From Nereocystis luetkeana (Eukaryota > Sar > Phaeophyceae > Laminariales > Laminariaceae), in contig JARUPZ010000003.1 of NCBI GenBank assembly GCA_031213475.1, positions 14,812,869 through 14,876,868 on the forward strand: a stretch of DNA of 64,000 nucleotides. Reading direction: 5' to 3'. The position numbers and the translations under genes were made by a program. Under the pieces are notes generated by a model, which was not told the DNA's origin, ran no database searches, and was given only the letters and a program-made list of their open reading frames with translations. Positions 1 to 64,000 of the stretch are shown here, piece after piece. The number at the start of each line of letters is the position of its first letter. Position 1 is the first letter of the stretch.

Positions 1-460
1 CCTAATGGGGTGTGTGAGGGCGTCGGGTGCGCCAGGCGGCCGGAAACGACTCAAGAGGTGCTTTCGTGCATTCGAAGTTGCGAGCGAGAAGCACAAAAAG
101 CTCGCAAAAACGGTAAAATGTTTGTTTCATTTCACGCAGGGCCAAAGGATGTACAAGAATCCTGCGCTTCCCCCCCCCCCTCTTTTGCCCTTTTTTTGGA
201 CCCAACAACTTACTATTAATACCTATGATGGGAACATGCAGTAGTTTTGTCTCCCGCAGCCTCTTCGACGGCAAAAAGAGATATATCGTCCGCCTGGAAA
301 ACAGCAAACATTCTTTCGTGAAGGCCATGTTGTATCAAATATTCTAAAACTTCGAAGTACGGATCTTGGCTGCAAGCCCTTTACTCCAACTCCAAGTCGA
401 ATGTACCTGCTGGCAAAGCGCCTACGCGCGGGTACTTGACGACGCGCTGCTGAGGGTTCT
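1..460. other. No supported gene at the left edge
   Basis: Open frames exist on both strands but none has a recognisable domain. A plus-strand stretch at about 30-112 reads as a helical, charged peptide followed by a GTAAAA site. It could be the end of an exon entering from the left, but one weak donor is not enough to call it. A C run lies near 172-181. Confidence 0.4.
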
Positions 461-469
461 AGCGTCCCC

Positions 470-735
470 TGCAGGTTCGGCAGTAGATGTTTACAGCCTG
501 GCCCAGCTTCGGTTTAAGGTTCGACAGGTTTGGGTGTTTACGACTTGATCGAGCTCCGGCTTAAGGCTCGTTGGTGGTCGTATTTACGACGTGGCCCAGT
601 TGAGGTTTAAGCTTCGGCAGTAGGGCATTACCACAAGGCCCAGCTTCGATTTAAGGCTCGCCAGCAATGTTCAGGGCCTGGCCCAGCTTCGGCTTGAGAT
701 CCGGCAGAAATTTCCACGACTTGGCCCAACTCCGA
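470..735. repeat. Degenerate ~63-bp minisatellite
   Basis: The phrase TGGCCCAGCTTCGGTTTAAG and close variants return about every 63 bases, roughly five times, with a shared GGCTCG or GTTCGG segment after each. The copies are diverged, so the array is old. A short open frame through it is a by-product of the repeat. Confidence 0.7.
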
Positions 736-839
736 ACAAATGATTGATTCTGTAAACCCTTGATAACTCCTCCTTACGCCCTCATTCCGACAAAATTTCA
801 AATTCCGAGAAAGTTCCCAGGCAGTCGGGGTTAGGGTCG

Positions 840-1445
840 AGTTTATGCAAGTATGGGGTGAGGACTATACATGTATTAAACCACAGGGTGAGCGTTCCAG
901 GGTTCCGTGTCGAGCATAATTCGATCGTTTTTACATAGCTGGGCCTAGAGCAGTATAGCTCTCAGCTTCGGTATCATCGTCATGTTGCACAACGTATTTC
1001 ATTTTTAGATAAATCGGACGAAATTCACGTCAAACAATATGCGGAGGCGTCAAATGCAGGGCTAAGGGTCGGTCGGCATCAACGCCATGTTGTTATGAAA
1101 CAAAAAAGAAATTTCCGTATCCAGCTTGGGGATTTCATAGGGAGATCCGGTCGAATTAGTGTTTCACGTCGGTGTCACGTGCAAGGTCAAGGTTCAGCAC
1201 CAACGTCATGTTGCTAAAAGAAGTAGTCACTCCCGGAATAATTTCAGAGGAAATTTACGTCAATCTATGATGTGGTGGTGCAAAGAGCAGGGCTAAGGGT
1301 TCAGCATCCGCGTCATCGTGTTGGTTGGTCAAAGGCCTGATCACCTCCCTTCGGGATTCCAGAAGAAAATTTAGTGCAAAACGTGATAAGAGTGCTGTCG
1401 AGAGCAGGGTTCAGGTTCGGCATCAACGGACTGCTGTTCAAAATA
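840..1445. repeat. Degenerate ~110-bp tandem repeat
   Basis: Anchors of the form GGCATCAACGCCATGTTG recur near 970, 1076, 1198, 1308 and 1419, so the period is 106-122 bases. Related phrases such as GCAGGGCTAAGGGT and AAATTTACGTCAA recur at fixed places between them. About five diverged units; no coding signal. Confidence 0.65.
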
Positions 1446-2104
1446 CGAAAACAGGCAGTCCTGCTTCGGTCTTCTTAGAGTGTGTTTAACACTAAAAACA
1501 CAAAATAATACCTGCTGTGTGACCGGTGCGCCACAAAAAAGCAGCCCAGCCCGGGAGGCTACGGTAGGATAGGGAGCGCGGGCACGGAGGGCAACGTGAG
1601 GAGAATGAATCGCGACACGTTCGGAGCATGATTGCTCGCTGTTAGGTTCTCGTTTCCCTCGGTTTTCTTTGTCTTTTATTGAGGACGATCATTAGCGATC
1701 AGGGGGGCAAACACACCATGATGCCAGTTATACGGAATGCTTCGTTGGATTTGTTTTAGCTGCTGGATAGATATGATACCTAGCCGTTAAATCTATAGCG
1801 GTTGTGCGCACCTTGTACAAAGCCGCGGCAAGCTTAGTCACGCACGCCGGCATTTCGCCCCTCTCCTTGTGTCGCACAGCCAGAAGTATTCGCTTCGCCA
1901 TCGACGGAAACCAGGTGCCTTGCAGACTGAGGGCCTCGTCCTCCCGCCGTTTCCATCGAACCTGGCGGTTACATGTCGGTTGCACTTCAGACTTCAGACA
2001 CTTTTCGGTTACCTTTCGGTTTCATTGCGGTTTACAGTACGGTGACATTCTCTGTTCATTACGGTTACTTTGCCCACGTTTTCGAGGACAAACTAAATGA
2101 CACG
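1446..2104. other. Non-coding, nothing recognised
   Basis: Apart from a short CGGTTAC-like reiteration near 2000-2070, no repeat, exon-like frame or RNA gene was recognised here. Confidence 0.4.
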
Positions 2105-2340
2105 TCAGACAGATCATACACATCATGCAGATCATCTAGATAATCTAACCTGCCGTCAGGAGATGCTGTGCAGGATCTGCTGAAGTACAGATCCCACCCA
2201 GGAATCACCTCGGAGACCACGCAGAGTGTACGGATCCCACTCGGCAACATCAGCTAGACAATACAGATCGTATAGATCATACAGATCATACAGATAATAC
2301 AGGCCAGGAATGGATATATCTATCTGCCCTGAATAAAAGC
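2105..2340. repeat. Composite AGATC-type repeat, copy 1
   Basis: This copy runs from a CAGACAGATCATACA-type satellite, through AACCTGCCGT and a GGATCTG/CCACCCAGG block, to GATCATACAGATCATACAG and the terminal phrase ATATCTATCTGCCCTGAA. The same order of blocks recurs at about 39660-39850, 47785-48110 and 49585-49815, so this is a dispersed composite unit of about 200-230 bp and not plain microsatellite. Confidence 0.7.
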
Positions 2341-3742
2341 TAAATCATTTTTCGCGGAATCGACGGTCTGTCTGATACGTGAAGAGCTTCTACAGAATAT
2401 ATTAGAGTGCCATCGTTTCTCAGTAGTAAGCGCGTTGATGAGCGATAATATTTAGTCGCCCGCTCATGCATATCACTCGGGGTAGGAAATATACCACACT
2501 TTCGATATGGGTATTAGACTCTAAACGAGGATTGCATTCTCGGACAACAACCTCACGATACCACTCTGACCGGAAGCTGTTTGATATGGATAGCATACTC
2601 CAAACGAGGGTTATATTCGCGGGAATTAGACACTCCAGACGGGGACGACGGTCGCAAACTGAAGCAATTGTTCACAACTACGTACAAACTGTACCTGTCG
2701 ACGCATGACCTTCGGCACGCTTTCGGAAAACCTATTTCCGGTTCCAGGAGACGCGACCTGTTTCATGTTTCATGAATACCCGTTGAGATAGCCGTTGGGA
2801 TAGTCGTTGAGGTAGCCGTTAAGATGATAGTCGTCGAGATATCGCGTTGAGATAGTTGGTGTGGGTATGACCGAGTACACGAAACGCGGCAGAAACAGAA
2901 AGGGAGGGATACTAGGGATTCGGCGAGATACCCCTCTGGTATCAGACCGTCGCGGTCGGTATGGGGCTGGTTCTAATTTTCGTGATCTCCATGCATCTCC
3001 TCGATCGCACTTTTTCTCAAGTTTTCAAATAAATCGCCCCCAACATTGGAATTCCTTCCTCTCTCAGAAAAAGCGCCGAGCAATCCGAATACATCCAAAA
3101 ACTACTACGTGCCGAAGCTGGGAGTTGGCTGGTACGTTCGTAGATGCAACCTCCATGATAGTGTATGTCATCCTCAACCGTCTTCAACAAGGTGCAGCAC
3201 GAGCTCCAACGCCGATCACTTGTACAAAAATATCCCTTCCCCGGCATATAGTTCTACTCGTTAGTTACGCTTTTCCCTCCGACGTTGCCCAGCTCAAATT
3301 TCGCCCCTCTCGTACAGAAAGCGATGTACCGTGACAGAAATCGGTGTCTCCGCATTCGTATTTGTTGGGCCATGAGCTGATTTTCTTCCGTTAACTGGCG
3401 TCAAAACCACCGGTATACCTTTGCAAGGTGGGTTGGCGGGCCAACGCCAGCAGGAAAAGAAACAAACTCAAAAACATTATGAACACGAAAGCATTTTGTT
3501 TGCGCAAAAGTTACCGTAATGTCATGCCATTGGTGTTATTGTTTCATGACAGCGTCTATCATCTATTTCATGTCCATGTGCTTTTCGTCACCCCCCCGTC
3601 GATCTAACCTACTCGTGATCCCCCATCTCCCCCCTAGTCATATGGCTGCGGGTATGTATGGCATGAGTACACCCCTCCCCTGCCGCTCTTTTTCGCCTAC
3701 ATGTACCCCCCCTCCCCGTAGTTCCTTCTGGCCTACTTGTCA
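2341..3742. other. Non-coding spacer with small duplications
   Basis: No gene is supported. Around 2505-2640 a ~85-bp unit containing GATATGG and CTCNAAACGAGG is present twice. Around 2775-2850 there is a short GTTGAGATAGCC reiteration. At 3545-3590 a segment resembles the coding stretch at 3781-3823 and may be a decayed duplicate of it. Confidence 0.4.
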
Positions 3743-4731
3743 CTAGTTTTCAAGTATGATGTGGTCGTTTTTCAACACCTTGACCGCGTCCATCATCCTC
3801 CTCATGTCCGTGTCCCACTCGAAATCTCTCCGTTTCATCGTCTCCGCCAGGGCGTCATCGAGGGCGGTTCGCCGCAGTACGTATGCCTTCACGGCTGCAA
3901 TCAGCTCCTTCTTCACCTTTCGCGTCATACATGGGTTTGGGCATTGTCAGGTGGCGGTATAGAGTCGGGATCAGGGGGGGAATCGCTCTCCAGCAGCAGG
4001 CTACGTTCTAAAGGGAGACTGACTCTAGTCCTATGCTGCAAGAAGGGTTGGCGTAAGGAGTGATGTAAGACTGCTGTTAGACTATCTATGCTGTGGTATA
4101 GAAGACCAGTCCCGTAGATAATGGTATGATCAGCTGGGGACTACGGTAATCGAGCACGCCAAGTTCAGTACATATATCCTATGCAGCGTGTAGCTGGGCT
4201 ACGTACAGAGCGCCTGTCTCGCTAATCTGTCGACCTTCGATATGCAACAGGAAATAATGCGGGTAGCGTAACATGGAGAAACGTCAGAGTGTGGCTCTTG
4301 TAGTATAAGATCCAGCAACGAACGTACTGTAGGTCGATCGGAAGAAGAGTTCGTTGTTTGAAGTCCTCTTCTTTACATCGCCTGGGATAGCTTTTTCATC
4401 GTGCCGGGGTCAATACACGACCCTGTTATACCTTCTTGGTTCCTTGACCTTGACCTCTGCCTCTCACGCCTATCCGGATTAGCCGTGCGTTCGCGGGGAA
4501 ACTGCTGTGATAGCCGTGCGTTCGCGGGGAACAAACACGCTGTTACGACACTAGGTGTATAATTGCGCATGGCATGTGCTTACCGCCGCAGATATGGCTA
4601 CCGGGGTCCCTGGCTGAGCTCTCCTGGCACTCCTTGGTCCTGACACCACCACTCCTGCTGACACCGTACCAGGACCGGGATCTTGCGGCCTACTAGGAAC
4701 CAACCCCTTCTTCGTTGAGGTGGGCAAAGAT
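3743..4731 (-). CDS. 3' part of an unknown gene (two exons)
   Basis: I do not recognise the product. Two exons are proposed on the minus strand: 4731-4584, entered after the AG at 4733-4732 and left at GTAAGC after GCGGCG, and 3916-3743, entered after CGAAAG and ending in TAG. Both sides of the joining intron are phase 0. The first exon is Pro/Ser/Arg-rich and disordered-looking. The second encodes about 57 residues of charged helix (VKKELIAAVKAY, then RDFEWDTDMRRMMDAV) and the natural C-terminus. The 5' part of the gene was not found; its last upstream exon must end in phase 2. A C-tailed module B copy lies just upstream of the first acceptor. Without splicing, an ATG at 3928 would give a 61-residue ORF. 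Confidence 0.42.
4471..4534. repeat. 30-bp direct duplication
   Basis: The phrase TAGCCGTGCGTTCGCGGGGA occurs twice in a row about 34 bases apart, inside the intron of the gene on the minus strand. It looks like a recent local slippage duplication. Confidence 0.8.
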
Positions 4732-4746
4732 CTGGAGGCATTCGAG

Positions 4747-5095
4747 GGCAAGGGGGGAGGGGGGGGGGGGGGTTGTACTCATGTCATGCATGGCTGTAGT
4801 CGTATGAACATAGAAGCTCGCTTCCCTAAAATGCTGAGGCGGAGCACGTCGGGGTTTCACCGGCCAGGCAGATATTGCTTGCACCAAGCGCGAAGCGCCG
4901 TGAGGTGTCCGACGAGTCGCACGAAGGGTGGGCCGCATCGTGCTTAGAGCCACTTGTGAGGCGGACTTTCTCGCATATGGATGTTAGCGTCTAAGAGACT
5001 GTTGAATTTTCTGGTGTGGCCACTTCCAGAGACAACAATGGGTATACTATGTAACTGCGTCGTGGATACCTTACCATATACACACCACTTGATGC
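4747..5095 (-). repeat. C-tailed repeat, module B, long copy 1
   Basis: Read on the minus strand, this copy runs from TATCGCATCAAG through GGTAAGG, CTCTGGAAGTGGCC, GGTGAAACCCCGACGTGCTC and GCATGACATGAGTAC to a C run at 4774-4748. It is one of the two longest copies (about 340 bp). The C run ends about 15 bases before the inferred 3' splice site at 4732 of the minus-strand gene, so it can serve as that site's pyrimidine tract. Similar long copies lie at 8536, 55944 and 61766. Confidence 0.75.
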
Positions 5096-5639
5096 GATAA
5101 AGCCCTTCCCCATCCCCGCTCGAATGATCTACGCCGAACGCCAGGCATCGTAACCGACAACAAAACAAAACTATGGCGGAGGCCATGACGGTTTCGTCGA
5201 AAATCCAACCGAGCTGTTGGCGGTGGCGGACTAAGCCAACCCGCCAACTTTGTCATTGCCCATCATCCCATTAAAAAAACACGCGGAACCAGAACCAATC
5301 TCGCCAGGAGGCAGGTGCGCACCATAAGTAGAACTCCGCAGGACGATGCGCGCGCTAAGTAACAGTCTTTATAAAGTTATGAAATACGTCGGCTGTGAGT
5401 ACGACTGAATGAATAGTTGATACTCAACTTTGGAAGCTGCGTAATACATCTCGTCGATACCTCATTTTTACCGAATGTTGTATGTTAGTAGTCTAACCAA
5501 CTACAAGAACCACTCGACGACCTACACATATTCAGTTACCTTACAGGTCTAGCGTTGTGTACCTTCGATTCGTGGGAATCAGTTCAAATATCTACACCGC
5601 CAAACGGGTTTACCACCCTCAAAACGCTCGCCGTGCAGC
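5096..5639. other. Non-coding, nothing recognised
   Basis: A minus-strand ATG frame at 5186 that reaches the module B repeat was considered, but its phase does not fit the next exon and it has no recognisable domain. No other structure seen. Confidence 0.35.
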
Positions 5640-5935
5640 AGATCATACGTAAATAGATCCGATCGGGGACTTACTGATCTGACCGGCGAGATCTAGATCA
5701 GGGAAGAGAGATCTATCTATCAGATCTATCTCCGGCTGGGATCTGTCAGTACGACACGACTCTCTTGAGCAACACATCATATCGGCGGGTAGAGGATCTA
5801 GATGAATTATATGTAGATGATACATCCGTACAAGTAGAGGGTCTATTCGTAGATGGTCTGTCTGCAGATGATCTATCTGTAGATGATCTGTGTAGAAGAT
5901 ATATCTGTAGAGGATCTACCTGTACATTATACTCC
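5640..5935. repeat. GATCTATCTGTA satellite
   Basis: Degenerate 12-15 bp units built from GATCTATCTGTAGATGAT and variants. The clearest part is at about 5815-5935. It shares vocabulary with the AGATC composite repeats but is a separate, purely tandem tract. Confidence 0.75.
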
Positions 5936-6646
5936 TGTCCAGTGTTGACACGCCTCACCTTGACGTTAGCGACCCTCTGGGGTGTGAACAGCCGAACGAC
6001 TCCGTCCGAGCCTCCTCAGCGGATGTTCTCGCACCAGCATCGTCCAAGTTCAGGGTTATCTTAGCAGCAAGGTCAGTGTGACGCCGATGGGTCGAAGGAG
6101 GATCACCACAATACCCATTCACGCCATCGTTGGTGTTATAAAAAAGAAAGCAACATGGCCACCATACTTGTGGTTTGGTTGTGGCTGTGGTTTGGATATG
6201 ATTTTGGTTTGGTTTGGTTTTGATTTGTTTTTATTAAAACTATCACGCGGGTGCTATTATATCACACCCCCTCTGACGGTTTTCCACGCCGATTTTCTCG
6301 ACAAGGAGGAGAGTTCAGAACCGCAAGCGATGCGTCAATGCAAAAGCGTCATCGAGACCTTTCCAAAGCCATCATGTTATTCGTGGCTGCCCCCCTTGCT
6401 ATCGAGAAACTCGATTCGGAACTTCGTCCCAGGGTGAGTTGTCCTATTTCCTTACCGCGGGGGTGTGATGCGGTAGCAGTCAGAACCGAGTATGTTGTGT
6501 AAAGATAGTCCAATCGTAGGTTCCAGTTAACACCCCCCCCCCGTATTCTGTGGCTCCTTGGTAGGGCCATGGATAATCAAAACCGGTTGGTTTTCCAACA
6601 TTGGAGCAAAACCAACAAAACACATACCGCCTTTTCACGCATCTCC
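5936..6646. other. 3' flank of the minus-strand gene at 6647
   Basis: No gene supported. A GGTTTGGTTT-type reiteration lies at 6170-6225 and a C run at 6531-6541. If the gene model ending at 6647 is right, part of this is its 3' UTR and terminator region, but no clear polyadenylation signal was identified. Confidence 0.35.
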
Positions 6647-9600
6647 TTAATATCGAACCTTGGATGATCCTGAAACCCTCTTCTCGCCGAAACGCGGAGC
6701 AATAACGCCTCCCGCCGTCTTCGCTGGCATCACCGCTGAAACGTTAGCACTCTCATTCTCCGCGAACCCTTCCGCCCCAAGCCTCGGCCCCGCCCCCGCC
6801 CCCGCCATACCAGCCCCAGCTCCGACGAAGTTAAGAGACCTAGACGTCCTCCCTCGATCGTCGCTCGTCCGCCCAGGCCCAACCAGCCTAGACCCGCCAG
6901 TACTCCGGTGAGTGCCACCAGCCCCCTTAAGGCCGAAGGTGGCGGAGGAAGCGGTAGCAGCAGCGACAGCGGTGGTGGCGGCGGCGGCGGCGGTGGTGGT
7001 GGTGGTGGTGGTGGTGGTGGTGGTGGTGGTGCCTGCCGTAGGAGCGACGGCTCCCGTAAGAGCGGCAGCGGCAGCGGTAGCGGTAGCGGTAGTGGTGGTG
7101 GTGGTGGTGGTGGTAGCAGCTGCACCGGAGCGGTTGGAATGGGATGCATTGTGGTCTCGATGATGTGATCCGAGCGGCGGCCCTCGTCCTGCTCCTGACT
7201 CTCCGTCGTCGCAGGAAATGGAATCTAATCGTCGGGTACGCCGCGCTAGGTGTTCTATGGCCCGAAGCTTTTCGGTGGGCAGTTCAGGGGAGGCGATTTG
7301 GGGACGGTTGGGCAGGGGGGAGACGGGGGAGGTCAGGGTAGATGGGGGGGGATATAGAGGGGGAGTTAAAGGAGAGATAAGGTAGAGGTGGGGGTTCAGA
7401 GCGTTTAGAGGGGGGGGATGTTTGTGACACGCTGTATTTGACATCGGTCTTGGGGATATCTGACGATTTCATATATATTCTGGGGTTTCGTATCATGCGT
7501 CTAGACAATATTTGGCGTACCTGTGTCTTCTGGTATGTGGGCACGGCTCGCCTTTGCGAGGCGCAGTCGTGATGCTAAGATACGACCCGGGGTTTGATGC
7601 TGAGATACTCCCCGTATATATGTGAGGGCAGAGCGTGAAGAAAAGATACGGCCTACTCCTGTGTGTGTGGTGTATGTACGTGCGGGGCATCTGACGTCAA
7701 GGTGTTGGCAGTTTATCCAAACATGGGGAGGAAGAACGGGAGGTCGAGGGGTGGGTAAATAGGGCTGGGTGGGTAGAGGGGGAGGATTCGGGTGGAGTCA
7801 TACCTTATTCGTGTATGCCGTCAGAAGGTTGGCACTGCTGGGCGGGGCTCCAATGGCGAACAGCCCCCCCCGCCCTTCCCACAATATGTTTTTGTTGAAG
7901 CTAATCTCGAACGAAATCGTGTCGATATATAGGGGTGTTGATCGATCGAGCCATGGACAGCCTTATTCCACCAAACAGGGCTGTGAACACGTTCGCGCTG
8001 TAAAATCGACGAAAACGAACTAGTTCCACGGTTGAATGGAAGCCGCTCTCCGATCCCCAAACAGAAACATGTCGCCAGATACAGACTAAATTACTCTCAA
8101 TTCACCTTGGTCGTGATGATCTACGGTATCAAGAAAACCCGACGACGAAAAACAAAACACCTACCTGCTCCCGATTCACCTTGTGCGAGCTGAGCTGGGT
8201 GGGAAATGAAAGCATAGACGAACACATGGAAAAACGAAACAAAAAACCTGCTCCTAGCTCACCTTGTTCTCGAGAACCTTGACGCGATCGACCCCCCTGG
8301 CGATGCTCTCCCTTTTGTCACCCCCACTCCCAATCCCCCCGGAGCCAGCGATTCCATCAGATCCATCGCTGTAGCCGCTGCCCTCTCCATAAAGGCGGGA
8401 CGTCCTTGGGCCGGCCGCCCAGCCGGGAGGGTTGGTGCCCTTAACCGTGGACGGCTTGTCCTTGTCATCAACCTTTGTTGCGAACTCCTGGCCGATATCA
8501 CGGCCGTATCAAATGGGGTGGGGAAAGGGGATAGGGTGGGGACGTATCCGCGGTATGCCATGCATAGCCGTAGTCATATGGCCATAGACCTTTGCATCTC
8601 TACCATGCCGCGACAGGACACGTCGGTTTTTTACCGACCCGGCAGGCAGGCATTTCGCTTGCACCAAGTGCGAAGCTCCGTGAGGTGTTGGGCGAGTCGC
8701 ACGAAGGGTGAGCTGCATCCTATTAAGAACTGCTTGGTGAGGCGGACGTGCACATGGATGACAGTTTCAATCACTTATTTGTTTCCACGGTGTGGCCACG
8801 TCCAGAGACGGCAATGGGAGTACTATGCACCTGCCCCGCGGGTGCCTGAGGGGGGGGGGGGGTATCCGAGTGCGTCTGTTTCTTTGAGCTGGTACAGCAG
8901 CATGCTGTCCTCCGGTTGAATTTATACATTAGTTGTTGCCTAGTGTTCTGTGTCACTTTTCGGGGTACATAGTTCGACAATCGATGTGCGTCTTCCAAAC
9001 CCTCCCCGTCATTCCAGCCTTAAGCTCGGGTGGATAAATGGTGGAGCTGTTATCGAGTCAGGTCGGGTCGGGGTTCGGGTCAGGCCAGGCCAGGTCGGGT
9101 CGGGTCGGGTCGGGTCGGGTCGGGTCGGGTCGGGTCGGGTCGGGTCGGGTCGGGTCGGGTCGGGTCGGGTCGGGTCGGGTCGGGTCGGGTCGGGTCGGGT
9201 CGGGTCGGGTCGGGTCGGGTCGGGTCGGTCGGGTCGGGTCGGGTCGGGTCGGGTCGGGTCGGGTCGGGTCGGGTCGGGTCGGGTCGGGTCGGGTCGGGTC
9301 GGGTCGGGTCGGGTCGGGTCGGGTCGGGTCGGGTCGGGTCGGGTCGGGTCGGGTCGGGTCGGGTCGGGTCGGGTCGGGTCGGGTCGGGTCGGGTCGGGTC
9401 GGGTCGGGTCGGGTCGGGTCGGGTCGGGTCGGGTCGGGTCGGGTCGGGTCGGGTCGGGTCGGGTCGGGTCGGGTCGGGTCGGGTCGGGTCGGATCGGGTC
9501 GGATCGGGTCGGGTCGGGTCGGGTCGAGGCGGGGCGGGTCGGATCAGGGTGACCTAGGCCGATCCGTGAGGTTTTGAAAACATCCTGAGCCAGCCCGACC

Positions 9601-12600
9601 CGACCCGACCCGACCCAACCCGACCTGGCCAATGATACATTAAAGATCTCCTGACGCTACCCGCGGGTGGTGTCATGACCCTTGAACAGCCCTTCTAAAA
9701 AGAAGAGAGTCAACCTTTCGCCAGTGGCCCAACCGACCGTATGTAATCTGTACGTAAGCCCGACTGCCGCAATCAGACGGTCCATCCACCTAAGTAGTAT
9801 CTGCCTTCATTTCAAATCGAGCAACGAAAAACACCATTTTCGACATACACCACGAACCATTTCCGATTTTGAGTTTGTCAGATACCGGTATTTTCTATGC
9901 TACTAAGCCCGAAGTCAGCGCTAACTGCTAGATAAGCAGTTATCGAGTGCAATCCCGCTAACCAGCGTGTCGCTAGTAGTTGCGCAAAATCCCAAAATCC
10001 AATATACCTACCACTCGTATGTCTTTTGAGCCATTTATAGGTACACTGCGTACATATTGCTCTCGGAAAAAAGGCTTCCTGGCTCTAATCCCCCTCCCTG
10101 ACTACTGGTAACATTGACAGAAAGGTTCCAGACACGCCTCTCCGTGTGTACAGCACTCAAGTTGAGCTTCGCCTATCTTTGGCTTTAATAGTACCAATTG
10201 AATGCTTCAACTGCACTATTTTTCTGGCAATTAAGATACGGCCACAGGGCCGTCGAGACTGTCAAGTACCCGCGCTGTCAACAAACACGAACAGATTGCG
10301 AGTTCCTGTTTTTTCGGGCGGAATGTGTATGTGTTTATGCTTGTGTTGTGTTTTACACAGAGTACCGCACACCCAGTAAGCGCCAAGCCCCGTGAGCACC
10401 AAATACTAAACAGGATTATTGAACAGGGATCGATTTCTTACCTGGAACCCCGTGCGTACGTACTGGCTGAGCCATTTATTGGTACACCAGATAGTTGAAG
10501 TCAGTGTGAGGTGAAGCCCAACTTGAGTAGACACAGAGAGATGTGCATGAAATATTTCAGGTAACTCTAGGCACGATACAGCAGTGTTGGCCAATCAGAT
10601 GGGAGGGCCAGGAAGCCCTTCCCCGAGCGCGATACGTTGCGAACGTGTACACGAGGCATGGCTCAAAAGGCATACTGGTGGATCGGTATACCGATTTTTG
10701 ACTGTTCGTCACACTGAGTACCTGGTGCATACCAGGTATCGAATACGTCATCGTGAGCTCGACAGTCCCTGGAACTAGAACATATACGATATGAGCATCA
10801 CTCAGTAAAATTGTTTCTGCCATCCAAGAATATGCAGCGTGAGCTTCAACTGTGACCACCCGAAAACACCCCCGGGAATAAATACGCAGAAGACCAGGTA
10901 TCTTGGATATTTTCGACGAGATATTTCCAGTTTTTAATTTTGACACCGCCAACCAAAACAGGCGAACACAGACCCTTTGCGTGTTGCCTACTTTTCAACA
11001 GTAAAGCGTCCACCGCACGCCATCTACCAATGAACACAAGCTTGAAAACGTATATAAAATATCCTGCTGCGAATTTAGGTAGCATCTGTTGCCCTAAGCC
11101 TTTTGTGGGAGCGCACCCTTTATGTTTTGCTTGGTACTCACTGTGTACCCAGGCCAATCGCGTTGCACTTGAATGCTTTCTCCGAGCCATTTTATGGGTC
11201 GAAGTACCGAACGTGTATGTGCACCCTCTACCGTGGAACGTGTCTGCGCGAGCTCCTGTTGTCGGCTACCACAGGCATGCTATTTTCGTGTTTGTGTATG
11301 CCACCCTCATCCAGTGTACACAGCGCGATGAACTTCAACGTCGATCACTCACATATAACACGTAGGTGAACACCCCCAGTACAGCACTGCCGTGAGTGTC
11401 GGCTGACTCTATTGGTCCTGAGTGCACCCCCCCCCACCCTCCCGCCCGCTCCGTCTCGAAAGGGATGCGTTGTCAAGGGCCAAATTACTAAGGCAAGCAA
11501 CAAATGAGTACGCCCCCCTCCCCCCCCCCCCCACCGCACTGTAGCGGCACGAACCTCTCCCCTGCCGTTGCACGCCCCCCCCCCCCCCCTACCACATTGT
11601 AGTGGCATGACATGAGATGAGTACCCCCGCTACTAAAATACTGTAAATAGGAGTCATCGATTAGGTATCAGTTGGTTAAGTTTCACTGCGTGTTGCGCGT
11701 GGCAAATTAAGGAGTCCTGCGTCTTGTTTTCTCACTAACGCCTCCGCAGCCCGATGTGTGCTCTTTTGTTGGTAACGACTGAATCGGTTAGTTGGTTTGC
11801 TTCTCCACCCAACTAATGACAATAAAAGTAGCCGTTAACGTCAAGTCCAAGGCAAGGGAAATGCTGCGCGTATGTCTATACCAGGTGTATTGTCTTGTTT
11901 TGTTTTTGTAGCACGCTCAACGAGTCCACACTGCACGCACCGCGTTAGTTCTCACGAAATCTTCAGGCCTGCTTGCCGCCCACAGGCCGATATCAAGGGG
12001 CCCCTTCGCTGGCCGCTGGGTGGCCAGCCGCAAGCTCCTCCCCGCCTTTACCGACTTGACCTGTCACAAGTCACGTCACGTTACAGCCCTTGAGGTAATA
12101 CTTCAGAAATATCACATCATGCACGTACAGTATTCGGGAACGTAAGAACATCTCATTAGCGAAGAACATCTCATAACAATCATAACAGCACCCGATAAGG
12201 AAAGGACTTTCCATAAGTTTATCTTACCAGAGAACAGAGACGATACCATCACAGGGGTTTGACACCCCATAGCGTAAGCACGTCCCATGATGTACATATT
12301 CACACCCGATAACTTATAGCATATTTTACGAGAACATCATCCCATAAGGAAAATAACATCTGGTAGTGTAATAACAATTGATGGCGTAAAGGACGCCCCA
12401 CAAGGCAAGAGGATACCCGAGAAGATTGGAGCTGCCGGTAACGTAATATCATTCTACAACGCACCAGCACTCCATAAGCAAACAGCATCCCGCAGTGTAA
12501 GAACATCTGATAATGTGGAAAAACCCCGCCGACCAAAACCGAAAAACGTAATACACTGGCTGGCGTAATTTGCAATTTCCCCCCCCACAAAAGTCAGAAG

Positions 12601-12974
12601 AAAATACGAAAGCTTCGACAGCATCCTGAGATTGACTCTCGATCAATGGCAAAACAACTACCGCCATAGAGCTTGTTTATTAAGCTACTTCACTCACGCA
12701 TCATGACACAAAAGTCCCGATACAAAAGCTTGATGATGTCTTCATGGAGAGTATGCTTCGGACATAGCGCATAAATATCTCAAGCATGGTACATGCATCT
12801 CACCAGGCTGTTGCCCTGCCTGACTCTCTCGGTCAGCGTTGCGTGCGCGGGCAAGTTGTCTTGGCGGCCACCCCCTGCGCGTCGCAGCCAGAACTGTGTC
12901 TTATCGCTATCCGCACCATCCACGCCCTTTCCATTCCCTCCTGTCGACGACCAATCTCCTTCGGTTTCGGGCGT
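6647..12974 (-). CDS. Unknown protein gene, last four exons
   Basis: Product not recognised. Four minus-strand exons join with every junction in phase 0: 12974-12804 (donor GTGAGA), 12060-11956 (acceptor TTGTGACAG, donor GTGAGA), 8487-8263 (acceptor ATCGGCCAG, donor GTGAGC) and 7267-6647 (acceptor after a long C/T tract, stop TAA). They encode about 373 residues: a polar segment ending TERVRQGNSL, a basic segment GRSLRLATQRPAKG, a Gly/Ser-rich segment, then a predicted coiled-coil helix spanning the last junction (VDRVKVLENK joined to LRAIEHLARRTRRLD), and a tail with long Thr and Ala runs made by GGT/GGC repeats on the other strand. The 5' end was not found. Exon 12804 could start 3 bases further out, at 12977. 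Introns hold the GGGTC array, several satellites and a C-tailed repeat beside the 8487 acceptor. Single exons of this kind could be misassigned; the phase agreement is the main support. Confidence 0.5.
6955..7125. repeat. GGT/GGC trinucleotide tract inside an exon
   Basis: Two GGT-rich runs, at about 6970-7030 and 7085-7112, encode the Thr and Ala runs of the minus-strand gene. They explain the long poly-Gly and poly-Pro frames that appear in the other readings. Confidence 0.9.
7268..8262. other. Intron with a triplicated donor-like segment
   Basis: This is the last intron of the minus-strand gene. At its 5' side, segments near 8103, 8180 and 8262 each contain a CACCTTG string (a minus-strand CAAGGTGA donor) followed or preceded by an AAAACAAAACACCTACCTGCTCC-like stretch, so a unit of about 75-82 bp is present about three times. 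Only the 8262 donor joins an open exon. The remainder is C-rich on the minus strand near the acceptor and otherwise featureless. Confidence 0.5.
8536..8853 (-). repeat. C-tailed repeat, module B, long copy 2
   Basis: It matches the 4747 and 61766 copies over CTCTGGACGTGGCC, TCGTGCGACTCGCC and CATGCATAGC-type blocks. The tail is a decayed C/A tract read on the minus strand at about 8545-8512 instead of a clean C run. It leads into the acceptor at 8488 of the minus-strand gene, about 25 bases on. The far end is cut by a G run at 8850-8862. Confidence 0.72.
9061..9548. repeat. GGGTC pentamer array
   Basis: Nearly perfect GGGTC units for about 450 bases with one register slip near 9228 and decayed units at both ends. 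It lies in an intron of the minus-strand gene. All three frames of each strand stay open through it because 5 is not a multiple of 3, which produces long Val-Gly-Ser-Gly-Arg pseudo-ORFs. The G-rich strand has G-quadruplex potential. Confidence 0.97.
9550..11395. other. Intron, no exon found
   Basis: Open frames at 10557-10952 and 10940-11365 overlap on opposite strands and lack domains, so they were left out. A piece at 10805-10870 belongs to a small dispersed family also seen at 11310, 52985, 58015 and 59850. Confidence 0.35.
11440..11530 (+). repeat. C-tailed repeat, module A
   Basis: CTCCGTCTCGAAAGGGATGC leads to AAGGCAAGCAACAAATGAGTAC and a C-rich tail on the plus strand. The same module recurs at 42565, 42800, 43550 and 44755, and inverted at 54455. 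Here it is antisense to the surrounding gene. Further C runs with a GAGATGAGTAC tail follow up to 11620. Confidence 0.75.
12110..12540. repeat. Degenerate ~24-bp satellite
   Basis: Phrases such as CATAACGTAAGAACATCTC and CCATAAGGAAA recur about every 22-26 bases across 430 bases in an intron, with heavy divergence. No coding signal. Confidence 0.6.
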
Positions 12975-12993
12975 CTGCTACATAATTTTATTA

Positions 12994-13097
12994 TTGCGGG
13001 GACCAAAGTAAATAGGACCAAATATTGTTAGTAAAAATATCAATTCATTTAGGTTTTTGTGCGTACCGTAGGTCCTATTTAATATACTCTTCCGTAA
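12994..13097 (+). repeat. TA-MITE copy (decayed), 105-bp family
   Basis: A member of the 105-bp inverted-repeat family, flanked by TA on both sides, with decayed termini. It ends about 20 bases from the inferred acceptor of the exon at 12974, so it forms the 3' end of that intron. Confidence 0.75.
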
Positions 13098-13167
13098 TAG
13101 GAGAGTGTGGAGTTAGGGCTACCCCCAGCACGTCACTTCACACTCAGTGTTTGCCGAAGTTACCACA

Positions 13168-13242
13168 CATAGGTCAGATGGATCAGATAGATCATCTACA
13201 GATACATTAGATATATCATCTACAGATATATCATCTAGATCC
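13168..13242. repeat. AGATCATCTACAGATA satellite
   Basis: Short tandem units containing GATCATCTACAGATA, close in composition to the composite AGATC repeats elsewhere in the window. Confidence 0.75.
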
Positions 13243-13489
13243 TACTATGTTTGCGTTTATGACTCGTAGCGCAAAAGAGAGAGGGGGCCGTGGCATACAG
13301 ATCACGCCCGACAAACATGATCTGCAGTAGAAAGGGGATATGATCTGATGTGGTCCGTCCGATGTTTGCTACTCCAACGTTCTCAGCCGCATTGCCATTA
13401 GACATTATACTCGATCTATCATACTTACCATTGCAAAAAAAAACTAATCTAATCTCATGTAATTTTTACCCAAAGCGCGAGTCAGTGAG

Positions 13490-14155
13490 CCGCTGAGTGA
13501 GTCAGTCATTGAGGGAGTGAGTGAATGAGTGAGTGAGTGAGTAAGTGAGTGAGTAGGTGGGTGAGTGAATGAGTGAGTGGGTGAGTGGGTGAGTGGATGA
13601 GTGGATGAGTGAGTTGAGTGAGTGAGTGGGTGGGTGAGTAAGTGGGTGGCCGAGTGAGTGAGTGGGTGAGTGAATGAATGAGTGAGTGACTGGGTGAGTG
13701 GGAGCGTGAGTGAGTGAGTGAGTGGGTGAGGATGTGGGTAAGTGAGTGAGTGAGTGAGTGAGTGAGTGAGTGGGTAAGTGAGCGAGTCAGTGAGCGAGTG
13801 AGTGAATGAGTGAGTGAGTGAGTGAGTGAGTGAGTGGGTGAGTAAGTGGGTGGCCGAGTGAGTGAGTGGGTATGTGAGAAAATGAGTGAGTGGGTGAGTG
13901 AATGAATGAGTGAGTGACTGGGTGAGTGGGAGCGTGAGTGAGTGAGTGAGTGAGTGGGTGAGGATGTGGGTAAGTGAGTGAGTGAGTGAGTGAGTGAGTG
14001 AGTGAGTGAGTGAGTGAGTGAGTGAGTGGGTGAGCGAGTGAGTGAGTGAGTGTGTGTGCGTGAGTGGGTGAGTGAGTGGGTGAGTGAGTGAGTGAGTGAG
14101 TGAGTGTGTGAGTGAGTGAGTGAGTGAGTGAGCGAGTGAGTGAGTGAGGGGGTGC
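13490..14155. repeat. GAGT tetramer array with higher-order copies
   Basis: About 660 bases of GAGT with GGGT, GAAT and GACT variants. Within it a block of about 240 bases that contains GGGAGCGTGAGTG and GAGGATGTGGGTAAG is present twice (about 13640-13750 and 13870-13990), so parts were duplicated as larger units. The long Leu-Thr-His-Ser frames on the minus strand are produced by the repeat and are not genes. Confidence 0.95.
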
Positions 14156-14735
14156 AGCTCAAATGTTGTCAACACCAAGAGGCCAATCTCCCTGGTGGCA
14201 TTGTGCTTTTTCTGCGGGAGGGCGGCCAAATGAATGCGATTCTCCCGCTATCAGGCATATGTAACGTGCCCCACGGCGTCGGTGGCTAGCTGTTCTCGTT
14301 GCGCCGGTTTCAACAAAGCCGACAACCGGGTCACTCAGCATGGTTCTGGTAAGGACCAACTATATAGCTGACTGAAAAGTACTACCGGTAAGTCTTTCTA
14401 GAAGTGTGTACATGTTTTTGGGGGGTAGCTAATAATGTGGAATATTTGTTTGGGGTACAAAGTTAAAAGTACAGAAGGGTTTACATTCGTCGGAGACTGA
14501 CGTTCTGTATTTTTTGTAAGGATCCCCGTCACTCAAAACTATAAATTTAAGATTACTGAATGACGCCAGGAACCTACCGTACGGATGGCTTCTGTAGTAT
14601 GTTATTTTGAGCTTATCGTACTCCAAGAAGCTACCGTTGTACATGTTAGTACACGAGTGTTTCAATACTACAGTTAGTACATCAGGAAGCTCCCGTGAGT
14701 GTTGTTCCACTGTTGCCTTGATACTACACCAAGAA
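14156..14735. other. No firm gene; one possible exon
   Basis: A minus-strand frame at 14345-14159 opens with ATG at 14342 and reads about 58 non-repetitive residues, but no convincing donor with matching phase was found. The rest shows nothing recognisable. Confidence 0.3.
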
Positions 14736-14739
14736 CCTA

Positions 14740-14844
14740 TTACGGGGGGCCATAGTTAACAGGACCAAATATTGTTAGTAAAAATGGTTAAACATATAGG
14801 TTTTTATGGACACCATAGGTCCTGTTAACTATGGTCCCCCGTAA
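14740..14844 (+). repeat. TA-MITE, intact 105-bp copy
   Basis: The termini are near-perfect inverted repeats beginning TTACGGGGG and continuing through CCATAGTTAACAGGACC, flanked by TA on both sides. Only about 45 non-repeated bases lie between the arms and there is no coding capacity. TA duplications suggest mobilisation by a Tc1/mariner-type transposase (inference). Confidence 0.92.
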
Positions 14845-15084
14845 TAGCATGTTGTACGGGTTGCTACATATTCACTGTAGTACACGTATGTCTGTGCTTA
14901 CCGCCAATGCTTGCGCGGCGGAGGCTCTGTTCCTGCGCCTGCTCTGTTTCTCTGCCGAGACTTCGTTTCCCTTGAGCCTGTGGACCTTCAACACCATCCG
15001 GACAACACACAGACAGTATAATACGAGTATGCTGCACAGTAGCGGTAATTGTAGCAGTGAGTGGAAACAACATAGGCACGCCTC

Positions 15085-15114
15085 CGTAAGGGTGGTGGTG
15101 TTGTTGTTGTTGTT

Positions 15115-15146
<32 letters not shown>

Positions 15147-15335
15147 TATTGTTGGCGTTATTGTTTTTGTTGTCGTCGGTGGTAGTGGTGGTGGTGGCGT
15201 TGATGCTGACGGTGTTGGTGTTGGTGTTGGTGTTGGTGGCGGTGGTGATGTGGTGGGGGTGGGGGGTCGTGGTGTTGGAGGGGGTAGGGGTGATGATGGG
15301 GTGGTGTCGGTGGTGGCGGAGTGATGAGAGGACCG
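15085..15335. repeat. GTT/GTA/GGT trinucleotide complex
   Basis: GTTGTT, GTAGTAGTA, GGTGGTGGT and GGTGTT runs follow one another. They give poly-Asn and poly-Tyr frames on the other strand that should not be read as proteins. Confidence 0.92.
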
Positions 15336-15583
15336 CAGCCTCTCTCAGGGGAATTATCACCAACCCCAACTGCAACAGACCACCAGTGTGCTGAAACTTG
15401 AGCGCTGCCCGTCTACAGGACGGAAGAGCGGGATATCCCACCGAATATCTTGTAGCTACTGTATTACTCCTGTAAGGTACAGTACGTAGAGGGTCGTACA
15501 GCAGAACATACAATATATTACATACCAGGGTATCACAGACCACAAAGAAGAAGAAGACGTTTCTGGTGTCGAAGAACACAACA

Positions 15584-15935
15584 CTGTGAGGGTATTACCT
15601 ACCGAGGTATAGGGGAAAAATATCGATCGATTACCCAACCCAGGGCACTCCTTGTAACACCCCCCCCCCCCTCTAAACGGCGGAATACTTCGGGCGTCGG
15701 TACCGTACACGGCCGTACGCTGACCTACCCGCTTCGTTCTCAATACCTGGGGAACCAGGGAGATGTGTGTTTTGGGGACACATGCGCAAGAGTTTCTAAA
15801 AAAGAAACGCTCGAAGTGAGATTCGAACCCGTGTCCTCGACGACGTCAAATGTGAAGGTGTTACCTACTGAGTTAAAGGCGTAAAATATCGATCGATTAC
15901 CCAGCACAGGGTATTACTTATAACAACACACCTCG
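15584..15935. repeat. Duplicated segment with a tRNA-like end
   Basis: Two segments, at about 15590-15660 and 15855-15935, share GTTACCTACTGAG-like text, then AAAATATCGATCGATTACCC and GGGCACTCCTTGTAAC-like text. In the second, the minus strand contains AACTCAGTAGGTAAC and, 30-odd bases on, GGGTTCGAATC. These resemble the internal A and B boxes of a tRNA, but the anticodon and T stems do not close, so this is at most a tRNA relic or a tRNA-derived SINE. Confidence 0.35.
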
Positions 15936-16252
15936 CGACGTCAACGCCAGAACCACCGGCACGACTCCTATCTATCACCCACGTGTACGATCGTATGCTC
16001 GTCAAGCTACGTCCACAACGAACACAAACAGTACGTACAGTACGTGTTCAGCAGGTGTTTACCACATTGTCCGGGAATATAACTAACGTACACTCTTCAT
16101 ACACGAATATATCGATCATTATATTTCCGGACCACTTGCTACGTATCTGCTTGTGATGGAGGTGGGCGGGAATAAATCGCCAGAAAACGAACACGCGTAC
16201 TACAAACTTTTTTCTCTTATTTTTGTCTATCATGACTTTTACTTTCCAGCTT

Positions 16253-16347
16253 AACCCTTTTAGAACCGCAGTCCCTATTTGGGGACAAACTACTTGAAGT
16301 TTGAGTGGATTGCCCCCAAAATATGAGACTGCAGTTCTAAAAGGGTT
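16253..16347. repeat. MITE family 2, CCCTTTTAGAACCGCAGTCC type
   Basis: Inverted termini AACCCTTTTAGAACCGCAGT and their complement, each followed by a TTTGGGG-like segment, enclose about 30 bases. Relatives lie at 30299, 38978 and 54993, giving a second non-autonomous inverted-repeat family distinct from the TA-MITE. Confidence 0.85.
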
Positions 16348-16378
16348 GACTCGTATCAATTGAAGTTTTTACCGTCAG

Positions 16379-16480
16379 CGATCTTCTGGACAAGCCGTGG
16401 TCACAGGTTTCGTCCCTGTCCCCCCCCGATGCATGCCTTAGTTTTTTTTTATCGCGCATAGGGTTCAGCATCCTCACTGC
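16379..16480 (+). repeat. Dispersed repeat shared with 31730
   Basis: The block CTTCTGGACAAGCCGTGGTC, then a C-rich stretch and TTTATCGCGC, is shared with 31730-31840. Family unknown. Confidence 0.65.
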
Positions 16481-16798
16481 TTTGCTGACTCATGCTCTTG
16501 CACCTTCCGCTCAATCAATTTTTATGCATAAAAAAGTTCCTATCAATACGAGTATGCACTCGGTGAGGCTCGAACCCACGAAGTTGATCTTGATAGGCAC
16601 GCGGACCACTACTGTACCAGGTATACATCGTACTTGTACGTGTAGAAGTAGATATCCGGACGATGGGAAAGCGCATACAGCAGTACGATACATCTTATGG
16701 TACGTACGTGCCAGATATATCTCGTATATACGTAGTCGAGGGGCCAGGGCTGCAGTGCTCCGATCACAGCCCATGCCCCACGGTACTCGTACCCGTAG

Positions 16799-17921
16799 CT
16801 ACATTTCAAGCAAGCGCAGTACTACTCCTGCAGTACTATACTAGCAGAACTACTGTACTGTTGCAGTACAGCGGTACTCGTACTGCTGTATCGTACACCT
16901 ACTGTAGTAGTACCTGGTACTGTACCCAGTTGCCAGGTATTAACTACGATAACGATATCGAGAGAGAGCGCGCAGTAGCAGGCGTGTTTAACACCTGGTA
17001 CAAGGTACATACCAGGAAACCAAAGAGTCGACTGAGTACTGTATCAATACATATGATGTTGGCTGCTGAGCACGTACGTATGTCTGACCGGTACGTACAG
17101 TAGGAATGTATGAGAGCCTACTCGTCATCTGAGGTATAGCAGACAGCCACACAACAAGATTTTCTACAGCTACAATCACGCTTTGATCAATAGTCGGACT
17201 GCGCTATCCCACACACTTGACCGTTTGAGCAGTAGTCGTCACCTCTAGCCCGAGAACGCTGGTCATGTCGTAGGACGAAAACGCCGTTCCACCCACGCAT
17301 CCATTGTCATCATCGCCGCCGTCCACATCGTCACCACGAGGAAACCCTAAAAATAGGCTCTACATTTCAAGCAAGCGCAGTACTACTCCTGCAGTACTAT
17401 ACTAGCAGAACTACTGTACTGTTGCAGTACAGCGGTACTCGTACTGCTGTATCGTACACCTACTGTAGTAGTACCTGGTACTGTACCCAGTTGCCAGGTA
17501 TTAACTACGATAACGATATCGAGAGAGAGCGCGCAGTAGCAGGCGTGTTTAACACCTGGTACAAGGTACATACCAGGAAACCAAAGAGTCGACTGAGTAC
17601 TGTATCAATACATATGATGTTGGCTGCTGAGCACGTACGTATGTCTGACCGGTACGTACAGTAGGAATGTATGAGAGCCTACTCGTCATCTGAGGTATAG
17701 CAGACAGCCACACAACAAGATTTTCTACAGCTACAATCACGCTTTGATCAATAGTCGGACTGCGCTATCCCACACACTTGGCCGTTTGAGCAGTAGTCGT
17801 CACCTCTAGCCCGAGAACGCTGGTCATGTCGTAGGACGAAAACGCCGTTCCACCCACGCATCCATTGTCATCATCGCCGCCGTCCACATCGTCACCACGA
17901 GGAAACCCTAAAAATAGGCTC
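16799..17921. repeat. 561-bp tandem duplication
   Basis: Copy 1 is 16799-17359 and copy 2 is 17360-17921. I found only one difference (A at 17220, G at 17781). The unit holds GTAC-rich sequence and, on the minus strand, the last 118 bases and the donor of the candidate exon at 17804-18090. Near identity means the duplication is very recent, or is an assembly doubling. Confidence 0.95.
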
Positions 17922-18090
17922 GTCGATTCAAGATGGTGGTGTCCACGACAGGAGCCGCACGCAGCGCTGCTTCTACCTCCCGCGTCCACCGAGCCGCCCC
18001 GGCTCAGCTGCTGCGAAGAGCACCTTTTCCGTCCGTGACTGTTGCTGCTGCTGCTGCTGCTGTCGGCACGATATGTTCGGCAGACGATCC
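17804..18090 (-). CDS. Candidate internal exon, unknown product
   Basis: Minus-strand open frame entered after AACGAGGCAG (phase 1) and left at GTGACG after GGGCTAGAG (phase 0). It encodes about 95 residues: a Ser run from CAG repeats, Arg/Ser-rich text, then an acidic GDDVDGGDDDNG stretch and a C-terminal SYDMTSVLGLE. The phase-0 end fits the phase-0 exon at 12974, so it may belong to the same minus-strand gene across a 4.8-kb intron that contains the GAGT array. Its last 118 bases plus donor are repeated at 17243-17360 by the 561-bp duplication. Opposite-strand frames are also open here, so the call is weak. Confidence 0.33.
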
Positions 18091-19998
18091 CTGCCTCGTT
18101 TCGACGAACCACGACGCTCGAGGTGTTGGGCCTCGGGGTCAGGTTTACTCCGCTATTCAGGATCTGGATGGGCATGCTGTAGAGAATTCTAGATGTATTC
18201 GTAGCCGAGAGCTGGCTGTATCACTATACTTAGCCTTGCGTCATGTGTGTGTGCTGTGCGCTGTGCAGGTCCGTGATTTGTCTTGCTTGGGCCCGTCGCC
18301 GACGTGGAAGTGATCGATCGACGGAAAATAACAACAACAAATGAAACTGTCTATTGGGATCCGACGGTCTACTCGTACTCGTACAAGGCAATTCACCCTG
18401 ATGACTATTGACGCTTGACCTGCTGATGGTGCCGGCAACTGACACACCTGGTATACCTGGTACTTGTACGTATTACGTCCCAGGGTATATACAGGGCACG
18501 TAGCCACCGACATACATGTAGAGCACCACGCAGCTTTCGCAAAGCTTGTTGTGTTATCTCATACCAGGTACCAGGTATCTTATCACCCAAATAGGTACCT
18601 GGTACGTGGTAGTCAGCACGTCGGCGTAACGCAAAATACGAAACGCATGAAAAAGCGGAGATATTTGTGCCGGTTGGCTTCCCATATATATTTACCCGAT
18701 ACGGAGCGCGAATTGACCAATAGGGATGATGCGATCTTCTTCCCTGGCCTATCTCCCCCGTGAGGAGCATTGGGCGGGAGGCGGGAAAGGCGCTTGCTCT
18801 TCTTGTTGCTGGGCCGCTGCCAACTGAGACCACTCAATTACCACCTATGTGCAAAAAGGCAAGGGCCTGCCCGTCCTGCCTACTCGTCGCTGGCGAAGCA
18901 CGGAGCTGCTTGCCTTTGCTCGGTTGGCGCCGGATTTCGAGATTTGGCAGCGAGAGGCCTTATTTTAAAGTTCAGCATTATTAGCGGGAGGAGGAGCAGG
19001 AGGAGGACGGTGGAGAAGGACGGAGGTGAGCAAACAAAACAACAAACACAACACCGATAGACAGCAGGTTAGGTATTGCCCCGAGTACAGGGCAAGGTGC
19101 GCTAGTCTCTGCTACGCATACAGTAAAAGAAGCTCGGCTAATAATGCAAGGCGTGTGTGCTTCTTTACTACCAGGTATACCCCAGTAGAGTATAAGCTCT
19201 TCAGACAACAACTCCCTCCCTCAAGCATCATCGCTTTTCAACACCCCCCCTCTAGTCTGCCCATCCTCTTGTTCGTTGTTGCAAGCCCACCGATGGAGGC
19301 ACTGTGGGATCCTCGGCCTTGAAGTGAATAGCGCGGCCAGCCTGCAAGCAAGCGGAGCCGCGGCAGTGCGAACCTCACAACGACGTTGGTGCCCCGGCTT
19401 GCAGTCTTTCTGCTTTACCATGGTATGATTTGATTGCTCGTGATTTTTGTCTGGTACACTTCGCGCGCTGGCACATCTAAAATTGAGTATAGGCGAGTGC
19501 GCGCGCATTTTTTTCTTCTTCTTTTTCTTGTCGTGTCTGTTTCCACGGGCAAAAACAAATCCCAACAGCCACACACAGCACAGCAGCAGCAAACAGAGCA
19601 CGCACCGGGCACAGATCACGATCAAGTCCATCGAGATCATCTACTGTTGTACGAGTACAGTAGATCATACCAGGTACCAGGTATATATTTATTCGCTGGT
19701 ATCATATGAGATGTCGTACACGAGATGTACGAAATGTCAATCGAGTATAAGCCCCATCCGACAAAAGTGTGTGTAGGAGCCGTGTCATACAGATCCCACA
19801 CCCGGCGGACACGATGATTATGATTGGTGTAACAGTTTAACTGCACCTGTAGTGCAGTGTGGTAGATAATAGGGCTCGTGATGTACTGTAAATCAGGGAT
19901 TTATCTGCCCCGAAAAACGTGAGATAAAGTAATGGGGCACCTTGTCTGACCTGATCTGACCTAATCCGTCGCCGATGACGGAAAACAAGTACGTAGGT
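18091..19998. other. No firm gene apart from the 51-base candidate
   Basis: The stretch holds many ACCAGGTA/TACCTGGTA palindromes (18448, 18561, 18597, 19169, 19668) and T-rich runs at 19508-19528. Overlapping open frames on both strands lack domains. Confidence 0.35.
19291..19341 (-). CDS. Candidate 51-base exon
   Basis: After GCTTGCTTGCAG the minus strand reads 17 codons, including RAIHFKAEDPTVPPS, up to a GTGGGC donor; both borders are phase 0. It could be an exon of the minus-strand gene further left. It is short, and no adjacent exon with matching phase was found (the exon at 18090 needs phase 1), so confidence is low. Confidence 0.22.
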
Positions 19999-20000
19999 AA

Positions 20001-20150
20001 GGTCCGATCTTAACGAGGAGTGTTTTGCAGTTTTTTTCAGTATTTTCCCGAAATTTCGGTGTTTTCCTAAAGGAAAAAACCAAGAAATACCGAATTTTCG
20101 GGAAAATACCGAAAAACCCCCTAAAAAAACAGCGCTCGTTAAGATCGACC
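20001..20150. repeat. Foldback element, GGTCCGATCTTAACGAG termini
   Basis: The 5' end GGTCCGATCTTAACGAG pairs with the 3' end CTCGTTAAGATCGACC, and pairing continues inward through TTTTTCAGTATTTTCCCGAA and its complement, leaving only a small loop. TAA lies on both sides. It fits a non-autonomous foldback DNA element of about 150 bp; the family is unknown. Confidence 0.8.
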
Positions 20151-20524
20151 CTAAGAAGAAAGATGATCTTGCTGCTTTTCTTCTTGTTCTATTGTTCTTG
20201 CGTCTTCGGCAGGGAAGAGAGACCGGCACAAGCAGTGAGGTGATGATGACGGCCCGCCGCGCGTTCAACGACATGCATGTAGACTTTTCAAGCACAGCAG
20301 TCAGTGCAAGTGCGAGCATATGTATACGTTCCACGACCTCCAACTACCGTTCACTACACTGCTGTGCCGCTGTGTCATACATGCGCTAAAACATACCTGG
20401 TATTTTCTACAGAAAGTAGTCCCCCCCAATACCTGAAACCCGGATGCTCTCTTACACTCGTGGCTCGAGCCTGTACATATACCATTTGTTACGGTCGTAA
20501 TTGTAAGATATGTTCACGGGTGAG

Positions 20525-20960
20525 ACTAATCCTGACGGGTCGGCACGGGTCGGGTCGGGTCGGGTCAGCTGACCCAGCTCGACCCGCGTGCTGTTTGAAC
20601 CGTGTTGACCAGACCCGAACCGGCCAGCGGGATTATGAAGACCTCATGACCCGACCTGGTCCGACCCGCGAGTATTGAACCACCTGGGACCCTACCCGAC
20701 CCGCGAGATTTGAAAACAAATCGACCCGATCCGAGGAAACCAGTGATTCTGAAAAGCTCCCGGCCCGATCCGACCGACCCGACCCGATCCGTGATATGTG
20801 TCTCCTGATCCGACCCGACCCGACTCGACCCGATCCGACCCGACCCGCCAGATTCCGATTGACCCGAGTCACCTCAACCCGGGAACACATTTATCTCGAC
20901 CGTTGGGCTCGACTCGCGGATCGGATCCAGCCGGTAGGTCGATACGTGAAGGAGAATTGA
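20525..20960. repeat. GGGTC island 1
   Basis: Short GGGTC runs at 20535-20570, then the inverted CCGACCC form to about 20880, interspersed with TTTGAAAAC-like spacers. It is the same pentamer as the array at 9061 but in degenerate, spaced form. Confidence 0.85.
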
Positions 20961-21119
20961 ATCTTCATTTTTGTACCCCGCAGTGATCTATAGGTTGCCT
21001 GGCCGTAGTGAGTATGGGTGTCATAGTGGGTATGCATGTATGCGGACACGGCGGGTTTTTAGTGTTTGATGATGATGTCAAAGGAGCATTTTCCAGTTTT
21101 ATTTTACGGTTATGACCCA

Positions 21120-21490
21120 GCAAACGGAGTCGGGTCCCGGGGTCGGGTCACGGGGGTATTCAAAATTTCACGGGTCGGGTCGGGTCGGGTCGGGTCGGGA
21201 GGTGTTCAAAATCTCACGGGTCGGGTCGGGTCGGGTCGGGTCGGGTCGGGTTAGAAAGTTTTCAAATCTAGCGGGTCGGGTCAGGTCGGGTCAGGTCGGG
21301 TCAAGAATTTGTTAAATCTCACGGATCGGGTCGGGTCGGGCCAATATCTTTTCTAATCTCACGGGTCGGGCCAGGTCGAGTAAAGAGACGATGAAAAGCT
21401 CATGGGTCGGGTCAGGTCATGACCCGCGAGAAACGGGCCACTCGCGAGTCTGGCCAGCACGACCCGCGAGTTATTTTCTGCTGGCGCACG
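21120..21490. repeat. GGGTC island 2
   Basis: Plus-strand GGGTCGGGTC runs alternate with spacers of the type TTCAAAATCTCAC every 50-60 bases, so the higher-order unit is a pentamer run plus an A/T spacer. The last part turns into the inverted form. Confidence 0.85.
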
Positions 21491-21724
21491 GGTCGGACCC
21501 GCTCATCCGGCTCGCGGATCCGATACTTGAAACACTTCCAGTTCTCGTACCCCAAGGCTTCTCTGGTACCAATACTCAACAGTACTCCTTTGGCACCATA
21601 TCCAAACATTGAAACACCGCCAAATCCATATACGCATGCCTACATCCATCCATACCCACTACAGCCAGGTCACATATCGCTGCGGGGCACAATAATGGAT
21701 GCTACATGTTTTTAAGTGTCGACC

Positions 21725-22575
21725 GACGGGCCGGATCCGCGGGTCGCGGGTCAAGAGAAATGGTCTCGCGGGTCAAGGAAACCCGACCCGCACGAAACCC
21801 GTGTCTCACGGGTCAGTGGGAAGGTGACGGGTCCGGTCAGATCGAGTCAGGAGGTTTTAAAATGTCGCGGGTCGGGTCGGGTCGGGTCGGGTCGAGACAG
21901 GAGATTTTTATTTCTCACGGGTCGGGTCGGGTCGAGCCGACAGTTGTTAAAATCTCGCGGGTCGGGTCGGGTCTGGTCTAGAGGCTTTCAAAATCTCTCG
22001 GGTTGGGTCGGGTTAAGCCAACACACCTAATATTTTGCGCTGGTCGGGCCGGGTTAGCTGACCCGACCCGACCCGACCCGACCCGTGAGATTTGACCTGA
22101 CGCGCGAAAAACACTGGTAATATCGAGTACTGGCACGAGAGAAGCTTTCGGGCAGAAGAACTTACTTTTTCAGTGTCTGCTCCGCGAGACGGATCTCCGG
22201 GTTCGACCCGCGGGTCAGCTGAAAACAGCTCACGGGGTATGCTGGCCCGACCCGCGAGTGACCCGTGTTTCTATTAATAGCGGGTCGTGACCCGACCCGA
22301 CCCTACCCCACGAGCCTTTGAAAACATCTTGACCCGACCCGGCCCGACCTGTGAGATTTGAAAGCCTCTTGATCCGACCCGACCAGACTCGTGAGATTTG
22401 AAGACCTCTTGACACGACCCGACCCGACCCAACCCTCGAGATTCGAAACGTCTCCCCCCGACCCGATCCGACCCGCGGGACTTGAAAACATCCTGACCCG
22501 ACTCGATCCGAGCCGACCCGACCCGCGAATATTTTAAAACACCTCCTGACCCGACACGCGGGTCGGGTAATGACC
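21725..22575. repeat. GGGTC island 3 with strand switch
   Basis: Plus-strand units with TTTCAAAATCTC-like spacers run to about 22020, then from 22055 the same unit runs in inverted form (GACCCGACCC with GTGAGATTTGAAAAC). The two arms form a large imperfect inverted repeat around 22035. Confidence 0.85.
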
Positions 22576-22639
22576 CGTAAAACAGCCCTGGCAGATAAAA
22601 GGGTGCGATCATTCGCGTACGGTACACGTCCTGAACTCG

Positions 22640-22850
22640 AAGTAATTTGACCGGATACTGCAAGTTGTTGTCTGCTGTGATGCTGCTACTGCTGTTACTG
22701 GTGTGCTGCTGCTGGTGTTGCGGCTGCACAGCAGCAGCAGCAGCAGCAGCAGGGGCAACCAACCGCAGCAGCAGCAGCGATGCCTGCTACAACTGCCGCT
22801 GCTGCTTTTGCTGTTGTGCTTCTGTTGCTGCTATCGCTTTCATGTGAGGG
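22640..22850. repeat. CAG/CTG trinucleotide tract
   Basis: CTGCTG and CAGCAG runs face each other across about 200 bases. Poly-Gln or poly-Ala frames arise on both strands; no exon borders support a protein. Confidence 0.85.
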
Positions 22851-23489
22851 AGAGGCCATCTCTCCTGCGCAAGCGCCGTTGGCAGCAAGTACAGCTCACC
22901 GTAGATAGGTGTGATATTTCGTTGTGGGTATTGGGTACTTGGCGGATGGGCATAAAAAGGGCAGCAGTACTAAAATACATAAAATCCAACTAAACTCAGT
23001 TCTGAGAAATGTGATAAACCTCTCAGAATTGAGCTGATTTTTGCCCCCTCCAGGAACTGAGATCTAAAGTATCGATGATTTTCTGGCCCACAATAGACGG
23101 TTCTGATTTTTGGGTTCCAGAGATCGCTCAAGAGACAGAAACAACATCACAAAAAATTGCAATAAAACTTGGTCTATAATGCGAGTGAGACATGTACAAA
23201 AACTGAGAACTGAAGCTCGGTATTGCCTTTTTCCTACACCACTTGGCATTGACCCGTCCTTCAGAAAATATTTTACCGGAAATGTGCTGCCTCTATCGCA
23301 GAACGCATCCATCCCTACCTATAAGTAATATAAGTAACTCGCCCGTCAAAATATCGAAACGAGTATATTCGTCCTTCTCCGTCTTCCGATTGCTCCGTCC
23401 GGTCTTCTTGTGCCCGGTGCGATCACAACATACAGAGCACAAAAACAGACTTATATCTGCAGCAGTAGCATCAGCATCAGCAAATCACG
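22851..23489. promoter_or_regulatory. Upstream flank of the plus-strand membrane protein gene
   Basis: If the ATG at 23490 is the start, this holds its promoter and 5' UTR. A small inverted repeat, ACTCAGTTCTGAGA with TCTCAGAATTGAG, lies at 22994-23034. No TATA box or initiator could be assigned. Confidence 0.25.
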
Positions 23490-26400
23490 ATGAAGGCCGC
23501 GGTGCGACACGTCCATGGGGTGTGGAACAAGCACTGGTCGAAAGTGGACTCAATGTCACCCGAGGAAAGGCGGTGCTGCGCCGACCTTTGGGAGCGTAAG
23601 CTCCTGGGAGTTTGGTCCAGCGTGCCCCCTACCACCTGGTGAGCGCGGTGTTCCATTTTTTTTTCGCGCACAAAGGACGGATCGTGAAGTGCAGTACGTC
23701 ATTCATCCATAGCTCCTAAGAACCTATCTTTGTCATCCGTATTATTAACACATGAAATGTAGTTGTAGTATCACGGGGGGCCATAGAAATTAGGACCTAA
23801 TATGCTCATAAAAATACTTGTATATAGGTTTTGGTGTGTATGATGGGGTCGTGATTACTATGCCCCCCCTAATAGGCGCAAGAGGTACATCATTGGTTGT
23901 AAGCATCGAAATACTATGACGTCGAAAATTGAACGGCATCGACAGGTAGGAGCGAGCAAAGTTAATGGTTTAATGGCTCGAGCTACTAACAGCGGTCACT
24001 AGTCAAGCTATGCATTCTTTGGGTACGATGAAGTGGGAGGAGTGGGTAGGAATTTCACTCATTAGTGATTTGAGCTCATGTGAATTAGTTGATCGTTTTT
24101 TGTTTGGGAGATAATACGAGATGTGTTCAACATACTGAGGCTGACAAGAAAAACAATATATGTAGCCGCTATGCTGAAATAGTTAGCCAGCGTAGAAGGG
24201 CGCCCAGTTCGCTAATAAGAAAAAGGGAACAGGCTGTGATTGACAAGAAATATGAAACTTGGCATTTTTACTGAAACGAAACAGTATCTCGGCGTACGGT
24301 CGAAAGCACCCATTCTGCAGCAAGAAAATGAAACGAGCTTTTATTGACAGGAAACCTAAGAAACTCAAGAGTCGATTCTGATATAATTGTGTTAGTGTAT
24401 GTAGAAAGCGCCCATTCCCAAATAAGAAACTCAGCTTGTACCGGCTTTTCCCTTTTGTTTTTTAGTTGTGAAGAGTTCCCTCCCCTCTCCCCTCTGTTGG
24501 CTGAAAACGTCCAGCACCGTGCAAGGCGCCCAATGCACGGCGTACGGGTTGGGCACACCTAAGCCTTCAGAGACGGCCAAGCCCCAAGCCCCGCCGGAAA
24601 CCGGTGATCCGGAGAAGCTGCCGTTGCGGCCGGAGATCAACCAGATGGGCACACCAAAGCTTTCAGATCCGGCCGAACCCCAAGCAGCGCCAGCACCCCT
24701 CAATCCGACGCTGCTGTTGCCGCCGGAGGTCAACCAAACGAGCAAATCAAAGCTTTCAGGTCCTACCGAGCCCGAAGCCCTGCCGGTACCCCGTGATCCG
24801 CATAAGCTGCCGATGCGGCCGGACGTCAACCAGATGAGCGCATCGAAGCACTTAAATCCGGCCGAGCCCGAAGACCTGCCGGAAAACAGTGATCCGTTGC
24901 GGCCGGAGGTCAACCAGATGGGCGCACCGAAGCCCCACAAGCCGGCCGAATCCCAAGTCCCGCCGGTACACCGTCATCCGAATACGCTGCCGTTGCGGCC
25001 GGAGGTCAACCAGATGGACAGACCGGAGCTCCACAAGCCGGCCGAGTCTCAAGCCCCGCCGGTACACAGTGATCCGGAGACGCTACGGTCGCGGCGGGAG
25101 GTCAACCGCATGGGCGCACAGAAGCTTTCAGGCCCGGCCGAGACTCAAGTCCCCCCGGTACACCTTAACCAGGGGACGCTGACGTTCAGGCCGGAGGTCG
25201 GCCAGATGGGCACGCCAATGCTGTTCAAGTCGCCCGACGTCCAACTGTGTGTGTACGATCCGCTGAACACACGCCAGTGGATGCCGGGCCCGAGTGGTGA
25301 CGACTGGGACCAATGGAACGAGTCGGACAAGCCGGACGAGCCGGACACCCATGATAGGGCATCCATGAACCCGGTGATGTTCTGGCTGTTGACCTTGATG
25401 AACTGCGTTTTCACTCTCCGAGGGGTGCTGTCGCTCTTGGACTTCTCGGTGGAGAGACTGCGGAGGAGAGAGCGGGAGGAGCGGAAGGGTAAGTTGGCGA
25501 GCAGACACAAATGCCGACAAAACACGTACCGACCGGCAGACGGCGCTCAGTATACGGCGATCACTAGATCGCAAAACAACCAATTATCATGTGAACTGAA
25601 AACCGTTGTTATATTTTTCATGTTTTTAGTCGTTTCTCTTTGTCGTTTCTTTTTGCCGACCGAAACCTTTTTTTGTTTGGGTCAGATGTTCGGATTTTCC
25701 ACGAAGCAACCGAAACCTGAAGCGACTCGTTTTCGTTCCGTATCCCTTCCATCGATAACGCCTACATATCTGTATGGAAACCCCGAAAACCGACCGAAAT
25801 CGACCTGCAGTTTCAACCAGAAATCGCAAAACCGACCAAGCTATTCTCGTCTTCGGTCCACAACACTGCGTGTAGCTACTGCGGGCGTTGGTTATCATTC
25901 TGTCCGCCTCTACCGTTCGGTGCAGCAGCCGCAGATACGGCAATAATGTGATGTGACACCATCATACCATCATGTCGCGACATGATTCTAACATGAGCAA
26001 ACCGAACCCTCAGAAATGCTGACGATACGACTGCTTTTACCGTGAAACCGACGGAGAAACCGATCGAAAAGTGTTCGGTTCGGTTTCATATTTGTTTCAT
26101 TCATTTGTTTTCAAACCGAAGGAAACCGGGCGACCTTTTCGACAAAACAACGAAGAATCGGCCGAGCCATTTTCGTTCGCGGTTCGCCGCACTGCACACG
26201 ACAATCATGCTCTTCCCAACTCCGCAATAATAGGACTACGTATTGATACGTTCTGGTCATTTTTCAGAAAACGGTATACCGTAGTTTCATTGCGCCGAAT
26301 TTTTAGTGTTATTTGTTTGCACTTTTGGCTTGCAACAATGAGTGCAGCAGTGCACAAGCACGTCATACCGACAATACGAGTATCTACGTATAACTATTAC

Positions 26401-28730
26401 GGGGGACCATAGTTAATAGGACCAAATATTGTCAGTAAAAATGGTGAAATATGTAGGGTTTTATGTATACCATAGGTCCTATTAACTATGGTCCCCCGTA
26501 ATAGTGTCCCTTCTCGCCGGTGAGTATCTACCACATTGTATTATATGATAGGATATGCTATAATATGATATGATGTTATCCGATACTTTATCATATTATA
26601 CATTATTTGATATGTTATGTTATGGTATGCTATGATATGATATCATTATTATATAAAAAATTTAGATTTGATGTGATGACATCTGATATGATACAATATG
26701 ATATGACATACTATGATATATGATGTCGTACGTTAGGATAGGGTATGGCATGACATGATATGATATTATATGGTTCGATATTATTTGAAGATATCACGTG
26801 ACATGATACGATACGATGTGATATGGTATGCCATGGTATGACACGTCAGGAAAGGATAGGACACGATCAAAAATAATAGGATATGATATGATATCATATG
26901 GTACGGTATGATATCATATGACACTATATAATATGCTGTGACACGGGACGATATGATATAACATTCCATGATATGATATGACAGGTAAGGATAGGAAACG
27001 ATAGGATAGGATATTATAGGATACGGTATGATATTATATGATATGATACTATATTATACGGTATGGTGACGTGATGTGATATGAGAACACGAAAGCTAAC
27101 AGACCTACTGAAAATATCGGTTTTGATGCTGCAACTTGTCGTTCGATTGACTTCGATGTCCCACAGCTTTCTGTATCTACATAAAGCTACATAACACCCC
27201 CTCCCGATGACATCGAAGCAGACGGGTTTCTTACCGCGTTTTATCGTTCGTGCGACTGGCTTTGACTTGTTACGTGCATGCCATGGCGTTAGTCTAGGGT
27301 GTTTGCGATGATCTAATTTGCTTGGGATATGAAAAAGCTTGAAATCAGCAGTGATAACGAACTGATTGGCAGAACAGGTGAACCCGAAGGCCCTACAGCA
27401 GCCAGTCAGAGTGCTCCATGTCCTACCAACACACGGAGAACCCCAACACGAGAATGCTGAGGGAAACAAAGTCATTAAAATCACTTTTTTTCCACAGCAA
27501 TTATTCGTTCGTGGGTTGGGATTACATCATACAGCGAACAGACTCCAACCGAAGTGGTTCCAACCAAATCATTTGCAGACAATCTGATAATCCGAAATTA
27601 TTTTTGAAGAAAAAACATAACGCTGGTTGAGTTTTTTTCGGTTTCGACTTTTTGCCTCTAACGGACGGCTGTGCTGTGCGTTTCATACATTCTTATCACT
27701 GTGTCCAATGGATGACTGCTGCTCCTTCGTCCCATCCCCTCGTTTGCCTCTCTCTCTCCCCTGTTTTGAAGCGCGAGGAGAGATACCGCTTGAGGCTGAC
27801 CCATGGGACTCCATGGTCCAAAAGGTCTGGTCCAGCGGATTAGGCGCAATCCTGTCATTTTCCTGTTTGCTCTTCAAGACGGCGTGGTGGACGGTGCTGC
27901 TCGACTTCAGCAGATTCATGCTCTTTTGGGAAATTGTGGTGATAGCTGTGGTGGCAGCCATGCGGCTTTTGTGGTGGGGGTTCGACCCGGCCGTTTCGAA
28001 CCCGCGGCGGGTCCTCATCCTCCCGGTGAGACTAAGTTTGGTTGCCGTGGTAGGGGGTGTTACGGGCAAAGTGTGGGTCAGGGCTGACGCTCCTAGAGAC
28101 CAAGCGGGCCTCACGCTGGTAGGCGTGGGAGCGCTCCTCCTTGCTTCTCGCTTGGTGATGGGGTTGACGGACCGGTTCGAGAAATGGATGTCATCCGTGT
28201 GCATGGCGGCGGGAGTGCTGCTTGCCGGAGAGGGGGCGGTGGTATTTCTCTTCCCGGGTCCCGTTCGGCCCGGGACGGGGTTGGAGCTGTTCGCTTACTC
28301 AGCGGCGGTGATCGCGAGGACGCTCTGGGTCGTAGCGCGTTGGTTACTTGTCTCCCTGTGGCCCTTCGCGCCTGGCATCGAGGTGGCTCTTTCCTCGGTG
28401 TTTGGCATCGCTATCGCCGCTAGACTCCTCCGACTCACGCAGGAAACGTCGAACATGACCTGCATGTGCGCGTTTGCACTCACATCGCTCTGGTTCGGCG
28501 TCTGCTGGTGGGCGAGCCCCCCACCCCCGGCCGTCGCCACGTGTCTCGGTGTGGTGGCAGTGTGGCTCGCGGCGGTCGTGCTGTTCCTCTACTCTTTGAA
28601 GATAGAGCTGGACAAGGCCGGCCCGCTGTGGGTCTTCCTGGCCTGCGCCACGTCGACGTTGGGGCTGACGGCGTTGGTGGCGGCTGAACACGACGCCGAT
28701 GACTGGTGCCCCGCGCTTGTGGTCGCCTAA
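23490..28730 (+). CDS. Multi-pass membrane protein with tandem 32-residue repeats
   Basis: Family not recognised. Three exons join in phase: 23490-23638 (ATG to GTGAGC), 24515-25488 (acceptor AACGTCCAG, donor GTAAGT) and 27772-28730 (acceptor after a strong C/T tract, stop TAA), predicting about 693 residues. Residues 1-50 form a charged, Trp-containing segment (EERRCCADLWERKLLGVW). Exon 2 carries seven imperfect ~32-residue repeats whose core is LRPEVNQMGAPKLSGPAEPQ, each about 96 bp, then an acidic link (DWDQWNESDKPDEPD). From about residue 295 a first hydrophobic segment (FWLLTLMNCVFTLRGVL) is followed by a basic stretch RRREREERKAR, which spans the exon 2/3 junction, and about ten more hydrophobic segments to the C-terminus. 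It probably sits in a membrane with the repeats on one face. No transporter or receptor signature was seen. The first exon is inferred; exon 2 could instead begin at 24466 from another upstream exon. Confidence 0.66.
23771..23872 (+). repeat. TA-MITE copy (decayed) in intron 1
   Basis: It starts TCACGGGGGG after TA and ends CCCTAA before TA; the arms match the 105-bp family with many substitutions. Confidence 0.78.
24192..24460. repeat. ~105-bp degenerate tandem repeat before exon 2
   Basis: GTAGAAGGGCGCCCAGTTCG, GTCGAAAGCACCCATTCTGC and GTAGAAAGCGCCCATTCCCA begin units at 24193, 24299 and 24399; each is followed by an AATAAGAAA-like block and a TTGACAGGAAA-like block. About two and a half copies. 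Confidence 0.6.
24550..25230 (+). repeat. In-frame ~96-bp coding minisatellite
   Basis: Seven units of 84-96 bp, each containing CGGCCGGAGGTCAACCAGAT, encode the protein repeat of the membrane protein gene. All length changes are multiples of three, which supports selection for the frame. Confidence 0.9.
25620..26190. repeat. ACCGAAA-rich intron segment
   Basis: CGACCGAAACC, AACCGACCGAAA, CGGTTCGGTTTC and similar pieces are scattered densely through the intron, with no fixed period visible. Low confidence that it is one repeat. Confidence 0.4.
26397..26501 (+). repeat. TA-MITE, intact 105-bp copy in intron 2
   Basis: Perfect TTACGGGGGACCATAGTTAA termini in inverted orientation, with TA on both sides. 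Confidence 0.95.
26525..27075. repeat. TGATA satellite
   Basis: About 550 bases of degenerate pentamers and decamers based on GATATGATAT with GGTATG and TAGGATA variants, in intron 2 of the membrane protein gene. Confidence 0.92.
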
Positions 28731-30298
28731 GCGGTCGTCTGGGCGTGCGAGAGAGTTGTGGTGCTAATTCCCCGAATTTTAAAGGTCCGACGCAACTAGG
28801 TGGCCTCTCACAACCCAAGCCCAATCCGTGACTGCCTACATTCCTTCTGCCGGAGTGCGCCCCTCGGTTAAACCGTACTACAAGTAGTAGTAGTAGTAGT
28901 AGTAGCAGTAGTAGCAGTGGTAGTAGAAGTAGTAGCAGCAGCAGTTCCAATGCCGCGGGCGATGGCGAGAGGGGGGAGGGCTGGATAGTAGAGTCCCCGA
29001 CCGGCCAGGGGAGACGACTGGGAGGGTATGACGGGGAGGATTGGAAAGTGGTGTCTTCATTCGAGTTCGTCAACGTGTAGCTTCCTTGTGTATGGTGGTT
29101 TTGTTATTGTTCAGTATTGTGCGCTATGTATCACGTATACGTATACGAGTCCCGTGGAGCCTAAAAAATCGGGTCTGACGAATTGAACTCGCCTTTTGTA
29201 CGTACCTCGTAGCTTACTATGGCTCGAGAAGCATTGAGTGTGTCTAGGAACAGCTTGTTTTTGGCAATTTATTTTGGTTCGAAATGCGTTGACGGGCATA
29301 CGCGCCGGGAGGGCAGCTGGCGGCGTGCGGTGGTGGCAGAAAAGCGCCGTGTTTTTTTGTTTTTTTCAAAGTGCTGCCCCCCCCCCCCCCCCCCCCCCCC
29401 CTCCCAACAAACTTGAGCAGCACGACCACGACGAATGGCGGTTAGTTGTTGGTTGTCATACACACGCCTCGTCCACTTTGTACTCGATCCCCCATGCGAT
29501 GCACTAAGACTACGTATTGTAGCCTCCACGACAACTCTGCCTGTCGCCCACACTACTGTCACGCGGCGGCGTAGCCGGTCGGTTCCTGACACAGTTTCTC
29601 CTGAGAGGCCGTGGCTACAGTACTGTGTGCCCGCATACAGGCGCGGGACACTTTTATGAGATGTTACCGATGAACGGGTATATTCCCCTGGAAGCCCGAG
29701 GGTGTGGTGCCTGCACACAGCCACGAGCACTCTGAAGATGTTCCTGTAGGACGGATGCATGACTCCGTTGACTAGGTGTGGTGGCAAGAAGAGCGCTAAG
29801 GGAGAGGTACGGGGACTCTGTTATGTTAGCGAGACTATTTGAAGGCATCGGTGTATAGTTGGGGGGAATGCGCTAACGTTTGCAGTAGGGAGGCAGGGAG
29901 GGAGAGAGGGAGGGGGGGGAGGGAGGGAGAGAAGGGAAAAAAAGGGAAACAGGGAGGGAGGAAGATCGCACAACAGAAATGGACACCGGCGACAGCAGTG
30001 GCCACGGACAAAATGAACTGGCGTTGACGGCGAAACGCTCGTTGAGGACGTAGGTTCTCGATGCATGGGCGGCGCTTGGTTAGATCTGATGATGCCATAG
30101 CACGTCGCCGTATCTATTTCGGGGCTGATGGCCGCATCCGAGGGGTTCGCATCAGGTTGGGATGCATTTCTGGAAGTATTAAGGTGTGAAGGTAAAAGCG
30201 TCGGCGGAGTTTGGGGAGCTGCGAATTTCGGCGATATTTACCGCCTTTGAGAGACCCATCAGATCGGAATTTCGTTAAGGCAATTTCAGGAGTGGATT

Positions 30299-30400
30299 CA
30301 CCCTTTTGGGACTCCAGTCTCGTTTTGAGGACAAATTCGGGTCAAAGTGGTTGGAATTTTAGTGGTTTGTTCCCAAAACGGGATTGGAATTCTAAGGGTC
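30299..30400. repeat. MITE family 2, decayed copy
   Basis: CCCTTTTGGGACTCCAGTCT and a matching inverted end ATTGGAATTCTAAGGGT, with TTTTGAGGACAAA and GTTCCCAAAACG inside. Confidence 0.75.
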
Positions 30401-31599
30401 AAGCCGAGGGGGCGCGTCAGCGCACTTTGGAGGCGATACTGAAGCGGGGGGGGTTTGCCGTCTTTTTGTCTGGCTGATGAGGTCGGGTGCGCTATGCTTC
30501 GCGTTTGGCGAGCCGATTGTGGTGTGCAACGTGCAGCGACGATGGTTGTTGTTTTTCAACCAACAAGCATTTACAACTTCCCGAGCACGTTATTTTTCGC
30601 CTTCGGAAGGATGACCCAACTGGCAAGGGCAACCACGAACGTTTTCTTTTTGACAAACAATGTTGCTGTCCGGAACTGGAATGTTCGTAACAGCTTTGAT
30701 CACAACATCACAAGGAGCAGTCTCTGATACACCCAATGGAGGTTATCTGGATATGCACATACGTGGAGCTACCCCTCTCGACAAAGTTCCGGGCTCGTTG
30801 CGAGAAAGGCGAGGCCAAGAATTCGTTCCCTGGCCGGAACTATGAACTGCTTTAGCCCTTCCTCGCCAGAACTTAAAAAAACTCAAATTTCAAGCAAAAA
30901 AATCGAAAAACGTGGGGTTTATTTAACTGTGGTACTCACAACCCCCCGCCGAGGCACATACAAAGCAACTTTATGATGGGAATCCTGTACATCGGTTTGG
31001 TGATTGATGCCAGGCGCAGCGCATTACGTGACCGATGGGGGAAACACGTTTAAACTCGAAAATGGTTTCACCCCATTTCGGTTACAGCAGTCAATGGTGG
31101 ATGTATCGATCTATCGTGCTCGCGTGTGTGGTATAAATACCGGTACACGTTTTTGGGAGTCTGAAGTACCGCCGCCGCTAGCATGGTCGAGCGCGTTAGA
31201 GACGTCCTCCACATGAAGCAATTGGTGAGATGGATGGACCTTTCCCGGCCATCTAGACGTTCCCTGCCTGTTTTTCGATCAGACCGGTACCCGATTTTGT
31301 GTCGTACCTACACGGCGACCAGAGGAAACCGCTTTCGTGCCGCGATGGATCCACCTTCAGGAAACCCTTAGACCTACATACGTTGTATTCTGAAGGTCAG
31401 GTATGGAGATCCTTCAAACGAAGAAGTGAGGGGCCTCAGAAAAATCCACCAGTGTTGCCTCTAAGGTGCAGCACACGTCACTCATGCTTTCGAGCTTTCC
31501 CCCTTCTGACTTCTGAAACGAGGCTTGCTTAGCTTTTTCTTCACCAGGATTCAGAGCCCTGCGCTTCCGCCGATAGACGGCGATATATACAGTGCAGAA

Positions 31600-31618
31600 G
31601 TTGCACCGGTGTTGTTGC

Positions 31619-31653
<35 letters not shown>

Positions 31654-31690
31654 TTGTTGTTGTTGTTGTTGCTGTTGTTGTTGTCTTCGC
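31600..31690. repeat. GTT trinucleotide tract
   Basis: About 85 bases of GTT with a few GCT and TTT interruptions. Confidence 0.95.
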
Positions 31691-31729
31691 TATTGCTTTT
31701 CAAGTCAACTGGCTGGATCAATTTAACCA

Positions 31730-31840
31730 GGACGACCTTCTGGACAAGCCGTGGTCACAGAGGCCAGCCCTTCTCCTGCCCTTTCCCCAGTGCATAGCGC
31801 TCCTTCGTGTTTATCGCGCTTAGGTCCAACATTTATTCAT
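31730..31840 (+). repeat. Dispersed repeat shared with 16379
   Basis: ACCTTCTGGACAAGCCGTGG, a C-rich middle and GTTTATCGCGCTTAGG match 16379-16480 in the same order. About 100 bp; ends undefined. Confidence 0.65.
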
Positions 31841-33590
31841 TCCCACTACAGTTTGTCCGTTTTCATCCGTTTAACTAACTCACGCCTGCGCGCTTTCTGC
31901 GACACGATGCAACTCCCTGAGGTTTAAAGCCTTCCACGAACTAACCTCGGAATAAAAGGGGTGACTAAAAAGCACACAATCCGCGAGGAAAGTTCGAGGA
32001 AATTTCCAGTCGGTAGGGAGTGTACGAGCCTATTCCTGAAGCAAGAGCCGGTGGATAAGGTCACACGTTTCCACGCACTCACGTACGTACCGCAAATCAC
32101 TGCCCTATAATTTTCACCACTTGAGATGAGTTTTCGAGGCGTTTTTCTCTAGAAAGAACGGGGGCACAGACAACGAAAGCGAAGACTTCGGAGACCTCTC
32201 GTCGAAATTGTTCACATGAGACGGACATATCGTTCGGCGCTGTTCGTACCCTCTCCCCGGTTGTCGAGAACATCAGACCGGAAATTCACTCATGAGGGGC
32301 TTGTTATACCTATACCTTGCGTGTTCTACGGTAAGCAGCTGAGCGAATCCCACTCCCTTGGTCTCTTGTCTACAATGGTTTGCACGGCGAAGAAGCACAG
32401 CAGTGAAACGTACCTGGTGAACCAAAAAATGAAGCATGCTCCCGAAGGACCCGCACACCTATAAACTGAAAAAAAAAGCAAAAAAGTGGAAACCTCATGC
32501 ACGTCGAGGTGAAAACGTTCCGATTCTTACCCCTCCGGTATTTTGTATCGCCCTGTACGAAAAGAGGGATGACACCGTTTTGATGTTAGCATCAAAATGC
32601 GTGATACATTTACGGATACTTATCGCTCCATCCGGAAAAGTAAGAACGACGTTTTTGGTTTATATATATATTCATGTTTAAACAGTTGTGACATTCTCGG
32701 ACGGACTAGACCTAAAAAAATCGATGGAGAAAGCACCCGCGTTGCCTGCTACATTAACCACAGCCGCTTTCGATATCGATATAAACCCCTGGAAGACGAG
32801 AAAAAAAAACACGAGAAGTGGCGTGAGCACCAATCAAGCAAGCCTGAGGTTTTGCTCCTTTTTTCATAGCCGCGGATTTATCTATGAATAGTGCGTCCTT
32901 CGTAAGGTGGACCGTAAGATCAAGGCTTGGGTTGTCCGCTAGGCGACAAAAAATAAAATAAAATGAAAAACATGGTTTTTGCTCCTCAATCGGCCAATTT
33001 TTCAAATATTTTTTGGCGGCACACCAGCGCAAAATTTGAAAAAACAGAAGGCCTAAATCGATCAAATTCCAACCATTAATAGCTGGTATCTTGTGCCAAA
33101 ACGAAACGTTTTCTCTCGTCTCCGGTAAAAAAAGGAATGCATCGATTTTGGTCTGGAGAGCATGCCAAGGTGACCTCGACCTTTTGATTTCTTTCGTCAC
33201 GACGGTATCGTTGCATGTTCTCCTGTACGACCACCTGGAAGGTAGGTCTTCAAGATAACGAAAAAACGTGCCGAAAGCACAAACGCCAATGCCAAAGCAA
33301 AGCGCCGAAAATAAAAGGCCAGAAGAGGAAAGGGCCCAAAAGGAAGGCCTTGGGCGAAGACCAAAACCAGAATGCCAAAACGAAACACAAAGAAATAAGC
33401 CCAAAGAGGAGGCAAAAAAAGGCCCAATACAGAAAGGCAAAACATATTGCCGAAACAAAATGTCAAAATAATACAAGCCGCCTCCCGCCCCACGAAGATA
33501 GCAAAAACGCAAGCTAGGCGCCGAGCCCCAGCGCGCACACGGGGAGTGCGGCGCGCGCGGGGGGGTGAGCAACAATTTATGTACACCGTA

Positions 33591-35505
33591 CTAGTTGCGC
33601 ATCGCTCTGGCAAGCGCGCTAGTCTTAAACCTCAACGCGGTCTTCGGCGTTATCCGCCCCCCTCCGTGTTCGTCATCCGCAACCCAGCTCATCATCACGT
33701 CTCCCCCAGACGTCTCCCTCCTCCCCCACGACCTGATCATCCTCCCATCCTCTTCGATGCCACTCCTGCAATTCCCTCGCCCCCGTCCTCCGCCAGCACC
33801 ACCACCGCCGCCACACGCGGGGTCACCGTAAGCGCCGACCGCAGAGGTCTCATCATCCTTTTCCTCCTCGCGACCGCTAAGCGACGATGATGGAACCGAT
33901 GTCGGCGATCCGAACCTCTGCCCTCCCCCCTCCTCGTCACCCCCTAGCGGAGCCAGCGGGGATAGCGGAGTCAGGGGAGCTAGCGGAGCAAGCGGAGAAG
34001 CGTTAATCGGGGACACGATTCGGGCACGAACACCGACCGCGTTGGCGTCAGCCGTGGGCACCACCGACACGCTCCCGCTCGGGCCCATCTCGGGGTCCGC
34101 CTCGACCGGGGGGGCAGACGCGCAGCGGGCAGGGCTGAACATCGGAGACTGGAAAGAGGGTGCGGCGATGAGGTTGTTGCTGCTGCTCTCGTCGCGTCGG
34201 TGGGCTCCTTTTGAAGTGGAGGTGTTCTCATCCGCGAAGTTGGGGGAGATGGAGCGGTCGTGGGCCGTCTGCGCGGAGTTCCCGGCGGCGGCGGCGGCGG
34301 CAGCGGCAGCGGCATACCCTCCGTAGACTTCTTGCTCCCAGAGGTCTTGGCGACGGCGACGGGCGCGTTGTGCCGCTCGAGCTGCTTTCGCGGCCTCCTT
34401 TTTCAACCGCTCGCACTCGAGGAGCGTCTGCGCTCGGGGCGACATTGCGTTATACACAGAACGAGGGGTAAGGTTTGAGGCGTCGCACTAATACAACATG
34501 AGATATTTATTTTTTTATCAGAGAAGTTTGTAGAGGAGCGCTGGAGGCATGTGTTATACGGCGCGAGGGCGTGGGTTTGGGACATTGCACCAACCAACAA
34601 ACAGAGAAAGGCCGTCAGCGGAGCTGGAGAGGAGGCGCTGGGGTCACATATTGTCCTGCGACCACGGACTACATTGTATTGTGGCGATGAGTTAATGTGA
34701 TAACAACAACATTATATTACATGGCGGGGGACGTTTGGAACATACGTATGATGGCCCTACAATTTCCACAGAGGTTAGACATCCCTGACCGCTCGCACTC
34801 GAGGAGCGTTCCCATAGCGCGTGCGGGAGAAGCTAAGGTTTGGGAACGTAGGCAGCACGACAGTAGCCCAGAGGGGTTGTAAATAGACGCTGGTGACATT
34901 GATGTTTAGCACGTGGGAGGTTTGAGACGTGACGCAAAGATAATGTCAGAGGAGTTTTCAAGAGGGACCCTGGCGTCGCAAGTAGCACGTGGGAAGGCTC
35001 GAGACGTATCATAACAACGAAGTAACTCCAGGGAGAGGCGTAGAGGCTCGTATGACGTACCTGTATGAAATACGTCGGAAGGTTTGTGACCTGTGCATAT
35101 CACTAAAACATACCAGGTATGATAGGAGTTGTAGAGAGGCAAATGTTTTGGACGTATCATAGTCTATGCCAATTCAGAGATTATATCTAGAGAGGCAATG
35201 GGAGGTGAAACGGGCGACAGTATAGTTCCACTGAACCGCTCTGAAATTCACATGAGGGTTGGCATCAGTAGATTCTACTGTCACCCGTCTGAAGTTCACA
35301 AGAAGGTTAACATCAGTAAATTCTACCGTCACCCCTCTGAAAAACCGCAATAATATTTCATCAGCAGGTTTCTACTGCACTCCCCTGAAGCCCCCGAGAG
35401 GGTCAACATCAATAGCTTCTACGCATGCTGGTGAGATTCACAGCACCCATACATGCGCATGATACTTGGTAGCACAGGCACACAGTACGACACATTATGA
35501 TACTA

Positions 35506-35546
<41 letters not shown>

Positions 35547-37893
35547 TACTACGAGAGTAGGCGGCCTGGTGACCCACCTTGTTGTGCAGCGCGACCGAGT
35601 TGACTAGCAGGACAATCGCAATCATCGCCAGCAGAATGCCCACGTAGTAGCACCACAGCGACCACCTGGTTTCCATGCATAGCCCGAGGGGTACGCGGCA
35701 GAAGCTGTCGTCTAACGCCGTGGTGTCCGCGGCTCCCATCACGCACACGTCCGGCGCACAGCAACACCTGCGGTGAGACCGCATCGGCCACGTGGGAAAA
35801 TGAACAAAAAAAAAGGAAACATCCGTAAAAGGTTACGGCACGCGTGAATTTAGTTGACGAGGCAATCATGATAAAACACGTGTTTTTGTTTGTGTTGGTC
35901 ACTACCGTGATCGCCTTCACTTACCAACTCAACTCGTGGGCAATGTACGAAACATTTCTCGAGTGTTTTGAGTCATTCCTCGCCTTCTACGTTCCGCCTC
36001 AACTCGTCACAGGTCTTGCCCTCAGAACAAGGTCCTCCCAATACGGTGCGGTAGGCTACTACGGTGCGGTAGGCCGTTACAGAGCGCGGGAGGGGATGTA
36101 CTTGTGGGGCCCCTTGTGTCCCGACTGATAGGGTTATCACGTGAGGAGATAGACTACTACATAGGTTGAGTAACCGGGCTGTCACATGGAGCCACAGCAG
36201 GGTTGGTACATATGCACATGTGAAACCGTCAGTCCCGTCGGTTGCATGCCAAAACCAGTGCGAACCCCCTCCCACGTCTCAGAGAACATACGGCTGACAG
36301 CAAGCCAATTCGAAAGATAAAACAACGCCACCACCTTGCTTCTAGGTCTCACACGGAACGCTAAGGAGGATGTGCTGGGTGGTGGCCACGCAAGGAAGAT
36401 GTGCTGGGTGTCGATGGGCATATACTAGTAAGGTATGCGATTGGTGTGAAGAACACAGACACGATTTGTGGTGAACTCCACCATTTTCACAATGCTGTAC
36501 GCGACAAAAGGAGAAACATTGGTCGCAGTGAAAGCGAATGCGGTCCTCGCAACCATTGAACCAAGCGACGCCAGAGGTGACGAGTGGGCTGAAATTGGTT
36601 GGCCGACGGACTGCTGTGAGTAGTGAGTACTACTCCAAGTGCATTGATTACGGCTAAAAACTGTCACAAAATAATGCTGACGTTAGTCGGCCGACGGGCT
36701 TTGGGAAGGGGATTCTGAACGCTCACGAAATTTCTAAAACTACTGTAAGCATTGGTAGTTACACGGTATGCGAGGGAACATGCTATTTATTATACACAAC
36801 TCTGGGTGAAAATATAAGGGTAGTTTGTACGTTAGTATCAAGACGAACCTATCCTTATAGTGCCACCCAGAGTGGTCGTGATATAGCAAACAACACCAAA
36901 TACAGGTCATGTTTTTTTGTATGATTCTTGGGTTTATCCTGCTTGTACCAGGTATGCTAGTGTATACACATACAACTATCAAGTGGCGTTTTAGGGGTAC
37001 GTACGTACCAGGTACGCGTTATATTTTTGCAGTATCACTCGCATCCGGGGACGAAAATTGATTTGATATCACACGCTGTTGCACACCGGCGCACCTTGTC
37101 CTCCTCCCATACCATACTGCTATTAGTGCCGCTACACCAGTAGTTAGTGGATGACTTCGTACGCGTACTCGAAAACAACAGCGAATGTGGGCTCCGTAGC
37201 TGCTGTGCTGTCGATGTTCTATCGTCGTACATACATCCAGCAATCGAACAGGACACCCACGAGCACTACTGTAAAGACGAGTAGTCATAAACAGGGGTTA
37301 TGCTATTAATACTTGTAGCCCAGGCTGGATTTCTTGCTTGAGGAAGAGGGCGTTCTACTCTATCCGGTACACTATCATACAAAGGAACTTCAGTACTGCT
37401 GTGCAACGGCTCCTCATCTTCCTGTTTCCCAACCTGCCTTTCCTACAAGTCCGTACTCTTTACTTCTTGCTGCAGCCCTGCTGTAGCGTCCTTGTACTAC
37501 TGCTGAAAGGTAGCCCAACACCGGTGCTTCTCACATGGTAGCCACCGCCGGAAGCATCGCGAAGCTGCCAACCAAGAACGTCCCCAGGATAGCGCAGGAT
37601 CCCCAGATGAGCAGCATGATGCTCAGAGTGCTCCTTTGAAACCACAGCGAGAAAACACTCATAGTCCCGACCATGAGGTCAAGAGCCAACATGAGGAACC
37701 ACGCGACTGCTTTCGGGCTGTCCCCGGCCTTGCTGGCCGAAGGCTTCTCCAGCAGCCACGGGAAGCACAGGCCTGTCGCGACGGTGAGCCATATCACCGA
37801 GGAGACTACGCCGCCATTTCCGTTCGAGGCTACTCTTGAGGACGAGAAATCGGTGCTCGAGGTCAGGCTACTTGAAGTCGACCGACCAGCCAT
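33591..37893 (-). CDS. Four-pass membrane protein with Cys-rich loop
   Basis: Three minus-strand exons join with consistent phases: 37893-37535 (ATG to donor GTGAGA, phase 2), 35767-35578 (acceptor CTCACCGCAG, donor GTGGGT, phase 0) and 34427-33591 (acceptor CGAGCGCAG, stop TAA), predicting about 461 residues. A Ser-rich N-terminus precedes three hydrophobic segments in exon 1 (cores WLTVATGLCFPWLL, FLMLALDLMVG, IMLLIWGSCAILG). A loop of about 40 residues between segments 3 and 4 begins MCCCAPDVC and has six or seven Cys. Segment 4 (YYVGILLAMIAIVLLV) ends exon 2. Exon 3 gives a cytosolic-looking tail: a basic helix (CERLKKEAAKAARAAQ, RARRRR), an Ala run, then low-complexity Pro/Ser/Gly text. 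The four-pass plan with a Cys-bearing second loop recalls tetraspanins or claudins, but no diagnostic CCG motif is present, so the family is open. Exon 3 alone could start at an ATG at 34445. The start lies 377 bases from the divergent gene at 38271. Confidence 0.62.
34465..35175. repeat. Degenerate intron repeat including a copy of an exon start
   Basis: The segment 34784-34900 repeats 34405-34550: the 20-odd bases that begin exon 3 (minus ACGCTCCTCGAGTGCGAGCG) reappear, followed on the plus strand by AAGGTTTGGG and GTAGACGCTGG-like text. Further units with TTTGAGACGT and CAGAGGAGTT continue to about 35175. The acceptor AG before the copied exon start is missing. Confidence 0.6.
35215..35440. 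repeat. ~60-bp tandem repeat, four copies
   Basis: Units of the form CACCCCTCTGAAGTTCACAA, then GGTTAACATCAGTA and TTCTACTGTC, with period 55-65 bases, in the same intron. Confidence 0.75.
35507..35545. repeat. AT dinucleotide tract
   Basis: About 36 bases of perfect TA/AT, 33 bases past the donor of exon 2 of the minus-strand membrane protein gene. Confidence 0.97.
35580..37534. other. Introns of the minus-strand four-pass protein gene
   Basis: Apart from exon 35767-35578, no exon was found between 35768 and 37534. Palindromes TACCAGGTA occur at 36947 and 37007. A CACCCAGAGTGGTC piece near 36862 may be a fragment of MITE family 3. Nothing else recognised. Confidence 0.35.
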
Positions 37894-38270
37894 AGGGCTC
37901 GACCAGCATGAAGGCACACCCGTCTGAAGACAAGTCCCCAATGCACTGACAACTCGACTGCTTGCTATGGTGCAAAGCTGCTGCTGGATGGCTGCTGCGG
38001 TGGTGGGCTTGCTGCGTGCCTATGCGCGATGCTCGCTGTGTGCAGCATTGGAGATAGATGTGGCCGCCGAAGAGTCGAACTCGAACAGCAGATCTTTTTT
38101 GTCCGTTTCGCGTTTTTTTTTCAAGGATCCATCCGAACCGTGACGTAAAAATTGTATCCCACCGCATATTGAACCCCGCTATCGAAAGGCCACGCAGGAA
38201 TTATACCTCCCGTTTGGGTCTTTGAACCACTCCCGCCGACTCCTGACACTACCTCCCTCGTGGCCGTACC
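37894..38270. promoter_or_regulatory. Divergent intergenic promoter region
   Basis: About 377 bases separate the inferred start codons of a minus-strand membrane protein gene and the plus-strand pseudouridine synthase gene, so both promoters and 5' UTRs must lie here. CTGCTGCTGGATGGCTGCTG near 37978-37997 and a T run at 38112-38120 are visible. No TATA box could be assigned. Confidence 0.4.
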
Positions 38271-41200
38271 ATGCCAGTCTCACGTGACTACCCGTTCATA
38301 CGATTACAACGAACGGGTGTAGGGGCTCTGCTGGTGGCGTCGTGGCTGCTGCGGGCAGCGCAGTGTCTTGTGGTCCCCACAGGGTCGCGCTTTGTCGTCG
38401 TTGGCAGACCAAGGATCGTCGCCAGCCGCTCAAGCCTCGAACTGTCTCACAAGGGTGTCCGCCATGGAGGTGAGGAAGAGCCTGGAAACCTGTCAGCCTG
38501 GGAACCCATTGCGAGTACTTCCTCCTGTGTGAGGCTGTGTCCTCACTCGGTCTCTCGGCGTGCCCCCTATTGGAGCTGCTGGCCCTGATGATGCTGCTGC
38601 TGCTCCTGCTGCTGCTGTGTCGGCTATAATGCAACGTTTTGGTACTGGTTTCTTGTACGAACAGACGATTGAAACCTCGAAACATGACAAACTGCTCCTT
38701 CACGCCTTCACGTGCGTGAGCCATGAACCCCACCGCCGTATACTACGATTACAATGACACCTGGTATTGATAGATGAGAGGGCTTGAGCAGGCCTCTAGC
38801 TGGACGGCGTCCTCTTAGGCTGGAGCCGTAGTTTTGCCAGTAGTGCATAACTAATAATCTTGGCTCCAGGGTTTTCCGGCGGTACAGCAGTACAATAGTC
38901 TGCCCATCCATCGGGTACAGCAGCAGTACCCACCACAGGAAGTAATAAAGTACTTGTCAGGTGCTGCTGCTTAAAATGCCCTTTTAGAACCGCAGTCCCA
39001 TTTTGGGGGCAGACTACTTACATTTCAAGCACTTTGTCCCCAAAACGGGACTGCGGTCCTAAAAGGGGCAAGGGCCTTGTCCGCTTGCGTTGCGTCAACG
39101 CTGCAGCGGTTTTGCAGCGGCCGTGCTCTCTCGACCTGATGTTTCATGTCACAGCAGCAGCGCCCGTCCGACAATGCCCAATGACAAATCACGTGATAGA
39201 GGATACATCAGCCTCGGCGACATCCACAGCTGTACATTGATCGAGCGTTGTACCCGGGAGGTTCATTTCAAAGGTTCTTCCAGAGTTTACAAACAAGCGA
39301 GGTTCCCTCTGATTTTCCCTCTTGACCTAATACCAAGTACCTGGTATATAGTGTCTAGTGATGATCTTCAACACAGCATTAGGTTCAGCTGTCAGGGCTT
39401 GTAGCAGTCTCCCCCGACAAGCCAAGCCACGACTGCGAACTGACTGCAAGTGCATACTTTGCGCACCTCGGATAGACCAGGCAGATCAGGGAGATCAGAT
39501 ATATCAGACAGATCAGACAGATCAGATAGATAATGTAGATCAGACATATCAGATAGATCAGCAGACCAGATAGATCATACAGATCAGACATACCAGATAG
39601 ATGATATCTATCAGACGGACCAGATATATCAGACAGATCAGACATATCAGAGTGATCATATAGAAACTAACCTGCCGTATCGAAGTGGTGTGCACGATCT
39701 GTGTAATAACAGGTCCAATCCAGGAAACATGTGATACAGTAGATCATGCAGATTGTACGGCTCCCACCTGGCAACAACATGAACTAGATCATACAGATCA
39801 TACAGATGAGGAATATATCTATCTATTTGCCCTCGGATATGGAGATGATCATGTTGAAATTATATGTATGACTTGTCCGACGTGGTGTGCACGGCGCTGC
39901 CCCGGTATATACCGCAGTATCAACTGATATTGCTTTAGCTGTAGTCATACTAGGCCATACTATTGATAGGTAATACTAGGTATGAGTTTCTTTACCACCT
40001 AACTTCAACCTGATATCTCTCTATTGCTCCTATGAAGAATCAGCACGGATACGTCCTGTCGTTAGCGCTGGGTACATATCCGGTACATACATATACATTA
40101 CAAGTTAAGAGTTTCATGTCAAGGTGACACGAGCACGCACACGAACACACACTTCCTTTCCCACCACCCCCATCTCTCATGCCCGGCTCTTGCCCGCTGG
40201 AAATCACACATGAAATGTATACCACCAGTCGTACTTCGTATTTCTATAAACTTATTACGAAAACGTCAGCTGTGAAATCAACCGATTGAATGGTTAAAAC
40301 GTATGGCAGTCCGTTCTACTTTGACGCGTCCAGGTCTTTTTTGACCTTAACACCGTAGTTTTAGTGTAGGGGCCCGTCAAGGGTGTCAAACCTCGGTTTC
40401 CTGCGTATACACATGTAGCCATCGAAGTAGCACACTACTGTCAGCTTTGCTAAGATGAGTTTCGAGTGAAGTATTCGATCTCACCGCTCCGTTGCGTTTG
40501 TGTGTGTGTGTCTTTCTCTAGTTACACGTGTATGCTTCACACGCGTACGTATCATGTTTGCTTGACACGCCTCCCGTCTCTCCAATTCCCCGCACCCCGC
40601 ATCCCCGAAAAATGTGCGAAAATAGCTTCCAGAGTGGAAACCCTGACGATGGCAATGCCAGGCGCGGGCGGTCGACGAGGAGGAGGCGGCGGGAGGGGCG
40701 GCGGGAGGGGGAGGGGACGCGGTCGAGGCGTCCCCCCGCCAGATGCGTTCGCGCTCACCGGGGACGAACGCCTCCAAAAGTTCTTGAGCCACGCGGGGTT
40801 GGACTCGAGGCGGCAGTGCGAGCAGATGATACTGGACGGACGCGTTCGTGTTAACGGGAAGATGGCGAAGGAGCTCGGGATCAAGGTGGGAGGATGGTAG
40901 GGTGGGTGGAAACCCTCTCGCTTTTTCTTCAATTTCTAAAGTGACACCTCTGCTGTCGGTGCGTGAGATCTAGCATTTCGTGGAGTGGCCCCATCTTGGC
41001 AAGCTGCGCGTGTATCGATTGTGCGACGGTACGCCCTATGAATACGTAAGGGTTGGGTGCGGCATCATGGAGGATTTAGGCCGGCATGCTACTGTTGTAG
41101 TATTGTTGTTTCGGGGCCTACTCTGAAAGCTTGGCTTCAGCAAAATGGTCGAGAGGATAGGGGCGTTGGGGTTTACAGCGGGAAGACGAGGAAGGGTGCC

Positions 41201-43167
41201 GGCGTGTTTATTTTAGTGTTTTTTTTTTTTTTTTGGGGGGGGGGGGGGGGGGGCTACTCCAAACCCAGCTTCGTCGAAATAGGTGATGGTGCACAAAAAA
41301 ATCCTCAGTACAGCTTCATCCCTAGAAGTCTGTTTGGGAGGCGTTGGTGACGAGGGGCTAGAGCTCCGGAGGATATATATATATATATATATACCTGGTA
41401 ATATATATATATATATTATATATTTCAAGCACAGAGTGTGAAGTCTCATATGCCGCATGGTGTTATATGTCTACCAGGTTATCGAAGCAGTCGTAGACAA
41501 ACTTTGACCTGCGATTACGCCGCTTTATGGGCGGCGCGATCGGGTTTGCAAAATATTTTTTTTGCGATGACGGTAACGAGGGGGGTGTACTCGATAGGAG
41601 AGATGTACTCGATATCATGCATGGCCGGAGTCGTATGCATAGAGGGGGGGGGGGGTGCACTTGCTGCTGCTGTAGCTATCATACATACTTTATTAATAGT
41701 ATACAGTAGCAGCGCCAGCACATATAATACCTCTTTGGGCCTGACCCCGGTCTTGGGGACAATTTCTTAAAAATCAGACAGCTTGTTCACAGCGCGGTTC
41801 TAACAGAAAAAATGGGATTTTTGCATTTTTTTCTAAAGTTCTATTACGGGGGACAATAGTAAATAGGACCTACGGTGCACCCAAAAACCTCAATATTTCC
41901 CTATTTTTTCTAACAATATTTGGTCCTGTTTACTATGGTCCCCCGTTCTAGGACAATTCATATAAAACCTTTTGTTTCGATGCCGGAGGGTAGGTACACC
42001 GTGCTCCGGTATATATACATTTCGCGGTTTGCGCTTGCGCTGCTTCAAATAAACCGTTTCAATGGCGGAAATACAAGGATCGTTTTAGCCATAATGTGAA
42101 TACGAAACGGTCCTTACATTTCCGTCCAGAGTGGTAGTTGTTCGTGGGGTTAGGGTGTTGCACACAAAGCACGCTTCTTGTATGAAAATACGGGGTTGCT
42201 GCGCCCCCCTCCCCTCCCCTCCCCTCCCCTCTCTTCCCCGGGTACCCCGGTTAAACTTGTTTACTTTCTCAGGCTGTATATGATTTCGCGGGTTAGCATC
42301 TGGTGCTTGCTATTACGGGGGGCCATAGTTAACAGCACCAAATATGTTAGTAAAGATTGTTAAAACATCTAGGTTTTTATGTATACCATAGGTCCTGTTA
42401 ACTATGGCCCCCCGTAATAGACAGGTGCCCCCCCCCCCCCCCCCCCCTCCCCGTGTCCCTCTTTCCGAGTAAACACCGTGTGCTTGAGGGATAAATCAGT
42501 CGGCAGAGCCCCCTCGGTGTTGGGCCCGCAACTGCTGTTGGAGGCGTTTCTATTAGGAGTAGGCACGGTCCTCCGTCTCGAAAGGGATGGGTGGCCAATG
42601 GTCAGATGCCTAAGGCAATCAACAAATGAGCCCCCCCCCCCCCTCCCTTCTCCTCATGGCGCTTAGCGCTTGGTGCAAGCGATGCCTGCCTGGTCGGTGA
42701 AAACCCGATGTGCTCCGTCCCGGCATTTTAGGGATGCGAGGGTTTATGGTCACACGCCTACGGCCATGCCTGATGAGATCGATTTCGCCCCTCCCCCCCC
42801 GGGATGCTTGGTCAATGATCAAATGATTAAGCCAAGCAACAAATGAGTACCCCCCCCCCCCCCCCGTCCCTCTCCCGCCTCCCCTGCTTGCGACTTGCAA
42901 CACCTTCCCCTGGCAGGTGGACCCCAGAAGAGATCAGGTACACGTTGATGGAAACCGGGTGTTCATGCGGCCCAGCTCGGAAATAAAGTGGGTAGCGCTG
43001 AACAAGCCGAAGGGGGTAATCTGTACGGTGTCGGACGAGCTGGGAAGACCGACCGCGGTCAGCGCTGTGCCGAGGGGGAAGGAAATGAGGCTGGTGCCGG
43101 TGGGCAGGCTGGACCGAGATAGCTGCGGGCTTCTGCTCATGACAAACGAGAATGCTTGGGTGCGTTT

Positions 43168-43199
<32 letters not shown>

Positions 43200-43938
43200 A
43201 TTTATTCTTACGTTTTATTTTGGCATTTTTTTCTGGAGAAACGAAAGATGATTCTTGGGGTTTGTCTAAAAGAACAAAATAAGGGGGAAAAAAATACACT
43301 CCACATTGAACAAATCATCGATGATTCCCCTCCCCCCGCGCGTGGTCCAAGCAATGTCTGCCTGGTCTGTGAAAACCCGACGTACTTTGTCCGGGCATTG
43401 TAGGGATGCGAGGGTCTATGGTTATACAACTACGGCCATGCATGATAATGAGTACACCCCCTCCCCCCCCCCCCCTCCCCTCCCCGTGTCATATTGGGTG
43501 ATGACGCAATGAGCGCCAAAATGGTTGACGTTTATCTGTTGGGAGTGTGGGAAGGGTGCTCCGTCTCAAAAGGTACGCGTGGCCAAATTGTCGAATGACT
43601 AAGGCTAGCAACCAACGAGTCCCCCCCCCCCCCCCCCCCTCCACTCCCGTCTTTCGACTACGTACGGCCATACATGAGACATGAGTACACCCCCCCCCCC
43701 CACCCCCCCCCCCCCCCAACTCCTCTCCGCCTCCGCCCCCGCCTCTAGATCAACCCGCTGACTCACCCTTCGTACGGCCACGAGAAGACCTACCGCGTCT
43801 CCATTACTTCTGGGTACCCCAACCCGGAGGAGTGGAACACGCTGACGCAGGGCATGCTCTTGGACGGAGACCCGAATCCGTGAGTTTCGGTCTGCTATTA
43901 TCGGTTGCCTTTTTTTAGTTTGTTCGGCCTGCTACTAT

Positions 43939-43982
<44 letters not shown>

Positions 43983-46421
43983 TGTTTTTTTCTTTTTCTT
44001 TTTTTTTCGGTCTGCAAGTAATGGTTGCCTGTTGTTGTTGTTGTTGTTTTTTTTTTTTTTTTTCGCTGATGTGCACAGACGCCATGAACATGTTCCTGGT
44101 ATCCTTCGGTTGCAGGCGAGTACCGAGTCCTACAACTCGATATTTACTGCGAACCCGCGCCGTGGTCGAAAGGCCTACAGCAACGGCCTCTCCTTCGAGA
44201 CGGGTGCGCCCTCTTGTGGACATTTCTACTGTCTCTCTTGTGCGGTTCGCCATGGGAAAAACGGACGAGCCCCGGACGTGAAAATAAATAAATAACACAA
44301 CGCAAATCTAGGGCAGGGGCGGCGGCTTTTTTGTCCGTCTGTGTCCTTCCGTTGTTGGGGAAAAAAAATCCTTGGAGAATTTGAGTCAGATTTAGGTACA
44401 TGTATTCCTTGCAGTACTCGAAGGGTTGAGCTTGTCGCGTAACCCCCCCCGTTCTCTGGAATCGATTCGACGCTTGCGCTTTCAAAATACGCGAAAAAAA
44501 AAGAGTCCGCCTCACAGTGCGGCTCTTGGTAGAGTGCAAGCTCGCCCTTCTTAATTTTTTGGCTCGCCGAGCGCCTTCCTCACGGCGCGCTTCGCAAAGC
44601 TTGGTGCAAAAGTAACGCCTGCCTGGTCGGTGAACCCCCCCCCCCCCCCCCCCCCCCCGCCGACGTGCTTCGTCCCGGCATTGTATATAGGGATGCGAGG
44701 GTCCATGGTACTACATACGACTACGGCCGTGCATGACATGAGTGCAACCCCCCCCGCACCGGTGCTCCGTCTCGCAAGGGATGCGTGGTCAATGGTCATA
44801 TGACTAAGTCAAGTAACAAATGAGTACGCCCCCTCCCCCCCCCCCCCCCCCCCCCACCCGACCCCCCCCCCCCCCTCCCCGCTCCAACATGCCTCCATTC
44901 TCAGTACGAGACCCTGCATTGTGGAGGTGGTGGACTTTGACAGGCGGTCGTTGGTGACAACCGTGGACATCATCATTCGGGAGGGCAAGAACAGGCAGAT
45001 CCGCCGCATGTTCCAGGGGGTCGGTCACGACGTCCGGTCCATCACGCGCATATCTCACGGACCGATCAGGTTGAAGGACTTGCGGCCGGGAGAGTGGCGA
45101 TCTCTCGAGCAGGTCAGAGGCCCTGAGAGGTTGTACGTGTCCTTGTGCAACCAGTTCGCGCACTGGATGAGGCGCACGATGTGAAGTAGTTTCGGGTTCT
45201 TGATGTTGTAGAATCTGTGTAGCACGAGAGTCCGCATTCTGGAGATGGTGTAAGCCAGCTAAATGTATACCAGGTATACGTGTATATGTTGTAGGGACAG
45301 GCAGGTGAGCAGACGAATGATTGCCTAAGCAGTAGCAGTGCTACTACTGTCTGCTGCAACAATGTCAACAGCAGCTCGTCACAAACCGGACGTAACCGGA
45401 TGCAAGATTGTACGGCTCCCACCGGGCAACATGAGCTAGATCATACAGATCGTACAGATCACGCAGATCAGGAAAAGTTGCCTGCTTACATCTTCCTATA
45501 TGTAAGTATCTCTGAATTGTATTGTTAACATTGTTAGTATCAATTCGTACAGTAGTGGCACACTAGCTGTTCTTATGTACCTGGTATTCATTTTATTGTG
45601 GACCTCGTACATATGTCTATGTATTCATATTAGCACCAGACACCAGACACCAGGCACAACATGTATAATCGTGGCCGCGGTACGCACGTGTCTAGGGGGG
45701 AAGCGGGCCGGAACACGTTTGAGTTCGCTGACTTGTGCTGGACAAACACCCGCAGCTGACGTCCACTGTTTCTTACCCCGCTCCTCCCCCCCCCCCCGCC
45801 CCCCCCCACACCTTCACACTCCATTTTAATATGCACACAACGCCATCGACGACGCAGTGGGAGGTCGACAAGCTCAAGAACTTGACCACCAAGACCCTCA
45901 AGAGCCCCCAGAAGCTCGCGCCCTCGCCGAACCGAGGAGACAGCCGGAACCGGGCAGGACCCGGACCCAAGGCTCGCACGTCCTCGCGTGCATCCCAACA
46001 GTACCGCCCGGAAACCCACCCCCGAGACGCCCTAGACGATGAAGAAGACGAGTGGAACAAGACCGGTGCCTGGGACAGAAGCGGAGTCAGGAAGGCTGTG
46101 GCTCCTGGTCGGCGCTCGGGGAGGAATTCCTCTCGCAGGCAGTCCGAATCCCCCGCCGCGCCTGTTCGCGAGGAGGACTACGAGTGGCAGACGGCCTCGT
46201 GGGCCAGGCAAGATGATCGACAGCCCCAGGGGGGTGGGAAGGCGCGCGGGGTGAAGGGGAAGGGGGAGCGCAGGGCGAGGATGACCGAGGGAGACCTGAT
46301 CTTGGAGAGGGTTTCGAAGGGAGAGAAGCTCAAGGCACCCGCCTGGGAGGGGGGTGGGAAGGTGGAGCGGGAGAGGAGGTCCATGGGGAAGGGGAGTTGG
46401 GGCCGCAGAGGGAGGCGATGA
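38271..46421 (+). CDS. Plastid-type rRNA pseudouridine synthase (RsuA/RluB family)
   Basis: Isomerises a uridine in rRNA to pseudouridine, judged from the family. Six exons join in phase: 38271-38469, 40626-40885, 42917-43159, 43749-43879, 44905-45112 and 45858-46421, predicting about 534 residues. Exon 1 encodes a signal peptide (ALLVASWLLRAAQC, then LVVP) and a basic Ser-rich segment like a transit peptide, so import into a complex plastid is likely. A Gly/Arg tract covers residues 80-101, and an S4 RNA-binding domain (ERLQKFLSHAGLDSRRQCE) about 113-150. The catalytic motif GRLDRDSCGLLLMT has Asp at about 219, followed by HPSYGHEKTYRV and REGKNRQIRRMF. The donor of exon 5 (CAG then GTCAGA) is weak, but the join gives GEWRSLEQWEVDKLKNL, which matches the usual end of the family fold. 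Without it, the protein ends at TGA 45182-45184 after 23 other residues. The last exon is a basic, disordered tail. Exon 1 rests on phase and targeting logic. Confidence 0.85.
38978..39069. repeat. MITE family 2 copy in intron 1
   Basis: GCCCTTTTAGAACCGCAGTC and its inverted partner enclose TTTTGGGGGCAGACTACTT. This is the best-preserved copy of the family in the window. Confidence 0.9.
39475..39850. repeat. AGATCAGACAG satellite plus composite repeat, copy 2
   Basis: Degenerate 10-mers AGATCAGACAG and AGATAGATCA run to about 39660. Then the composite unit seen at 2105 follows (AACCTGCCGT, AACATGTGATACAGTAGATC, GCTCCCACC, ending ATATCTATCTATTTGCCCT). In intron 1 of the pseudouridine synthase gene. 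Confidence 0.8.
41216..41254. repeat. T run followed by G run
   Basis: A T run of about 16 bases is followed directly by a G run of about 18 bases in intron 2. Confidence 0.95.
41371..41425. repeat. AT tract interrupted by a TACCTGGTA palindrome
   Basis: Two AT runs flank ATACCTGGTAAT at 41391. The same palindrome sits inside AT tracts at 50687 and 59817. Confidence 0.9.
41579..41657 (-). repeat. C-tailed repeat, module B, short copy
   Basis: GGTGTACTCGATAGGAGAGA, then GATATCATGCATGGC and CGTATGCATAGAGGGGG: tail end present, truncated by a G run after about 70 bases. Antisense to the pseudouridine synthase gene. Confidence 0.7.
41844..41948 (-). repeat. TA-MITE copy in intron 2
   Basis: Left terminus TTACGGGGGACAATAGTAAA; right terminus slightly decayed (CCCCGTTC). 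The inner asymmetric part is inverted relative to the 26397 copy. Confidence 0.88.
42053..42136. repeat. MITE family 3, CCACTCTGG type
   Basis: Right end GGTCCTTACATTTCCGTCCA then GAGTGG; the left end is decayed. The best relative is at 56488-56568. Confidence 0.55.
42313..42417 (+). repeat. TA-MITE, intact 105-bp copy in intron 2
   Basis: TTACGGGGGGCCATAGTTAA at both ends in inverted orientation, TA on both sides. Confidence 0.93.
42565..42645 (+). repeat. C-tailed repeat, module A
   Basis: CCTCCGTCTCGAAAGGGATG to AATCAACAAATGAGC and a C run, sense to the surrounding gene. It is followed directly by a module B copy. Confidence 0.8.
42650..42799 (+). repeat. C-tailed repeat, module B
   Basis: CGCTTAGCGCTTGGTGCAAG, GTCGGTGAAAACCCGATGTG, GGGATGCGAGGGTTTATGG, then a C-rich tail. 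It is truncated at the far end compared with the 330-bp copies. Confidence 0.8.
42800..42867 (+). repeat. C-tailed repeat, module A, beside a 3' splice site
   Basis: GGGATGCTTGGTCAATGATC, then GCCAAGCAACAAATGAGTAC and about 16 C. The C run lies 50 bases upstream of the exon 3 acceptor at 42915-42916. Confidence 0.85.
43338..43485 (+). repeat. C-tailed repeat, module B
   Basis: GTGGTCCAAGCAATGTCTGC, GTGAAAACCCGACGTAC and ACTACGGCCATGCATGATAA, then GAGTAC and a C/T run. In intron 3, sense orientation. Confidence 0.8.
43550..43640 (+). repeat. C-tailed repeat, module A
   Basis: GCTCCGTCTCAAAAGGTACG to GCTAGCAACCAACGAGTC and about 18 C. In intron 3, followed by a short module B copy. Confidence 0.78.
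43645..43722 (+). repeat. C-tailed repeat, short module B, beside a 3' splice site
   Basis: GACTACGTACGGCCATACAT, then GAGTACA and two long C runs leading straight into the acceptor of exon 4 at 43747-43748. Only the last ~40 bases of the module precede the tail. Confidence 0.75.
43938..44065. repeat. GGCT tetramer and T/GTT runs in intron 4
   Basis: Eleven or so TGGC units at 43938-43985, then T-rich and GTT runs to about 44063. Confidence 0.93.
44566..44752 (+). repeat. C-tailed repeat, module B with internal C run
   Basis: CGCTTCGCAAAGCTTGGTGC, TGCCTGGTCGGTGAA, a C run of about 22 bases replacing part of the module, then CGACGTGCTTCGTCCCGGC to CATGACATGAGTGC and C. Intron 4. Confidence 0.8.
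44755..44880 (+). repeat. C-tailed repeat, module A, beside a 3' splice site
   Basis: GGTGCTCCGTCTCGCAAGGG to GTCAAGTAACAAATGAGTAC and C runs to 44877. The acceptor of exon 5 follows at 44903-44904. Confidence 0.85.
45415..45475. repeat. AGATC composite repeat, fragment
   Basis: GTACGGCTCCCACCGGGCAA, ATGAGCTAGATCATACAGAT and CAGATCAGGAA are in the order of the composite unit. It lies in intron 5, between the alternative stop and the last exon. Confidence 0.7.
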
Positions 46422-47134
46422 CTTTTATTTTGCGTTTGTTCGTTTGTTTTTCTTTGTTTGTTTGTTTGTTTGTTGGCGTTGTCTCAAAGTTAATGTGCCG
46501 GTTGACGGTCTGCTATTAATAGTGTTTTCTTCCCCCACTCCCCCCCCCCCCATGGCCTTTTTTAGCCTTGATATACTATTTTTATTAGTGTGGGTGGTTC
46601 TGTGACGGCTGTTCCGTCATGTCTTTTCTTGACGGCTTCCTTGACGGCTTCTTTGACGGCTTCCTTGACGTTCGGTTGACGGTCTACTAATGCTTTTGCC
46701 CCCCCAAGGCCCTCTATAGGCTTAATATACTAGTTCTAGTGTAGGCTTTTCCTTGACGGCGGTCTCGTCAAAGCAGGCCGTCCCTTTCACAGCTGTACGT
46801 CAAGGATGTTCGTCAGTTATCCCTTGACGGCTATCGGTCATGGGTTTTCGTCGAAGGGCAAAGCATGCCGTTAACCGATATATTCAGCAGGTGGCTGTTG
46901 AGTAATGCCTCTTTTTCGGTTGGTGATACGTCTGTTTTGTATCGAAACGGTACTGGAGAATCTGGTCAAATGTCGAATGGCGGAGAACAAGCTGCCACGG
47001 CTCCCTCTAGGGGAGGGGGTGGGAAGTTGAAGGCTGATAGGGAGAAGAGGTCGATGGGGAAGGAGGAAAAGGCAGAACTTGAAGCCATGAGAGGCGATTC
47101 CTTTTTTTTTGTGGTGGTATGATGAGAGACCGCG
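46422..47134. other. 3' flank with a partial copy of the last exon
   Basis: After the stop at 46421 come a GTTT run and repeated TTGACGGCTTCC phrases at 46630-46670. At about 46995-47075 the text GGGAGGGGGTGGGAAG and GAGGTCGATGGGGAAGG resembles 46345-46395 of the last exon; an open frame there ends AEREKRSMGK-like, so it is probably a decayed local duplicate. Confidence 0.45.
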
Positions 47135-47710
47135 GTTTGACCACTTGCCTGATCGCTTCCTACACCAAAACCAGTAGAGCAAGGCCAGAAGAGGCCTTGA
47201 CGCGCCCAAAATGACCGGTCGCTTGATCGCCACCACACTGAAACTAGTACGTTAAGGTCTGGATAGGCCTTGACGCATTGAGAAAGGCAGGTCTCTTGAC
47301 CGCCCCCTACACCACGACAGCAAGTATGTTGAGGTCAAAAGAGGCCTTGACGTGTCTGGAAAGACCGGCCTCTTGACCGCCCCTACACTGCAACCAGTGT
47401 GATATAATGAAGGCCAAAAGAGACCCTGACGCGCCAAGGAAGACCGGCCTCTTGACCGCCCTTACACTAAAACCAGCACAATAAGGCCAAAGAGGCCTTG
47501 ACGCGTCTAAGAGAGACCGGTTCCTTGACCGCCCGACACTAACGCCAGAGACCGGTTCCTTGACCGCCCGACACTAACGCCAGGACAAGAAGGCCGATCG
47601 TGTCCTTGACGCATCCAAAGATACCGATCCCTTGACCGCCCCTCACTAAAACCAGTACGGTATAATAAGACAGAACGAGACGTTGAAGCATCTGAAAAGG
47701 GCGGGCTCCC
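47135..47710. repeat. ~85-bp tandem repeat with hairpin arms
   Basis: Six to seven units contain GACCGGCCTCTTGACCGCCC, CACTAAAACCAGTA and AAAAGAGGCCTTGACGCG. GGCCTCTT and AAGAGGCC within a unit can pair, so each unit could form a hairpin. A 35-base piece is also duplicated at 47515-47585. Confidence 0.85.
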
Positions 47711-47784
47711 ATGTAAGGCATCGTTGTTGGCGTTAGTTGCGGGCTTTTTCGGGCAGAGCGTGCTGCCTGAAACAGTCCGCACCT

Positions 47785-48110
47785 TGGACAGATCTTACAG
47801 ACCATGGTCTATAGATCTATGTGCAGTAGATTATCCAGTTCATCACCTGCCGTTGTGAGAGGTTGTGAAGGATCTATCTGTGCAAAATATAGATCCAACC
47901 CAGGCAACATGCGCTAGATAGATAATGCAGGAGATGATGCAGGACATACAGCTCTCACCCGGTAACATGGGGCTAGATCATACAGATCATACTCAGGAAG
48001 AGCATGCCCTAGATCATGTAGGGCATACAGCTCGCACCCGGTAACATGAGGTAGATCTTACAGATCAGGAATAGATCTATATCTATCTGCCCTGAAATAT
48101 GTAGATGCCA
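47785..48110. repeat. AGATC composite repeat, copy 3
   Basis: AGATCTATGTGCAGTAGAT, CACCTGCCGTTGTGAGAGG, GATCCAACCCAGGCAACATG, two GCTAGATCATACAGATCATA segments, then ATCTATATCTATCTGCCCTG. It is the longest copy because its middle block is duplicated. Confidence 0.8.
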
Positions 48111-48746
48111 TCTGAATCTCAGTCGGAGGTGTGAAACAGTTGAAGCAACTTCCCCCGTCACGATTACCGTATTGTGCCATTTCTACTCCAGCTAGTAGGT
48201 ACGTCGCAGCGCACGCCCCACCAGGCTTCGCTCCGGCTGCGATCGTTTTCTCGGCCACAAAAGCAATTCAGATAAGGGTTCGCCGTGAAAAACCCACCGC
48301 ATCAGAAAACGTCAAGTCCGAATTTTTTTAATTATTTTATTCCTCCAGTCAATCAAGTTCTACTGCTGGTACCCACCGCCACACGCGTCGGCCGCCACTC
48401 GTAGAACACCCAACCAAGTCATTAAAGATCCACGTGCACTTCACGGCAGGCTACGACCGCATAGGCTCTGGTGCCTCCTATACTACTTACTGTGGACAGC
48501 TTTGCATGCACAGCGTTTAGCCTCGTACGGACTGAAGCTTTAGTTTGGTCACGAACCCCTGACGAATTCTAGGCAGTATGCCCCCCAGAGCGGGAGACAC
48601 TGCAGTGCTGAAAGAGTCAAACACCCCAAGATAACACCGCCCGGGGGGACGCCTTTCCGAGCCTAGTTGCTCCCCAAAGTCAGTATAGGCGGGACACACA
48701 CACACCCAACGGAAAAGGCGGCTTATCCGGAAATAATGGCGGCTTA
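48111..48746. other. Non-coding, nothing recognised
   Basis: A minus-strand frame at 48258-48058 starts with a non-repetitive 45-residue stretch but has no splice or domain support and runs into the AGATC repeat. Confidence 0.35.
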
Positions 48747-48990
48747 GGTTCATTCTTTTCGGAGAGCGTTTTTTCCAAAATTTCCAAAGTTTGGAAATAA
48801 TTGGAGATATGTATCAATATACGGAGGCGTTCTGTCACTATTCGTGAAATTCTCCAGAAGAGAACCAAAAATATCAAGTTCGTTAACATTCCAATATTTG
48901 GAAAAAAAAACAGGAAAATATGGAAGATTGAAAAATTGCGCGAAAAAAATGTCGAATATTTGGGAAAAAAGCTCTCCGATAAGAATGGCC
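48747..48990. repeat. Foldback element, CATTCTTTTCGGAGAGC termini
   Basis: GGTTCATTCTTTTCGGAGAG, then TTTTTTCCAAAATTTCC at the left, pairs with its complement at 48954-48990 (TTTGGGAAAAAAGCTCTCCG, then ATAAGAATGGCC). About 37-bp arms, 245 bp overall, no ORF. Family unknown. Confidence 0.75.
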
Positions 48991-49584
48991 CTTATTCGCG
49001 AAGATGCTCGGCGAGACACTGTAGTAGACTCGTCGCGCGGCGTTTGTTAACACCCTTTCCCCGTCGTCCATAAAAGATCACCATCGAAATTCGTCCGTGG
49101 GGGTGTGGTAGCGTGTCATGCGGGTTCTCCGGCACGCTAAACAATACTCCACGTACTAATCAGGCACGGACGTGCAGCTCCTTTTACTCCCCAATAACAC
49201 CGTACCAGGTACGCTCGGTTAATTTGCCTTCCGATATTGTGCGCGTGGGCAGTGTTCGCTCAGAAAGAAGAACAAGAAACTGACGCACTCATGCATCCAG
49301 GTATGTACGCGAGGCATGCAAACTACGTACGAACTCCTTTTTTGTTTTTTCTTCGCAGACTCTTCATGCACCCTGCAGCCTCCTCCCGTTAGAGCTGCCA
49401 CCGCCGTATATTGCTGAATTTTAAGCACGCCTGGTGAAGCGACTACGCGCCAGTACCCAAGCCTTGATCGAGATCGACGGTGTCTCGGGTATCGACTCAC
49501 TGCATCTACTGCGCCCTACTCGTTGTCCAGCCCCCCCTCCCTATATCCTCATAAAGAGACGCACATTCTTCCACACCTCGAACA

Positions 49585-49815
49585 TATCCTGTACAGATAG
49601 ATCATGATCTATCTATCTGAAGATAATCTGCAGTTCCTCGCCTACCTGCCGTTGTGAGAGATTGCCCAGAGGATCTTTACTGCGCACGGTACATATCCAA
49701 CCCAGGGAACATGTGCTGCAGTAGATCATGCAGGCCATATAACACGGCTCCTACCCGGCAGCTAGATCATACAGATCATACAGATCAGGAATAGATATAT
49801 CTGTCTGCCCTGAAA
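49585..49815. repeat. AGATC composite repeat, copy 4
   Basis: GATAGATCATGATCTATCTA, TACCTGCCGTTGTGAGAG, CCAACCCAGGGAACATGTG, GCAGCTAGATCATACAGAT and ATATATCTGTCTGCCCTGAA: the same block order as copies 1 to 3. Confidence 0.8.
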
Positions 49816-50328
49816 GAACTAGATCATCAAGTTGGAATGATGATATTTCCGAAGGTGTGTATGCGTATTCTTCCGCACTCAAGAGCCACTCCTATTTTCG
49901 CGCAAAAATGAACCGAAACACTTGCCTGCGCGTATTTTACGCTGCCCGCGGGCAAATCACCTCCCATCCTACTCTTTATACACTATTTTTTTCATTTTGC
50001 AAAACACTCGCGCATGAGTCAAGTACCTGAGCTCCTGCTGCTGTGTCGTTGCTGGACCCTACCCAGCACCCCCACCCACCCGTACAGCCATATTCCACGC
50101 CAACCCAATACACGTACGAGCACCTGCTATATATTCATACCCGTGCACGACAGCCCCCAGACAGAAGTAACCTATATCACGCGGTACCTACCGCATCGCA
50201 AGTACAGCGTGAAGGACCTCTCCCCTCCGAAAACACTTCCTGTCTAGTGGGAGCGCTTTGCGGCAGTTGTTGCCCTTCCGACACCCCTCGATCGACCGAC
50301 ACGATCACGCTCGCGCACCTCCCTACCT

Positions 50329-50800
50329 GTGATCCCCACCAATCACAACGCCTTATGGGGGGGGGGGTTCACCCCGTCCAACGCTGGAAACATATAACTG
50401 CACTCCGGAAGACTCCCTGCGTACCTGTGTATATAACACGTTCGCCTTCTTGTAACCCCCTCCAATCAAAGTGCCTTTTGAGGGTTTCGTCCCGTACAAC
50501 GCAGGAAACAAAAACTGAATCCACGGCACTTCAAATGGCTTCCTAAATATATGTATCAAATAATCGCACGTACGTGCGCCTTTTGTGATCCCCTGCAATC
50601 CAAACGCCCTCCGAGGGTTTCGTCCCTTACAACACGCAGGGAACAAAATGCATTGCACTTCGAAATGCTTCCTAAATACTGTATACCTGGTATATATATG
50701 TATGATATATAATATAGCACGTGCGCCTTTCTGTGGTCCCCTGCAATCAAAATGCCGTCTGGGGGTTTCGATCGACAGTGGAAAAACAGCAAACACAGGT
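50329..50800. repeat. ~120-147 bp tandem repeat, four units
   Basis: TGTGATCCCCACCAATCACA, TGTAACCCCCTCCAATCAAA, TGTGATCCCCTGCAATCCAA and TGTGGTCCCCTGCAATCAAA begin units at 50329, 50449, 50585 and 50732. Each continues with GAGGGTTTCGTCCC and GGAAACAAAA, and later CTTCCTAAATA. The ORF at 50043-50546 runs through them and is discounted. Confidence 0.88.
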
Positions 50801-51115
50801 GAGCCGGAAGTTTTGGTTTTGAAGCTGTGTCGACACAAACAAGCCTACTAACGGATTTCCTTCGAATTTCGGGGAGTAGATCGTGTCTGCAGGGCCCTAA
50901 CCGAATCGGGGTGCGGAAAAAAAAAAGGACACGGTCCTTTTTCTTTTTTGTTTCCCCTTTTTCACGAACAATATTCGTTGTCCATGGGCCGGCCCGAAAC
51001 GATCCCTGGCGCAAACGGGAACAAGAAAAACTCCTTCTTTCGCTGCCATTTTTCACTCCGCCGAAAACACGCCTCCTCGTGTCAACAGTTTTGAGCAACC
51101 TCTCTGTGAACACTA

Positions 51116-51231
51116 CTACGGGGGCTATAGTAAATAGGACCTACGGTACACACAAAAACTCACCGGTATATACTTACCCTATTATTTTTACTGACATCAT
51201 TTGGTCCTATATTTACTGCGGTCCCCCGCAA
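51116..51231 (-). repeat. TA-MITE copy
   Basis: CTACGGGGGCTATAGTAAAT to TATTTACTGCGGTCCCCCGC, slightly longer than 105 bp, in inverted inner orientation. Confidence 0.82.
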
Positions 51232-51948
51232 CGTTGTTGGCGTAAAGCCGTCGGGTTTCAGTACCAGTTTAGAGCAACCCCTGTAATTTATATCGCCGAA
51301 CAAGCACGCAACAACAACCCTCGACGTGCCTTCAATAGACCGCAGGGTTTCGGCTTTTTCCCGTCGATCGATCGCCCGCAACAAGGATACGGTATAGCGT
51401 CTCGGTATATCCGTTGGGAATCCAGATTTGAGTAAAATCCATGTAAACGCTGTTCGAATACTCGTACGTCCGTTGGATTACGAGTTCCACCGCCAGCAGC
51501 GTCCGCGGTGTCATTGTACGAAACCGAAACTCTACTGCTGTATTGGACAACAACAAAAAAAAAAAACTGCCGGCCTCCGAACCAAAAAAATCGCAACAAC
51601 AGCGGGAGGTTCTGGGGTTGCCGAAAAAAATGCGGAAGGAGCGTTTATACACTAAACGTTGTGCCCGCTGCGTTCTGATTTGGTCGATCGGAACGAGCGG
51701 TGCTGCTTTTTTACCTTCTCTCTCTTCGGACTACCGCGCGCGCGTTGATTCGGGCATGGTCTCTCTGCCTTGGGCTGAGTGCAGGAGACCTGCACGGGTC
51801 AAACGACTACCTGGCGTACACTGATAGGTTATCACTGCTTGTGCGCCACCCTTCATGACGGCAAGGTACCTAGGCCTAGGGTGTATAGCCTGAGCTCAAC
51901 GAATCAGGAATCCGCAAACCCCCACCCACCAACTTCCCTGGTCCCCTA

Positions 51949-52024
51949 CTACGGGGGGCTATACTAACTAGAACCTACGGTACACACACAAACACCTACC
52001 AGGTATGTTTTTCGGTATTTTTAC
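51949..52024 (-). repeat. TA-MITE, left part of an interrupted copy
   Basis: CTACGGGGGGCTATACTAAC to GGTATTTTTAC. It stops exactly at the internal TA where another copy (52027) is inserted; its other half is missing beyond that insert. Confidence 0.75.
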
Positions 52025-52026
52025 TA

Positions 52027-52132
52027 TTACGGGGGGCCATAGTTAATAGGACCTATGGTATACATAAAAACCTATATGTTTAACCATTTTTACAGACAAT
52101 ATTTTGATCCTATTTACTACGGTCCCCCGTAA
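52027..52132 (-). repeat. TA-MITE inserted in another TA-MITE
   Basis: Complete copy with TTACGGGGGG and CCCCCGTAA termini and TA on both sides, inserted in the element that starts at 51949, at the TA of TTTTTACTA. Confidence 0.88.
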
Positions 52133-52224
52133 TAATAGTCGTCCATCCCCCCACGCCACCCTCCAACTATCCGCCCCACCCTCTCCATCACTCGTTCACC
52201 CCCCCCCTCCCAGAAATCTACCCC

Positions 52225-52345
52225 ACCCCACCCGACGTGTACTTCGTCACGGCATTGTAGAATTGTAGAGAGGCGAGGGTTCATGGTCATACGACTACGA
52301 GCATGCACAGCATGAGTACCCCCCCCCCCCCCGCCGTCCCCGTCC
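52225..52345 (+). repeat. C-tailed repeat, module B, short copy
   Basis: CGACGTGTACTTCGTCACGG to CATGCACAGCATGAGTAC and about 16 C, then a C/T-rich stretch. No plus-strand gene is recognised next to it. Confidence 0.72.
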
Positions 52346-52645
52346 CCCCCTCCGCCCACTCTCCTGCCGAAACGAATGCCAAACGCTTCAGCAAGACACC
52401 CGAGCCTTATTCACCAGCATATTAACATATATTTATCAACGAAGCATACGATGCCCTCAGTCAAAAGCCTACGTGAAATAGTATTTTCTTTGCTACGGTA
52501 GCCATCACTGCAAGGGAACGTATTAAGAGTAGTACATACTGTAGAAATCAGGTCCGCCTATGGGGTATAAGCATATTACAGGAGCATATTTTTGTTTTTT
52601 TTTTTCGGGTGCATCGTGGGTGCTGAATACTACGCCTCACCTCAA

Positions 52646-52751
52646 TTACGGGGGACCATAGTAAAATAGAACCTATGGCACACCCTAAAATATATATATT
52701 TGCCTATTTTCGCTGACAATGTTTGGTCCTATTTACTACGGCCCCCCGTCA
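52646..52751 (-). repeat. TA-MITE copy
   Basis: TTACGGGGGACCATAGTAAA to TACTACGGCCCCCCGTCA, inner part inverted relative to 26397. Confidence 0.85.
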
Positions 52752-53089
52752 TTGTAGAAAGCCTTTCCCATAGCTATCTCCGTGCAACCAACAGGTGCCA
52801 CCGAGACCAAACCGATATCATACCAAGCAACTCCCCATGATTCATGTGTGTCTCGAAAGTAAAAATAATAACTGAAAAGCCGGCATGGTATACCTGGGTC
52901 GTACATAGTACGTCTTAGTCGCCCCTCCCCCAATATCCTCCGAACAACTAAACACAAGGCGAAAAAAAAAATAGTACCTATGCCATCCGAAAATGTGTTG
53001 TTGATAGCGTGCGCTTTAGCGTTGATCACACATTGACTTTCTCTGAAACAAGGAAAATCAAGGCCCAGCAAACAAGATAATATATTGGA

Positions 53090-53285
53090 ATACAGTAGGC
53101 TGTTGGGCTATACAGCAGTAGCCTATTGTACTTCAGTAGCTTCTTAGGCAATAAAGTAGCATATTGCGCTATACCAGCAGTAGCTTATTGGACTGCAGAT
53201 TATTGGATTATAGAGTAGCCTATTGGCCAATAGTAGCAGTAGCCTATTGTGCTACAGTAGCCTCCTGGACTGCAATAGCGTTCGA
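53090..53285. repeat. CAGTAGCCTATTGG minisatellite
   Basis: Units of about 20-24 bases such as CAGTAGCCTATTGTGCTACA. The complementary form is found at 57475-57990. Confidence 0.85.
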
Positions 53286-53514
53286 CGCCAATCACTCTCA
53301 AACATTCCCTGGAAAAAGAATATCAAAATGAAAAACTAAAAAAGAAGAGAAAAAACTTTTGATGCTCTCCAGCACACGCAGGCCGATCACACCATTCCTA
53401 CCACCGCTCCAACCGCTTGGGCGCGCGCGCCAACGATTTCGAGAACATTCGCGCACTTTTTTTTTTTTGTCGTACCGGGTACGTGCTATTTTCAGTGGTC
53501 TTTTGTCTCTTTCC

Positions 53515-53845
53515 CGAGGTAAGCGTCAGGCGAGTTGCCGGAATATCGGGGCGACTATGTGGCCAGTTGCCGGAATCCAATGTAAACGTGGCCAGATCCC
53601 GTGATATCGAGCGACCTGTTCTGGCCAGGTTGCCGGAATGCAAAGGTCACGATGGCCAGATGCCGGAACACCGCCGAGAGTTTTGGGGTCGTTTCCCGGA
53701 ATTTCTGTCATCTCTTGCGCGCGTGTGGTCAGATACTCCGGAATTTTCATGCCGGAACACCGCCGAGAGTTTCGGGGTCGTTTCCCGGAATTTCTGTCAT
53801 CTCTGCGTGCGTGTGGTCAGATACCCCGGAATTTTCGGGGCGGCA
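53515..53845. repeat. GCCGGAAT tandem repeat with a ~90-bp duplicate
   Basis: GCCGGAACACCGCCGAGAGT through to ATACTCCGGAATTTTC is present twice, at 53662-53747 and 53752-53837. Shorter relatives with GTTGCCGGAAT precede it. It lies just past the stop of the minus-strand PUB gene and keeps a plus-strand frame open, which is discounted as a gene. Confidence 0.8.
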
Positions 53846-53988
53846 GCTGTGAGACCAATGTTGCCAGAAATTCCTTCCCCTTCCTCACTCTGCCTTTACA
53901 GTGGTACAAAGCAACGCGTACGCGCAGAACGCGGCTAGGGTGAACAGGTCACGCCAGCAGAAGGCAGCGACGAGGCGGAGGAGACAGC

Positions 53989-56900
53989 TCAAGCGCCCAG
54001 TCCGAGTCGCGCGTAGCTCGCCGCTATCTTCGCGCGCTTCTCCTTCGCGGTCTCGGCCTCTTGGTCAGGGGATGCAACCCGAGCATCCTCCCCTGGGGAT
54101 GAAACCTGAGCATCCCCGCCACCCCCAGCTGGCAGAACGCCTCCTGCGACGGTACGGCCGTCACGGTCGGCGTCTTGGCCCAGAGGCCCGCTGCTCAGAG
54201 CAGGGGAGGCGGGTGGGGTGTCGCTGGCTTTTGGGAGCTCGTGGGAATACGCGGTGGTGGTGGCGGCGGCTGCGACAGTGGTGATGGTGATGGTGGTAGG
54301 GGCAACCTTCACTTTTGGTGCTGCCGCTACTGCTGCTGCTGCTGCTGAGGTCTCCCTGTCGATTCGCAGAGCGGCTTGGAATTCCTCGTCCTGCTTATCG
54401 ACGGGCAGAGCGGCATTTGTTGCATCGGTCAAGCGGGGATAAGAGCGAAATGGTTCGGGGAGGGGGAGGGGGGGGAGGGGGGGGGAGGTACTCTTTTGTT
54501 GCTTGCGTTAGTCATTTCACGATTGACCACGCATCCCTTTCGAGGCGTAGCACCGTTCCAGCTCCTAGTAGAGATAACATTTGGGCGCTCATTCCGTTGT
54601 TTCCAAATATTACATAGGAAAAATTTGCTCATCTCATCCCCTTCCTGTTTCGCCGCCTGTGGCCACCATCCATCTCCGAGGATAGCGATCGTTTTGTCGC
54701 TTCTATTTAGTTAACCAAAATATTATCCACATCACTTTGGCCGGGGGGGGAGGGGGTTCTGGGATTTTTTTTTATTTTAATGTCGACGCAACGCGGAATA
54801 AGAAACGCACGATGATTTTAGCGCCGATTGATTGGGGTCCATCAGCACCCCCGGTGGCTTGGTATACCATGCGGGACAACCTCGGCCAATAACAATGTCC
54901 TGCGTGGCGGAAAAACAAAAACACGAGGAGCCCGTGGAGAAAGACACACGGAATTGATAGAGGGGGGGGGGGGGCGACGATATACCCATTTTATCCCTTT
55001 TAGGACTGCAGTCTCGTTTTGGGGACAATTGAGGAAAAATTACTTGGAATTTGAGTGGACTGCCCCCAGAACGGGGCTGGAGTTCTAAAGGGGTTGAGGG
55101 TTAGTCACGCTTGAGGGACAGCCGCGACCAGAAAATAGTAAAATTCATTTCGGGGCACATGAAAGAGAAGGTACGGGGGGGGGGGGGACTAAAAAGAGGG
55201 GTGGAGAGGGAGGAGGCCGGCTGGGAAAGCGGAAAAGGGCGCGCTCGCGGGGGAGGAGTTGCTCTATATTCGCGACGCTACAGCAAGTAAGGATACGATT
55301 GGAAGCGTCTGGATGCGTACGCGGCATACACGTGCATTTTACCATTCGGAAGGAACGAGGGGTGTTGGCAGGGGCAGTTCAGTCGCGTCGACGAAAGACA
55401 GTGCCGGGGGTGGAGGAGGAGGAGGGGGGGGGGGGGGGGGGGGGGCAGCGTCGGGCGGTTGAATAAAATGGAACGCGGAATGGGATATGGGCGAGCGGCG
55501 AGATATACGCCCAAAAAAAGAACGCCTGCTGCCGGACAACTAAAAACCGAAGATGATTTATTTCCGGGGCGGGGGGGGGGGGAGTGGGGGGGCAAACACG
55601 AGGAGTTCGTTCGCGGAAGGGAAAACGATGAAATGCCAAAAAACGATTTTTCGTTGTTGGGTGAAAAACAGCACACAAGGAGCATGATGTAGAGCGGAAT
55701 ACAACGCGCCGAACGGGGGAAAAAAAAAAGAGCAGACGAGACACCAAAAGCTACGCAACCAAAAACTGAAAAATCGAAGCCACCTGCTGCCTCCGGAGGC
55801 GAGTAAAGGCGCTCCCCCCCGCCGATGGACTCGACCGAGATCCGACTGCGAGCGTTTCCAGCGCCCTCGTCACGTTAACGCGGTCCTCTTCGGGCGACTG
55901 CCCCGGACCTTCTGACGATAAAATTGTGGGAAGAAGAGGAGGAGGGCGGGTGTGTGAGAGAGGCCGGGGTGCACTCCTTATTATGCATGGCCGCCGTAGT
56001 CGTATGACTATTGACCCTCGCGTCTCTACAATGCCGAGACGGAGCACATCGGGTTTTCACCGACCAGGCAGATATTGCTTGCGCCAAGCGCGAACCGCCG
56101 TGAGGTATTGGGCGAGTCGCATGAAGGGTGGGCTGCATCCTACTAGGAACCGCTTTCCAGACGGATATTCTTGCTTATGGATGACAAGCATCAAGTGATT
56201 GTTTTAGTTATAGTGTGACCATTTTAGTTCGGAAGGGGGAGGCGGTGGCAGGCAGACGTCTTACCAACGATCCACGCGGGCCTTCCTTGGCAAACGTCTC
56301 ACCCACAATCCACGCGAGCTATGATTGGGGATTTTCGTAGCAGTTTTGTTCCGCCAATTCTGTTCCTAGAAGTCAGGATTCCATAACCCAAAATCGCCGG
56401 TATGCTGCCGTTTTTGTTCGACAGCTTGAACGTTTTTGTGTATAGCTACTGCTGTAGGCCCTGGGGTGGTTCTACGGGGTGCACTTGCCACTCTGGACCG
56501 AAATAAAGGGACCATATTTACACTAATCTTAAACAAAAACGGTCCTTATAATTAGAGTCAGAGTGGTACCATTAATAATAGTATAGAAATCTCCTTAAGG
56601 TCAAGCGAGGAACCTCAGAAAAAAAATGGTACACCTGCTACGCGGCAATGTACTCTATGCACTGGTGTACACAGTGGTACAAGCGACGTTGTGTCAAAAA
56701 GGAACGACTCTGCTCCGTTATCAGGCGGCGACGACTGCTTAGACGACGACTACGCCGGTCGCCAACGCCTTCGTCAGGCGTATGTCTCGGCCGCCAAGCC
56801 TGCCACTACAGACTATTATAGATGATACTGGCTATTAACACCAGGTACTGTATACTGCTAAAATAAGCAATAAGTCAGACCTATCTAGTACACCGTACAT

Positions 56901-59900
56901 ATTTTTCGCCGCTGCTCTGAGGCTGGGACTGAGACTTACCGCTGCCCGTGCCTCCCGCCCCCCGCGCCCTCCCTGCCCCCGCCACCGAAACCGCCGCAGT
57001 TGACGTTGCCCGAGGCATGACCAGCCCCTCTTCCAGAACTCCCAACAAGCACTCCAGCATGTTCATGTGGGCGGCTGGTGCGGGCTCGCGCAACACCCAC
57101 GCGTAGTCCGCCCGACCACCCTCACCCCCGTCAGCACTTGCGCCGGCGTCAGCAGCAGTGGTAGCAGCAGCAGCGGCGGCGGTGGCGGCGGCGGCGGCAG
57201 GGGAGGCGATGGCAGTAGCGTCTGGGTACTCGGCCGTAGGCGCGGCTTGCTCCATGACGAAACCCGCCAGACGCATGAGGCGTCTGCCGCACGCCCACCT
57301 GTACGGGGGAGGGTGGTGGGCATTTTACCAGTACAAGTAGAGTGTGGGCGCAGAAGGGAGTATGTAAGACTGGGTGCATAAATACGTTTCGCTCTTATTC
57401 AGTTTTGCTTTGCTCTTCCCTTGGTTTTCCTCTTCCTCCTGGGAATACGTCGGGCGATGATCAACGCCAAGAGCTACTACTGCTGTAGTCCAATAGGCTA
57501 CTGCTATTATAGCCCAGTGGCCTCTGCTTCACAGTTCAATAAGCTCGTACTGTAGTCCACAGGCTACTACAGTCCAATAGTCTACCGGAATCCAATACCA
57601 GTTCTTTGGTTCCCCTCGGTTTTCTTCCGCTTTTGGGGAACGTTTATGAGTGGGCTACTATAGTCCAACAGGCTAGCATAGGCTCAATGGGCTACCATGT
57701 ACTATTACGGGGGACCATAGTAAATAGGACCAAACATTGTTATTACGGGGGGCCATAGTTAACAGGACCAAATATTGATGGTAAAAATGGTTAAACGTAT
57801 AGGTTTTTATGTATACCATAGGTCCTGTTAACTATGTTCCCCGTAATAGTAAAAATAGGGGAATTATTTAGTTTTTTGTGTGTACCGTAGGTCCTATTTA
57901 CTATGGTTCCCCGTACCATGTATCCCCACAGTCTACGGTAGACCAATAGGCTACTGCAGTCCAACAGTCCACGTACTGTACTCCGGTAGAATAATAGATA
58001 GTTCGAGAGTGATAACTGTTGAAGATCATGCTATTGAAAACACCCTGTCGGATGGCAAAGGCTACAACAACAACACTACTCATCATGACAATGACGATAA
58101 CATTTGCTGTCAGCTGCAAGCAAGCACAGCCGAAATGTTGCGGCAAAGGGTACATACGTACGGACACAGCAGTACACGTTTGAAAAACCAAATGCGAAAC
58201 TAAAACTTTTTTCCCCCCCCCCGAGGTCAATTTTGGGGGACAATATTGAATAGGATTTTTTTTTTTTTCTTTTTTTTTTTGCGTTTTGCTATCTGCGTCT
58301 GTTTTGGTTTTGGTTTTGTTTTTGTTTTGCTTAGCTTCATCTTCTTTTTTTAGGTTTTTGTCTGCTATTAATAGTCTCCTTTTTGCTTCCCTGGTGTCCG
58401 CAGTGGTGGAGTGCGTATGCTTGTTTTTTTTTTTTTTTTTTTTTTGCCTATGTTTTTACTTGAGGTATTTCTTCCACTCCAGAGTTATTGGAGCCTGTCC
58501 TGCGACCACGGACTGCATTGTATTGTGAGTTAATGTGAGAACAACAACGACAACAACAAGGACCTAGGATATACACAAAAACCTATATATTTTGCTATTT
58601 CTACTCACAACATTAGGTCCTATTTACTATCGTCCCCCGTGATAGGTGGACAGCGGGGTGGGGTGAAGGGATACCAAAAAAAAACCTCAAACATATATAC
58701 CGATAAAAGTTTTTACACCACACCACTCCGGACGGTAATATAAGCAACTTTTATATAGTAATACCTACTCCTAACAGTTCTCATTTATTTATCGAGACAG
58801 ACTCGTACGCGCAACCTTTTGACACTCGTACGCGCAACCTTTTGACCGTAAATATAGCACCCGTTTGGAGTCTAATTCCAACATCAAAAGTTCCTTATAT
58901 TTCCAGCCAAATCGGTAGTATCTTTTTTCATAGTTTGCTTCGTGCGCAAATCTCACCCCCCACTGGCTTGTTTTTCATTTATTTATTGCGGGGGACCATA
59001 GTAAATAGGACCTACGTCACGCACAAATCCTACCTATTTCCCTATTTTTACCAACAATATTTGCTCCTATTAACTATGGTCCCCCGTAATAGGACGTGCA
59101 TCTACAGTACTGTAGGAGCTAATGTGGGTGTCGTGTCATTTGCCGCCGGAGTTAAACATTATTTCCGAGAAAATGCGAGCGGCGGCGGCGGGGGGGGGGG
59201 GGGTGCGTGGGAATGCACTCGATAGGAGAGATGTGCTTGATATCATGCGTGGTCGTAGTCGTCTAGCCATAGACCCTGGAGGGGGGGGGGGGGGGGGGGG
59301 GGGGGGCGTACGGTAAGGGGCTTGCCCTGTCTGGGCTTGTCGTCTAGCCATTATTTGGCTTGAGAAGTAAGCAACCCCCCCCCCCCGCGACTTTTATTAA
59401 TAGTACAAATTTACTCTTATGAACGGTTGCACTGTCCGAGGCACAACACTCGCCAGGCAGGGACACTGGTACGATGCAAAAACATAAAATTCTACGAGTG
59501 AAGGTGACCGCAAGTAACTAATAGGGGGGGCGGGGGGGGGCAGAACTGCGTTTGATACCTGGCTGGTATAAATCAGAACCGAATAGGGTGTGCAAACAAA
59601 GGGGGATAGGGGGGGGTTTCGGGTCCTTCCTGGGTCCAGATTAGAATGTACTACTACGGCCCTGTAATTGATGACTATGATGCAGCAGTGGTCGGCGACT
59701 CAATGTCAGCCCATTCACGGTCCTACCGACAAAAAAAGAAATAAATAAAGAAAACGAGGTGGAAGTAAATAAGCAAGCGTGTAGCGTTTTTTTGCGGGGT
59801 TTGGGGACGGAAACGTATACCAGGTATATAATATTATTTCTCTTGCCACCCGACAATGTGCAGCATGATCTTCAACATTGATCACTCGTAACTTTTCCGA

Positions 59901-62900
59901 AAGAAGAAAACCTCGGAAACACAAGGAAACCCACGCACCTAGTCTACCTCCTCCCTTCTGTGCCATTTAACACAAGGTTGGGCGGAGGTGTGGAAATATC
60001 AGGGGTTGGTCGGGCGTAGAAAAGCGGCCGAAAAACAGGAACGATGCGTTCGCAACACGTCGGCCAGAAACAATAGCGGCGTGTCCATTTGGGGGTGGGA
60101 GCAAAAACAAGCAGCAGCGATACGATAACGCTATACTGCAGAAGTCAGGTGCATCTTGGGGATAAAAGCTAGGTGTTAGTATAACTGCCCCCCCCCCCCC
60201 CCTCCCCCCCTCCGTCTCGGCAATGTAGGGATGCGAGGGTCTATGGTCATACGACCACGGCCATGCATGAGATCGAGCGCATCTCTCCTATCGAGTACAC
60301 CCCCCCTACCCCCCCTCCCCACTGCCTACTGCTCTTGGCTTTGCTTCGAAACTGCCCCGATTTGTGTATGTGTTTTTTTTTCTTATTTTGTTCATCTCGA
60401 GTTTCGTACCCACTCGTCTCGTTTGGTCAGATATAGACATCATAGAGATGGCGAAAAAGCTACAATAACATCTATCGCCACGAGGGCGTGACCATAGCAA
60501 AACCAGAGACACTTTTTTCAAAACAGCATTCCCAGGTAAGTAGTATTACTATAATAGTAGGTTCCGTCCGTCGCTGCTTCGTCGTAGTCCGATGCCGGGA
60601 CCTTGGTGTACGCCTGTCACAATATTTCAACGAGCGATGGGGTGCACTGCAGCTGCCGGAGGAAAGCGTAACGGCTATGAAAAAAAAAAACGGAGGAAGA
60701 TTTTGTAACCGTATAAAAACGGGGCTCAACTCCCTTCCCCACCCCCCGGACTCTGCACAAGGAGCAAAACAGCGTTTTTCACGGAGAAAAAAAAAATATA
60801 TATCCTATATATATATACAGGATATACTTGAAGTATATATATAGGATATCCTCTCACCTGCCCACAGCCCTGAAAAACGCCGGATTGCTGTCCCGCACCC
60901 TCCGACGCCCCGCGTTCCCCCGCACAATGTTCTTGACCAGCGTACTCAACGTGCGGCACAATATCTGCCGGTTCGCCTCGGACCCGACCTCCTCCGTCAC
61001 ATCCCACTCCAGAACAGTGATCACCTCTGCCATCACGGCGTCCCAGTCCCTCCCGCCCGCCTCCCCACCCGTCCTCCCACCGCCGCTGCCGCCTCCAGCG
61101 CCTAGAGGGCGTAGATTGGACGGTTCGATGGATGCGTCACGGACATGACTGTTAGGGGAACGGTTACGTATGCCGTCAGGTGCAGGGGGGGGAACCGAAA
61201 TTCCAACCGTAGAGCCATCCATCACGGGGTCCCAGTAGCCTCCTTCACGCGCGCGCAATCCGTCAGGCGCGTGGACTCCGTTGCTAGGCGCGCGGAATCC
61301 GTCACGCCCGCCGAACCGATCGGTCGCGCGGAATCCGTCAGATGCACGGAGTCCGTCCGGCGCCCGGGTTCCGTTATTAGATGCGTTGAATCGGTCAGGC
61401 GCGCGGAATCCGTCTGCAGTAGATGCGCGGAATCCGTCGGTACTCCTGGATCCGCGAGGCAGTCCGCCAGCATCAGCAGCAGCAGCCTCGGTAAGGTCGG
61501 CGTATCCGGCCGTGGCTGCGGGCGCGCGGAGCGAGGAGGGAGGGAGGAACGCGACAGGGTGGCCTGCCGTGTCGGCTATGCTGTTACGGATGGCTGTCTG
61601 GATCCGCTCGTCCTCGGCTGTGTCTTCGAGTTGTTGCTGTTGTTGTAGGTGGCGGTGCTCGTCGGCCTGTCGCTGTTGCCAGGTGGAGCGCACGGTCTGC
61701 ACGCGAATGAAGCAAGCAAGGAAGCCCGTGTCGACCGGCGTCGAAACGAGAGAGTGGGCGGGGAGGAGGGGGGGGTGTACTCGATACGAGATATGTACTC
61801 GATCTCATGCATGGTCGTAGCCGTATGACCGTAGGCCCTCGCATCCATACCATGCCGGGACGGAGTATGTCGGGTTTTCACCGACCAGGAAGACATTGCT
61901 TGCACCAAGCGCGAAGAGCCATGAGATGTCTGGCGAGTCGCATGAAGGGTGAGCTGCATCCTACTAAGAACCGCTTGTGAGGCGGACTTGCAACATGGAT
62001 GACAGCTTCAATGAGTTGATGTAATTTCCGGTGTAGGCACTTCCAGAGACAGCAGTGGGAGCACTATAAAACTGTCTCTTGGGTGCCTTACCATAAACAC
62101 TACCTGGTACGTGATACGATCATTCCCACTTGTGCGGAGTAAAGGTTCTTCGCCTCGCACAAACGATCTAACTCGACTACCAGCTGTGACCGACCGCACA
62201 AATAAATAAACAAATAAATAAATAAAAAAGGTACCCTGGTTGTCTAGCTCACGTAGTGGGCGGCATGTTTTACAGTGTCGATGCCAACCGACGCCAACCC
62301 ATCCGATAGATAATAGGGAGGGGGGGGGGGACAACAACATTTCACATATCTGACCGATGAGTTACAGATCAGGTCCCCACTAACTCGTGATCTACATCTA
62401 CTGTGTGACACGGAAGGGGTGCATATATCACCTGCAACGTCAACATCATGCGTGCCGAGTGGGGGGTGAATGACACGGCTCTCACGCACATGTTTGGTAC
62501 TATCTGTAGGTTGCATCTGCATGTTTCGGATCTTACGCTACATATGATGCCATAACGGCAAGTATATTACGCAGGGTGTCAAGAGATTAAACCAATTCGG
62601 TTGGGTTACAAAAATATTGAGGAGCGCTGGTTGATTGAGCAGGTGAATGGATACAAAAGACGTTACAGCCAATCTAAAGTTGCTCCGCTTGCTGACCAAT
62701 CAGAAGTTGCACCGAACTCAAGCGATACAACAGTAGGTCGTGCCTGGCCCATGCGCCCATGTATGAACGATTCGAGTTGGTTTTGTCACGCGCAGGGTAC
62801 ACAGCCACCAGGAGAAAAGTGCTCATTTTCTTGCACGGTTACACGAAGGAATAATTCATACCAGGTAAATAGCTTGAGTCAGCCGGAACGGATTTTTTAG

Positions 62901-63706
62901 GTTTTTGTTTGGAGCCTGTTTCGTGACCACGGGCTAGATTATGATCGTGCGTTCATGTCATAACACATCAGCGACTCCAACAATAACTATGGATGCGTCA
63001 GTCAGCAGTCAGTATACTGTACAGCGCCAGTATACTGGTTTGCTGTGTACCGAAAGAAACCATGCTAGAAAAGGAAGCGTACTGAACCACTCTATTCATA
63101 GCATTCTCCTATTATTACGGGGGACCATAGTAAATAGGACCAAATATTGTTATTACGGGGGAACATAGTTAAATACGACCTATGGTATACATAAACACCT
63201 ACATATTTAACCATTTTTACTAACATTATTTGGTCCTATTAATTATGGTCCTCCGTAATAGTAAAAATAGGCAAATATGTAGTTTTTTGTGTATACCATA
63301 GGTCCTATTACCTATGGGCCCCCGTAATACTACAATGTGTGTGTTCTTTCTACCCGTCGACATCCAGCACAACCAGCGTCCGAGCCGATTCTTCAACCCT
63401 AGAGATATACAAGCTCTGTGATCACTAAACTACGACACGGTAGAGATACAACATTGCTATGCAGTTTCTAAATAGCAAAGTAGACAACAAGCAGTGCAAT
63501 GCAATCAGTGCCATCGTACTGGATACGACAGGCACGACGTGCACCTTCACTATGAAAGCGCGAAAAATCGAAAATAAACTGAGGGAAAACGAGTCGGAAA
63601 CAAAGAAAACATAAAATGTGTCGTGCCCCACCCAGAAATATTAAGATTTACCTGCTTGGCCCGCTCGTGCTCCTTCTGTTGCCTGGCGTTCAGCGCCTCG
63701 GAGGCC
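53989..63706 (-). CDS. UIM- and PUB-domain protein, 5' end not found
   Basis: Probably a ubiquitin/p97 pathway adaptor; the function is inferred from domains. Five minus-strand exons join in phase: 63706-63652, 61696-60858, 57298-56940 (donor GTAAGTCTCAG), 55911-55784 and 54390-53989, giving about 593 residues to the natural stop. In order: a charged Gln-rich helix (ARQQKEHERAKQ, then QQRQADEHRH), a ubiquitin-interacting-motif-like helix (EDERIQTAIRNSIADT), imperfect DGFRAPDRF repeats, then a PUB domain. The PUB domain is split by the 60858/57298 intron: LSTLVKNIVRG and VRDSNPAFFRAVG before it, RLMRLAGFVMEQ after it, as in PNGase-type PUB domains. An ECLLGVLEEG helix follows. The last junction gives RRQQDEEFQAALRIDRE, which resembles the helix before the UBX domain of FAF/UBXN proteins, but no UBX domain follows; the chain ends KIAASYARLGLGA. 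The exon 54390 acceptor is a NAGNAG (AAGCAG). The gene enters from beyond 63706. Confidence 0.76.
54455..54600 (-). repeat. C-tailed repeat, module A, beside a 3' splice site
   Basis: Read on the minus strand: AATGAGCGCCCAAATG, GCTACGCCTCGAAAGGGATG, GACTAACGCAAGCAACAAAA, GAGTAC, then C runs to 54456. The acceptor of the last PUB-gene exon follows about 65 bases on. Confidence 0.8.
54993..55096. repeat. MITE family 2 copy
   Basis: ATCCCTTTTAGGACTGCAGT and GGAGTTCTAAAGGGGTTGA as inverted ends, TTTTGGGGACAATT inside. In an intron of the PUB gene. Confidence 0.82.
55184..55600. other. G-rich intron stretch
   Basis: G runs at 55177-55188, 55424-55445 and 55570-55590. Several overlapping frames on both strands are artefacts of composition. 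Confidence 0.5.
55930..56228 (-). repeat. C-tailed repeat, module B, long copy 3
   Basis: It matches the 61766 copy over TAGGATGCAGCCCACCCTTC, GGTCGGTGAAAACCCGATGT and CATGCATAATAAGGAGTGC. The tail is a C/T tract rather than pure C and leads to the 55912 acceptor of the PUB gene about 20 bases on. Confidence 0.78.
56488..56568. repeat. MITE family 3, CCACTCTGG type
   Basis: CCACTCTGGACCGAAATAAA and GGTCCTTATAATTAGAGTCA then GAGTGG form imperfect inverted ends of an 81-bp element. A relative lies at 42053, and a possible interrupted one at 58722-58920. Confidence 0.7.
57705..57916 (+). repeat. TA-MITE with another copy inside (outer)
   Basis: The outer copy is split at its internal TA (ATTGTTA, then GTAAAAATAG) by the element at 57743-57846. 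Both halves of the outer copy are present. Confidence 0.93.
57743..57846 (+). repeat. TA-MITE nested copy (inner)
   Basis: Complete copy with TA duplications on both sides, in the same orientation as its host element. Confidence 0.93.
58200..58480. other. T-rich intron stretch
   Basis: C and T runs at 58212-58222, 58256-58280 and 58426-58446, with GTTTTGGTTTT reiterations. Nothing coding seen. Confidence 0.6.
58490..58560 (+). repeat. Dispersed repeat shared with 34650 and 62905
   Basis: CCTGCGACCACGGACTGCAT, TGTATTGTGAGTTAATGTGA and ACAACAAC in the same order as 34650-34715, and more distantly 62905-62975. Family unknown. Confidence 0.6.
58557..58644 (-). repeat. TA-MITE, 5'-truncated copy
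   Basis: AGGACCTAGGATATACAC to CTATCGTCCCCCGTGATA: the left terminus is missing, replaced by an ACAACAACAA run. Confidence 0.75.
58722..58920. repeat. Possible interrupted MITE family 3 copy with a 27-bp duplication
   Basis: CCACTCCGGACGGTAATATA at the left and AGTTCCTTATATTTCCAGCC at the right resemble family 3 ends. In between, ACTCGTACGCGCAACCTTTT is present twice in tandem. Confidence 0.4.
58986..59089 (-). repeat. TA-MITE copy
   Basis: TTGCGGGGGACCATAGTAAA to TAACTATGGTCCCCCGTAA, TA on both sides. Confidence 0.9.
59190..59306 (-). repeat. C-tailed repeat, module B, short copy
   Basis: G run, GAATGCACTCGATAGGAGAG, GATATCATGCGTGGTCGTAG, then truncation by a 26-base G run. Sense to the PUB gene, inside its largest intron. 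Confidence 0.72.
60183..60320 (+). repeat. C-tailed repeat, module B, short copy
   Basis: CTCCGTCTCGGCAATGTAGG to ACGGCCATGCATGAGATCGA, TCCTATCGAGTAC and C runs, with another C run at the truncated side (60187-60210). Antisense to the PUB gene. Confidence 0.74.
60793..60850. repeat. AT-rich palindrome next to a splice donor
   Basis: ATATATCCTATATATATATA and GTATATATATAGGATATCC can fold on each other. It sits within 10 bases of the donor of the PUB-gene exon ending at 60858. Confidence 0.75.
61205..61455. repeat. In-frame coding repeat in the PUB gene
   Basis: Units of 24-36 bp containing GCGCGGAATCCGTC encode the DGFRAPDRF-type protein repeats. Unit lengths are multiples of three. Confidence 0.85.
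61766..62121 (-). repeat. C-tailed repeat, module B, long copy 4
   Basis: Longest copy. On the minus strand it runs TATCACGTACCAGGTAGTG, GGTAAGGCACCCAAGAGACA, GCTGTCTCTGGAAGTGCC, GTTCTTAGTAGGATGCAGCT, GGTCGGTGAAAACCCGACAT, GATCGAGTACATATCTCGTA, GAGTAC, C run. The tail lies about 70 bases upstream of the acceptor at 61697 in the PUB gene. Confidence 0.85.
62195..62232. repeat. AAAT tetramer tract
   Basis: AAATAAATAAACAAATAAAT, then ATAAAAAA. Confidence 0.93.
62330..63110. other. Intron, no exon found
   Basis: Minus-strand frames at 62340-62092 are open next to the long module B copy but do not fit the phase of the exons on either side. A piece at 62905-62975 belongs to the dispersed repeat also at 58490. 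Nothing else recognised. Confidence 0.35.
63115..63327 (+). repeat. TA-MITE with another copy inside (outer)
   Basis: Outer copy with TA on both sides, split at its internal TA by the element at 63153-63258. Both halves present. Confidence 0.93.
63153..63258 (-). repeat. TA-MITE nested copy (inner, inverted)
   Basis: Complete copy in opposite orientation to its host element, with TA on both sides. The insertion point is the same TA as in the nested pair at 57705. Confidence 0.93.
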
Positions 63707-63895
63707 CTGTGACAAGGATATAACACCACACAACACCACAGGGGGTGTCAGATGTCAGCATGTCAGCATGTATGTCGGTGATACTGCTGTTCGCATTACT
63801 TTCACAGTACTGCTTGAAATAGTATTGCTGCAGTTGCCCCGGCATTCCTCAATAATTTATTTTGGTTGCTAACTGTTGGTCCTCGGTCTACTCCT

Positions 63896-64000
63896 ATTAT
63901 GGGGGACCGTAGTTAGGGCCACTCGTAACGAAAAAAAAAAGAAGTCACGATTCGTGAGATTTTTGTCGTGAATCGTGATTTTAATTTTGTCGTGATTTTT
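63896..64000. repeat. TA-MITE left end and GTCGTGAATCGTGATTTT reiteration
   Basis: TTATGGGGGACCGTAGTTAG matches one MITE terminus, then the match stops. The last 60 bases are short repeats of TCGTGAATCGTGATTTT-like text that run off the window. Confidence 0.6.

Follow-up and report, generated by a model that had tools for sequence, protein, structure and literature searches.

A C-tailed repeat recurs near the 3' ends of introns in the 64-kb stretch of the Nereocystis luetkeana genome analysed here (64,000 nt, hereafter the window), which raises the question of whether the repeat makes these introns, supplies their splicing signals, or enters them once they are in place. The gene at 40.6-45.2 kb was identified by Pfam as a pseudouridine synthase with an S4 domain, of RsuA/RluB type according to the names of its protein matches, with the best named matches in Discosporangium and Laminaria; Pfam searches of stop-masked frames, over part of the window's strands, returned synthase domains only. 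The first-pass annotation had placed repeat arrays in introns 2-4 of this gene, in the orders A-B-A, B-A-B and B-A for two short modules A and B. The arrays were found in that place and order, and all three coding introns end in one, but the gene has four coding exons and three coding introns, which are numbered 1 to 3 here. Intron 1 (40886-42916, plus strand, 2,031 nt, exon ends set by homology) carries at its 3' end an A copy (42571-42630, then C13), a truncated B (42653-42783) that begins right after the C tail of this A copy, and a truncated A (42800-42850) that begins right after a C run and whose C16 tail ends 51 nt before exon 2 (42917-43159, placed by homology). Intron 2 (43160-43748, 589 nt) holds a truncated B (43337-43456) after CCCCTCCCCCC, an A copy with a C19 tail (43559-43620) and a short B remnant (43662-43717), a member of the repeat family with a weak profile match (E 2.7), whose C12AC15 tail ends 31 nt before exon 3 (43749-43879). 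Intron 3 (43880-44904, 1,025 nt, reading phase PN|P-T-R-P-C) contains a B copy (44504-44746) and an A copy (44765-44875) whose C21...C14 tail ends 29 nt before exon 4 (44905-45184, with the stop codon at its end); all of these exons, introns and copies lie on the plus strand. The last C run had been put at 24-50 bases before the three acceptors, and our values for runs of seven or more Cs (C7+; other run lengths are written likewise) place exons 3 and 4 within that range and exon 2 just beyond it. A further exon near 44116 was considered and rejected, as its reading phase did not fit and the protein continues directly from 43879 to 44905. The B copy of intron 3 contains an internal C24 (44635-44658) where other copies read AAAACCC, which looks like microsatellite expansion within the element. 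By eye, inverted repeats around TATTACGGGGG...CCCCCGTAATA were also seen near the synthase arrays, at about 41840-41950 and 42310-42420, and these look like small DNA transposons.

Repeat and profile analysis of the window upheld the existence of both modules, each of which terminates in GAGTAC followed by a C run, and the variability of their 5' ends. Module B had been described as up to ~340 bp, a length exceeded by the longest copy, of about 545 bp (62319-61776, minus strand), which lies between C11 on its 5' side and C8 on its 3' side. The division into two separate modules is probably to be replaced by a single non-coding retroposon with A and B as its subfamilies. The B profile matches an A copy (E=7.5e-5) and the A profile matches B copies (E=0.006-0.01); pairwise tests of A against B gave mixed results, with between 0 and 430 of 2000 shuffles scoring as well, so that common descent is likely rather than certain. 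A C5+ run lies within 30 nt of the 3' end in 16 of the 19 window copies and within 45 nt in 38 of 42 B copies outside the window, and in 153 tails from read-through open reading frames (ORFs), proline makes up 27% over 8 residues at the tail vs 7% further on. The 3' end is thus fixed and the 5' truncation variable, as in retroposons mobilised by LINEs. The longest copy lacks a strict Pol III A or B box (loose B-box-like matches with up to 3 mismatches only) and has no Rfam match at E<=1, and so shows neither the Pol III promoter nor the small-RNA head that would make it a SINE in the strict sense. Evidence for a conserved hairpin at the 3' end of the element was weak, since of 15 pairs a single one had both sides changed, and Rfam and tRNA scans of the 64-kb window returned nothing.

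The same layout had been proposed at five further acceptors, all on the minus strand. It was reproduced closely at 4732, where C7+ ends 27 nt before the exon, and loosely at 54391 (77 nt) and 61697 (71 nt), but no C7+ lies within 140 nt of acceptors 8488 and 55912. These five acceptors are defined by open frames only, and Pfam found nothing in four of the five exons, the one at 4732 not being among those scanned. The minus-strand copies beside them are B copies at 4774-5083 (C14 tail), 8556-8847 (beginning after C13, with no C5+ run at the 3' end) and 55970-56194 (short degraded tail), an A copy at 54488-54550 (interrupted C tail) and the longest copy. Of the 14 clusters in the window, 8 lie at acceptors proposed earlier, three of which have protein-homology support; the other six lie elsewhere. 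They comprise a possible B remnant at 3635-3675 (plus, weak, E about 6), downstream of which, at 70 nt, an AG precedes a coding-like frame; an A copy at 11449-11511 (plus, C9 on the 5' side and C13 on the 3' side); a truncated B in antisense in the middle of synthase intron 1 (41586-41640, minus, C12 directly 5'); and truncated B copies at 52230-52317 (plus, in a C-rich tract, C14 tail), 59214-59277 (minus, between C26 and C14) and 60210-60299 (plus, between C15TC7 and C7). In a test with a weak codon model trained on 11 ORFs, coding sequence was detected just past the array ends in 6/14 cases in the window, 0/14 in fixed-position stretches and 3/22 in hit stretches (null 8%), with 3/51 in the antisense control; by this weak model, most of the tested copies outside the window have no detectable coding sequence downstream. 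Long tandem repeats, open in several frames (PDPTR and THSL repeats), were seen at 9054-9572 and 13495-14154.

Long C runs flank the copies on their 5' side as well. The 5' end was scored in those 13 of the 19 window copies whose boundary there is clear, the full-length copy being given a hand-placed start, and C7+ lay within 30 nt in 10 of them (null 1.4%); over all 19, C5+ was present on the 5' side in 13 and on both sides in 11, and C7+ on the 5' side in 11. In some window copies the 5' C run is the tail of a preceding copy; at seven sites (8847, 52230, 60210, 41637, 59277, 11449 and the full-length copy), it is not. Outside the window, 18 of 44 B copies had C7+ within 35 nt 5' (null 1.3%), vs a single one with G7+; in three of the outside B copies the match starts from the leading C11 of the query, so that their 5' C run falls inside the match and is uncounted. 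The remaining 26 had no C7+ within 35 nt 5', and several near-full-length ones abut sequence such as TATACCTGGTATATA. Sequence of this kind, or its reverse complement, directly precedes several near-full-length copies (L010, L012, L020, L045), and may belong to the genuine 5' end or mark a further hotspot of insertion. Of 17 5' junctions in ORFs of other contigs, 14 were proline-rich (null 10%); these 17 were kept by hand from 33 candidates, the rest of which resembled frame-shifted element sequence or members of arrays, with a few judgement calls. Viewed from the runs, 17 of the 34 C10+ runs in the window have a same-strand copy next to them, where 5,000 random placements gave 1.05 on average and 8 at most, and none has an opposite-strand copy beside it; the other 17 have no copy within 30 nt, two of them (11575 and 44862) still belonging to arrays. 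Arrays recur beyond the window: in other contigs, 26 of 153 downstream flanks outscored 99% of shuffles in their match to a further element fragment (1.5 expected). C runs flank many copies at both ends, so insertion into such runs is probable for this element and would account for the head-to-tail arrays too, and the same flanking runs would hide any target-site duplications. No empty site was seen in the DNA, and the flanking runs could instead have arisen as target duplications or by later expansion. Copies lie inside the repeat, in one orientation, as those of an element with a simple-repeat target do, and because only 18/44 copies outside the window have a 5' C run, this target is a preference rather than a strict specificity.

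In a reverse test, stronger than that for coding sequence past array ends, the position of C runs and copies relative to exons was then measured at 32 short internal kinase exons, which were selected from 139 Pfam matches before any upstream sequence was seen, with duplicates and tandem clusters mostly left out; 700 nt of upstream sequence was taken for 20 exons and 300 nt for 12, and distances run to the start of the domain match, which is not a proven exon start. Within 150 nt upstream, C7+ was present in 13/32 exons (null 5%, P about 4e-9), G7+ in 0/32 and T7+ in 3/32; within 75 nt (L049-L080), C7+ occurred in 10/32 and T7+ in 2/32. The C excess extended beyond this stretch: further upstream, C7+ was found in 6/32 exons at 150-300 nt, 4/20 at 300-450 nt and 1/20 at 450-600 nt. 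A sense copy of the element lay within 300 nt upstream of six of the 32 (L055, L056, L064, L074, L076 and L079; about 0.7 expected, P about 5e-5) and none of the 32 had an antisense copy that close, so the enrichment and sense bias near 3' intron ends expected by the first-pass annotation were borne out at exons chosen blind. The 20 exons with the longer upstream sequence had three sense copies and two antisense ones at 300-700 nt. Five of the 13 exons with a C run also had a recognisable copy within 300 nt and eight did not, two of the latter (L060 and L063) having a sense copy about 650 nt upstream. Long C homopolymers were seen upstream of several kinase exons with no repeat within 300 nt. 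The tests from the exon side and from the copy side agree: many acceptors have a C tract, some have a copy, and most copies lie elsewhere. The view that the repeat supplies the pyrimidine tract of 3' splice sites is weakened, because eight of the 13 C-run kinase exons have no recognisable copy within 300 nt and, at the six window acceptors with a C run, 27-77 nt separate its end from the exon. Three of these six acceptors are proven, and at several of them other pyrimidine-rich sequence lies between the C run and the exon. The C run may act as a pyrimidine tract or otherwise in splicing, and the element may reshape splicing signals.

The family extends well beyond this locus. Twenty fixed-position 10-kb stretches (200 kb of the 465-Mb genome) contained 21 copies, distributed unevenly, with eight stretches carrying all of them, and an 84-nt B query against the genome gave 1,834 first-look candidates, 40 of which were scored. 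Several B copies keep one reading frame open; its translation matched 464 proteins at E<=0.1 among 719 candidates (120 among the matches listed), and that of the 3' part of B matched 131 at E<=1 among 133 (120 among the matches listed), and 196 distinct listed protein matches were aligned to a hand-made consensus. The read-through frame matches Laminaria digitata proteins and many contigs, including some of other assemblies. Read-through of the element was seen inside three Laminaria digitata database proteins (P0222, P0230 and P0280), which are likely to contain mis-annotated exons or exonised copies. Scans with DNA patterns of the element gave no match in viral contigs or in bacterial and archaeal genomes.

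Any explanation has to accommodate the anatomy of the copies, their flanking C runs, the arrays, the excess of sense copies upstream of exons, and two introns that are older than the copies they hold. The best explanation, at a probability of about 0.68, is a SINE-like non-coding retroposon that inserts in sense orientation into C runs by means of a partner LINE. In the proposed sequence of events, a candidate partner LINE would copy the element by way of a common 3' end, GAGTAC plus poly-C, and would nick a genomic C run on its G strand; the Gs at this nick would anneal to the RNA's C tail and serve as primer for reverse transcription, and the copy would end up within the C run and in its orientation, usually truncated at its 5' end. 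Each landing would leave C runs on both sides as the target of the next copy, and thereby build head-to-tail arrays. Target-primed reverse transcription in C runs would in this way yield the C tail, the one-sided truncation, the flanking C runs, the arrays and the sense bias in one step. Target choice is also the better reading of the location: copies would enter C runs and collect in sense at 3' intron ends because sense-strand C runs are concentrated there. The earlier proposal of a poly-C-tailed mobile repeat that becomes, or prefers, 3' intron ends survives in that the repeat is tailed, 5'-truncated and in sense there; the introner-like origin named as an alternative is not supported for introns 1 and 2.

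An introner, in which the repeat made the introns and brought its own 3' splice site, would explain why copies end close to acceptors in sense and why all three synthase coding introns carry them. This origin was examined in orthologs, represented by eight read-throughs from other contigs that are 75-89% identical to the query protein. All eight cross the exon 2 acceptor and two cross the exon 3 acceptor, with proline runs there never longer than two; five of the eight at exon 2 reach upstream to the position of the window's C run, and the other three extend only 12-13 residues. One ortholog (P0006) contains what looks like the whole of intron 1, at 153 nt vs 2,031 nt in the window. Because the orthologs keep both intron positions without the repeat, an introner origin fails for introns 1 and 2, where the introner pattern of copy boundaries coinciding with intron boundaries, and of introns absent without a copy, was not found. 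As judged from these alignments, the copies entered introns 1 and 2, the two introns tested, after the introns existed, and copies also lie antisense in mid-intron and away from acceptors; this is the least probable of the explanations considered. Scarcely better placed is a scheme without retroposition, in which gene conversion or segmental duplication copied the intron ends together; it would suit like arrays in three neighbouring introns of one gene, but the order of A and B and the truncation points differ among the three arrays, the flanks at separate array sites look different, and copies with one fixed 3' end occur in many contigs of this genome and in contigs of other assemblies. Recombination or slippage of C-run microsatellites, spreading attached sequence between C runs with no reverse transcription, fits the C runs on both sides of copies and the C24 run inside one B copy, but is nonetheless highly unlikely in view of the one-sided 5' truncation and fixed 3' end. 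Target-primed reverse transcription typically leaves just this signature, truncation on the 5' side and a constant 3' end.

A more serious competitor, though still an unlikely one, dispenses with target preference: the element would carry its own C tail, insert anywhere, and survive preferentially where a sense C tract near an acceptor is harmless or useful; its tail would then provide or lengthen the pyrimidine tract, with copy-free C runs at acceptors representing decayed copies. Several observations suit it. Outside the window, coding sequence was detected after only a minority of the tested copies; a copy lies within 300 nt of five of the 13 C-run kinase exons, and about 650 nt upstream of two others; and the C run at exon 2 looks lineage-specific, because none of the eight ortholog read-throughs, five of which reach far enough, shows a proline run longer than two. 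It leaves unexplained, however, the C runs directly 5' of truncated copies and the C runs of 18-25 nt without an adjoining copy. A wider claim, that a retroposon targeting C homopolymers has settled in a large proportion of the alga's introns at their C-rich 3' ends and, in a self-reinforcing manner because each landing leaves new C runs, both uses and rebuilds the C-tract signal genome-wide, is offered tentatively, as more doubtful than the insertion preference itself. If insertion into C runs is right, it would provide a clear case of a mobile element steered by target preference to the splicing region, in sense and without making introns; it would offer a mechanism for the growth of introns at their 3' ends (2,031 nt vs an apparent 153 nt in one ortholog), show how a lineage gains very C-rich 3' intron ends, and make the role of C runs in brown-algal splicing testable. 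The prevalence of C7+ over T7+ within 150 nt upstream of kinase exons (13/32 vs 3/32) is notable by itself.

Among published elements, the nearest candidate is RTEX-N1_Ec32 of Ectocarpus, likewise from a brown alga, non-autonomous and of similar length, as compared by description (PMC12477816). It is described as about 600 bp long, dependent on a LINE and the most abundant family there with over 6,000 copies, and, the origin of its 5' region being unknown, it was left unclassed as a SINE; intronic transposable elements in Ectocarpus include 5'-truncated LINEs and short non-autonomous families (PMC12477816). The main text of that paper gives no match for the terms 'poly-c' or 'polypyrimidine' (PMC12477816), and a literature search at the level of titles and abstract openings, outside subscription journals and supplements, returned no poly-C-tailed, C-run-targeting element or equivalent in brown-algal introns. 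Introners are mobile repeats that, like the element described here, end near splice sites, but they create introns, whereas the two tested synthase introns appear to predate the present copies (PMC9860276). Togen-type microsatellite-specific non-LTR retrotransposons share insertion into a simple repeat, but Togen is a LINE family at (TG)n, and the present element is non-coding with a single-base C run as its target (PMC4640811). The green-algal SINEX SINEs and RTEX LINEs have simple-repeat 3' ends, and the SINEs resemble the present element as short non-autonomous sequences whose 3' tail is shared with a LINE; the tails given in the text available of that paper are (A)n, (ATT)n, (CTTT)n, (CA)n, (CAA)n, (CCAT)n and others, (C)n being absent among them (PMC3747384). 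As far as the available text of these two papers goes, simple-repeat tails and targets are already known from other LINEs and SINEs, a C run not being among them (PMC3747384, PMC4640811).
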